Shown: piece after piece, positions 1-39,606 of the stretch
Layout of the letters: each line of letters opens with the position of its first letter
Numbering within the stretch: position 1 is the stretch's first letter
NCBI GenBank assembly: GCA_016218495.1
Contig: JACRDU010000068.1
Location: forward strand, 1-39,606
Length of the DNA stretch: 39,606 nt
Direction of reading: 5' to 3'
From: Elusimicrobiota bacterium
GTDB lineage: Bacteria > Elusimicrobiota > Elusimicrobia > UBA1565
Notes under the pieces: model-generated
Seen by the model: only the letters and a program-made list of their open reading frames with translations
Database searches by the model: none
Told to the model about the DNA's origin: nothing
Position numbers and translations under genes: made by a program

Positions 1-1
1 A

Positions 2-589
2 GGCAGCATCGAGGCGCGCGCCGCCAATCGCAGCCAGGCCGGGTCTTTCGAAGCGTCCGACGCCGCATACGGGCTCACTTTGGCGCGGAGCTTCTCTGGT
101 TATTCCGCCGGGGGGACGCTCAAGTTCCTGCGCAGCGAAATAGGCCCCTACTCTGCCCAGGCCGTGGCCGTGGACCTGGGCGTGCGCAAGGAGCTTTCCG
201 GACGGCCGCTGAGCCTCGGACTGGCCGTGCGCAACCTCGGCCAGGGCATGAAGTTCTTGGAGCAGGAGGACGCTCTGCCCTTGATGGTGTCGGCCGGGGC
301 CGCCTACCGCTTGGCGGGCGTCCTGGGAATCGCCCTAGATATACGCCACGAGCCCAACGATAGACGCACCTCCCTGGCCTTGGGCACCGAGTACGCCTTC
401 CTAGGAGCGCTATCCTTGCGCGCCGGCTACGCCGCCAACTCGGGGAACCGTTCCCCGTCCATGGGGATGCTGGGCGGCCTCGGGGCGGGCCTAGGATTTC
501 GGCTGAAGTCCCTCGGGGCCGACTATTCCTTCACGCCCTTCGGCGACCTGGGCGACGCGCAACGCCTGAGCCTCTCAGCGCGCTTCTGA
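2..589 (+). CDS. PorV/UPF0164-like outer-membrane beta-barrel protein, C-terminal part (cut by left edge)
   Basis: The reading frame is open from base 2 to the TGA at 587-589, so the N-terminus lies outside the window; a TTG at 80 is not a credible start because the homologous frame continues upstream. The 195 visible residues alternate short hydrophobic strands with polar turns. They contain the phrases usual in the C-terminal half of the PorV/UPF0164 branch of the OmpP1/FadL superfamily: a GSF.ASD stretch, LSLGLAVRNLG, then ALPLMVSAGAAYRL, ending in a strand with terminal Phe (LSLSARF), as expected for an outer-membrane barrel. In type IX secretion PorV shuttles cargo at the outer membrane; whether this protein does so is inference. 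Its 3' end overlaps the convergent gene ending at 575 by 15 nt. A longer relative with TPRs lies at 10929-12485. Confidence 0.7.
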   Translation, partial: GSIEARAANRSQAGSFEASDAAYGLTLARSFSGYSAGGTLKFLRSEIGPYSAQAVAVDLGVRKELSGRPLSLGLAVRNLGQGMKFLEQEDALPLMVSAGAAYRLAGVLGIALDIRHEPNDRRTSLALGTEYAFLGALSLRAGYAANSGNRSPSMGMLGGLGAGLGFRLKSLGADYSFTPFGDLGDAQRLSLSARF

Positions 590-2014
590 CTTCGAAGCCG
601 CCCGCTCGGCGCGGCGGATGTAGAGCCAGCTCAGGAAGGACACCACGGCGTAGGCCGCGTTCTGCAGCGCGTAGACGATGAACTGCGCCCGCTCGCTGGA
701 TCCCGCCGGAGCGGCCGACGCCATCTGGGCCGTCCAGGCCACGAAGCCGATGGAGGCCGCGAAGAAGAGGAAGCTGAAGAGGCTGGTGAAGCCCTTGGGC
801 GTGCGCCCCTTGACGATGTCGACGATGTCGGGGGTGAAGAGCAGGAAGAACATCGCCCCCGTGGCGATCTGGAGCCCCAAGGCCAGGTGGGCCAGCCCGG
901 CGGCGCCCAGCATGCCGGTCAGCAGGGCGGGCACGACGTGCAGGGCCGCCTCGTAGAGCGCCACGCTGGGGACGAAGAGGGCCGTGGAGACCAGCCCGGT
1001 CAGGCCGGCCGACGCCCACGGGGAGAAGCCCCGCCCGCGCCGCGCCAGGAGCGGGGAAATCATGAGGGGGGCGAGCAGGGCCAGGCCGCCGAAGATGTTC
1101 TGCACGCCCCAGAACCACTGCCCCGCCAGGGGGGCCGAGACCAGGCCCAGGGCCAACGACGCCGACGCGCCCACCACGGCCCGCCACACCGGCGTACCCT
1201 TCGCGCCGCCGTCCCTGAAGGTCTTGTTGATCTGGGGGAGGGCGAAGACGAAGGCCAGCGCGTTGCCGACCAGGTAGCCCGCCCGGCCCGAGAGCTCGAC
1301 GGCGCGCGCCCAGAAGCCGGCCGGGTCGACGGCGAGGAGCGGGGCGATGCGCAGGCCCGCCACGCCGGCGGCGACGAAGGCCGTCCCCGCCGCTGCCTTG
1401 GTTAGGGAGGGGCGCAGGCCGGAGCGGGACGGGGCGGCCTTGCCCTTCGTGACGGGGTCGGCGACGGCGGAACCGGCGGCGGCGCGCTTCGTGCCGTCGA
1501 AGAGGGCGGCGGAGATTTCTCCCGAACGGACGCCCGACCCGGGCCGGCGCGCCTCGGAGAAGCCCTTCTCGGCCGACTGCAGGGACCCGAGGGCGGCGGG
1601 AGAGGCTTCCTTGCCCGGCTCCTGGACGAGGGCGGGTTTTTCAAGGGCGGCAGGGCGGGAGACCGGCAGGGCCGTTTGAGCGGCGGCGGCCCGGGGCGCG
1701 GCGGCGGCCTGGGCGGAGGGCCCCTGGACGGAGGCCGCGGCGGCGACGGTGGGAGCCGGGGTAGGCAGGGCCAGCGAAGGGGAGACGAGGGGGCTGAAGG
1801 CCGCCGGCAGGGCGGGAGCGCCCAGGGAAACTCCCAGCGAGGCCGCCGGGGCTCCGAAGACCCCGGCCGGCACGACGGGGACGGCCGTGACGGGAGCGCC
1901 CCGGACCGAGGCGGCCACGGCCTGGGCGAAGGCCGCGGACGGCCCCGTCCCCGGCGCGGCGCACAGGAGCAGGGCCGCGGCGGAGGCGACGAGCCGGCGC
2001 ATCAGGGCCTTCAT
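575..2014 (-). CDS. Exported Ala/Pro-rich leader protein with a PQ-loop-like multi-pass membrane domain
   Basis: This 479-residue protein has three parts. Residues 1-31 look like a signal peptide (positive MKALMRR, hydrophobic core, AFA cleavage region). Residues about 32-200 are a low-complexity Ala/Pro/Val leader with an LFDG box at 171-174. Residues about 205-470 form a membrane domain with around seven hydrophobic segments. The domain carries two similar loops: a Pro-Gln pair at 260-261 followed by INKTFRDGGAKG, and Pro-Asp at 395-396 followed by IVDIVKGRTPKG. A duplicated P-x-I-x4-[KR]...KG loop is typical of the PQ-loop/SWEET/MtN3 class of small transporters, so transport is possible, but the match is by motif only. 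The leader resembles those of the genes at 34822-37440 and 38849-39604. The start is the ATG six bases after a TACCGT -10-like element. Confidence 0.55.
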   Translation of the reverse strand: MKALMRRLVASAAALLLCAAPGTGPSAAFAQAVAASVRGAPVTAVPVVPAGVFGAPAASLGVSLGAPALPAAFSPLVSPSLALPTPAPTVAAAASVQGPSAQAAAAPRAAAAQTALPVSRPAALEKPALVQEPGKEASPAALGSLQSAEKGFSEARRPGSGVRSGEISAALFDGTKRAAAGSAVADPVTKGKAAPSRSGLRPSLTKAAAGTAFVAAGVAGLRIAPLLAVDPAGFWARAVELSGRAGYLVGNALAFVFALPQINKTFRDGGAKGTPVWRAVVGASASLALGLVSAPLAGQWFWGVQNIFGGLALLAPLMISPLLARRGRGFSPWASAGLTGLVSTALFVPSVALYEAALHVVPALLTGMLGAAGLAHLALGLQIATGAMFFLLFTPDIVDIVKGRTPKGFTSLFSFLFFAASIGFVAWTAQMASAAPAGSSERAQFIVYALQNAAYAVVSFLSWLYIRRAERAASKSEAR

Positions 2015-2020
2015 CCCTGA

Positions 2021-2026
2021 ACGGTA
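2021..2026 (-). promoter_or_regulatory. -10 element TACCGT for the PQ-loop-like gene, leaderless type
   Basis: GGCTACCGT lies 6 nt upstream of the ATG at 2014. No -35 box is evident 16-18 bases further up. The short distance predicts transcription starting at or very near the ATG. It belongs to the TANNNT series found at most operon starts in this window. Confidence 0.4.
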
Positions 2027-2071
2027 GCCGGTTCCCCGTCGAGCCGGGAGGGTCCCGGGGGGTGGGGGCGG

Positions 2072-2692
2072 CTAGGCCCTAGGACCCCCCACCTCGAGGA
2101 GGGCCCGGGCCTCCGCCTTGTCCAACGACAGCCAGTCGCCCTGCGACTCTACGAAGAGGGCGTCGTGGGGGGTTTCCAGGAACAGGGCGAGCAGTTCGGC
2201 GATTCCCAGCGGCGCGGCCTCGGCGTCGGGGCAGGTCTCGCGCAGCGAGGCCTCGCTGACGAAGGCGAAGACGGCCGTCTGCTCCCCGTTGCTCGAGCTA
2301 TACAGCGCGCCGTCGGCCGAGCGCGGGACGAGCAGCGGCGCGGCAGCGAGGCGCGCCAGCAGGGCGCGGCGGGCGTCCAGGGCCGACTCCTCCTCGCTGA
2401 AGCGCTTCCAGCGCGGGTCGTCCTTCCAGCCGGCCTCCCCCGCGCGAGCGGCCAGGAAGAGGGCGGCCGCGTCGTCCACCGGAGGGCCTTCGAGGGACCA
2501 GCGCGCCGCGCCCTCCTGGCGCTCCAGGACGAGCCGGCCGTCACTGCGGGTGGCCTGCAGGAACTCGGAACCCCAGGAGAGCAGGGCGTAGGCCTCCTTC
2601 TCGCGCGCCAGCCGCCGCACGGCGGCCTCGACGGCCGCGGCGTCGGGGGACTCGGACTCGGCCTCGTCGGTGGACAGGGCGAAGCGCTCCAT
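2072..2692 (-). CDS. SseB-like (PF07179-type) protein
   Basis: The protein has 206 residues from the ATG at 2692; the frame is open further upstream but that part lies antisense-free over the neighbouring gene and is not protein-like. No signal peptide or membrane segment is visible, so it is probably cytoplasmic. The C-terminal half (about residues 110-205) follows the SseB N-terminal domain pattern: APLLVP, a variable turn, TAVFAFVSEASLRETCPDA, an amphipathic helix ending LLALFLE, then DALFVESQGDWLSLDKAEARALLE. Members of this family often accompany secretion or stress loci, but the biochemical role is unknown. The N-terminal half is helical and acidic with no recognised domain. It starts 31 nt after the metallopeptidase-like gene. 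A TACTCT element 4 nt before the ATG, with TTGACG 19 bases further up, suggests its own promoter. Confidence 0.55.
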   Translation of the reverse strand: MERFALSTDEAESESPDAAAVEAAVRRLAREKEAYALLSWGSEFLQATRSDGRLVLERQEGAARWSLEGPPVDDAAALFLAARAGEAGWKDDPRWKRFSEEESALDARRALLARLAAAPLLVPRSADGALYSSSNGEQTAVFAFVSEASLRETCPDAEAAPLGIAELLALFLETPHDALFVESQGDWLSLDKAEARALLEVGGPRA

Positions 2693-2696
2693 CGCC

Positions 2697-2727
2697 AGAG
2701 TATGCGGGGGCCGGGCGGCCCCGTCAA
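2697..2727 (-). promoter_or_regulatory. Promoter for the SseB-like gene (TTGACG-N19-TACTCT)
   Basis: The -35 TTGACG lies at 2722-2727 and the -10 TACTCT at 2697-2702, with a rather long 19-base spacer. Only 4 nt separate the -10 from the ATG at 2692, so the transcript would be leaderless or nearly so. Confidence 0.35.
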
Positions 2728-3581
2728 GCACCGTCCGGTTGCAGGGACTGGAGCCCGGGCAGGGGCGGGGCCAGCAGGCGCAGGCGCTCGATGCGCGCCG
2801 CCAGCTCGGCGGCGAAGGCCGCGCCGGCGGGGCTCGAACGGCGGCGGACGAGCGACGCCAGCACGTCGGGGCGCGACTCCAGAAACTTAAGGCGCTCGGA
2901 GAGCGAGTCGACGAAGCCCCCCACGGCGCGCGGGTCGGCGCGCCGGGCGCGCAGGGCGCCGAGCGGGTCGGCGAGCTCGCCGTCTTCGAGCAGCGCGCCG
3001 TAGTGGGGCTGCTTCCAGTGCAGCTCGCGCTCGAAGGCGGCCCGGTCCGCCAGCAGGGTCTCGGCCCCGGTGTCGAGGAAGCGCCAGCCGGCCTCCAGCG
3101 ACACCAGCCAGCCCACCACATAGGCGTTCACCTCGTCGCTGAGCAGCGCATTCGCCTCCCAGCCGGCCCCGGCCGCCTCGGCCTCGGCGTGGCTGAGCAC
3201 GTGGCCCAAGAGCTCGTGGGCCAGCACCTCGGCGGCGCGCAGGCTCCCGGAGGCGGGCTTCCAGGACAGGACGCTCCTGGAGAGCGTCACCCGAGCCGCC
3301 CCCGCGTCGAAGCCCGCCATCCCCCCCTTGTCCTCGAGGTCGGAGAACGAGACGGCGACCGACACCCCGGCGGCGAGCAGGCGCTCGCCGAGCGCGCGGC
3401 CGGTCTCGCCCTTGAGCATGAGGCGCACGGCCTCGTCGTAGAGCGCGCGCTCCGCCGGGGACGCCGCGCTCGACAGGGAGACCTGGGCGGCGAAGCGCTC
3501 GGCCAGCGCGGGGCGCGGTTTCGGGGCGTCCTCGAGGGCCGTCCCGGCGAGGAGGGCCGCCAGGGCCAGGGAAGCGGGCAT
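2724..3581 (-). CDS. Exported metallopeptidase-like protein with a HELLGH motif
   Basis: The 285-residue product begins with a short hydrophobic segment (about residues 3-16) that could be a signal peptide, which suggests export. The notable feature is a helix with His122-Glu123-Leu-Leu-Gly-His127 and His131, followed about 20 residues later by DEVNAYVVG (Asp149, Glu150). That spacing resembles the active-site helix and glutamate helix of zinc peptidases, but the motif is HExxxH with one extra residue rather than the canonical HExxH. It is therefore either a divergent zincin or a non-catalytic relative. The first 110 residues and the C-terminal helical third match no family I recognise. It is preceded by a TACAAT element 5 nt before the ATG, and its stop lies 31 nt before the SseB-like gene. 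Confidence 0.5.
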   Translation of the reverse strand: MPASLALAALLAGTALEDAPKPRPALAERFAAQVSLSSAASPAERALYDEAVRLMLKGETGRALGERLLAAGVSVAVSFSDLEDKGGMAGFDAGAARVTLSRSVLSWKPASGSLRAAEVLAHELLGHVLSHAEAEAAGAGWEANALLSDEVNAYVVGWLVSLEAGWRFLDTGAETLLADRAAFERELHWKQPHYGALLEDGELADPLGALRARRADPRAVGGFVDSLSERLKFLESRPDVLASLVRRRSSPAGAAFAAELAARIERLRLLAPPLPGLQSLQPDGA

Positions 3582-3586
3582 GCCAG

Positions 3587-3592
3587 ATTGTA
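3587..3592 (-). promoter_or_regulatory. -10 element TACAAT for the metallopeptidase-like gene, leaderless type
   Basis: GGCTACAAT lies 5 nt before the ATG at 3581. TACAAT is one base from TATAAT. No convincing -35 is present at 16-18 bases. The distance predicts an mRNA beginning at or next to the start codon. Confidence 0.45.
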
Positions 3593-3627
3593 GCCCGCCC
3601 CGGCGGCGGCGCTCTGGGACCTACGGC

Positions 3628-5022
3628 CTACTTGGCGGCGGGGGCCTGCAGGGCCTCGATGGCCTTTTGGAACATGTCGAGCTGGGCGCTCCGCGAGGCC
3701 TGGTCGGGGTAGGTGTAGTCCACCATCAAGACATAGCCGGGGCCGAAGAGGTTGAAGGTGTCCACCCAGGCGCCGCCGCGCATCTCGGCGCTGGGCGGGC
3801 GCAGCTTGCAGACCTCGGCGGGAAATCCGCGGTGGGTGAGCTTGATGAGGTTGCTGGCGTTCCCGTAGCACGAGTCCCCGGGCCGCACGCGCTTGGCCAT
3901 CTCGCCCTTGAAGCAGCCGATGGCGACGAAGAAGCGCGCGTCGTCGTAGAGCACGCGCTTGCCCACGCACTTGATCTCGCGCTCGCTGAGGCGGATGAAC
4001 TCGGGCAGGTGCTTGAGGGTCCAGCCGGTGGTGTCGAGCGGGACGTCCGGTCCGATTCCGCCGCCGCCCGCCGGAGCGGCCCCCGGGGCTGTCTCGCCTG
4101 CCAGGGGGTCCGGCGGGACCTCCTCCTTGTCGAGCTTGGGGACGATGAGGCTGCCCGTGACGAAGCGTCCCTTGCCGTCCACCACGCGCTGGGTGACCGT
4201 CCCGTCCTTGACGCTGCGGAACTGGCGCGCCGAGAGCTGGGAGCCCGGGGCGGCCGTGGGCAGCGCCGCCTCGCGCCGCGGCGCGCCGCGCTCGGAGAGC
4301 TGGACCACCGTGCTCACCCAGGACGAGCCCGGCCAGGCCAGCGGCTGGGGCTCGGCCTCGAGGCCGGGGCCGACGCGCTCGAGCACCAGCACGCGCGGCA
4401 CCTCGGCGGGGTCGGAGTAGAGGTCGAACCACTGCCCGGCGGGCAGCGGCCGCGCGGCCAGGGCCTGGGCCAGGGCCGGCTCGCGGGCCTTGAGGTCGGC
4501 CAGGCTGAGGCCCACGCCCAGCACGCGCTCGAAGGCCGGCGGCTCGGGCGGCGCGGCCAGCGCGGCCCTCAGGACCGGGGACAGCGCCGTGCCGTGCGCG
4601 ATGACGCGCAGGCGCACGCCCTTCTCGGCCGCCCAGCGCGCCGCCGCCGCCACCTGCTCCTCGGCCGCGGCCAGCTCCCTGGGGCCGGCGGCGTCCATCC
4701 GCCAGCCGGCGCTGCGCGGCTCGCGTAGCAGGGCCTCCATGAACGCGTACTGCCGGGGCTCGCCGAACCAGGCGTTCATCGTCGAGCGCTTGCGCGGCGC
4801 CGTGTCCCAGGGCTCGCTCTCGCGGAAAGGCCCGGACAGCACGAGGGTGGCGACCAGGCCCTCGGGCGTCGCGCCGCCCAGCACCCCCTCCTCGACCAGC
4901 CGCTCCAGCTGGGCGATGAGCGGCGGCGTGGGGTCCACGCGCGAGCTAATCTGCTCGCGCGCGAACCAGAACACGAGCAGGGTCACGCCCAGCGCCGCGG
5001 TCAGCACGACCAGGGCCTTCAT
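3628..5022 (-). CDS. Membrane-anchored protein of unknown function
   Basis: I do not recognise this 464-residue protein. A single hydrophobic helix at residues 4-20, followed by FAREQ, suggests an N-terminal membrane anchor with the rest outside the cytoplasm. Residues about 50-230 look alpha/beta-like: VATLVLSGPF, then a helix and RLRVIAHGTALSPVLRAAL. This recalls the nucleophile elbow of an alpha/beta hydrolase, but Thr follows His-Gly and there is no GxSxG, so catalysis is doubtful. A Pro/Gly/Ala-rich linker spans about 300-330. The C-terminal domain (about 335-460) has four cysteines (Cys352, 370, 385, 405), which would allow two disulfides if exported. An AGGGAG Shine-Dalgarno lies 6 nt before the ATG. 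The start overlaps the stop of an 18-codon leader ORF (ATGA). Confidence 0.6.
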   Translation of the reverse strand: MKALVVLTAALGVTLLVFWFAREQISSRVDPTPPLIAQLERLVEEGVLGGATPEGLVATLVLSGPFRESEPWDTAPRKRSTMNAWFGEPRQYAFMEALLREPRSAGWRMDAAGPRELAAAEEQVAAAARWAAEKGVRLRVIAHGTALSPVLRAALAAPPEPPAFERVLGVGLSLADLKAREPALAQALAARPLPAGQWFDLYSDPAEVPRVLVLERVGPGLEAEPQPLAWPGSSWVSTVVQLSERGAPRREAALPTAAPGSQLSARQFRSVKDGTVTQRVVDGKGRFVTGSLIVPKLDKEEVPPDPLAGETAPGAAPAGGGGIGPDVPLDTTGWTLKHLPEFIRLSEREIKCVGKRVLYDDARFFVAIGCFKGEMAKRVRPGDSCYGNASNLIKLTHRGFPAEVCKLRPPSAEMRGGAWVDTFNLFGPGYVLMVDYTYPDQASRSAQLDMFQKAIEALQAPAAK

Positions 5023-5075
5023 GGTCGCTCCCTACGGACAAGCGGTCGACCATTCCCTGCGCCATGCTCGGTCAT
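5019..5075 (-). CDS. Possible 18-codon leader ORF coupled to the membrane-anchored protein
   Basis: ATG at 5075 opens an 18-residue frame, MTEHGAGNGRPLVRRERP, whose TGA overlaps the ATG of the next gene (ATGA at 5022-5019). A promoter-like TTGCCG-N17-TATCTT lies immediately upstream with its -10 just 6 nt before this ATG, so the transcript should start at or close to the first codon of the small ORF. Translation of the leader could therefore deliver ribosomes to the larger gene, which also has its own AGGGAG site inside the leader. The peptide is Arg-rich and resembles no known attenuator. It may be only a 5' leader without a functional peptide. Confidence 0.35.
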   Translation of the reverse strand: MTEHGAGNGRPLVRRERP

Positions 5076-5081
5076 GGCATT

Positions 5082-5110
5082 AAGATAGCCGGGACGGGGG
5101 GTTCCGGCAA
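5082..5110 (-). promoter_or_regulatory. Promoter TTGCCG-N17-TATCTT upstream of the leader ORF
   Basis: The -35 TTGCCG is at 5105-5110 and the -10 TATCTT at 5082-5087, with an exact 17-base spacer. The -10 is preceded by GGC (GGCTATCTT), as in front of several other genes here. Six bases separate it from the ATG at 5075, matching the arrangement at the PorV-like/TPR gene. Confidence 0.5.
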
Positions 5111-5159
5111 GGGCGGACGGGCTCCAGCGGCATTCACATGCGCCGGCGAATGCGGGGCT

Positions 5160-5846
5160 TCAGCGGCTGGCGAGCAGGTAGCCGCGGCCGCGCGCGGTCT
5201 TGAGCCCGGCCCCCGCGGGGCCGAGCTTGCGGCGCACGGAGGCCACCGCCTTGTCGACGCCCTCGAGGGACGCCCCCTCCCCGAGGCGCTCGAGCAGGCC
5301 CGCCTTCGAGAAGGGCATGTCGGGCGCGCCGGCCAGGACTACGAGCAGGTCGAACTCCCGCGCGGTCAGGCCCCGGACCGGCCGCCAGGAACGGCCGCGG
5401 CGGGCGAACGCCTCGCGCGCGGCGGGGACGAGCCGGACCCGTCCGACCGAGAGGGTGCCGGGAGCGCCCTCGCGCGGGAACAGCGCGCGCAGGTGCCGGC
5501 GCAGGCGGCGCAGCAGGGCCTGGTCGGGGTCGTCGGCGCGCATCAGGTCGAGGGCGCCAGCCGACAGGGCGGCCGCCAGGGCCTGCGGGGGCTCGCCGCC
5601 CCAGGCGCAGGCGACGACATGGACCGACGGGCAGCGCGAGCGCAGGGCCGCCATGGCCGCGGCGGGCCGCGGCGAGAGGACGCCGACCTCGGCCAGGACG
5701 AGGCCGCGCCGGCGCGGCCCGGCCTCGGCGGAGACCTCCTCAAGGAAGGGCACCAGGCGGAACGGCACGCCCAGGGCCGCGAACAGGCGCTCCCAGCGCG
5801 CGGCGCGCGGCCCGGACGGCGCGGCGACCCAGTAGGAGACGCTCAT
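5160..5846 (-). CDS. OmpR-type winged-helix regulator with a degenerate receiver (Asp to Glu)
   Basis: The 228-residue product has an N-terminal receiver-like domain (about 1-120) and a C-terminal OmpR/PhoB-type winged helix (about 130-228; RGLTAREFDLLVVLA, then VDKAVASVRRKLG and ARGRGYLLAS). The receiver lacks the N-terminal acidic cluster. Where the phosphorylated Asp belongs (GLVLAEVGVLSP) there is Glu53, and the conserved Lys near the C-terminal end is missing. Phosphorylation is therefore unlikely; Glu can mimic a phosphorylated Asp, so the protein may be constitutively active or use another signal. It is clearly paralogous to the gene at 28116-28829, which keeps an Asp. Its ATG overlaps the motB-like stop (ATGA), so it is the last gene of the motor-like cluster and a likely transcriptional output of it. 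Confidence 0.75.
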   Translation of the reverse strand: MSVSYWVAAPSGPRAARWERLFAALGVPFRLVPFLEEVSAEAGPRRRGLVLAEVGVLSPRPAAAMAALRSRCPSVHVVACAWGGEPPQALAAALSAGALDLMRADDPDQALLRRLRRHLRALFPREGAPGTLSVGRVRLVPAAREAFARRGRSWRPVRGLTAREFDLLVVLAGAPDMPFSKAGLLERLGEGASLEGVDKAVASVRRKLGPAGAGLKTARGRGYLLASR

Positions 5847-6532
5847 CCGCCGCGCAGGAGGCTGATCTCGATGCGGCGGTTCTGCGCCCGCCCCTCGGGG
5901 GTCTTGTTGTCGCCGACGGGGCGGTATTCCCCGTAGCCGACGCCCGAGATGCGCTTGGGGTCCACGCCGTACTCCTGGAGCTTCTGGATGACGGCGTAGG
6001 CGCGCGCCATCGAGAGCTCCCAGTTGGACTTGTAGGCCCCGTGCTTGATGGGGACGTTGTCGGTGTGGCCCTCCACGCGGACCTCGTTCTCCATGCTGAC
6101 CATGTCCTTGGCCACCGCCTCGAGGACGGCCGCGGCGTCGGGCTTGAGCACCGACTTGCCGGAGTCGAAGAGCACGCCCTCGCCCAGCGACAGCGAGATG
6201 CGCTTCTCGGTCATGATGACGGAGGCCCCGCCGCCGAGCTCGCCGCCCTCGGCCTTCGCGCTCAGCTTCTCGCGCAGCAGCATCTCCTTGTCGCGCTGCT
6301 GGGAGCGCTTCTCCACGCGCGGGTCGATCTTCCCGCCGAAGACGCGCTGGATGTCGGAGAGAGACTTCTCGATGGGGTCGATGTCCTCGACCTGCTTGGA
6401 GAGCTGGAAGGAGAGCATGAGGAGGAAGAGGATCATGAGATAGCTCATCATGTCCCCGTAGACGATGGCCCAGAGGGCGTTCTTGTTGAGGTGCCCCTCG
6501 AGCTCCTCTTTCCTGAAGCGGTAGACCGCCAT
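5843..6532 (-). CDS. motB: MotB-like stator protein (proton channel and peptidoglycan-binding OmpA domain)
   Basis: This 229-residue protein has MotB organisation. A short cytoplasmic N-terminus leads into one transmembrane helix at about 21-42 (WAIVYGDMMSYLMILFLLML), where Asp27 occupies the position of the essential proton-carrying aspartate. Next comes a plug/linker region of about 60 residues, then an OmpA/MotB C-terminal domain (about 105-229) with VEGHTDNVP at 153-161, NWELSMARA and RAQNRRIEI, the peptidoglycan-binding signature. MotB anchors the stator to the cell wall and, with MotA, conducts H+ to drive rotation. The size is smaller than typical flagellar MotB. It follows the MotA-like gene by 2 nt and overlaps the next gene by 4 nt. 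ExbD/TolR lack the OmpA domain, so MotB is the better call. Confidence 0.9.
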   Translation of the reverse strand: MAVYRFRKEELEGHLNKNALWAIVYGDMMSYLMILFLLMLSFQLSKQVEDIDPIEKSLSDIQRVFGGKIDPRVEKRSQQRDKEMLLREKLSAKAEGGELGGGASVIMTEKRISLSLGEGVLFDSGKSVLKPDAAAVLEAVAKDMVSMENEVRVEGHTDNVPIKHGAYKSNWELSMARAYAVIQKLQEYGVDPKRISGVGYGEYRPVGDNKTPEGRAQNRRIEISLLRGG

Positions 6533-6534
6533 GG

Positions 6535-7272
6535 CTACTTATAGGACATCAGGCGGCGCTCGAGCACCAGAGGCACGGTGCCCTGCATCATCCCGATGAC
6601 CCCCTCCACGACCATGGCCTTGATCTTGATCTCCTCCCACAGGCGCATGCGCAGCTTGCCGGCCACCGGGATGCAGACCAGGTTCGCGAACATGATGCCG
6701 TAGAAGGCCGAGGTGATGGCGATGGCCATGGACCCGCCGACGGCCTTCGGGTCGGAGATCTGTTGGAGCACCTTGATGATGCCCAGGAGGGTGCCGATCA
6801 GGCCGAACATCGGGCTGACGACGCCGGCGGTGCGGATGACGTTGATGACCTCGTTGGCCCGGTCGACCTGGTTGTTGACCTCGGCTTCGAGGACGCGGCG
6901 CACGAAGTCGGGGTTGTTGTACTCGAGTGCCGTCGTGGACGCCGCTCCGAGGAAGCCCGCGGCGACGTTGGGGTCGGCGGCGCGCAGGGCCTGGAGCCCG
7001 CCCTGCTGGACCTGCTCGGCGAGGCGCACCAGGATGGGGATCAGCGCGCCCGGCTCGCCGTAGGGGTCGGAGCGGAACATCGCGAAGCAGGCCATGAAGG
7101 TGTCCTTGACGTAGGTCAGCGGCGTGTTTATCAGCATCGCGGCGAAGGTCCCGCCGAAGACGATCAGGATGCCGTGGGCGTTGACGAAGATGGCCCCTAC
7201 CTCGCCGCTCATGACGCCCAGCGTGATGAGGAGGGCGATTCCGGCCGTCCCTGCGACGGTTGCGAGGTCCAT
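6535..7272 (-). CDS. motA: MotA-like stator protein
   Basis: The 245 residues fit the MotA family in length and layout: two N-terminal membrane helices (about 5-22 and 33-50), a cytoplasmic loop of about 95 residues that in MotA touches FliG, and two C-terminal helices (about 150-170 and 184-203). The two functionally important prolines are present: Pro154 in GVVSPMFGLIGTLLGI and Pro202 in NLVCIPVAGKLRMR. MotA surrounds the MotB channel helix and converts proton flow into force on FliG. The ATG shares one base with the stop of the coiled-coil gene (TGATG), which indicates translational coupling, and the MotB-like gene follows after 2 nt. A FliG domain two genes upstream provides an obvious partner. 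Confidence 0.9.
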   Translation of the reverse strand: MDLATVAGTAGIALLITLGVMSGEVGAIFVNAHGILIVFGGTFAAMLINTPLTYVKDTFMACFAMFRSDPYGEPGALIPILVRLAEQVQQGGLQALRAADPNVAAGFLGAASTTALEYNNPDFVRRVLEAEVNNQVDRANEVINVIRTAGVVSPMFGLIGTLLGIIKVLQQISDPKAVGGSMAIAITSAFYGIMFANLVCIPVAGKLRMRLWEEIKIKAMVVEGVIGMMQGTVPLVLERRLMSYK

Positions 7273-8420
7273 CAGGAACCCTCCGTTTGACGCTTCACCC
7301 AGGCCTGGACCAGGGCGAGCTGCTTGTCGATGTCCGCCTGCAGCTCGGCCATCCGTTTATGCGCCAGGGCGAGCTTCCCGCGCATCCCGGCCGCCGCCTC
7401 GGAGCCGGTCGGCTCGTCCTTGAGGGCTTCGACCGTCCGTGCCATCTCCAGCTGCAGGGCGTCGCGCTGCCGGACACACTCTACCACGGCCTCGAGAGCC
7501 GCTTCAACCAGCATGTCGGGGCCGCCGGAGCGCTCGAAGCGGTTCCGGGCCAGGCTCATCGCCTCGAGCGTGCCCTGCTCCCACTTGCGCCGGGCCTCGC
7601 GCTCGCGGTCCCGCTCGGCCTGGGCCTCCTCGAGGCGCCGCTCCAGGTCCGAGACGCGGGCGAGCACGACCGAGAGCTGCTCGAGGGCGAAGCCGGTCCC
7701 GGGCGCGCCGACCGGCGGGGCCAGGAACTCGCCGGGGCGTTCCGGTACGGAGGGCGGGGGCGGGGCCGGCGGCGCGGGCGACTCGGGGGCGGCGGCCTGC
7801 CCCAGCTGCGCCTCGATGCGGCGCTTGAGCTCGGCGCGGCCTTCCTCCGTCTCGACGAAGCGCATCACCTCGTCGGCGGGGACCATCTTCAGCTGGGCGG
7901 CGGCGAGGCGGCCCTCCAGCTCCTTGACCCGCAGGGACGCGGAGGAGTAATGCTCGCGCAGCGTCTTGTCGTAGTTCGCGGCGCGCTGGGCCTCGCGGAT
8001 GGAGCGGAAGAGGTCCTCCACCTCGGTCTGCGCCTTGCGCTGGGCTTCCTCGCGCTCGCGCATCAGCAGGTTCGAGCGCAGCGCCTCCTGCTGGGCCAGC
8101 TCGAGCTTGCGCTCGAGGAGCTCGACCTTGGTGTGCAGGAACAGGGTCAGCTCGGTCGGCGGTTTGGGCGGCTCCGGGGCGGGCGCCGCGGGAAGGGCCG
8201 GAGGCACCTCCTCGGAGGGGAAGTCGGCCGCGGGCGCCTCCATGGGCGGCGGCGCCGCGAGCTGGGACAGCCGGCCCTCGAGCTCGGCCAGGCGGGCCTC
8301 CAGGGCCGAGACGGCCTCGCTGGAGGGCGCGGGAGCGGCCGCGGCGGCCTCCTGGGGAGGAGGCTCGTCCGGCGGCGGTTCGCCGCGCAGGGTCGCTAGG
8401 AGGCGGTCTACCTTAGCCAT
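7272..8420 (-). CDS. Coiled-coil protein of the motor-like cluster, function unknown
   Basis: I recognise no family in this 382-residue protein. It has no signal peptide or membrane helix and should be cytoplasmic. Heptad-rich coiled-coil stretches occur at about 35-55, 90-205 and 245-290, and a helical C-terminus at about 305-380. They are separated by Pro/Ala-rich linkers at about 13-35, 58-88 and 210-240. It lies 8 nt after the kinase-FliF-FliG gene and shares one base with the MotA-like start, so it is very probably made together with them. A cytoplasmic coiled-coil at this place could be a scaffold between ring and stator or an adaptor to a downstream effector. It does not resemble FliM, FliN or FliH in any motif I can see. 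Confidence 0.6.
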   Translation of the reverse strand: MAKVDRLLATLRGEPPPDEPPPQEAAAAAPAPSSEAVSALEARLAELEGRLSQLAAPPPMEAPAADFPSEEVPPALPAAPAPEPPKPPTELTLFLHTKVELLERKLELAQQEALRSNLLMREREEAQRKAQTEVEDLFRSIREAQRAANYDKTLREHYSSASLRVKELEGRLAAAQLKMVPADEVMRFVETEEGRAELKRRIEAQLGQAAAPESPAPPAPPPPSVPERPGEFLAPPVGAPGTGFALEQLSVVLARVSDLERRLEEAQAERDREREARRKWEQGTLEAMSLARNRFERSGGPDMLVEAALEAVVECVRQRDALQLEMARTVEALKDEPTGSEAAAGMRGKLALAHKRMAELQADIDKQLALVQAWVKRQTEGS

Positions 8421-8428
8421 GGGTCATC

Positions 8429-10873
8429 TCAGGCCGGCTGAGCCTCCGCGATGGGCGGCGGGCCCTCCAGGGCCCCGCGCCGCTCGGCGGGGCTCTGCAC
8501 CCGCCCCTGGGCGACGAGCTTGAGGACGGCGGCGGCGATCTGCTCTTGGGCCGTCTCGACGGCCCGCGGCGTGGGCCGGGAGGCGGCGATCATCTGCTCG
8601 AGGATGGCCCAGGTCTTGGGCAGCATCTGCGCCCGGAGGCTGACGCGCACGCGCTCCTCGCCCTCATGGAGCGCCGCGGACCACTGCTCGAGGGTGACCT
8701 GGCCCATGACGATGGACCAGTCGCGCTGGTCGAGGAAGGCCACGTCCTCGAAGAGCAGCACCCGCGCGCGCACCAGGGAGTAGAGCTCGGGGTCGCGCAT
8801 CTCGAGCATTGCCAGCAGCTCGCGCTTGGCCTTCATGTCGGACTGGTCGATCAGGTCGAGGAGCTCCCGGCGCCCGCCCACCGCGCTGTCGAGCCGCCTC
8901 TCCAGCTCGTCTTTGACCGTCTGGACCACGTCCGGCTCTATGAACTTGATCGCCCCCATATTAAGGAGGACCTCGCTGTAGAGGCGGGTCGGGAGGCGGC
9001 CGAGGAAGGCCTTGCGCACCTCGGGCTTGAGGTGAGCGGCGATGAGCGCGATGTTCTCGGCGTCCTGGCCGCGCAGGATCTCGAGCAGGGTGTCGATCTG
9101 GTGGAGGCTGACGTTGAAGGCCGCCTTGGCGGGGACCGCCTCCTCCGGCGCCCCTGCGCCCTCCTTCTTCTCGCCCTCGGCCCCCTCCTCCCCCTCCTTC
9201 TTCTCCTCGCCCCCGAAGTCCATCTGCAGCTGGTGGGCCTGGGCCTGCGCCATCGAGTCCATCGCCTCGGCGAGCTTGAGGAAGCAAGCCGCAACGACGA
9301 CCAGGGTTATCAGGGTCATCAGCGCGATGAGGCCGTACTTGAAGAGCAGCCCCATCGCCTCGGGCTGGTACCAGATGGTCTTCCAGGCCGGCGCGAACTT
9401 GGCCGGGGCGATGTCGAGCACGTCGTCGCGCGTGCGGTCGAGCCCCAGGATGTCGGGCAGGATGCGGCCGATGCGGTCGCGCTCCTCGGGCGTCACGGAG
9501 TCGTCCACCACCACCGTGACGGCCAGGCGCTTCACGAACGAGGTCGGGAACGACTGCTGGCGCTCGTAGGTCTTGGTCTGCCCGAAGCCGGGCATCTGCG
9601 ACTCGGGGCTGGGGATGCCGGGGAGGAGGTCCTCGGAGCCGGCGGCGTCGGTGCCTATGTTCTGCCACAGGAACAGGGACTTGGCGTCCTTGTCGGCGCT
9701 CCCGCCGGACTTCACATCGAATTTCTCGATGCGTGTGAAGTCGAGGGCGGCGTTGACGATGACCCGGGAACGGCTCGGGCCGAGGATGGAGATCAGCACC
9801 GACTCGGCCTTGGCTTCCAGAGCCCGCTCGAACTTGGCCTTCTCCTCGAGCGGGATGGTCTGCTGGGCGGAGGCGCCGGAGGCGAACAGGCCGAGCAGGG
9901 CCAGCGCCAGGGCCGCCTGCCGGGCCGCCGGGACGCGGGCGGGCTTGAGGGGGATCTTGTACCAGAAGGTGGAGCCCTTGCCGAGCCCCGCGGAGTCGAC
10001 CCCGATGTCCCCTTGGTGCCCGCGCACGATCTCGGTGGCGATGGCCAGCCCCAGGCCCCAGCCCTTCTTCTTGTTCTTCACGTCCTGGAACTGGGACTGG
10101 TAGAACTTGTCGAAGACCTTCTTGCGCTCGGAGGGGTGGATCCCCGGCCCGTTGTCCTTGACGCCGAGGGTCAGCGTACGGCCGATGACCTTGGCGAAGA
10201 GCTCCACCCTCCCGCCCGACGGGGTGAACTTGACCGCGTTGTTGAGGAAGTTCATCAGGGCCTGGCCGAGGCGGAAGCGGTCCCCGACCACCTCGACGGC
10301 GGGGACCTCGGGATAGGCGAACTCGACGCCGTTGTTCTTGGCGATGACGCCGATGCCGGGGGCCACGTCGGCCACCAGCTGCGGCAGCAGGAAGGGCTTC
10401 TGTTCGAGCCGGAGCTTCCCCGCCTCGATGACGGCCAGGTCGGTCAGGTCGCTCATCAGCCGGTTGATCTGGTCGGTGCCGCGCACGATGTAATCGACGT
10501 ACTTCTTCTGCTTGTCGTCGAGCGGCTGGTGGGAGAGCATCTCCCCGAAGCCCTTGATCGAGGCCAGCGGCGTGCGCACGTCGTGGACGGCCATCGACAG
10601 GAACTTCGACTTCATCGAGTTGAGCCGCTCGAGCTCCTCGTTGGAGTCCTGCAGCTTGAAGGAGAGCTTCTCGAGCTCCGCCTTCCTCTTGGCCACCTGG
10701 CTCTGGGCCGTCGCCAGCTTCGTCATGAAGTTCTCGAGCTCCTCGCGGTCCCGCCGCCGCCGTCCCGAATAGCGCCCGAACTGGAAGAAGCCCGAGAGCT
10801 GGCTCACGACGAGCATGCTCGCCGCGAGCACCAGGAAGAGCACCGGCAGCAGCCCGACGATCACGACCTCCAT
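8429..10873 (-). CDS. Histidine kinase-FliF-FliG fusion protein (membrane sensor kinase built into a motor ring)
   Basis: One uninterrupted 814-residue frame holds three normally separate proteins. Residues 6-25 are a membrane helix and 45-90 a coiled coil. Residues 91-310 are a histidine kinase: phospho-acceptor His97 in AVHDVRTPLASIKG, N box NFLNNAVKF, G1 DNGPGI, F box VFDKFY, G2 GWGLGLAI. A second hydrophobic segment at 316-336 is followed by a FliF C-terminal (PF08345-type) region at 340-500, with VIVNAALDF and TKTYERQQSF...VKRLAVTVVVD. A third helix spans 507-532. After a Glu/Lys-rich linker comes FliG middle and C-terminal domains (585-795; ENIALIAAHLKPE, DPELYSLVR, FEDVAFLDQRDWSIVMGQV). 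The topology is coherent: kinase inside, FliF part outside, FliG inside. No ATG, GTG or TTG codon in frame separates kinase from FliF, which argues against two merged genes. The first FliF ring domains (RBM1/2) are missing. A GGAGG site lies 4 nt before the ATG. Confidence 0.85.
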   Translation of the reverse strand: MEVVIVGLLPVLFLVLAASMLVVSQLSGFFQFGRYSGRRRRDREELENFMTKLATAQSQVAKRKAELEKLSFKLQDSNEELERLNSMKSKFLSMAVHDVRTPLASIKGFGEMLSHQPLDDKQKKYVDYIVRGTDQINRLMSDLTDLAVIEAGKLRLEQKPFLLPQLVADVAPGIGVIAKNNGVEFAYPEVPAVEVVGDRFRLGQALMNFLNNAVKFTPSGGRVELFAKVIGRTLTLGVKDNGPGIHPSERKKVFDKFYQSQFQDVKNKKKGWGLGLAIATEIVRGHQGDIGVDSAGLGKGSTFWYKIPLKPARVPAARQAALALALLGLFASGASAQQTIPLEEKAKFERALEAKAESVLISILGPSRSRVIVNAALDFTRIEKFDVKSGGSADKDAKSLFLWQNIGTDAAGSEDLLPGIPSPESQMPGFGQTKTYERQQSFPTSFVKRLAVTVVVDDSVTPEERDRIGRILPDILGLDRTRDDVLDIAPAKFAPAWKTIWYQPEAMGLLFKYGLIALMTLITLVVVAACFLKLAEAMDSMAQAQAHQLQMDFGGEEKKEGEEGAEGEKKEGAGAPEEAVPAKAAFNVSLHQIDTLLEILRGQDAENIALIAAHLKPEVRKAFLGRLPTRLYSEVLLNMGAIKFIEPDVVQTVKDELERRLDSAVGGRRELLDLIDQSDMKAKRELLAMLEMRDPELYSLVRARVLLFEDVAFLDQRDWSIVMGQVTLEQWSAALHEGEERVRVSLRAQMLPKTWAILEQMIAASRPTPRAVETAQEQIAAAVLKLVAQGRVQSPAERRGALEGPPPIAEAQPA

Positions 10874-10890
10874 CGGGCCTCCGTGCCGGC

Positions 10891-10896
10891 AGGGTA
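10891..10896 (-). promoter_or_regulatory. -10 element TACCCT upstream of the kinase-FliF-FliG gene
   Basis: GGCTACCCT lies 17 nt before the ATG at 10873, and a GGAGG ribosome-binding site occupies 10878-10882. Unlike most starts here the gene would have a short leader with a real Shine-Dalgarno. The -35 position (ATGAGT at 17 bases) is weak. The motor genes may thus be transcribed separately from the PorV-like gene ending at 10929. Confidence 0.35.
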
Positions 10897-10928
10897 GCCC
10901 GGCGCTGTTACGGACTCATTGCCCGGCG

Positions 10929-12485
10929 TCACTCGACCCCCTGGGCGGCCATGAACTGCTTGAGCTTCTCGTCGGCGGGGTTGAGCTCCAGCGCCTTCTT
11001 CCAGGCCGCGGCCGCGCGCGGCCTGTCCCCCATCGCGAAGTAGGCTGAGCCCAGGCGCGTCCACGCGGCGGCGTTGTTGGGCTCGAGCCACAGCGCGTCG
11101 CGCAGCGACTCCGCCGCCGGACCGAATCGGCGCTGGTAGATGGCGTCGACGCCCTGCTTCATGCGCAGGGCGGCCAGGCGCGCGGTCGGGAGGACGGAGT
11201 CGCGGTCGACCTTGCGCCCGGTCAGGCGCGACATGGCGTCGAGCAGCCTCCGGTAGGCCCCGCTGCGGTTGACGGTGCCCGCAGTGGCGTGGGCGAGAAG
11301 CATCGCGCGGTCCTCTTCGCCTTCCAGCCAGGCGCCGACCACGGTGTAGGCCATGAACGAGGCGGGGTTGTCCTGGAGGAACGTCTCCACGTCCTCGGGG
11401 TGCGCCTCGAGCTGCATCTCCTTGACCAGGCGCCTGAGGCGCACCGCGCGCTCCCTCCAGGACCCGTCGCCCGCGTTGGGGTCGATGCCCAGCGCCGTGT
11501 CGATGTCCTTGGAGGCGCGCAGATAGTCGCGCTTCTGCAGCTCGGCCTGGCCGTTGGCGAGGTACTCGGACGCGAAGGCCTGCATCTTGGGCGACTTGCC
11601 CTGGGCCAGCTCTTGGCGCGCCCCGAAGCGGTAGCCGATGGAGAACCTCTGGGACATCCCCAGGGTCGGATGGCTCAGCATGGCCAGGTCGAAGCGGTAC
11701 TTCGAGCGGAAGTTGATCCCGCCGCCGAAGGAGAGCTGCTTGTCCTCGAGGCCGGCCCGGACCGCGGCGATGCCCCAGGCGTACTCGGTACCCACGCGGA
11801 AGTCGCCGTCGGCCGACACGTCCGCCGACAGGGCCAAGGGACCGACCACCCGGTAGGAGACCCCCGCGCGCACCACGGGCTCCAGCTTGTCGTCGGTGTC
11901 GCCCTGCGCCAGCGAGAACGCGTTCTGGACGACCCCGCCGAACATCAGCTTGCCCGAGGCGAACGGCCCGGCCTGCACGCCCAGGTCCATCCCGACCAGC
12001 CGGTCCGAGGAGCTGCCCAGCGAGCGGTTGAGCATCTTGGCCTTCAGCCCGAAGGAGAGGTCGGGATGGAACAAGCCGCGCCAGCCGTGGGCGAGGCCGA
12101 AGGCGGTCTCCGACCAGGCGAAGCCGCCCGTCTTGTTGTTGAACTCGTCGCGCCCGTCGGCCGCCGCGGCGCCGAGACGGATGACCTCCAGGCCCCAGCC
12201 CCCGGCGCGCTTCTTCTTGTTCTGCGCGTAGGCGAGGTAGTCGTAGGTGGCGTCGCCGAAGAGCGTCGCCCGCATGAAGGTGACCTCGCGCGCGGGCAGG
12301 AGCCCGAGGCCGGCGGGGTTGTAATAGACCGAGGTCACGTCGTTGGCGAAGGCGGTGTTGGCCCCGCCCATCGCCAGCCCGCGGGCGTTGGCGCCGAACT
12401 GGAAGATCTCTCCCGGGCGGCCGCCCTGGCTCGCCCCTGCCGCGGCGGCAAGGAACATGCAGACGAGCCACGCCAAGACGCGCAT
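10929..12485 (-). CDS. PorV/UPF0164-like outer-membrane protein with C-terminal TPR repeats
   Basis: The 518-residue protein starts with a signal peptide (MRVLAWLVCMFLAAAAGAS). Residues about 25-310 are a PorV/UPF0164-type beta-barrel. The diagnostic N-terminal strand and turn are clear: GANARGLAMGGANTAFANDV followed by TSVYYNPAGLGLLPAREVTF, then repeated strands such as LSFGGGINFRSKYRFDLAML and QRFSIGYRFGAR. Residues about 318-518 are helical with TPR-like units (YLRASKDIDTALGIDPNA; ESLRDALWLEPNNAAAWTRL; GDRPRAAAAWKKALELNP). PorV proteins act at the outer membrane as cargo-binding partners of type IX secretion; a periplasmic TPR tail could bind other proteins or peptidoglycan. The gene sits 55 nt upstream of the kinase-FliF-FliG gene on the same strand, and its promoter is nearly identical to that of the giant surface protein. 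Confidence 0.75.
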   Translation of the reverse strand: MRVLAWLVCMFLAAAAGASQGGRPGEIFQFGANARGLAMGGANTAFANDVTSVYYNPAGLGLLPAREVTFMRATLFGDATYDYLAYAQNKKKRAGGWGLEVIRLGAAAADGRDEFNNKTGGFAWSETAFGLAHGWRGLFHPDLSFGLKAKMLNRSLGSSSDRLVGMDLGVQAGPFASGKLMFGGVVQNAFSLAQGDTDDKLEPVVRAGVSYRVVGPLALSADVSADGDFRVGTEYAWGIAAVRAGLEDKQLSFGGGINFRSKYRFDLAMLSHPTLGMSQRFSIGYRFGARQELAQGKSPKMQAFASEYLANGQAELQKRDYLRASKDIDTALGIDPNAGDGSWRERAVRLRRLVKEMQLEAHPEDVETFLQDNPASFMAYTVVGAWLEGEEDRAMLLAHATAGTVNRSGAYRRLLDAMSRLTGRKVDRDSVLPTARLAALRMKQGVDAIYQRRFGPAAESLRDALWLEPNNAAAWTRLGSAYFAMGDRPRAAAAWKKALELNPADEKLKQFMAAQGVE

Positions 12486-12491
12486 GGCGTT

Positions 12492-12520
12492 AGTTTAGCC
12501 GGGCGCCGCCCTTCAATCAC
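12492..12520 (-). promoter_or_regulatory. Promoter GTGATT-N17-TAAACT of the PorV-like/TPR gene
   Basis: The -35-like GTGATT is at 12515-12520 and the -10 TAAACT at 12492-12497, 6 nt before the ATG at 12485. The block TTCGTGATTG-N10-CCCGGCTA recurs with identical spacing in front of the giant gene, which suggests the same sigma factor or shared control. Confidence 0.55.
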
Positions 12521-12573
12521 GAAAGGATTACGAAGGGGCCGTGCCCATGATTCTTTATGTTATTCCAGCGCTT

Positions 12574-15500
12574 TTAGTGGATGACGCCGGTCTTTACGAT
12601 GACCTTCGCGCCGCCTGACTGCAGGACCAGCAGATAGAGGCCCTTGGACACCTTGGCGCCAGAATCGTCGGACCCGTCCCAGGAGACCGTGTTGGAGCCG
12701 GCCAGGCCGCCCGTGGAGCCGGGGGCGAAGCTCATCTCCCGGATGAGGCGGCCGAAGACGCTGTACACGCGGATAGAGACCTCGGCGTTGGCGCTGAGCA
12801 CGTAGTGGATCTTCCCCGAGGTCTTGCGCGAGTCGAACGGGTTCGGGTAGACGCTGGCGTTGGAGATCCCGTCGGTGGGCAGCGGCCCGAGCTGGACCTT
12901 CGTCTCGTCGCTGGCGCCGCTGAGGACGCCGGAGCCGGTCACCGCGCTGACGCGGACCAGCAGGGTCCCGGCGGGCAGGCCGGAGGCCTGGAAGGAGGTC
13001 CCGGTCGCCAGGGCCGAGCTCGACACGGCGAGGACGGAGAAGTCCGCCGGCGCTGCGCCGCCCGCGGCCGGGCGCGACAGGGCCTTCACGGAGGTCTTCT
13101 CCCCGGTCTTCGCATTGATCCACTGCGGGCTGGCCCCGGTCCGGTACTCGATGAGGTAGCCCAGGATGCCCGACGGGCCGCCAGGCACGGACGTCCAGGT
13201 CACCAGCAGGGCGCCCGAGCCGGCCGAGACCGTGATGGCGGGCTTGATGGGCGACTGGAAGTCCATCAGGACGCCGTCGGAGACCCCCACGGGGCTGTCG
13301 AAGCCGAAGCTGGACTGGGTCTTGACCGAGACGTAGTAGGTCGTGGCCTGGGTCAGAGGGAAGCCGGTGGCCCGGACCGAGGTCAGCGCCGCCGAGACGG
13401 CCGTCCAGGAGCGCACGTCCGTCCCTCCGGGGGTCGTGCCGACGGCGTAGAAGGCGCCGGACAGGGTCCCCGTCCCGACGCTGGAGGACCACGAGAAGCT
13501 CAGGCCCTCGAAGTCGCTGGAATAGGAGCCCGCGTCGGTCACGACGGGCAGCGACGGCGTCTTGGCGTCGAGCACGACCGCCGAGGCGGTGTTGAACGGC
13601 AGGTTCGTCGCGGCGACGGCGTCCGGCGAGGTGATGGAGAAGTCCACCGACTGGACCGAGAGCCGGATGTCGGCCCCCACGGTGGCGCTGATGTTGGGTT
13701 GGACGGCCAGGAAGTAGGTCTGGGTCGACGCGCCCACGGTCTGGGCGCTGGAGAAGGCCACCGCCGCCTGGCTGCCGCTGAAGGCCGCGCTGCCGACCAG
13801 CAAGTCGGCGCTGGAGAGCTGGCCGTCCCCGTTGGAATCCCGCCAGATCCCGACGGAGTCGATCTCGCCGGCCCCCAGGTTCCCGTTCTGGCGGATGTTG
13901 AGCGCCGTCCAGCCCACCCGGTTGCGCGACGCGCGGACGGCCAGCTTGGCCAGCGCGACGTTGGCGCCCTGGTTGACGCCCGCCCCGACCAGGTCCGTCG
14001 GGGTCAGCAGCAGGCTCTCCTCGAGCTTGCGCAAGGTGGCGTTGGCGTCCGACTGGGCGGGGAAGCCGGAGTTTACGATGAAGTTCGGCGCGGACACCGA
14101 GAAGGCCGCCGTGGAGGTCAGGATGACGGCGAAGGTGCGCCCCGGCTCGGCGAACGCCGCGATGTCGGCGGTGATGAGGTAGCGCTTCTGGGCGGTGCCG
14201 ATGTCCTGCACCTGGGAGAGGCTGAGCACGGCCGTCCCGCCCAGGAAGGCGTTGAGGCCGGAGGTGATCTTGGTGTCGGTGCCGATGTCGACGGCCCCGT
14301 TGAGGTTGGCGTCGAGCCAGACGCTCAGGGCCTTGATGTCGGAGTCCGAGGCGCTGCCCGTCGAGCGCACCGTCAGCGCCGACCAGCTCAGCGCGTACTG
14401 CGTGGTCTGCAGCGCCAAGGACAGCAGGACCTGCTCGGTGGCGCCCTGCTTGAGCTCGCCCGGGGCCATGTTCGTCGGGGTGACGAAGAGCCCCGACTGC
14501 GTGGCCACGACGGCGGCCGCGCCGGACTGCAGGGGGAAGCCCGCCGTGTCGACGGTGTCGGGCGACTCGACCTTCAGGTCCCCCGCCGCGGCGATGCGGG
14601 CGCCCACGGTGTTGCCGGCCGCGGCCGTCGTCCTCAGGTCGAAGGTCACGAAGTAGGTCTGCGTGGCCACGGTGATGGTCTGCGTCGAGAACGCCAGCAG
14701 GACGGTGCCCCCGCTGAAGGTGCCGGTGCTGATGCGCTCGTCCGAGACGATGTCGAGGGTGCCCGTGCCGTCCGCGTCGCGGTAGAGCTTGACGGCCGTG
14801 ACGTCGGCGTCGGCCCCGGTGCCGGTCCGCGTCACGCGCAGCTGGGTCCAGCGCGCCGAATAGGCGTTGGTGCGCGCCTTGAAGGCCAGCATCACGATGT
14901 TGGGCGTGCCCTGCACGGCCGTGGCCGGGGCGGAGCTGGCCCCGACCACGCCCATCGTGACGGGCGGGGCGTTGATGGTCAGGGCCGCCGAGGTGAACGA
15001 GGCGCTGGGCACGACCTGGTTGGGGGCGTTGACGGTGAAGAAGGCGCCCGTGGAGGCCCGCACTATCAGGGTCCGCGCCGGCGTCGCCCCGGTGGAGAGG
15101 TCTACGACGAGGAAATAGCGTTTGGCCGCCGTCCCCAGCGTCTGCGGGCCGGTGAAGTTGAGGATTACGCTGCCCGGGCCGTTGCCGCCGAAGGTCTGGG
15201 TGGAGAAGGAGACCGAAGAGTACTGCACGAGGTTCGAGGAGTCGAAGGTCCCCACGTCGTTGAAGTCGTAGTAGAGCTTGACCGCCTTGACGTCGGAGTC
15301 CGCCGCCGTGCCGGCCTGGTCCACGCGCAGGCTCTGCCAGACGGCGTTGGACACGTCCGTCTTCATGGTCAAAGACATCAGCGCCACGTCGGTCGTCCCC
15401 GGCTCGGCCCCCAGGGCGGGCACGATGCTGGCCGTGCTGACGGTGATGGTGTTCTGGAACTGGCTGACCGGGACGACCCCGGTCTGGATGGGCAGGGCCG

Positions 15501-18500
15501 TGGCCGTGGACAGGGCGTTGGGGGCCAAGAGGTTGAACGAGGCCGTCGAGGAGATGCGCACGCCGAGGGTCTGCCCGGGGGTGGCGTTGGCGGCCACGCT
15601 GAGCGTGACGAAGTAGCTCCGGGTGGACTGCGTCACGGTCTGCACCTGCAGCATGGTCAGGTTCGCGGTGCTGGCGGCGAAGGCGTCCGCGCCGCTGCTC
15701 AGGCGCGAGTCCACCGCCACGTCGAAGAGCCCGTTGCCGTCGAAGTCCCGGTAGACGTTGACGGCCGAGACCGCCGAGTCGGGGGCCGTGCCCAGGCGCT
15801 CCACCGAGAGCCCCAGCCAGCTGAAGTCGTTCTTGTCGCTGATGACGTCCAGGCGCAGCATCGCGGCGTGCTGCTGGCCCTGCAGGAGCGCGCCGGGCGA
15901 GATGTCCTTGATGGCGTTGAGGATGAGCATGCGGTTGACCGTGGCCTGCACGGTGCGCGAGGAGCTCTCGATGGGGAAGGTGCCGGAGACCGTCGTGCCG
16001 CTGTTGCCCGCCCGGATGTCGCCGTCGTTGAGCTTCGCCCCCAGGGTCACGCCGGGGGCGGCCGCGGGGTCGAGCACATAGGCTAGGAAGAAGACCGAGC
16101 TGGTCCCTGCCACCAGGGTCTGGGTGGATATGTCCACCGTGGCCAGGCCCGCGACGTAGGCGGCCGAGCCTACGCGCACGTCGAGGTTGGCGTTGAGCGA
16201 CTTGCCGTCGACGGTGGCGTCCTTCCACACCTCGACCGCGTCGATGTCGGAGGACTGGCCGTTGCCGGTCAGGCGCAGGGTGAAGCGGTTGACCTGCGCG
16301 GCGCCCTGGTCGACGGTGGCCGTCACCCGCAGCACGGCGAAGCGTTCGCCCTGCACGAAGACGGCGGGCGTCTCGTCGATGGCCGACACGGTGATGGTGT
16401 TGTTGAGGATGACGCCCACGGTGCTCGTGATGACCGTCGTGGAGAACGAGACCGTGTCGGCCAGGTTCTGCAGGATGACCGAGGTGGTCGCCGGCAGCGC
16501 CAGCTGGAAGGAGGTGTCCTGCGGGGCGTCGGCGGCCAGGCTGACGGTGACGAAGAACCGGCGCGGCGAGGTCGTCACGGTGCGCGAGGACACGTCGAAG
16601 CCGGCCACCGACATGGTGGCCACGGTCTGGATGCCGAAGTTGTCGGCATCCCCCGTCATCCGGATGTCGGTGTTCGCGTCGAAGATGCCGTCCTCCGGGT
16701 CGGCGTCGCGCCACAGGTTGACCGAGCGGATCTTGCTCGTGGGCGTGGTCCCGCTCATCGTGACCGTGACGCTGGAGACGATGGAGGTCCCGGTGTCGGT
16801 CTGCGAGCGCAGCTCCAGAACCGGGATGTTGTCCACGCCCGGGGTGATGGCGCTCGGGGCGAGGTTGGCGGGCGTGATGTTGAGGAAGTTGGCGCCGTCC
16901 GTCACGACCAGGGGCCCGGCCGTCACCGGGAAGGTCCCTTCGGCGCGGCCGGGATGCTTGAGGCTGACGCTGGTCGTCGAGCTGATCTCCAGCCCGACCG
17001 TGTTGTTGGTGATGGCGCCGGGGGCGAGCTTGAAGACCACGTGGAAGGTGCTGACGAGCACGTCGAGGGGTGCTCCCTGCCCGGCCAGGGTCAGCTGGGC
17101 CTCGTTGAGGGCCAGGGTCCCGAAGGCCTGCAGGGTGTCTCCCCCCGAGTAGACCCCGTCGCCATCCGAGTCGCTGTAGAGCTGGGCCTGGGTGATGTCG
17201 GAGTCCGGGATGGACCCGGTCTTGCGCACGCGCAGGCCCAGGAGGCGCGAGGTGGCCGCCTGCTTGGTGGCCAGCTTCAGGGTGGCCATCGGCACGAAGG
17301 CCCCCTGCAGCGCGCTGGCGGGGACGGCGGAGGCCGTGGTGAAGAACACGGTCCCGAAGGTGGCCGAAGAGGACGCCACGGAGGGCGTGGAGACGTTGAG
17401 GAGGTTGTCGCGCGTCCACACGCGCACGAAGTACGTCGTAGCGTCTATCAGCCCCGTGAAGGACCAGGTCGACTGCGCGACGAAGCCGCTCGAAGACAGC
17501 GGCAGCGCGAAGGCCGCCGAGGTCGAGGCCTCGAAGAGCAGGTCCTTGACCCCCGCCAGGTTGTCCGTCGCGGCGGCGGTGGCGTGCAGGGTGTCCGTGG
17601 AGAGCGGGGTCAGCGAGGTCAACAGCGGCAGCGGCACCGAGGTGTCGACGACGACGGCGAAGGGGCCGGCGGTCCGCACGCCGCCCGCCCGGTCCGGGAC
17701 GTAGTAGACGACCTGGTTGGTGGCGGCGCAGGGCGAGACCTGGGCGCAGAGGACGGCGCTGCTCGACTCGTGCAGCGGGAGGTCGACGACCCGCAGCGCC
17801 TCCAGGGCCAGGGAGCCCGGCACGGCGCTGAAGGAGAGGCGGGGCCCCGCCGGGCCCGTGGAGGCCGCGGCGGACCAGGTGGCCCCGGCCGTCGTCGAGT
17901 AGAGCACGGAGAACGGCGAGCCCGCCATCTCCTCGCGGACCGGGGCGGTCGACAGCGGCGCGGAGAAGATGCGCAGCTCGTCGAGGGAGCCGTTGAAGAC
18001 GTCGGTCCCGCCCAGCGCGCTGACCGTGTCGATTCCCACGGTGAAGGGGGTGTCGGACAGGACCGCCGTCCCGACGCACTCCGCGGCGGTGTCGCCGTTG
18101 ACGAAGACCCTGTTGCGGGTCGCCCCGGGGTCGAGCACGAGGGCCAGGTGCACCCAGGAGCCCAGCGGATAGGACATCGGGGTGGCCAGCGAGCAGCCTC
18201 CGGTGGCGGCCGCGTCCATGCGGAACCGGACGCGGCCCTGGGCGCTGTCGGCCTGGAAGCGGAAGTGCTTGGAGGCCAGCACGGTCTGGGACAGCGTGTT
18301 GTTGGCGCTGACCTTGACCCAGGCCGCCGCCGTCAGGCCGGTCCAGGAGCCCACCGGGGAGGTCGATATCGCCATCCCGGTCAGGCCGACGGGGAAGGTG
18401 AGGCCGCCCCCCTGATAGCCGGTGCCGCGCAGCGACGCGGAGCCCAGACGCCCGCCCAGGCCCTGCCCGGAGAGGTCGTACACCGTCGCGCCCGTGCCCT

Positions 18501-21500
18501 CGAAGGTCCAGGCCCCGACACGCTCCCGGGAGGGCAGCGGCACCGGGTTGAGCCCGGCCAGGGGGTCGAGCACCGTCAGCTGGACGGTGGCCCCGACGGC
18601 CAGATTGGTCATCTGCGACTCAGCCAGCACCCCGCCCGTGGAGTTGCTGTGCTGGTAGGCGCTGGTCGAGGGCGGGTTCACGTCCACCGTGAAGTTGACC
18701 GGGTCCGAGAAGGAGGAGGCCACGTCGAAGGCGTTCAGCGCCCTGACCCGCCAGAAATAGGTGGTGCCGTTGGTCAGCGAGGTGGGCGAGGCGAAGGGGC
18801 TGTTGAGGGTCAGGGAATTGACGATCATCGCGCTGAAGTCCGCGCCGGTGGAGACCTGCACGGTGTGTTTGGGCATCGTGCTGGCCTCGACCCAGGCGAA
18901 GTCGGGCAGGGTCTCGCGCATGTAGCGCGCCGGCGCGGGACTGTAGGCGGTGGGCTGCGAGAGCAGGGCGTCGACCAGGATGGCGAACGGCCCGGCCTGA
19001 CCGACCCGGCCCGCGCGGTCGGTGGCCGTGAAGCGGACCTGGTTCGTCGCCGTGCAGGAGGCGCTGCCGGCGCACAGCGTCCCCGCCGCCGACGCGGCCA
19101 GGTTCAGGCTCGTCACGGAGAGGGTCTGGGGGGCCACGCTGCCCTCGGCCCCGGTCAGGGAGACGGCCAGAGGCGTCGACACCAGGACCTGAGCGTCGCC
19201 CGAGGCCTCGCTGAGGCCCGCATACAGCCTGCCCGAGAAGGGCGCCAGGGCCAGCACCCTGTCGTTGAGGCTGGGCAGCGTCCTGACCAGGGCCCAGCTC
19301 TTGCCGTCGAAGGCGTAGACCCGGCCGTTGGAGGGGAGGGCGGAGGCCGCGTAGAGCCGCCCGGCGTGGACGGCCAGGGCGTCGGAGGCCGTCTCCGGCG
19401 GGTCGTAGCTGACGCTCCAGACGGCGCCGTCGAACTGGTAGACGATGCCGGAGTTGTTCGTCGCGGCATAGAGCTTCCCGTCGTAGGCAGCCATCGCGTT
19501 CACCGCGGCGCCCACCGCGAAAGACGCGGTCCAGGTGCTGCCGTTGAAGGCATAGACGTTCGGGTTGGCTCCGGCGAACAGGCGGCCGTCGTAGACGGCG
19601 AGGGATTCGACCACGCTGCTGGTCGACTGGAAGGACAGGAACCATTGGGCCTTCGTCGGCTCATAGCCCCAGACCCGCCCCGCGCTGTCGCCGGCGTAGA
19701 GCCGCCCGCCGTAGCTCTTGAGGGCCCGCACCGCGACCCCCCCGAAGGAGGCCTCCAGGGACCAGGACACCCCGTTGTAGGAGTGCACCTGCCCGTTAGC
19801 GTTGAGCCCCGCGTAGAGCTTCCCGCCGAAGCTCTCCAGCGCCAGGACGGACTGGCCCAGGTTCGTCGAGAGGCCCCAGACCGCGCCGTCGTAGGACCAC
19901 ACCCTGCCGGTGGCGGTGGCGCCCCAAAGGGAGCCCTGGTGGCGGGCCAGCACCCGGAAATCCGTCTGAGCGGCGTCCGCCAGGGCCGTCCCCCAGGTCC
20001 CGTCCTGCCACAGGGGCAGGGCCTGCGCCCCCTGGGTCGTGTACATCACGCCGTAGGGCACCGCCCCGTCCGCCAGAGGCGAGAGCGCCAGGCCGGCGGG
20101 GCCGGAATCTGCCAGCGTCATCTGCGCCGTCACGCCGCTGGCCAAAGACAGGCCCACCGCTTCGCCGGTGTAGCCGCCGGTGGAATTGATGGTGGCGAAG
20201 GCGGAGGCGACCGGGGAAGAGAAGTCGGTGACGAAGCTCGACACGGTCAGCGCGGGCGAGGCGACGTTGAGCCAGTCGCGGGCGCGCACGCGCCAATAGT
20301 AGGTGGTGCCGTGGGCCAGGGAGAACGTCGAGACGTAGACGCCCCGGGTGAAGGTCGCCGCGGAGCTGACGACCACCACGGGGGTCGAGATGGCGACGGC
20401 GGGCGAGGAGAAGTCGGACTGGTCGTCGACCTCGAGCAGGAAGCTGGCGGCCGAGCCCATGCCCGCGGCCGTGGCCGTGCTCGGGCCGTCCCAGGCGAAG
20501 CTGGGGCGCGTGCTGACGAAGACCCCCGGCGAAGGGAGGGTCGGGGTGGAGACCGCCGCGGCGGCCACGGTGTCGACGATGACGGTGAACGGCCCGGCCA
20601 GGGTGAAGTTCCCCTTGCGGTCCGCGGCCAGCACCCGCAGCAGGTTCGTGCCCGCGGCCCCCGTGGCCGTGGTGGTGGAATGGGTCAGGACCAGGTCTTT
20701 GACGATGATGGTCTCGGCGCCGGTCGCGCCGTCGGCGCCGGTCTGGCTCACATACGGGAAGCCCGCGGCGGGGAAGGTCGCGCTGACGACGTTCCAGGCC
20801 GCCCCCGCCGTGGTCGAGTATTCGACGCAGAAGCGGCCGGGCACCCCGCGCGCGTAGTCGGCGGCCACCTCCTGCGAGTCGGCCGCGTAGCCCAGGACCT
20901 TGACCTCGTCGATGTCGCCGGTGAAGAACCCTTCCGGGGTGACTCCGTCGGCGCGGAATCCCGCGCCGACCGAGAAGGGCATCGTCCCCCCGCCGGAGTT
21001 GGGCTGCCCGGTGCTCTCGGAATGCCTGAGCACGCCGTTTACGTAGAGCCAGACCCGCGTGCCCTTCTGGACGGCCGTCACATGCTGCCAGGCGCCCGCC
21101 TGGATGAGGCCGTTGGGGCTCAGCGCCCCGCCGCCCGTGGCGTTGGTGAGGCGCAGGGCGCCCAGGCTGTTCACATAGAGGACCCAGTTGCTCCCCGGAG
21201 AGGTCAGGGGCGCGCCGAGCCCGGCGATGACCTGGTTGATCCCGGTCACGGAGGCCGGCTTGATCCAGGCCGAGACGGTGAATGTGGAGGCCGGAGGGAA
21301 CTGGAACGACCCGTTCGCCGCCGACAAGTACTGGTTCGAGGCCAGCCTGAGCCCCGCGCCGAACGGGGTCGGGGCGTAGCGCGGGTTCTGGCAGGCGCCG
21401 AAGCAGCCGAGCGCCCCCGCCAGCCCCTGGGCCTCGTCGTTGGGCGCGCCGCCGTCGCGCTCGCTGAAGCGCCAGTAGGCCAGCGTCCCCGGGGCCGTGG

Positions 21501-24500
21501 ACAGCGACAGCGCCTGCCCCAGGCCGGACAGCGCGTCGGAGGCCGAGAGCTGCACCGTCGCGCCCGAGAGGAGGTCGATGGGGCCGGTCTCGCCGAACAC
21601 CCCGCCGGTCGAGTTGTTGACGATGAAGGAGGAGACGGCGGGCGTCGTGACGTCGACGACGAAGCCGTACGCCGGGCCCCAGGGGCCGAAGACGCCCAGC
21701 GAGCTCTTCGAGCGGACCCTCCAATAATAGGTCGTGCCGGCCCCCAGCGCCGGGAAGGTCGAGACGTAGACGCCGGTCACCCGGGAGAACAGGGCGTCGC
21801 TGACCAGGGCGGGCGTGGAGATGCTGATGATGATGTTCGGCGCGGCGAACGCCGCGTCGGCGCTGGAGACCTGGAGGAAGAACTGGCCGCCCAGGCCCTG
21901 CACGAGCGCGGTGGACGGCCCGGCCCAGTAGAAGTCGGGGCGCGGCCCGGTGTAGGTCCCCGGCGAGGGGAGGCTGGGCGTCGACACCGCCACGGGGGCG
22001 TTCGTGTCCACCAGGACGGAGAAGGGTCCCGCGGTCTTGACGTTGCCCGCTAGGTCGGCGAAGTGGAAGCGCACCTGGTTGGTCCCCAGCGCCCCGGTCT
22101 GCGTCCAGGTCGAGACGACCAGGTCCAGGCCCCGTGCCAGCAGGGAGGAGGGGCCCGCGGCGCCGTGGGCGGCCTGCAGCTCCACATAGGACCCCGCCGA
22201 GGGTACGGTGGCGTTCACGACCTTCCAGGAGCGCCCGGTGTCGGTGGAGTAGGTGACGTAATACGGGTCGCCGCGCAGGGCCGACGCGGCCAGCTCGGCC
22301 TCGGTCTTGGCGTAGGAGAGGATGCGGACCTCGTCGAGGCCGCCGCGCAGGCCGGCCCCCAGGTCGGTGGCGCCCACATAGAGCGTGCCGGCGCCGGTCG
22401 ACTGCGCGCCAAAGGCCTGGGTCCCGATGCGCACCCCGTCGGCGTAGAAGCGCGCCTCCGCACCGTCCCAGGTCATGGCCACATGGTGCCACGCCCCGGT
22501 GCTCAGGTCCGGGGAGAAGCGCACCGAGGCCCCGCCGAAGTCGGCCCCCAGCCTGCGCCCGGAGACCTGGAAGCGGTTGAAGCCAGAGGCCCCGCCCGCG
22601 CCCCAGGAGACCAGGCCCTGCACGCCCTGGGTGGAGGCCAGGTTCACCCAGGCCTCCACAGTGCGCGCGGCGTTGCCCGTCGGCAAAGAGGCCGGGGACG
22701 CGTTCTGGGCCCAGGAAGCGCTGCTCAGGCTCAGTCCGGCGTCGAAGCGCCCGGCCCCCCGCCCGGCGCCCGAGGCCGTCAGGGTGTTCCCCGCGGGCCC
22801 GGCGTCGGCCCAGTTCCCCGAGGCCTCGTCGAAGTGCCACAGGCTGACCGTCCCGCTCGAGGCGGCGAAGGGCGCCGGGCCGTCCAGGTTCAGCCCCGAG
22901 GCCGCGTCGCTGACCGTCAGCTGGGCGGTGACCGCGGAGGCCAGGTCGTTGAACAAAGCCTCGCCCAGCGGGGCGCCCAGGGAATCCAGGCTGGCGAAGG
23001 AGGCCGCGACGGGCGCCGTGCGGTCGAGCCAGAACGGACCGAGGTCGACCTGCGTCCCGGAGGAGGAGAAGACGTCGAACGCGCGGGCATGGAAATACCA
23101 GTCGTTGTTGTCGCTGGTCGCCGTCACCGTGGTCTTGCCGGCCGACCAGGAGACCGGCTCGGTGTCGTCCACCTGGGTGGCCGGGGAGCGGTCCCAGCGC
23201 CACTTGACGTAGGAGATGTTCCCGGCGCCGAAGGCTGCCTGGAACACCGTCGAGGAGACGTTGAGCCAGGTGCCGGTGGAGGGCTCGGCCGTCACCAGGG
23301 CCTGGGCCGCCACGATGGGGGCGGTGCCCGGCGCGATGGGGAAGTTCCCGGAGAAGACCGTGTCGGTGGACCCGGACAGCGTGAAGGCCGCCGTCGACGG
23401 CAGGATGAGGCCGATGCTCTTGGTGTTCTCGGCGCTCCCCGTGACGTTCCAGGACACGAAGTAGGTCTTGGTGGAGGCGTCGATGGTCTGGGCCAGGGCG
23501 GTGAAGGTGGCGGCCACGACGGCGAAATCCACGCCCCCCGGGGTGAGCAGGGTGTCGGACGCCGTGTTGAAGAGGCCGTCGCCGTTGTCCTTATAGAGCT
23601 TGAGCGTGCTGACGCTGTTGTTGGCCGCCGTCCCGGTGGACGTGACGGCCAGCTGGCCGACGGTGATGAAGTCCCCCCCGGTCCAGAGCTTCAGGCTCAT
23701 GACCGGGACGTTCGTGTCGTTTCGGAAGAGGGCCGAGGGCAGGAGCGAGGCGGCCTGGACGAAGAGGGTGTCGGACGCGTCCGTCACGGCCGTCCCGGTC
23801 GAGCGCGCGTAGCCCTTGGCCTGGCCCTCGCTGGCGGTGACCAGGGCGTTGACCGACGAGTCGGCGGCGAAGCCGTCGGCGGCCAGCCCGTCGAAGTGAT
23901 AGAGCACCGCGGCTCCGGCCTGGACGTTGCGGCGGGCGGGCGGGAGCTCGGCCGGATAGCGCACGAAGTTCGCGACGCGGACCTCGTCCATCTGCCCGAG
24001 GAACGGCACGGCTCCCCCCGAGGAGTTGGGGCCGCCGATGGAGAGGTCGCTGGCCGCGTCCGCCAGCGTGCCGCCCATCGAGCCGGTGGAGAGCCCTACG
24101 CCGTCGAGAAATATCTGTCCCGCCCCGGCGTTGAAGACGGCGGCTACGTGGTGCCAGCGCCCGTCGGTGACGACCCGCTGGCCGGAGGCGTCGGCGGCGC
24201 ACAGCACAGAGGAGCCGACGAAGAAGCTGGGCACGCCGGCCGAGCACCCCCCGGCGCCCAGCCAGAGGCGGTAGCCGTTGTTGCCGCCGTTTACGCCTCG
24301 GCTGACGATGGCGGCGTTGGCGCGGGCGGTGTCGGTGGAGCGGACCCAGGCCTCGACCGTCACCTGGGTCTGGGCGTCGATGGCCAGGTTGTAGCCGGTG
24401 TTCAGGCGGTCGTCGATGCCGTCGAAGGACATGGCGGGGAAGTCCACGGCGTCGACGCCGCCCCCGGTGACCGTCAGCGCCTCGCCGTCGAGGCGCAGCG

Positions 24501-27500
24501 AGACGCTGTCCCCTTCGACGGGCAGGTAGTCGGAGCGGATGGTGGCCGCCACGAAATAGGTCCGCGTGGAGTTCTGGATGTTCTCCGGCACGGGCAAAGT
24601 CAGGGTCGCCCGGCTGGACACGAAGACGGCCGGGGAGGACTTGAGGCCCGTGAGGTCGCCGGAGGTGAAGGCCTCGTCGCCCCCGGAGTCGAGGTAGAGC
24701 CCCACGTTGGAGATGGCCGCGTCCGGGAGCGTGCCGAACTTGCGGACCGCCACCTTGGCCAGGCTCTGGGTGTTCCCGGTCCCCTCGGTCCACAGCCGCA
24801 GGCGCAGGAAGGAGGTGGTCTGGCCCTGCAGGACGGAGAAGGCCGCCGCGTCATGGACGGCCTCGAGCATGATGCGCGCGAACACGCTCTGGGAGTTGGA
24901 GAGGGCGGAGCGCGAGCCGTAGGAGTCCTTCGTCGTCAGGGCGAAATACCAGGTCTTCCCCGGCACCACCGGGACCAGGACGGTGACGGGGGCGCCGGCC
25001 GTGCCCTGGGCCGAGACCAGGCGCTGGTTGGGAGCGGCGATGTACTTGGCGTTGCTGTCGATGGCCCCCGCCGAGGTCCAGCGCACGTCGTAGACGGCGG
25101 CGCTGCCCAGGTCGCCAGCGCCGGCGTCCTCGCCGGGGGCGGTGAAGGTGATGGAGACCCAGGTCGAGGAGGAGGTCTCGACGGTGCTGTCCTGGGCGGC
25201 CGTGATGACGACGGCCGAGGGCGGGGTCAGGTTGAGGCTCTGCTGGGCCGATTCGGCGCTGCGGGCGTAGCCCGCGTCCTCGGCCGCCACGGCCCAGTAG
25301 AACACGCCGTTCTTCGGGACGCTGGAGAGCCGGATGCCGGGCTGCGCCGCGCTCAGACGGTCCGCGAAGACCCGTGAGCGGCCGCGCTCGGAGTTCGCCG
25401 CGGGGATGCGCAGGTACTCCGAGCCCGCGCTGTTGGTGCCGACCCGCACTCGATACAAGAGGGCCGCCGCGGGTGTCGTGTTGTCGGTGGCGGCGGTCCA
25501 CTGCAGGGTCAGCGTCCCCGAAGAGGAACCGACCGAATCCTCGCTCCAAGACGCCGCGAAACCGGCCGACGGCACGCTGGGCGCGGCGGTGCTGACGGCG
25601 AGGTCGTTGCGCAGCAAGAGTTCATCCTTGTTGTCGTAATTGGCCAGGAGGGCGTCAAGGTCCCCGTCGTTGTCGTAGTCGCCCCAGGCGACCGCCAGTG
25701 AATTCCCGGCCGTCCCCGTCAGGGTCACCTTGGTCAGCGTCCCGCCCCCATCGTTGCGCAGCAAGACCTCGTCTTCGGCCACGCCGTTGGCGACGAGGGC
25801 GTCCAGGTCTCCATCGCCGTCATAGTCGCCCCAGGCGATGCCGTCGGAATATCCGCCCGTCCCCGTCAGAGTGATCTTCGTGAACGTCCCGCCGCCGTCG
25901 TTGCGCAGCAGGACCTCGTCTTCGGCGGCGAGATTGGCCACGAGGGCGTCGAGGTCTCCGTCGTTGTCGTAGTCGCCCCAGGCGACGCTGTAGGAAGCAC
26001 CCCCCGTCCCGGTCAGCGTCACCGTGGAGAATATCCCTCCCCCGTCGTTGCGCAGCAGGACCTCGTCCTCCACGCCCGCATTGGCGACGATGGCGTCGAG
26101 GTCTCCGTCGTTGTCGTAGTCGCCCCAAGCCGCGGCGACGGAATTGCCCGCCGTCCCCGTCAGAGTCACCTTGGTGAACGTCCCGCCGCCGTCGTTGCGC
26201 AGCAGGACTTCGTCTTCGCCGCCCGCGTTGGCCACAAGGGCGTCAAGGCGTCCGTCGTTGTTGTAGTCGCCCCAGACCACAGCGCGCGAATTCCCGCCCG
26301 TCCCCGTCAGCGCCACCTTTGTCAGGACTCCGCCGCCGTCGTTGCGCAGCAGAAACTCGTCTTCGCCGCCCGCGTTGGCCACGATCGCGTCGAGGTCTCC
26401 GTCATTGTCGTAGTCGCCCCAGGCCACGCCGGTGGAATTCCCGCCCGTTCCCGCCAGAGTCAGCTTGGTAAACATCCCGCCACCGTCGTTGCGCAGCACG
26501 ACCTCGTCCTGGCTGTTGTAATTGGCCACCAGGGCGTCGAGGTCCCCGTCGTTGTCGTAGTCGCCCCAGGCGACGGCCCAGGAATTCCCCGCCGTGGCGG
26601 CCGGCGCCCAGAAGTACGACTGCGCGGTGGCGGCATTGGAGAGGCTGGAGGCGAAGGACAGCGCGTCCGTGGTCTTCACGACGAAGTACCAGGTCGTCAG
26701 CGGGTCCAGCGTGAAGGTCAGCGTCTGGCGCGAGCCGGGGATGACCGTGTAGGTGACGACGTCCAAGGAGTAGTTGGCGATGGAGTAAGCGGCTTCCGAG
26801 GCCATCGGGAAGGTGGCCCAGCGCACGGAATAGGTCGAGCCGTTGAGCTGGCCGAAGTCGCCGTTGTCTCCCGGCGCCGTCCAGGAGAGGGTCACGGTCT
26901 GGGAGCTCGCCCCCAGGCCGGTGGAGACGACGGAGACGGCCAGGTCGGTGATGGCGCGGGGGGAGTCAGGGACCCAGAGCGGGGAGTTGACCAGGGTGCC
27001 GTCGAGCCCGTTGCCGGAAGCGTCCGCCGCGGTCGTGCCGGAGCCCTCGTCGAAGTGCCAGAGCCCGACGAGTCCCGTCGTGGGTCCGGTGCTCTTGAAC
27101 ATGTCGGCCTGGATGGCGGCCGTCGTGCGCGCGATGTTCCAGAGCCTGACTTCGTCGATGGCGCCCTGCATCGAGAAGCCCGCGTCGCGGTTCCCGAGAT
27201 AGAGCAGGGCGGAGGCGAATGCCGGGGTCGGGACCCCGCCGGCTCCCCCCGCGAACTGGCCGTTCACATAGAGGCGCGCTCCCGAAACCGCGGCGTCGTA
27301 GACGCCCGCCACGTGAACCCAACGGTTCATGGGGATGTCGGCGGAGGTGACCACGCCGAAAGTCCCCCCGAAATTGAAGCGGGCGTTGTTGGTCGACGGC
27401 CCCGTTGGGCAGACCTCCAGGGCATAGCCGTTCTGGCTGTCTTTGTTGATGATGGACGGGCACAGGCCGTTGACGGCCGATGTCGTGAAGACCAGCCCTT

Positions 27501-27672
27501 CGACGGTGAAGCTGCCGGCGGGCTCGAGCAGCGCGTCGTCGGCATGGATGACCCGCGCCGCGCCGGCCCCCTCCTCGCCGTTCATGCGCAGCGCATAGCC
27601 CGCCCAGGACGCACGGACGCCGCCCATGAGGAGGGCGGCGGCCGCAATCAGGGTTCCCAGGCGGGGAGGCAT
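12574..27672 (-). CDS. Giant modular exported surface protein (LamG, FN3, VCBS, propeller, repeat domains, FlgD-like C-terminal sorting domain)
   Basis: The frame encodes about 5032 residues from the ATG at 27672 (a GTG at 27675 is in frame). A signal peptide ends near ASWA. In order from the N-terminus: LamG/concanavalin-like domain (27.6-26.95 kb); FN3; seven VCBS/FG-GAP repeats (26586-25600); FN3-like domains; two copies of a roughly 150-residue domain alternating with two LamG domains; FN3-like domains with the phrase VSTPSLPSPG; a fourth LamG; a propeller-like block (20.03-19.19 kb); a fifth LamG; eight further 150-residue repeats (17.35-13.59 kb); FN3; and a C-terminal domain of about 105 residues with VYPNPFDSRKTSGKIHYVLS, WDGSDDSGAKVSKGLYLLVL and a basic end. 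The last is the FlgD-Ig/type IX-like sorting pattern. The probable role is adhesion or surface display; that is inferred from domains. Many DxDxDG loops suggest calcium stabilisation. Confidence 0.85.
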   Translation of the reverse strand: MPPRLGTLIAAAALLMGGVRASWAGYALRMNGEEGAGAARVIHADDALLEPAGSFTVEGLVFTTSAVNGLCPSIINKDSQNGYALEVCPTGPSTNNARFNFGGTFGVVTSADIPMNRWVHVAGVYDAAVSGARLYVNGQFAGGAGGVPTPAFASALLYLGNRDAGFSMQGAIDEVRLWNIARTTAAIQADMFKSTGPTTGLVGLWHFDEGSGTTAADASGNGLDGTLVNSPLWVPDSPRAITDLAVSVVSTGLGASSQTVTLSWTAPGDNGDFGQLNGSTYSVRWATFPMASEAAYSIANYSLDVVTYTVIPGSRQTLTFTLDPLTTWYFVVKTTDALSFASSLSNAATAQSYFWAPAATAGNSWAVAWGDYDNDGDLDALVANYNSQDEVVLRNDGGGMFTKLTLAGTGGNSTGVAWGDYDNDGDLDAIVANAGGEDEFLLRNDGGGVLTKVALTGTGGNSRAVVWGDYNNDGRLDALVANAGGEDEVLLRNDGGGTFTKVTLTGTAGNSVAAAWGDYDNDGDLDAIVANAGVEDEVLLRNDGGGIFSTVTLTGTGGASYSVAWGDYDNDGDLDALVANLAAEDEVLLRNDGGGTFTKITLTGTGGYSDGIAWGDYDGDGDLDALVANGVAEDEVLLRNDGGGTLTKVTLTGTAGNSLAVAWGDYDNDGDLDALLANYDNKDELLLRNDLAVSTAAPSVPSAGFAASWSEDSVGSSSGTLTLQWTAATDNTTPAAALLYRVRVGTNSAGSEYLRIPAANSERGRSRVFADRLSAAQPGIRLSSVPKNGVFYWAVAAEDAGYARSAESAQQSLNLTPPSAVVITAAQDSTVETSSSTWVSITFTAPGEDAGAGDLGSAAVYDVRWTSAGAIDSNAKYIAAPNQRLVSAQGTAGAPVTVLVPVVPGKTWYFALTTKDSYGSRSALSNSQSVFARIMLEAVHDAAAFSVLQGQTTSFLRLRLWTEGTGNTQSLAKVAVRKFGTLPDAAISNVGLYLDSGGDEAFTSGDLTGLKSSPAVFVSSRATLTLPVPENIQNSTRTYFVAATIRSDYLPVEGDSVSLRLDGEALTVTGGGVDAVDFPAMSFDGIDDRLNTGYNLAIDAQTQVTVEAWVRSTDTARANAAIVSRGVNGGNNGYRLWLGAGGCSAGVPSFFVGSSVLCAADASGQRVVTDGRWHHVAAVFNAGAGQIFLDGVGLSTGSMGGTLADAASDLSIGGPNSSGGAVPFLGQMDEVRVANFVRYPAELPPARRNVQAGAAVLYHFDGLAADGFAADSSVNALVTASEGQAKGYARSTGTAVTDASDTLFVQAASLLPSALFRNDTNVPVMSLKLWTGGDFITVGQLAVTSTGTAANNSVSTLKLYKDNGDGLFNTASDTLLTPGGVDFAVVAATFTALAQTIDASTKTYFVSWNVTGSAENTKSIGLILPSTAAFTLSGSTDTVFSGNFPIAPGTAPIVAAQALVTAEPSTGTWLNVSSTVFQAAFGAGNISYVKWRWDRSPATQVDDTEPVSWSAGKTTVTATSDNNDWYFHARAFDVFSSSGTQVDLGPFWLDRTAPVAASFASLDSLGAPLGEALFNDLASAVTAQLTVSDAASGLNLDGPAPFAASSGTVSLWHFDEASGNWADAGPAGNTLTASGAGRGAGRFDAGLSLSSASWAQNASPASLPTGNAARTVEAWVNLASTQGVQGLVSWGAGGASGFNRFQVSGRRLGADFGGASVRFSPDLSTGAWHHVAMTWDGAEARFYADGVRIGTQAFGAQSTGAGTLYVGATDLGAGLRGGLDEVRILSYAKTEAELAASALRGDPYYVTYSTDTGRSWKVVNATVPSAGSYVELQAAHGAAGPSSLLARGLDLVVSTWTQTGALGTNQVRFHFADLAGNVKTAGPFSVLVDTNAPVAVSTPSLPSPGTYTGPRPDFYWAGPSTALVQGLGGQFFLQVSSADAAFAAPNIIISISTPALVSDALFSRVTGVYVSTFPALGAGTTYYWRVRSKSSLGVFGPWGPAYGFVVDVTTPAVSSFIVNNSTGGVFGETGPIDLLSGATVQLSASDALSGLGQALSLSTAPGTLAYWRFSERDGGAPNDEAQGLAGALGCFGACQNPRYAPTPFGAGLRLASNQYLSAANGSFQFPPASTFTVSAWIKPASVTGINQVIAGLGAPLTSPGSNWVLYVNSLGALRLTNATGGGALSPNGLIQAGAWQHVTAVQKGTRVWLYVNGVLRHSESTGQPNSGGGTMPFSVGAGFRADGVTPEGFFTGDIDEVKVLGYAADSQEVAADYARGVPGRFCVEYSTTAGAAWNVVSATFPAAGFPYVSQTGADGATGAETIIVKDLVLTHSTTTATGAAGTNLLRVLAADRKGNFTLAGPFTVIVDTVAAAAVSTPTLPSPGVFVSTRPSFAWDGPSTATAAGMGSAASFLLEVDDQSDFSSPAVAISTPVVVVSSAATFTRGVYVSTFSLAHGTTYYWRVRARDWLNVASPALTVSSFVTDFSSPVASAFATINSTGGYTGEAVGLSLASGVTAQMTLADSGPAGLALSPLADGAVPYGVMYTTQGAQALPLWQDGTWGTALADAAQTDFRVLARHQGSLWGATATGRVWSYDGAVWGLSTNLGQSVLALESFGGKLYAGLNANGQVHSYNGVSWSLEASFGGVAVRALKSYGGRLYAGDSAGRVWGYEPTKAQWFLSFQSTSSVVESLAVYDGRLFAGANPNVYAFNGSTWTASFAVGAAVNAMAAYDGKLYAATNNSGIVYQFDGAVWSVSYDPPETASDALAVHAGRLYAASALPSNGRVYAFDGKSWALVRTLPSLNDRVLALAPFSGRLYAGLSEASGDAQVLVSTPLAVSLTGAEGSVAPQTLSVTSLNLAASAAGTLCAGSASCTATNQVRFTATDRAGRVGQAGPFAILVDALLSQPTAYSPAPARYMRETLPDFAWVEASTMPKHTVQVSTGADFSAMIVNSLTLNSPFASPTSLTNGTTYFWRVRALNAFDVASSFSDPVNFTVDVNPPSTSAYQHSNSTGGVLAESQMTNLAVGATVQLTVLDPLAGLNPVPLPSRERVGAWTFEGTGATVYDLSGQGLGGRLGSASLRGTGYQGGGLTFPVGLTGMAISTSPVGSWTGLTAAAWVKVSANNTLSQTVLASKHFRFQADSAQGRVRFRMDAAATGGCSLATPMSYPLGSWVHLALVLDPGATRNRVFVNGDTAAECVGTAVLSDTPFTVGIDTVSALGGTDVFNGSLDELRIFSAPLSTAPVREEMAGSPFSVLYSTTAGATWSAAASTGPAGPRLSFSAVPGSLALEALRVVDLPLHESSSAVLCAQVSPCAATNQVVYYVPDRAGGVRTAGPFAVVVDTSVPLPLLTSLTPLSTDTLHATAAATDNLAGVKDLLFEASTSAAFALPLSSSGFVAQSTWSFTGLIDATTYFVRVWTRDNLLNVSTPSVASSSATFGTVFFTTASAVPASALQGAFVPMATLKLATKQAATSRLLGLRVRKTGSIPDSDITQAQLYSDSDGDGVYSGGDTLQAFGTLALNEAQLTLAGQGAPLDVLVSTFHVVFKLAPGAITNNTVGLEISSTTSVSLKHPGRAEGTFPVTAGPLVVTDGANFLNITPANLAPSAITPGVDNIPVLELRSQTDTGTSIVSSVTVTMSGTTPTSKIRSVNLWRDADPEDGIFDANTDIRMTGDADNFGIQTVATMSVAGFDVSSRTVTTSPRRFFVTVSLAADAPQDTSFQLALPATTSVILQNLADTVSFSTTVITSTVGVILNNTITVSAIDETPAVFVQGERFAVLRVTATVDQGAAQVNRFTLRLTGNGQSSDIDAVEVWKDATVDGKSLNANLDVRVGSAAYVAGLATVDISTQTLVAGTSSVFFLAYVLDPAAAPGVTLGAKLNDGDIRAGNSGTTVSGTFPIESSSRTVQATVNRMLILNAIKDISPGALLQGQQHAAMLRLDVISDKNDFSWLGLSVERLGTAPDSAVSAVNVYRDFDGNGLFDVAVDSRLSSGADAFAASTANLTMLQVQTVTQSTRSYFVTLSVAANATPGQTLGVRISSTASFNLLAPNALSTATALPIQTGVVPVSQFQNTITVSTASIVPALGAEPGTTDVALMSLTMKTDVSNAVWQSLRVDQAGTAADSDVKAVKLYYDFNDVGTFDSSNLVQYSSVSFSTQTFGGNGPGSVILNFTGPQTLGTAAKRYFLVVDLSTGATPARTLIVRASTGAFFTVNAPNQVVPSASFTSAALTINAPPVTMGVVGASSAPATAVQGTPNIVMLAFKARTNAYSARWTQLRVTRTGTGADADVTAVKLYRDADGTGTLDIVSDERISTGTFSGGTVLLAFSTQTITVATQTYFVTFDLRTTAAAGNTVGARIAAAGDLKVESPDTVDTAGFPLQSGAAAVVATQSGLFVTPTNMAPGELKQGATEQVLLSLALQTTQYALSWSALTVRSTGSASDSDIKALSVWLDANLNGAVDIGTDTKITSGLNAFLGGTAVLSLSQVQDIGTAQKRYLITADIAAFAEPGRTFAVILTSTAAFSVSAPNFIVNSGFPAQSDANATLRKLEESLLLTPTDLVGAGVNQGANVALAKLAVRASRNRVGWTALNIRQNGNLGAGEIDSVGIWRDSNGDGQLSSADLLVGSAAFSGSQAAVAFSSAQTVGASTQTYFLAVQPNISATVGADIRLSVQSVDFSITSPDAVAATNLPFNTASAVVLDAKTPSLPVVTDAGSYSSDFEGLSFSWSSSVGTGTLSGAFYAVGTTPGGTDVRSWTAVSAALTSVRATGFPLTQATTYYVSVKTQSSFGFDSPVGVSDGVLMDFQSPIKPAITVSAGSGALLVTWTSVPGGPSGILGYLIEYRTGASPQWINAKTGEKTSVKALSRPAAGGAAPADFSVLAVSSSALATGTSFQASGLPAGTLLVRVSAVTGSGVLSGASDETKVQLGPLPTDGISNASVYPNPFDSRKTSGKIHYVLSANAEVSIRVYSVFGRLIREMSFAPGSTGGLAGSNTVSWDGSDDSGAKVSKGLYLLVLQSGGAKVIVKTGVIH
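13590..17345 (-). repeat. Eight tandem copies of a domain of about 150 residues within the giant gene
   Basis: Copies begin near 17345, 16890, 16415, 15935, 15460, 14960, 14505 and 14035, about 460 nt each. The shared frame is: an opening strand such as LFVTPTNMAPGELKQG, a hydrophobic strand (LLSLALQT), W..L.V...GT..DSDI.AV.LY.D, a calcium-type loop (RDFDGNGLFD, RDADGTGTLD, RDSNGDGQL), then TQTYFV and a closing SVxxPN strand. Two more diverged copies lie near 24.4-24.9 and 23.3-23.8 kb. Sequence divergence between copies indicates old duplication. Confidence 0.75.
19190..20030 (-). other. Propeller-like repeat block within the giant gene
   Basis: About seven to eight units of roughly 35-40 residues repeat the pattern ...L..YDG.LYAG....G.VY.F.G..W (for example AYDGKLYAATNNSGIVYQFD, SFGGKLYAGLNANGQVHSYN, VYDGRLFAGANPNVYAFNGS). 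This Gly/Trp/Tyr pattern resembles beta-propeller blades of the kelch or YncE-like type. The count fits one closed propeller. The family was not assigned. Confidence 0.6.
25600..26586 (-). repeat. Seven 147-bp VCBS/FG-GAP repeats within the giant gene
   Basis: The unit is exactly 147 bp (49 residues) with the core AWGDYDNDGDLDA, then VAN, EDEVLLRNDGGG and a strand TKVTLTGTGG. The first copy starts at 26586 and the seventh, truncated after about 35 residues, ends near 25600. DxDxDGxxD loops are calcium sites of integrin-like FG-GAP/VCBS propellers, and seven blades is the usual number for a closed propeller. The copies are much more alike at DNA level than the other repeats in the gene. Confidence 0.9.
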
Positions 27673-27684
27673 CACGCTATAGGA

Positions 27685-27713
27685 AGGCTAGCCGGGAATC
27701 GGCGCCCAATCAC
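27685..27713 (-). promoter_or_regulatory. Promoter GTGATT-N17-TAGCCT of the giant gene
   Basis: The -35-like GTGATT is at 27708-27713 and the -10 TAGCCT at 27685-27690, 12 nt before the ATG (9 nt before the in-frame GTG). The block TTCGTGATTG-N10-CCCGGCTA is shared with the PorV-like/TPR promoter. A second TANNNT-like possibility, TATAGC, is closer to the start but lacks the final T. Confidence 0.5.
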
Positions 27714-27736
27714 GAACGAAAAACGAAGAAAACGGC

Positions 27737-28114
27737 CTACTTCTTGGCCCGGCGCTCGAGGACCTTCACGCGCGCGAGCAGCATTTTGGAGTCGAAGGGC
27801 TTGGTCAGGTAGTCGTCGGCCCCGCGCTCGTAGCCCGACACCTGGTCCTCCACCATCGCGCGCACGGTCAAGAGCAGGACCGGGAGGTCGCGGTAGCGGG
27901 CGTCGTCGCGTATCTTGCGCGTGAGCTCGAGGCCGTCCATGCGCGGCATGTTGAGGTCGAGCACGGCCATGTCCACCTTCTTGCGCTGCATCGCGTCCCA
28001 GGCCGCCTGCCCGTCCTCGGCGCGCACGACGGCATAGCCGCCCTGCGTGAGGATCTCCGTCACGAGCTCGCGGAACATCTCGTCGTCGTCGGCGACCAAG
28101 ACCGTCGTAGCCAT
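27737..28114 (-). CDS. Single-domain response regulator (CheY-like)
   Basis: The 125 residues form one complete receiver domain and nothing else. All key residues are present: the acidic cluster Asp9-Asp11 (VADDDEM), phospho-acceptor Asp53 in VLDLNMPRMDG, Thr83 in LLLTVRA, and Lys105 in DDYLTKPF. It should therefore accept a phosphoryl group and act by protein-protein contact, like CheY or Spo0F. It follows the winged-helix regulator gene by a single base and ends 61 nt before the giant surface-protein gene on the same strand. No cognate kinase is adjacent; the only histidine kinase in the window is the one fused to FliF and FliG, which is a possible but unproven partner. Confidence 0.9.
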   Translation of the reverse strand: MATTVLVADDDEMFRELVTEILTQGGYAVVRAEDGQAAWDAMQRKKVDMAVLDLNMPRMDGLELTRKIRDDARYRDLPVLLLTVRAMVEDQVSGYERGADDYLTKPFDSKMLLARVKVLERRAKK

Positions 28115-28115
28115 C

Positions 28116-28829
28116 TCAACTCTCCCGGAGGGCGTAGCCCACGCCGTAGACGGTGCGGATCATCGGACCGAAGCGCCCGAGCTTGCGGCGCAGGGACTCC
28201 ACGTGCTTGTCGACCGTGCCGGGCTGCACCTCGGCGGACTGCCCTTTCCAGACCGTGTCGAGGATGTAGCCGCGCTCGAGCACCTTGCCGGGCTGCTGCA
28301 GGAAGAGCGCCAGGAACTCGAACTCGGTGCGCGTCAGGCCGGGCACGGCCACCCAGCGCGTGCGCGTGCCCTTCACCCAGGCCTCGAGCTTGGAGCGGTC
28401 GACCTTGACCTCTCCCCCGGGCGACTTGAGGATGTCCAGCGCCGAGGCCAGGCTGGGCAGGATGCGCCGAAGGTGCGCCTTGACCTTGGCCAGCAGAAGC
28501 CGGTCGTCGATGTCGTCGGGAAAGGAGTCGTCGCATCCGGCCTCGAGCGCGGCGATGACCTTGTCGGGCCCGGTCTCGGACCCCGCGATCAGAATGACCG
28601 AGACCCCGCTCGAAGCGCCCTTGATGCGGCGCAGGGCCTCCTCGGGGCGGGGCTTGAGGACGTCCCAGTCCGCCAGGACCAGGCCGAAGCGCTGCTGGGA
28701 GACGTCGGCGGCCAACGCCGAGACGTCGGCCGTCATCGCCACGGGGAACCCCTCCCGCGTCATGAGGGTCTCCCAGCGACGCGACCGCACGCCGTCGGCC
28801 GACGCGATCCAGAAGACCAGTTGGGACAT
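28116..28829 (-). CDS. OmpR-type winged-helix response regulator with an atypical receiver
   Basis: The 237-residue product pairs a receiver-like domain (about 1-120) with an OmpR/PhoB winged helix (about 140-237; GLTRTEFEFLALFLQQPGKV, VDKHVESLRRKLG, TVYGVGYALRES). The receiver keeps Asp54 at the phosphorylation position (GLVLADWDVLKP) but lacks the N-terminal acidic pair (FWIASADGV instead) and the conserved Lys (DDSFPDDID instead of a KPF-type motif). Its chemistry may therefore be altered. It is a close paralogue of the regulator ending the motor-like cluster (5160-5846), where Asp is replaced by Glu. The ATG shares one base with the preceding stop (TAATG), and the CheY-like gene follows after 1 nt. 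Confidence 0.8.
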   Translation of the reverse strand: MSQLVFWIASADGVRSRRWETLMTREGFPVAMTADVSALAADVSQQRFGLVLADWDVLKPRPEEALRRIKGASSGVSVILIAGSETGPDKVIAALEAGCDDSFPDDIDDRLLLAKVKAHLRRILPSLASALDILKSPGGEVKVDRSKLEAWVKGTRTRWVAVPGLTRTEFEFLALFLQQPGKVLERGYILDTVWKGQSAEVQPGTVDKHVESLRRKLGRFGPMIRTVYGVGYALRES

Positions 28830-29617
28830 TAGTCGAGGGGGTTGTCCATTCCCGTGAGCTCTTTGATGAACTGGCGCATGAGGCGCCAGTCCACGGGCTT
28901 GTGCATCAGGCGCAGGTAGGGGTCGGTCTTGGGCACGATCTTCTGGGCCTCGTGCGGGGGCATGCCGGTGACGAAGATGACGGGCATGTCGCGGCGCACG
29001 AACGACGAGGCGCGCAGCTTCTTGAGGGCGTCCACGCCCGTGCCGAACCCGGGCATCTCGATGTCCGAGATGATCAAGGAGAGCTTCATCCCCTCGGCCT
29101 GGATGACCGACTGGGCGGCGTCCTCGGCGCAGGTCACGCGGTAGCCCGCCCCCTCGAGCTTGGCCACGAGCATGTCGCGGATGAGGGCGTCGTCGTCGAC
29201 GACGAGCACATAGGTGCGGCCCGGCTTGCCGGCCGGGGCCGGGGGCTGGGTCGGGGCGGGCGCCGGCACCGGGGCCGGGGGCTGGGTCGGAGCGGGGACG
29301 GGGAGCCTCTGGCCGGGGAGGCCGATCTGGGTCGGGGTCCGGAAAGGGAACTGCTGGGCCGGCGGGCGCTGGGCCGGAGGCTGGGTCGGGGCCGGAGCGG
29401 GGGGCTGCTGTCCCGGCACCGGCGTGCGCTGGGCGGGCGCCCCAGGGGGCTGGGTCGGCGGCGGCGGAGTCGGCGACGTGCCGGACAGGGACGCGATCGC
29501 CTGCTCGATGAGGGCCTCCGGGACCCCCTGCTTCAGGAGTCCCGCTTTCAGCGTAGCGATAGGATACCGGGTCCTATGCTGCTGAAGGTATGCGAGGACC
29601 TGCTGTAAGTTTGCCAT
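28829..29617 (-). CDS. Response regulator with N-terminal helical domain and long Pro-rich linker
   Basis: Of 262 residues, about 1-46 form a small helical domain (LQQVLAYLQQHRTRYPIATL, then LIEQAIASLSG), recalling UBA-like or winged-helix-like three-helix bundles. About 47-132 are a Pro/Ala/Gln linker with repeated APTQPPAP units. About 133-262 are a receiver with acidic Asp141-143, phospho-acceptor Asp185 (LIISDIEMPG), Thr217 (VIFVTG) and Lys240 (MHKPV). There is no recognised output domain at the C-terminus, so output must run through the N-terminal bundle or partners. It is first of three overlapping regulator genes. Two possible promoters lie upstream: a leaderless-type TAACTT 6 nt before the ATG and a TTGATT-N17-TAAACT further up. 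Confidence 0.8.
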   Translation of the reverse strand: MANLQQVLAYLQQHRTRYPIATLKAGLLKQGVPEALIEQAIASLSGTSPTPPPPTQPPGAPAQRTPVPGQQPPAPAPTQPPAQRPPAQQFPFRTPTQIGLPGQRLPVPAPTQPPAPVPAPAPTQPPAPAGKPGRTYVLVVDDDALIRDMLVAKLEGAGYRVTCAEDAAQSVIQAEGMKLSLIISDIEMPGFGTGVDALKKLRASSFVRRDMPVIFVTGMPPHEAQKIVPKTDPYLRLMHKPVDWRLMRQFIKELTGMDNPLD

Positions 29618-29623
29618 GGCAAA

Positions 29624-29629
29624 AAGTTA
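29624..29629 (-). promoter_or_regulatory. -10-like element TAACTT, 6 nt before the Pro-linker regulator
   Basis: TAACTT followed by TTTGCC and ATG matches the spacing of the other leaderless-type starts in the window. There is no Shine-Dalgarno and no clear -35. Confidence 0.3.
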
Positions 29630-29635
29630 CACGGA

Positions 29636-29651
29636 CCCGGGGAAGCCCGGG
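29636..29651 (-). terminator. GC-rich hairpin after the thiolase gene, possible terminator
   Basis: CCCGGG-CTTC-CCCGGG forms a 6-bp stem with a 4-base loop. A run of five T follows about 13 bases later, so it is a poor intrinsic terminator. It lies 62 nt beyond the thiolase stop and within the leader expected from the TTGATT/TAAACT promoter, where it could instead act in the 5' UTR. Confidence 0.25.
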
Positions 29652-29672
29652 CCGCGGCGCGTCAGCGCTGTA

Positions 29673-29701
29673 AGTTTAGTCGCACCCTCCTTCAAAATCA
29701 A
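29673..29701 (-). promoter_or_regulatory. Promoter TTGATT-N17-TAAACT for the response-regulator cluster
   Basis: The -35 TTGATT (29696-29701) and -10 TAAACT (29673-29678) are separated by exactly 17 bases in an unusually AT-rich patch. The -10 is identical to that of the PorV-like/TPR gene and the -35 differs from it by one base. A transcript would carry a leader of about 50 nt. Confidence 0.5.
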
Positions 29702-29712
29702 TAGACAGAATG

Positions 29713-30915
29713 TTAAATCAGCTCGAACGCCGTGCTCAGGCCCTGGCCGACCCCGATGCACAAGGACGCCAGGCCGCGCCGCGCGCCCCGCCGGCGCATC
29801 TCCCGGAGCAAGGTCGTCACCAGGCGCGCGCCGCTCATGCCGAGGGGGTGCCCGATGGCGATGGCCCCGCCGTTGACGTTGAGCCGCTCCGGCGGGACGC
29901 CGAGTTCCTTGGCGCAGGCCAGGGCCTGCGCGGCGAAGGCCTCGTTGATCTCCACCAGGTCGAACTGCCCCATCTCCAGGCCCAGCCTGCCCAGGAGCTT
30001 GCGCGTCGAGTGGACCGGACCCAGGCCCATGACCCGCGGGTCGAGGGCCGCCGAGGCCGAGCCGGTCCAGCGCGCCAGCGGCTTGAGGCCCAGCGCCTTC
30101 GCCTTGGCCTCCTCCATCACGAGGAGCGCCGCCGCACCGTCGTTGAGCGACGAGGAGTTCCCGGCCGTCACCGTGCCGCCTTTGCGGAAGGCGGGCTTGA
30201 GCTTGGCCAGCTTGTCGAGGGCGGTGTCGGAGCGCGGCTGCTCGTCGCGGTCCGCCGTCTTCGCCGGGTCGGCCTTGGTCGGGGTAGGGACGGGGACGAT
30301 CTCCTCCTTGAGGACCCCGTCCCCGGCGGCCACCGCGCGCCGGTGGCTCTCCAGCGCGAAGGCGTCCTGGGCCTCGCGGGGGATGCCGGAACGCTCCGCG
30401 ATGTTCTCGGCGGTCTCCCCCATGGCCTCCAGCGGGAACAGGGCCTCGAGGCGCGGGTTCGGGAAGCGCCAGCCCAGCGCCGTGTCGTAGGCGGTGACGT
30501 TGCCGAACGGGAAGCCGGTCGCCGGCTTCGGGAAGGCCCACGGGGCGCGGCTCATGCTCTCGACGCCGCCGGCGACGTAGACGTCCCCCTCCCCGGCCAG
30601 GATGCAGCGCGCCGCGGCGTTCACGGCCTCCAGGCCGGAGGCGCAGAGCCGATTCACCGTGCAGCCCGGCACGCTCTGGGGCAGCCCGGCCAGGAGCGCC
30701 GCCATGCGCGCCACGTTCCGGTTGTCCTCTCCGGCCTGGTTCGCGCAGCCGAGGTAGACGTCGCAGACGCTCTCCGGGGGAACGGCCGGGGCGCGCGCCA
30801 TCAGCGCCTTGATCGCGTGGGCGGCCAGGTCGTCGGCCCTGACCCCGCTGAGGATGCCCCCCAGCTTGCCCACCGGCGTGCGTACGGCGTCCACCACGAC
30901 CGCTGTGCGCGTCAT
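29713..30915 (-). CDS. Acetyl-CoA acyltransferase (thiolase), PcaF/PaaJ-like
   Basis: The 400-residue protein is a full-length thiolase, which cleaves 3-oxoacyl-CoA with CoA or condenses acyl-CoAs. The nucleophile Cys91 lies in [26 protein letters not shown] with the catalytic His, and a final CIGVGQG with the second Cys are all present. The stretch [17 protein letters not shown] followed by [11 protein letters not shown] is the style of 3-oxoadipyl-CoA thiolases (PcaF/PaaJ), but the substrate cannot be settled from that. The start is the ATG at 30915, which overlaps the dehydrogenase stop (ATGA); the frame is open far upstream only because of GC bias. It is last in a six-gene chain and probably works with the dehydrogenase just before it. 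Confidence 0.92.
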
Positions 30916-31973
30916 GTCCCGTCCTCCTTGCCCCACTGGAAGGGGCCCGTCGTCCAGAACAGCCCCAGGCGGGCGGCTTCGTCGACGTCCTCCGGGCCGG
31001 CCACGCCGTCGTCGACGATGGCGCGCGCCTCGGCGGCCGTCTCGGAGCGCGCCAGCGCGGCCACCTCGGGCGCCGCCATCGGCGAGCGCGAGAAGCCCTC
31101 GACGAGCTCGGCGAGCAGGGGGTTCACGGTGCCCGGCGGGTTCTCGCCGTAGGCGTAGAAGCCCCGGCTGTTGCGGCGCCCCCGGCAGCCGCGGGCGAGG
31201 AGCTTCTGCTGGACCGCCACGGGCTTGAGCCGCTCGGGCCGGCCCAAGAGCTCGTAGATGGTCTCCCCGATGTGCATGTCCTCGAGGAGGCCGCGGGCGT
31301 CCATCATCTCGAAAGGCCCGGCGGGGAACCCGCCCGCGGAGCGGAACGCCGCGTCGAGCCCGGCGGGCGTGCCCCGCCCCGACTCGAGCAGCCGGAGCCC
31401 GCTCAGCAACCAGGCCCTCTGCAGCCTGTTGACGACGAAGCCCGCCTTGTCGCGCGTGCGCACCACGCGCTTGCCCAGCTTCTCGGCCCAGGCCTGCGCG
31501 CGGGCCAGGGACTCCTCCGAGGCGTGCTCGTAGCGGACGATCTCGACCATCCGGCCGATGGTGGCGGGGGGCGGCACATGGACCCCGACCACGCGCTCCG
31601 GGTTCTCGACGAAGCGCGCGGTGAAGGAGACCGGGAGGGCGTCGGTCTCGACGGCGATGACGCAGGAGCGTTCGGTGCGCGAGTCGATGCGCCGCAGCAG
31701 GTCCTGCTTGGCCTGCGGCGTCTCCGAGCCGCATTCCACCACCAGGTCGCAGCCCTCCAGGCGCTCCAGGCGGGTAGCCTTGCGCAGCAGGCCGAACGCG
31801 CCGGGCTGCTCGGCGCGCTGCAGGCCGCGCAGGATGGCCTCCTCCGCGACGCAGAGGGCCTCGTCGGTGTCGTCGATGAGGACGACGGCCATCCCGGCCT
31901 GGACGCAGGCCTGGGCCAGCGCGGGGCCCAGGCCTGTGGCGCCGACGATGCCGATGTGGGAGGTGCCGATCAA
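30912..31973 (-). CDS. 3-hydroxyacyl-CoA dehydrogenase-like protein
   Basis: From a TTG start at 31973 the product has 353 residues. The N-terminal Rossmann domain (about 1-180) begins [20 protein letters not shown]; the glycine pattern is GxxGxG rather than the family's GxGxxG. The catalytic region reads [18 protein letters not shown], keeping the His and Glu of the dyad but with Pro where HFFNP normally has Asn. Two helical 3HCDH C-terminal units follow ([28 protein letters not shown] onward), ending WTTGPFQW. It would oxidise 3-hydroxyacyl-CoA to 3-oxoacyl-CoA with NAD+, feeding the thiolase whose ATG overlaps its stop. The TTG overlaps the receiver gene's TGA (TTGA), the reason for choosing this start. 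Active-site changes make the substrate uncertain. Confidence 0.8.
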
Positions 31974-32356
31974 GGGAGGGGGACGTGCTCCGCGACGGCG
32001 GCCGCCAACTCGGTGAGCTTGATCGGCTTGCGCAGGATGCGCAGCCCCGGGCGGAACTCGACGAGCCGGGCCTGGCGGTCCTCGGCCTGCCCGGTCACGA
32101 AGATGATCGGGATGTCGCGGGTCTTCTCGGAAGCGCGCAGCAGGGCCTCGGCCGTGCCGCCGCTCAGGCCCGGCATGTCCAGGTCCGAGATGATGAGGTC
32201 GGGCGGCTCGACGGTGGCCTGGTGGTAGAGGGCCGCCCCGTCGGAGACGACGCTGACCCGGAAGCCCAGCTCGGACAGCGCGTCCTGCAGGAAGGAGCGG
32301 CATTCGGCGTCGTCGTCGGCGACGAGGACGCGGGGCGCGGGCGTGCCGGGCGTCAT
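31970..32356 (-). CDS. Single receiver-domain response regulator inside the acyl-CoA gene chain
   Basis: From the ATG at 32356 (overlapping the acetyltransferase stop, ATGA) the product has 128 residues, almost all receiver domain. Asp14-Asp16 (VADDDAE), phospho-acceptor Asp58 ([14 protein letters not shown]), Thr88 (IIFVTGQ) and Lys110 (LRKPIK) are all present, so it should be phosphorylatable. There is no output domain. Its sequence is closer to the receiver of 28829-29617 (IISDIEMPG; VIFVTG) than to the CheY-like protein at 27737, suggesting recent duplication among local regulators. Its place between an acetyltransferase and a hydroxyacyl-CoA dehydrogenase, with overlaps on both sides, implies co-production with metabolic enzymes. 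Confidence 0.88.
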
Positions 32357-32931
32357 GACCGCCGGCCCACCGGCTTGTGCGGGACCCAGTCCGAGCGCAG
32401 CATCCCCCAGCACTCCTGGTCGATCCAGCGCCCGTTGAGCCGCTTGTCGGCCCGCAGGCAGCCCTCGTAGCGGAAGCCCAGCTTCTTCAAGACGTGGCGG
32501 AAGGCCCGGTTGGCCGGGTCGAGGCGCGCCGACAGGCGGCGCAGCTCCATGCGCCGGAACGCATGGTCGACCATGAGACGGCCCGCCTCGGTGGCGTAGC
32601 CGCGGTCGGTCCGCCCCGAGCGGATCCAGAAGGCGGTCCGCGCATGCCCGCGCTCGGCCGGGAGCAGCTCATCGAAGGCGCCCACGCCGGCCAGCGCCCC
32701 GCCCTTGGCCTCGAAGAGCCCCCAGGTGAGCGCGCTCCCCGACGCCGCGGCCGCCTGCGACGCCGCGATGAAGGCGGCCTCGCCCTCCAGGGTCGGCTCC
32801 GCGGCGGCCCAGGAGAGGCGTCGGCGCAGGGCCTCCTGGGAGCCGGTGACGGCCTCGAGCAGGGCCCCGGCGTCGTCGGCGGCCAGCGGGCGCAGGGTCA
32901 GCCGTCGCCCTTCGATGGTCGGCTCAGCCAT
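32353..32931 (-). CDS. GNAT N-acetyltransferase, RimJ/RimL type
   Basis: The 192 residues follow the RimJ/RimL GNAT family throughout: EGRRLTLRPLAADDAGALLE at the N-terminus, a central AFWIRSGRTDRGYATEAGRL that contains the acetyl-CoA pyrophosphate loop (R/Q-x-x-G-x-A type, here DRGYAT), RRLSARLDPANRAFRHVLKK with the conserved Asn, and LGFRYEGCLRADKRLNGRW. It should transfer an acetyl group from acetyl-CoA to an amine, often a protein N-terminus or an amino sugar; the substrate is not evident. The start codon overlaps the thioesterase's 3' end by 8 nt and its stop overlaps the receiver gene start. Given the glycosyltransferase two genes upstream, an amino-sugar substrate is possible. Confidence 0.88.
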   Translation of the reverse strand: MAEPTIEGRRLTLRPLAADDAGALLEAVTGSQEALRRRLSWAAAEPTLEGEAAFIAASQAAAASGSALTWGLFEAKGGALAGVGAFDELLPAERGHARTAFWIRSGRTDRGYATEAGRLMVDHAFRRMELRRLSARLDPANRAFRHVLKKLGFRYEGCLRADKRLNGRWIDQECWGMLRSDWVPHKPVGRRS

Positions 32932-33340
32932 GGCCGTGCCTGCCTCCGGCGCGGGACTCGCGGATGAGGCGGGCGAAGCGGCCCCGCGCCATCACCACCT
33001 GCACGTGCGAGCCCTCCCCGATCTTGCGGCTCCTGTGATAAGCCTCCAGGCGGGTCCAGACGCGGTTGCCGCTGGTGCGCGCCAGCGTGGCCGTCACCCG
33101 CACGCGCGCGCGCACCCCGGCCGGGGCCAGGTGCTTGACGAGCACGGCCCCGCCGACCGCCTCCTCGTCGGGCTCGAGGTAGGGGGCCAAGAGCGCGCGG
33201 GAGACCGTCTCCATGTGGTAGACCATCGCCCAGGTGGAATAGAGCGGGTGCTTGACGAGCCCCTCGAGGTGAGGCTTCATCCAGGACTCGACGACGAAGG
33301 TGAGCTCGATGCGCGCGCCCCGCCTGAGGCCGATCCTCAA
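32924..33340 (-). CDS. Hotdog-fold thioesterase of the fluoroacetyl-CoA thioesterase (FlK)-like family
   Basis: From a TTG at 33340 the product has 138 residues, the usual size of a single hotdog domain. Three residues occupy the spacing of the FlK catalytic triad: Thr36 in LYSTWAMV, Glu44 in HMETVSRAL and His70 in VKHLAPAG (8 and 26 residues apart, the same as Thr42, Glu50 and His76 in FlK). VRVTATL, RLEAYHRSRKIGEGSHVQVV and a final RF complete the pattern. It probably hydrolyses a small acyl-CoA; fluoroacetyl-CoA itself is unlikely to be the natural substrate. The TTG overlaps the glycosyltransferase stop as TTGA, as at the dehydrogenase gene, which is why this start was chosen over the internal ATG at the MKPH residues. 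Confidence 0.75.
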   Translation of the reverse strand: MRIGLRRGARIELTFVVESWMKPHLEGLVKHPLYSTWAMVYHMETVSRALLAPYLEPDEEAVGGAVLVKHLAPAGVRARVRVTATLARTSGNRVWTRLEAYHRSRKIGEGSHVQVVMARGRFARLIRESRAGGRHGHG

Positions 33341-34680
33341 GGCCGCCTCCCGCCGAGGGTGGCCAGGGAGGCCTCGAGCAGGCGCTCGGCGGAGGCCCCG
33401 AAGTCCCTCCCGCGCGCGGCGACGCGCGCCTTCTCGCCCATGCGCCGCAGGCCCTCGGGGTCGCCCAAGAGCTCGCCGAGCGCCTCGTGCATCCGCCGCA
33501 CGCGCGCGCCGGAGTCCCCGTACGGCACGGTCCGCCCGTACTCCGGCGCCAGCGTCTCGGCCACCCCGTAATGGTCGGAGGCCAGGACGGGCAGGCCCGC
33601 CTGCAGGCCCTCGACCACGGTGAGGCCGTAGCTCTCGTGCAGCGACGGCGAGACGAAGAGGTCGGCCAAGCGGAAATAGGCCTGCTTGGAGGCGTGGTCG
33701 AGGTAGCCGGGGAAGAAGGCCCGGAAGCGGCGCAGCCGGTCGGCGGCCTTGCGCACGCGGCGCCCGTAGGCCTCCCCGCGCATGAAGGCCGTCTCCCCGC
33801 AGACGAAGGCCGCCACGTCGAGGCCCCGCCCGAGCGGGGAGGATTCCAGCCTCTCCAGGGCCTCGATGAGGATATGCAGGCCCTTCTCGGGGGAGATGCG
33901 GCTCATGGTCATGACCACGCGCGTGCCCGGCCGCAGTTGGTAGTGGGCGCGCAGCCGCGCGGCCTCTTCGGCGGCCTTGGCCTCGTCGACCGGCTCGCAC
34001 CAGCCGCCCCACGGGAGGACCAGGGTCCGCGGGCCCAGCGGCGCCCCCTCGCCGCCCTCGTAGCAGCGCCCCACCGTATCGGCCATCTGGCGGGAGGGCA
34101 GCACCATCAGGTCCGAGCAGCGCACCGCGCGGCGCTGCTTGTCGAAGACCAGGCGCAGGACGTCCGGCGTGCCGCGCTCGAGGCCCCAGCGGGCCAGGCG
34201 GGCGTAGGCGCGCGTCCAGAGCTCGGGCTTGAACACCCCCCCCAGGTAGATGCGGTTGAAGAACTCGACCACGTCCACGTGCCAGATGGTGACGACCTTG
34301 TAGCCGGCCGCTGCCAGGCGCTCCAGGTCCGGGCTCTCGGAGATGTCGTTGGCGACGAGCACGGTCTCCGCGGGGGGGAGCTCGCTGCGGCGCTCGAGGA
34401 CCCAGGCCGTGGTGGCCGCTTCGAACTCCCGGCAGAAGCGGGCGTAGCCCAGCTCGGAGAGCCGGGTCAGGCCGGGTTCGCCGCCCGGGTCGGGCAGCTG
34501 GTGGTACTCGACTCCCGCCGCCGGGCTCTGCGGGCCCGAGCCCAGCAGGACCAGGCGCAGTCCAGCCCTGCCGGTACCCCAGCGGCGGGCCAGCTGGAGC
34601 CCCACCATGGCGCCCCCTCCGAGGGGGGTCTTGTCCATGGGATAACCCAGGTGGCTTCCTATGAAGACGAGGTTTGCCAT
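33337..34680 (-). CDS. GT4-family glycosyltransferase
   Basis: The 447-residue protein has the two-Rossmann-domain (GT-B) layout of GT4 enzymes. The N-terminal domain starts MANLVFIGSHLG with a glycine-rich GGGAMVGLQLA loop. The C-terminal domain carries SRISPEKGLHILIEAL, then LFVSPSLHESYGLTVVEGLQ, where the E-x7-E pair (Glu in ESYG and in VVEG) is the GT4 nucleotide-sugar signature, followed by GLPVLASDHYGVAE. No membrane segment is seen, so it is likely cytosolic or peripheral. It transfers a sugar to an unknown acceptor, possibly a lipid or surface polymer. It heads the chain of six overlapping genes. A TATCAT element lies 9 nt before the ATG. Confidence 0.9.
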   Translation of the reverse strand: MANLVFIGSHLGYPMDKTPLGGGAMVGLQLARRWGTGRAGLRLVLLGSGPQSPAAGVEYHQLPDPGGEPGLTRLSELGYARFCREFEAATTAWVLERRSELPPAETVLVANDISESPDLERLAAAGYKVVTIWHVDVVEFFNRIYLGGVFKPELWTRAYARLARWGLERGTPDVLRLVFDKQRRAVRCSDLMVLPSRQMADTVGRCYEGGEGAPLGPRTLVLPWGGWCEPVDEAKAAEEAARLRAHYQLRPGTRVVMTMSRISPEKGLHILIEALERLESSPLGRGLDVAAFVCGETAFMRGEAYGRRVRKAADRLRRFRAFFPGYLDHASKQAYFRLADLFVSPSLHESYGLTVVEGLQAGLPVLASDHYGVAETLAPEYGRTVPYGDSGARVRRMHEALGELLGDPEGLRRMGEKARVAARGRDFGASAERLLEASLATLGGRRP

Positions 34681-34689
34681 CCGCCCCCC

Positions 34690-34695
34690 ATGATA
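34690..34695 (-). promoter_or_regulatory. -10-like element TATCAT upstream of the glycosyltransferase gene
   Basis: TATCAT lies 9 nt before the ATG at 34680, with a G-rich stretch between that could pair with 16S rRNA. It sits in an AT-rich patch of the 141-nt divergent region shared with the CPBP-HtrA gene. No clear -35 was found. Confidence 0.35.
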
Positions 34696-34808
34696 ACTAA
34701 ATACGGCCCCGCTGGGTTTCTCATTGGGACCTTCGGGCCCGGCCCGGGGGGGCCAAAGACCAGCGGGCCGCGCCCCCCAAGGCCCAGGGCCTTTTGCTCA
34801 GGCCATGT

Positions 34809-34814
34809 TACCCT
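34809..34814 (+). promoter_or_regulatory. -10 element TACCCT of the CPBP-HtrA fusion gene, leaderless type
   Basis: TACCCT lies 7 nt before the ATG at 34822. The intervening bases are pyrimidine-rich and contain no Shine-Dalgarno, which fits a leaderless mRNA. The -35 position is unconvincing. The same hexamer precedes the kinase-FliF-FliG gene. Confidence 0.4.
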
Positions 34815-34821
34815 CCTCCCT

Positions 34822-37440
34822 ATGAGGAAGACACTCGCTCTGACGCTGTGCGCGGCCCTGGCCGCGGGAACGCTCCCGGCCCCCGCCGCGGCCCAGTTGG
34901 CCGTCAGCGGCGCGCGCACCGCGGGGACCGCCGTCGCCCCCGTCGTCGTGCCCATGGCCCCCTTGGGCGGGGCGAACCTAATCTCCCCCACGGCGTCCTT
35001 GACCTCCCTGGCGCCGACCCTTCCGACGACACCGCTCCCCGTGCTGAGCGCGCCTTCCGCCGCCGCCCAGGCCTCCGCCTCCGTCCCCACCCAGGCCGTC
35101 CCGTCCGCCCAGGCCGTCCTTCCCGCCCGTTCCGCCGCTTCGGCCGCGCCGGCCCAAGCCGCCCGGGCCGCGTCCGTGCAGGCCCCCGGGACTCCCGCCG
35201 CCGCGGTCGCACAGACTTTGAAGGCCGTCCGGGAATCCGGGACCGACAGCGAAGCCGCCCCGCTCGCCGGCATGTCCCCCGCCGCCGCCGCGCAGGTCTC
35301 CGGCCGCCTCTTCGACAACGGCGCGCTGCGCTCCGACAACGGCGTCAGGGCCCCGGCCGTCGTCACCCGCCCGCTCTCCGCCGGGATGCGCCTGGCCAAG
35401 CGCGCCCTGGCCGTGTCCCCCCTCGGACGTCTCCTGCCCGCGCAGACCGCCCAGGACTGGGGCCGGGCGCCCCCGGCCCCTCGGACGGCCTTCTCCTCCG
35501 ACGAGTTCGGCGGCCCCCAGCCGCTCAAGCCCGCCGCCTCCGAAGGCGGCCGCCTGCGCCGCGCCGCCGCCTGGCTCGGCCGGGACCTGGCCTACGGCGC
35601 CAAGTGGGCGCTGACCCTCTTCGGGCTTTCCGGGCTGCTCCAGATCACCGTGAAGCCGCTGGCCGCCATGGTGCCCTGGGTCGAATCCATCCCCCACGGG
35701 CTGATGGGCGCCTTCGGACGCTTCGAGTTGCTGGCCGGCTTCGGCCCATATGAGATCGCCCAGGGCGTGGCCGAAGCCCCGCTGACCTTCCTCGGCCTGG
35801 CCGTCCCCGGCGCCGTCCTCATGGAGGAGCTGACCTACCGCCTGGCCTCCTTCGGCCTGAGCTTCCTCTTGCTGAGCGCCGTCCGGCCCGCCGCCCAGGG
35901 CCTGGCCGCCTTCCTCGACAAGGTCCCCGACCTCTTCGGGGTGCGCTCGGCGGCCCAGTGGGCCCTGCGCAAGGCCGCCGCGGTCTCCGGGCTCGCCTTC
36001 CCGCTGGCTGCGTCCTACTCGGCCTACGCCTTCGCGGCCGCCCACTTCGCCGCCTGGGGCGTGGCTCCCTTCACCCTGGCGCTGCACCTGTCGCTGGGCC
36101 TGGCGCTGGCCTGGACGGCGTACCGCAGCCGCGGGCTGGTCGCGCCTTTCACGGCGCACCTGGGCTACAACCTCCTCTCCATCGCCGTCGGCGTGGCCGC
36201 CCCGCTGCTGATGCTGCCCCAGGCCGCGGCCCTGACCGCCGTGCTGGCCGGGGTCTTCGCGGCCTCCTTCGCCTACTACCAGTGGCGCTCGTGGAAGAAA
36301 GACAAGGCGGCCGCCCTCGACGCCGCGCTGGGGCGCACCGCCCCGGCCCCGGCCTCCCTGTGGGCGCGCGCCCGGCGCATCGCCACGGCCGCCCTGGTGC
36401 CGGTCGTCCTCGCGGCGGGCTTCGGCTCGGCCTTGAACCGCGCGCCGGCCCCCGTCCCGTCGCTGCCGGCTGCCGCCGCACCCGCCGCTGCCGCTCCGGC
36501 GGCTCCCGCCCCCGCCAAGGCCGCCGTCCGGCCGACCCTCTCCACCGAGGACCTGGTCAAGGCGGTCAAGCCCGCCACCGTGATGGTCCTGGTCGGCAAC
36601 GGCCTGGGCTCGGGCTTCATCATCTCCCCCGACGGCCTGCTCGTCACCAACGCCCATGTGGTCGCCGGCGGCGGCAAGGAAGACCCCCTCGCCACGGACT
36701 ACGCCCGCGTGGTGAAGATCCGCTTCGCCAACGGCATGGAGGTCCCCGCCCGCGTGGTCGGCTACCACCCGACCAAGGACCTGGCCCTCATCCAGCTGCC
36801 GCCCAACCCCTTCGGCTGGCCCACCGTCCCCATCGGCGACTCCTCGGCGCTGGCGGAAGGCGAGGCCATCGTAGCGGCCGGGCACCCGCGCGGCCTGCCC
36901 TTCACCGTGACCCGCGGCATCGTCAGCGGCGTCGAGTTCCGCTCCAACGGCTGGGTGAAGTACATCCAGCACGACGCCTCGGTCAACCCGGGCAACTCCG
37001 GCGGCCCGCTCTTCAACATGCGCGGCGAGGTGGTCGGGGTCAACTCGATGATCATGACCATGTCCGGCGGCTTCGACGGCATCTCCTACGCCATCACCGC
37101 CGCCGACGTGCAGGCCGCCCTCGACCAGTACGCCAAGGTGGGCAACATCTCGCCGGCGTGGCTGGGCGTCATCCTGCAGCGCGGCGGAGGCTCCTCCGAG
37201 TTCGGCGTCGAGGTCGACGGCGTGCGCCCCGAGTCCCCGGCCGCCAAGGCCGGGCTCAAGGGCGGCGACCTCCTCATCGGCATCGACGGGCGCTCGGTGG
37301 CCGGCGACCCGGAGATTGCCCTGAAGGCGCTGGCCGTCACCCTGCGCCACAAGATGCCGGGCGACGCCATGCAGCTGCAGGTCTACCGCAACGGCGGGGT
37401 CGTGACGATGACGGTCACCCTCGCCCCTCCCGCGCCCTGA
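34822..37440 (+). CDS. CPBP intramembrane protease fused to an HtrA-type serine protease with PDZ
   Basis: The 872-residue protein starts with a signal peptide (1-24). Residues 25-240 are an Ala/Pro-rich leader with an LFDN box at 163-166. Residues about 255-540 are a multi-pass CPBP (Abi, PF02517-type) domain with all three motifs: Glu335-Glu336...Arg340 (EExxxR), Phe404...His408 (FxxxH) and His446...Asn450 (HxxxN). A last helix (about 520-537) leads into an Ala/Pro linker, then a trypsin-like HtrA/DegP domain (572-770) with His612 (TNAHVV), Asp653 (DLALIQ) and Ser726 (GNSGGP), and a C-terminal PDZ domain (776-868). Both active sites look intact. The first presumably cuts within the membrane and the second in the periplasm. 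The ATG at 34822 is chosen because it gives the signal peptide and follows the TACCCT element; the frame is open further upstream. Confidence 0.88.
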   Translation: MRKTLALTLCAALAAGTLPAPAAAQLAVSGARTAGTAVAPVVVPMAPLGGANLISPTASLTSLAPTLPTTPLPVLSAPSAAAQASASVPTQAVPSAQAVLPARSAASAAPAQAARAASVQAPGTPAAAVAQTLKAVRESGTDSEAAPLAGMSPAAAAQVSGRLFDNGALRSDNGVRAPAVVTRPLSAGMRLAKRALAVSPLGRLLPAQTAQDWGRAPPAPRTAFSSDEFGGPQPLKPAASEGGRLRRAAAWLGRDLAYGAKWALTLFGLSGLLQITVKPLAAMVPWVESIPHGLMGAFGRFELLAGFGPYEIAQGVAEAPLTFLGLAVPGAVLMEELTYRLASFGLSFLLLSAVRPAAQGLAAFLDKVPDLFGVRSAAQWALRKAAAVSGLAFPLAASYSAYAFAAAHFAAWGVAPFTLALHLSLGLALAWTAYRSRGLVAPFTAHLGYNLLSIAVGVAAPLLMLPQAAALTAVLAGVFAASFAYYQWRSWKKDKAAALDAALGRTAPAPASLWARARRIATAALVPVVLAAGFGSALNRAPAPVPSLPAAAAPAAAAPAAPAPAKAAVRPTLSTEDLVKAVKPATVMVLVGNGLGSGFIISPDGLLVTNAHVVAGGGKEDPLATDYARVVKIRFANGMEVPARVVGYHPTKDLALIQLPPNPFGWPTVPIGDSSALAEGEAIVAAGHPRGLPFTVTRGIVSGVEFRSNGWVKYIQHDASVNPGNSGGPLFNMRGEVVGVNSMIMTMSGGFDGISYAITAADVQAALDQYAKVGNISPAWLGVILQRGGGSSEFGVEVDGVRPESPAAKAGLKGGDLLIGIDGRSVAGDPEIALKALAVTLRHKMPGDAMQLQVYRNGGVVTMTVTLAPPAP

Positions 37441-37469
37441 GCACGAGACAGCCTCGCAGCTGATTTGCC

Positions 37470-37498
37470 TATAATGGGGCCGTCCACTCCTTCGGAGG
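37470..37498 (+). promoter_or_regulatory. Consensus TATAAT box and GGAGG ribosome-binding site for the second thiolase
   Basis: A perfect TATAAT occupies 37470-37475 with a weak -35. The GGAGG at 37494-37498 is 4 nt before the ATG at 37503. This is the most classical start in the window, with a leader of about 20 nt. Confidence 0.6.
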
Positions 37499-37502
37499 CT
37501 CT

Positions 37503-38852
37503 ATGAACGCCCACTCCCAGAAGATCGTCATCTGCGGCGGCCGCCGCACCCCGATCGGCCACATCTCCCGTTCGCTGTCCGGCGTGCGCGCCGACGATTT
37601 GATGGTCGAGGCCGTCAAGAGGACCGTCGAAGACGTCGGGGTCCCCAAGGGAGAGGTGGACGGCCTCATCGCCGGCTGGGTCGGGCAGGACTTCGCCGCG
37701 CCCAACCTGGCCCGGGTCTGCCTGCTGCGCGCGGGACTGCCCGAGCGCGCCCAGGCCGTCACCGTCCAGAACAACTGCGTCTCCTCCATCGAGGCCGTGG
37801 CGATGGCCGCGCGCTTCATCCTGGCCGGCGACGGGGAGCTCTATGTCGCGGGCGGCGTCGAGGTGATGAGCCGCCTGCCCTACACCATCGTCGGCTCCCG
37901 CGCGGCCAAGGAGCTGCGCTCGCTGGCCACGGTCAAGGAGAAGTGGGGCGAACTGCTGGCCTCCCCCGACGTCGCCGTCGTCGACGCGATGGAGATGGGG
38001 CTGACCGACCCCGTGCGCGGCATCAACATGGCCGCCACGGCAGAGGTCTGCGCCCAGATGTACGGCGTCACCCGCGAGGCCCAGGACGACTACGCCTTCC
38101 AGAGCTTCAAGCGCTCCATCGACGGCTGGAACCGCGGCTTCTACAAGGACCACGTGTTCCCCGTGATGAAGGCCGACGGCACGCCCGCGCTCGAGAAGGA
38201 CGAGTACCCGTTCCTGCGCGAGGACCTGGTGGCCAAGCCGGCAAAGTTCGCCAAGGCCCCGGTCCTCTTCGACAACTCGGCCTACTCCATCAAGGACTTC
38301 TACCGCGACAACGCCAAGCACATGGACGGCAAGCAGTGGGCGGAGGGCGCCAAGGGCACGGTGACGCTCTTCAACGCTTGCGGCCGCTCCGACGGCGCCG
38401 CGGCCGTGGTCGTCGCCACCGAGGCGCGCGCCAAGGCCCTCAGCCTCCCCATCCTGGCCGAGCTCAAGGGCTGGGGCTTCTACGGCAACGACCCGGCGCA
38501 CATGGGCGTCTCTCCGGCGCTGGCCGCTCCGGTGGCCCTGAAGGCCGCGGGCGTGCGCTTCGAGGACCTCGACCAGGTCGAGCTGCACGAACCCTTCGCC
38601 GCCACCGTGCTCTCCATCTTCAAGCTCGGCAAGGAGCGCTTCGGCCACGACTGGGAGGCCAAGTTCAAGTCCGGGGCCCTCAACCCCAACGGCGGCTCCA
38701 TCGCCGTGGGCCATCCGCTGGGCGCCACCGGCGCGCGGCTGCTCTTGAACCTGCTCGGCGCCCTCAAGGAGAACCCGCGCGGACGCCTCGGGATGCTGGC
38801 GGCCTGCGCGGGCGGCGGGATGGGCGGGGCGCTCGTCGTCGAGAAGGCCTAG
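37503..38852 (+). CDS. 3-ketoacyl-CoA thiolase, FadI/trifunctional-beta-like
   Basis: The 449-residue protein is a complete thiolase. The nucleophile is Cys92 in VQNNCVSSIEAV; AGGVEVMSRLP follows. His362 lies in ELHEPFAATVL, where most thiolases read NEAFA; the HE.FA form is typical of FadI and mitochondrial trifunctional beta chains. The catalytic His404 is in GHPLGATG and the second Cys435 in ACAGGGMGG. It is slightly longer than bacterial FadI. The likely reaction is thiolytic cleavage of 3-oxoacyl-CoA in beta-oxidation. It is not in the same operon as the first thiolase: it lies on the other strand, behind its own promoter, 62 nt after the protease fusion. Its stop overlaps the convergent gene's stop by 4 bases. 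Confidence 0.92.
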   Translation: MNAHSQKIVICGGRRTPIGHISRSLSGVRADDLMVEAVKRTVEDVGVPKGEVDGLIAGWVGQDFAAPNLARVCLLRAGLPERAQAVTVQNNCVSSIEAVAMAARFILAGDGELYVAGGVEVMSRLPYTIVGSRAAKELRSLATVKEKWGELLASPDVAVVDAMEMGLTDPVRGINMAATAEVCAQMYGVTREAQDDYAFQSFKRSIDGWNRGFYKDHVFPVMKADGTPALEKDEYPFLREDLVAKPAKFAKAPVLFDNSAYSIKDFYRDNAKHMDGKQWAEGAKGTVTLFNACGRSDGAAAVVVATEARAKALSLPILAELKGWGFYGNDPAHMGVSPALAAPVALKAAGVRFEDLDQVELHEPFAATVLSIFKLGKERFGHDWEAKFKSGALNPNGGSIAVGHPLGATGARLLLNLLGALKENPRGRLGMLAACAGGGMGGALVVEKA

Positions 38853-39606
38853 CGGCGGCGGCGGAGCTCGGCCGCCACCTCGCGGTAGAGCCCGTCGTAG
38901 TAGGCGGCCAGCTCGTCTGGGTGGCCGCGCCAGCTCTCGAGCAGCCCGCGCGGCGCGGCCGCCTCGACGCCCTCGGCGTCGACCACCCAGGCCTGGCGCG
39001 CGCGCTTCGACGCCGTCGTGCCCACCATCAGGTTGTCGAGCAGGTGCACGCGGTCGGTGAGGCGCAGGCGCGCCTCGGTCAGGCTCTTGAAGAGGGCGCG
39101 CACCAGCGGGAGGTCCGCCTCCGACGCCTCGGCCAGGGTCGTGCCGCTCACCTTCTCAACCACCAGATAGTGTATGGTCTGGGACCCTTTGTCCCGGGTC
39201 TCGCGCAGCGCCCCCGAAACGGCAACGGCGGGCGCGACGCCCAGGCCGGCTAGGCGCCGCCGGCCGGCCAGCTCCACATCCCGTTCGGTGCGGCTGATGG
39301 ACGGGTCCGGGCGAAGGTGCTGGTTGAAGAGGGCCAGGACATGGTCCGGGCTGCGCGGGTGGGCGAGGACGTCCTTGATGCCTCCGCCGCCCACGTACTC
39401 CACCGCGGCACCATCCACGCTCCAGTCCCGGCGGCGCGCCGAGCCGCGGTGACCGACCTCCCCCACCGTCAGGCCGGCGGGAGCGGACACGGCCGCGGCG
39501 GGACTCCGGGCCGCGGAGCCGTCGAAGAGGGCCGCGGCGCGCGCGGCGGCGTCTGCGGGACCGGCCTCCGTCCCGGCGGGGGCCTCCTCCCTCCCGGCCG
39601 CGGCGG
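38849..39606 (-). CDS. Exported leader protein with kinase-like C-terminal domain (cut by right edge)
   Basis: The frame is open from the TAG at 38849-38851 to the window edge (last full codon at 39602-39604), so the N-terminus is missing; an internal GTG at 39490 is not the start. The first visible residues are Ala-rich and contain ALFDGSAARS, matching the LFDG/LFDN box in the leaders of the genes at 575-2014 and 34822-37440. The following 190 residues suggest a divergent protein- or phosphotransferase-kinase-like fold: IKDVLAHPRSP, YLVVEKVSGTTLAEASEADL as a hinge-like stretch, LLDNLMVGTT where a catalytic loop would be, and AWVVDAEGV resembling a DFG-type segment. The catalytic Asp of HxD is not at its usual place, so activity is doubtful. 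The function is otherwise unknown. Confidence 0.5.
   Translation of the reverse strand, partial: AAAGREEAPAGTEAGPADAAARAAALFDGSAARSPAAAVSAPAGLTVGEVGHRGSARRRDWSVDGAAVEYVGGGGIKDVLAHPRSPDHVLALFNQHLRPDPSISRTERDVELAGRRRLAGLGVAPAVAVSGALRETRDKGSQTIHYLVVEKVSGTTLAEASEADLPLVRALFKSLTEARLRLTDRVHLLDNLMVGTTASKRARQAWVVDAEGVEAAAPRGLLESWRGHPDELAAYYDGLYREVAAELRRRR

Follow-up and report, generated by a model that had tools for sequence, protein, structure and literature searches.

A histidine kinase fused in frame to a FliF-FliG protein, encoded beside a MotAB stator in flagellum-less Elusimicrobiota

Why a bacterium should encode a histidine kinase in frame with the rotor proteins FliF and FliG, and whether such a product stays in one piece, are the questions raised by a locus of an Elusimicrobiota bacterium (assembly GCA_016218495.1, contig JACRDU010000068.1, positions 1 to 39,606; this whole stretch of 39,606 nucleotides is called the window). 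A preliminary description, made from the sequence alone, had reported one 814-residue frame joining an intact HisKA/HATPase kinase, a FliF C-terminal region, a membrane helix and the FliG middle and C-terminal domains, set in a flagellar context. Frame and domains were borne out. The frame, whose strand had been left unstated, lies on the minus strand, begins with ATG and encodes 814 amino acids with zero internal stops (Table 1). Pfam shows HisKA (residues 87-152, 3e-17) and HATPase_c (197-310, 4e-23) in the kinase half and YscJ_FliF_C (360-493, 2e-8), FliG_M (595-665, 4e-10) and FliG_C (689-792, 3e-15) in the rotor half, all five exceeding the curated cut-offs, and no match to FliG_N in the fused protein. 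The kinase half has what defines a histidine kinase, a HisKA domain with the phospho-acceptor His and a HATPase_c domain with N, G1, F and G2 boxes, and lacks a periplasmic sensor domain; His97, the N box (N208/N212), G1 (D240, G242, G244), F and G2 (G273, G275) do not vary among 14 aligned fused homologues. When the FliF-FliG part was modelled with AlphaFold2 (pLDDT 80), the model matched FliG (1lkv, E 2.6e-10) as well as the collar ring formed by FliF RBM3 (6sd1, E 2.6e-4); the domain labels are therefore backed by fold in addition to sequence. Furthermore, this part matches the FliF-FliG chain of 8z4d by sequence. The membrane helix after RBM3 had been recognized correctly; two features had been overlooked, the N-terminal helix (about residues 2-26) and, at the joint, another hydrophobic stretch in signal-peptide form (about residues 319-336).

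Table 1. Position of the fused gene, its parts and the neighbouring operon genes in the window.
Feature	Position	Strand	Basis
Kinase-FliF(RBM3)-FliG fused gene, 814 codons	8429..10873	minus	ORF translation, Pfam, fused orthologues
Kinase N-terminal membrane helix (about residues 2-26)	10796..10870	minus	sequence; kept in fused and stand-alone kinases
HisKA, phospho-acceptor His97	10418..10615	minus	Pfam; His97 invariant
HATPase_c catalytic domain	9944..10285	minus	Pfam; N, G1 and G2 motifs invariant
Joint, residues 311-336: basic stretch, hydrophobic core, ASA|QQT; predicted internal signal peptide of FliF-FliG	9866..9943	minus	alignments, motif
FliF C-terminal (RBM3 collar) domain	9395..9796	minus	Pfam; fold match 6sd1
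Membrane helix after RBM3 (about residues 510-534)	9272..9346	minus	sequence; AlphaFold2 helix
FliG middle domain	8879..9091	minus	sequence and fold matches
FliG C-terminal domain	8498..8809	minus	sequence and fold matches
Giant 5033-aa secreted protein, LamG and FG-GAP repeats, T9SS type A sorting tail / FlgD_ig C-terminus	12574..27675	minus	profile matches
PorV/PorQ-like outer-membrane barrel with TPR, 55 nt upstream of the fused gene	10929..12485	minus	profile matches
Coiled-coil-like protein, no family match, 8 nt downstream of the fused gene	7272..8420	minus	profile searches; conserved
MotA/PomA-type stator subunit A	6535..7272	minus	profile and alignment
MotB-type stator subunit B, Asp27 and OmpA peptidoglycan-binding domain	5843..6532	minus	profile and residue check
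OmpR-type DNA-binding protein, degenerate receiver, 4-nt overlap with motB	5160..5846	minus	profile matches

The fused gene was searched for in 57 related genomes and then in named GTDB records. It is present in 15 genomes, the window's own and 14 other assemblies, one copy being cut by a contig end; all named records that have the fused gene and carry a lineage name are Elusimicrobiota, and identity among the full-length proteins is 36-80%. Recurrence of the frame in 14 further assemblies excludes both chance and a read error, and the kinase-FliF-FliG fusion is real. This answers both the earlier doubt about a frameshift or missing stop and the question whether homologues are always split at the joint. 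A maximum-likelihood tree of the FliF-FliG part places the fused genes in one clade (SH-aLRT 99), inside which is nested genome G003, with both halves as separate genes and a 4-base ATGA overlap; according to the tree, one fusion event and one later split would suffice, that is two changes. Either a true re-split or a one-base indel error could account for the separate genes in G003. Locus L115, where the kinase and FliF-FliG genes are 40 bases apart, is sister to the fused clade and looks like the pre-fusion state. A sister-family operon (PorV, kinase, MotA, FliF-FliG) also has kinase and rotor as separate genes, the FliF-FliG protein with its own signal peptide, and the stand-alone kinase outside the fused clade has about 313 residues, about 52% identity and the same N-terminal helix. 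The sequence comparisons indicate that the fusion is the derived state of the two genes kept separate in that operon. The same short sensor-less kinase is found near or fused to FliF-FliG across several families. A sister-family genome (L165, 5714-10906) has tandem FliF-FliG copies of 567 and 618 aa flanking a MotA gene, and L111 shows the same arrangement.

The joint between the halves was then compared in fused and split proteins. As noted in the preliminary description, no start codon lies between kinase and FliF in the window gene: residues 300-358 contain no in-frame ATG, GTG or TTG, and the first is a GTG at 359, inside FliF. An internal start making a separate FliF-FliG was therefore rejected for the window gene; three relatives have an ATG at the exact position, so that such a start is possible in these three but not general. 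Stand-alone kinases end with FW/FY-[FY]-[KR]-IP and a few further residues, at the very point of entry into the signal peptide in the fused proteins; after this kinase end, the fused proteins show a basic stretch, then a hydrophobic core, then A|Q. Stand-alone FliF-FliG proteins have N-terminal signal peptides with this same end point, usually a small residue followed by Gln. The -3/-1 rule holds at the joint site in 14 of 14 anchorable fused and 19 of 20 split proteins, against 0-64% at other offsets in the fused set, the pattern used as motif anchor itself favouring a small residue at -1. Because that pattern partly requires the small -1 residue, an alignment without motif anchoring is the fairer view, and it gives the same -3/-1 picture. 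The hydrophobic core is not conserved and ranges between 13 and 22 residues.

With its basic n-region, hydrophobic core and small residues at -3/-1, the joint has the composition of an internal signal peptide, and is predicted to be the FliF-FliG protein's own. The FliF-FliG gene of G003 starts directly at the joint segment, therefore the segment must be its signal peptide. Virtually all fused proteins have kept the A|Q motif, which makes a cut of the precursor at this position probable; signal peptidase cleavage into kinase and FliF-FliG is thus a prediction from the motif. The short hydrophobic core could instead remain as a membrane helix. A whole-chain AlphaFold2 model has a pTM of 0.30 and a low-confidence joint, and is therefore silent on helix versus cut. 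The earlier proposal that the mature product is one polypeptide forming a permanent kinase ring is not supported as stated, given the signal-peptide form of the joint and the conserved A|Q at -3/-1; such a ring is somewhat less likely than a cleaved precursor. A FliF-FliG paralogue of the same genome (L054, 8394-10385, minus strand) carries a TPR domain at its C-terminus and has a signal peptide of its own (ARA|Q).

The operon runs, on one strand, from the giant T9SS-tailed surface protein through PorV/TPR, kinase-FliF-FliG, the coiled-coil protein, MotA and MotB to the OmpR-type protein, with gaps of 88, 55, 8, -1, 2 and -4 bases. In fused relatives whose contigs extend far enough, PorV, the fused gene, MotA and MotB are found each time; most fused relatives also have the coiled-coil gene, and some relatives have the OmpR-type gene after motB. 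Where orthologous loci have enough sequence, nearly all of them encode a giant protein with the same C-terminus upstream of PorV. The OmpR-type protein of the window shows Glu at the receiver Asp site (Asp in five homologues) and lacks the usual acidic pocket. Three further operons of the same genome contain PorV-like, FliF-FliG, MotA and MotB genes and no fused kinase, and relatives have another class of operon, in which a HAMP-type kinase gene stands between those of PorV and FliF-FliG, in some cases overlapping by 4 bases. Elsewhere, three small adjacent ORFs (85-115 aa) with little beyond a FliG_C-like domain are found beside Rieske and cytochrome b genes (L057, G000:C33, 9723-10687, plus strand).

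MotA of the window is closest to PomA/MotA and MotB retains the ion-binding Asp, therefore an ion-driven stator is likely from the sequences. The PomA torque-interface residues R88/K89 and E96 align with Q89, Q90 and R97 of the window MotA; owing to these changes to Gln/Gln and Arg, MotA does not retain its side of the classical torque contacts. RBM3 of Salmonella FliF is the part that forms the 33-34-fold collar, so that a ring is plausible here by analogy, while RBM1/2, FliG_N and FliM/FliN are missing and ring assembly by the flagellar route is therefore not assured.

The flagellar framing of the preliminary description is not supported as stated. FlhA (PF00771) is absent from the window's 95%-complete genome and from 56 of the 57 searched genomes, and neither FliM/FliN (PF01052) nor FliF RBM1/RBM2 (PF01514) was found in any of the 57; control genomes were positive in each of these searches. 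An ordinary flagellum is thus rejected, as in the genomes searched FlhA is nearly always, and FliM/FliN and FliF RBM1/2 always, absent. FliF-FliG itself is present in 152 of 341 phylum genomes, in operons with MotAB in the genomes examined. Elusimicrobiota have been described as without flagellar machinery, the isolates all being non-motile (2024, PMC11257099). Against that statement, full-length FlhA occurs in five of the 341 genomes (G225:C208, G223:C2, G166:C78, G173:C22 and G006:C59), where it may stem from contaminants or from true flagella. In G006, a draft of 78% completeness, the FlhA gene, contaminant or real, is on a small contig and adjoins a MotB-like gene.

The tail of the giant protein matches TIGR04183 with 34.5 bits against a cut-off of 23, and is thus a C-terminal sorting tail of the type IX secretion system (T9SS), a system described as Bacteroidota-specific (PMC7463736). 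Of the 341 phylum genomes, 297 have a SprA/Sov-like translocon (TIGR04189), among them G001, which belongs to the same genus as the window's genome; SprA was not found in the window's own draft genome and is present in relatives. One such match (L164:189-5705) scores 185 bits, below the equivalog cut-off of 200. SprA-like proteins occur in 145 of the 152 FliF-FliG genomes (Fisher p 3e-5, not corrected for shared ancestry). Among the SprA-bearing genomes, 145 also have FliF-FliG and 152 have SprA only; since half of them lack FliF-FliG, SprA-type export in general does not require the rotor. A GldM model matched 0 of 57 genomes in a search without any positive-control match. GldLM, PorV and SprB are the T9SS/gliding precedent for a motor working with a surface protein (PMC8986121).

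The reading that we prefer, and hold at about an even chance, is that of a precursor fused once in evolution and then cleaved, whose products belong to a MotAB-driven, flagellum-independent rotor that probably serves a T9SS-like surface protein, with the kinase reading assembly or load. Translation would yield one precursor, a membrane-anchored histidine kinase followed by a signal-peptide-bearing FliF(RBM3)-FliG. The kinase would remain cytoplasmic, while the retained signal peptide would thread RBM3 into the periplasm and FliG would lie back in the cytoplasm; signal peptidase would probably cut at A336|Q337 and release kinase and rotor as equimolar, co-inserted partners. An RBM3 ring could then be driven by MotA/MotB via FliG. 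Since there is no rod, hook or export gate, the force would have to act on periplasmic and outer-membrane partners, for which the PorV/TPR protein and the T9SS-tailed giant protein are natural candidates: the rotor/stator would act on periplasm and outer membrane through PorV/TPR, and its task would be to export or move the giant protein encoded upstream. As the kinase lacks a periplasmic sensor domain and its closest functional precedent is Campylobacter FlgS, we propose that it senses rotor assembly or load and passes this state on, in the way that FlgS responds to an assembled MS ring and rotor.

Other explanations were weighed against this one. The product may be one lasting polypeptide, with a joint that persists as a transmembrane helix and a kinase on each subunit of the ring, so that autophosphorylation follows assembly or torque directly. 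The uninterrupted frame, kept across 36-80% identity and without an internal start in the window gene, fits this explanation, and a helix at the joint still predicts a cytoplasmic kinase and FliG. We consider it doubtful, however, as the signal-peptidase site is kept while the hydrophobic core drifts, the split gene of G003 must use the segment as a signal peptide, and the cores are rather short for a permanent helix. The more specific version, in which a stripped RBM3-FliG with MotAB drives a T9SS-like surface-protein or gliding machine and the rotor subunits of one lineage stay joined to the kinase, so that a kinase ring has an output that follows assembly or torque, appears unlikely. It is possible, if short of probable, that this is a plain secretion or gliding rotor/stator with the kinase as a co-regulated neighbour (e.g., for envelope sensing), the fusion setting an expression ratio and having no mechanical meaning. 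The kinase-less paralogous operons of the same genome and the separate HAMP-type kinase at the same position in the other operon class are consistent with this; however, the association of the short sensor-less kinase with FliF-FliG, as neighbour or fusion partner, persists across several families, which suggests a specific tie.

Two further explanations deny the locus a function or a physical basis. The absence of flagellar parts beyond rotor and stator would suit a functionless, decaying remnant of a lost flagellum, but frames are open, catalytic residues invariant, operon order conserved and paralogues several, and FliF-FliG is as widespread as described above (152 genomes); because such sequence conservation implies selection, a remnant is very improbable. 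A sequencing or assembly artefact joining two genes has a negligible probability. Relatives do have adjacent separate genes, one pair with a 4-nt stop/start overlap, but the 15 fused assemblies are independent, and joining requires the same frame and the loss of both stop and start codons.

To our knowledge, FliF and FliG are known only as flagellar parts. The module shares with the flagellar MS/C ring and MotA/MotB the RBM3 domain, the FliG middle and C-terminal domains (by sequence and fold) and PomA/MotA-type stator genes; it differs in having no RBM1/2, FliG_N match, FliM/FliN or FlhA, and in presenting FliF and FliG as one protein with a signal peptide. FliF is also in frame with FliG in the constructs of PDB 8z4d/8z4g, which hold both in one chain, whereas the fusion reported here is natural, lacks RBM1/2 and FliG_N, and has a kinase in front. 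One gene encoding two membrane proteins that are separated at the internal signal peptide of the second is known from the Bradyrhizobium FbcH precursor (cytochrome b/c1), whose proteins are unrelated to the kinase and FliF-FliG; cleavage here is only predicted. Histidine kinases tied to FliF/FliG are represented by Campylobacter FlgS, which needs FliF and FliG to be assembled into rings before it binds them, and together with Vibrio FlrB and Pseudomonas FleS is a separate cytoplasmic kinase of flagellated cells that acts with sigma-54 regulators (PMC7064773). The window kinase, in contrast, is gene-fused and membrane-anchored, and the adjacent regulator is OmpR-type. The T9SS/gliding GldLM system (PMC8986121, PMC12635249) resembles the module in its ion-driven motor, PorV-like protein and giant CTD-tailed surface protein, and a SprA/Sov-like translocon occurs in most Elusimicrobiota genomes; the motor parts of the window are, however, FliF-FliG and MotAB, GldM being unmatched in the search mentioned above. 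The preliminary description knew of no protein with this architecture, and the open-access literature searched (preprint servers outside its scope) likewise yielded no description of FliF-FliG-kinase fusions, of FliG with MotAB in non-flagellates or of a T9SS in Elusimicrobiota.

The larger finding is the module itself, a flagellar-type rotor and stator in bacteria without flagella, with an RBM3-FliG protein in close to half of the genomes sampled from a phylum described as flagellum-less; it is best read as a rotor/stator that is independent of a flagellum, has a dedicated kinase and probably serves a T9SS-like surface protein. Should the rotor work, the flagellar motor core would have a second use, and a T9SS-like system thought to be confined to Bacteroidota would have a candidate motor. 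How cells read rotor assembly or load is an open point for FlgS and for flagellar surface sensing, and the fused kinase would offer a natural, genetically simple handle on it.
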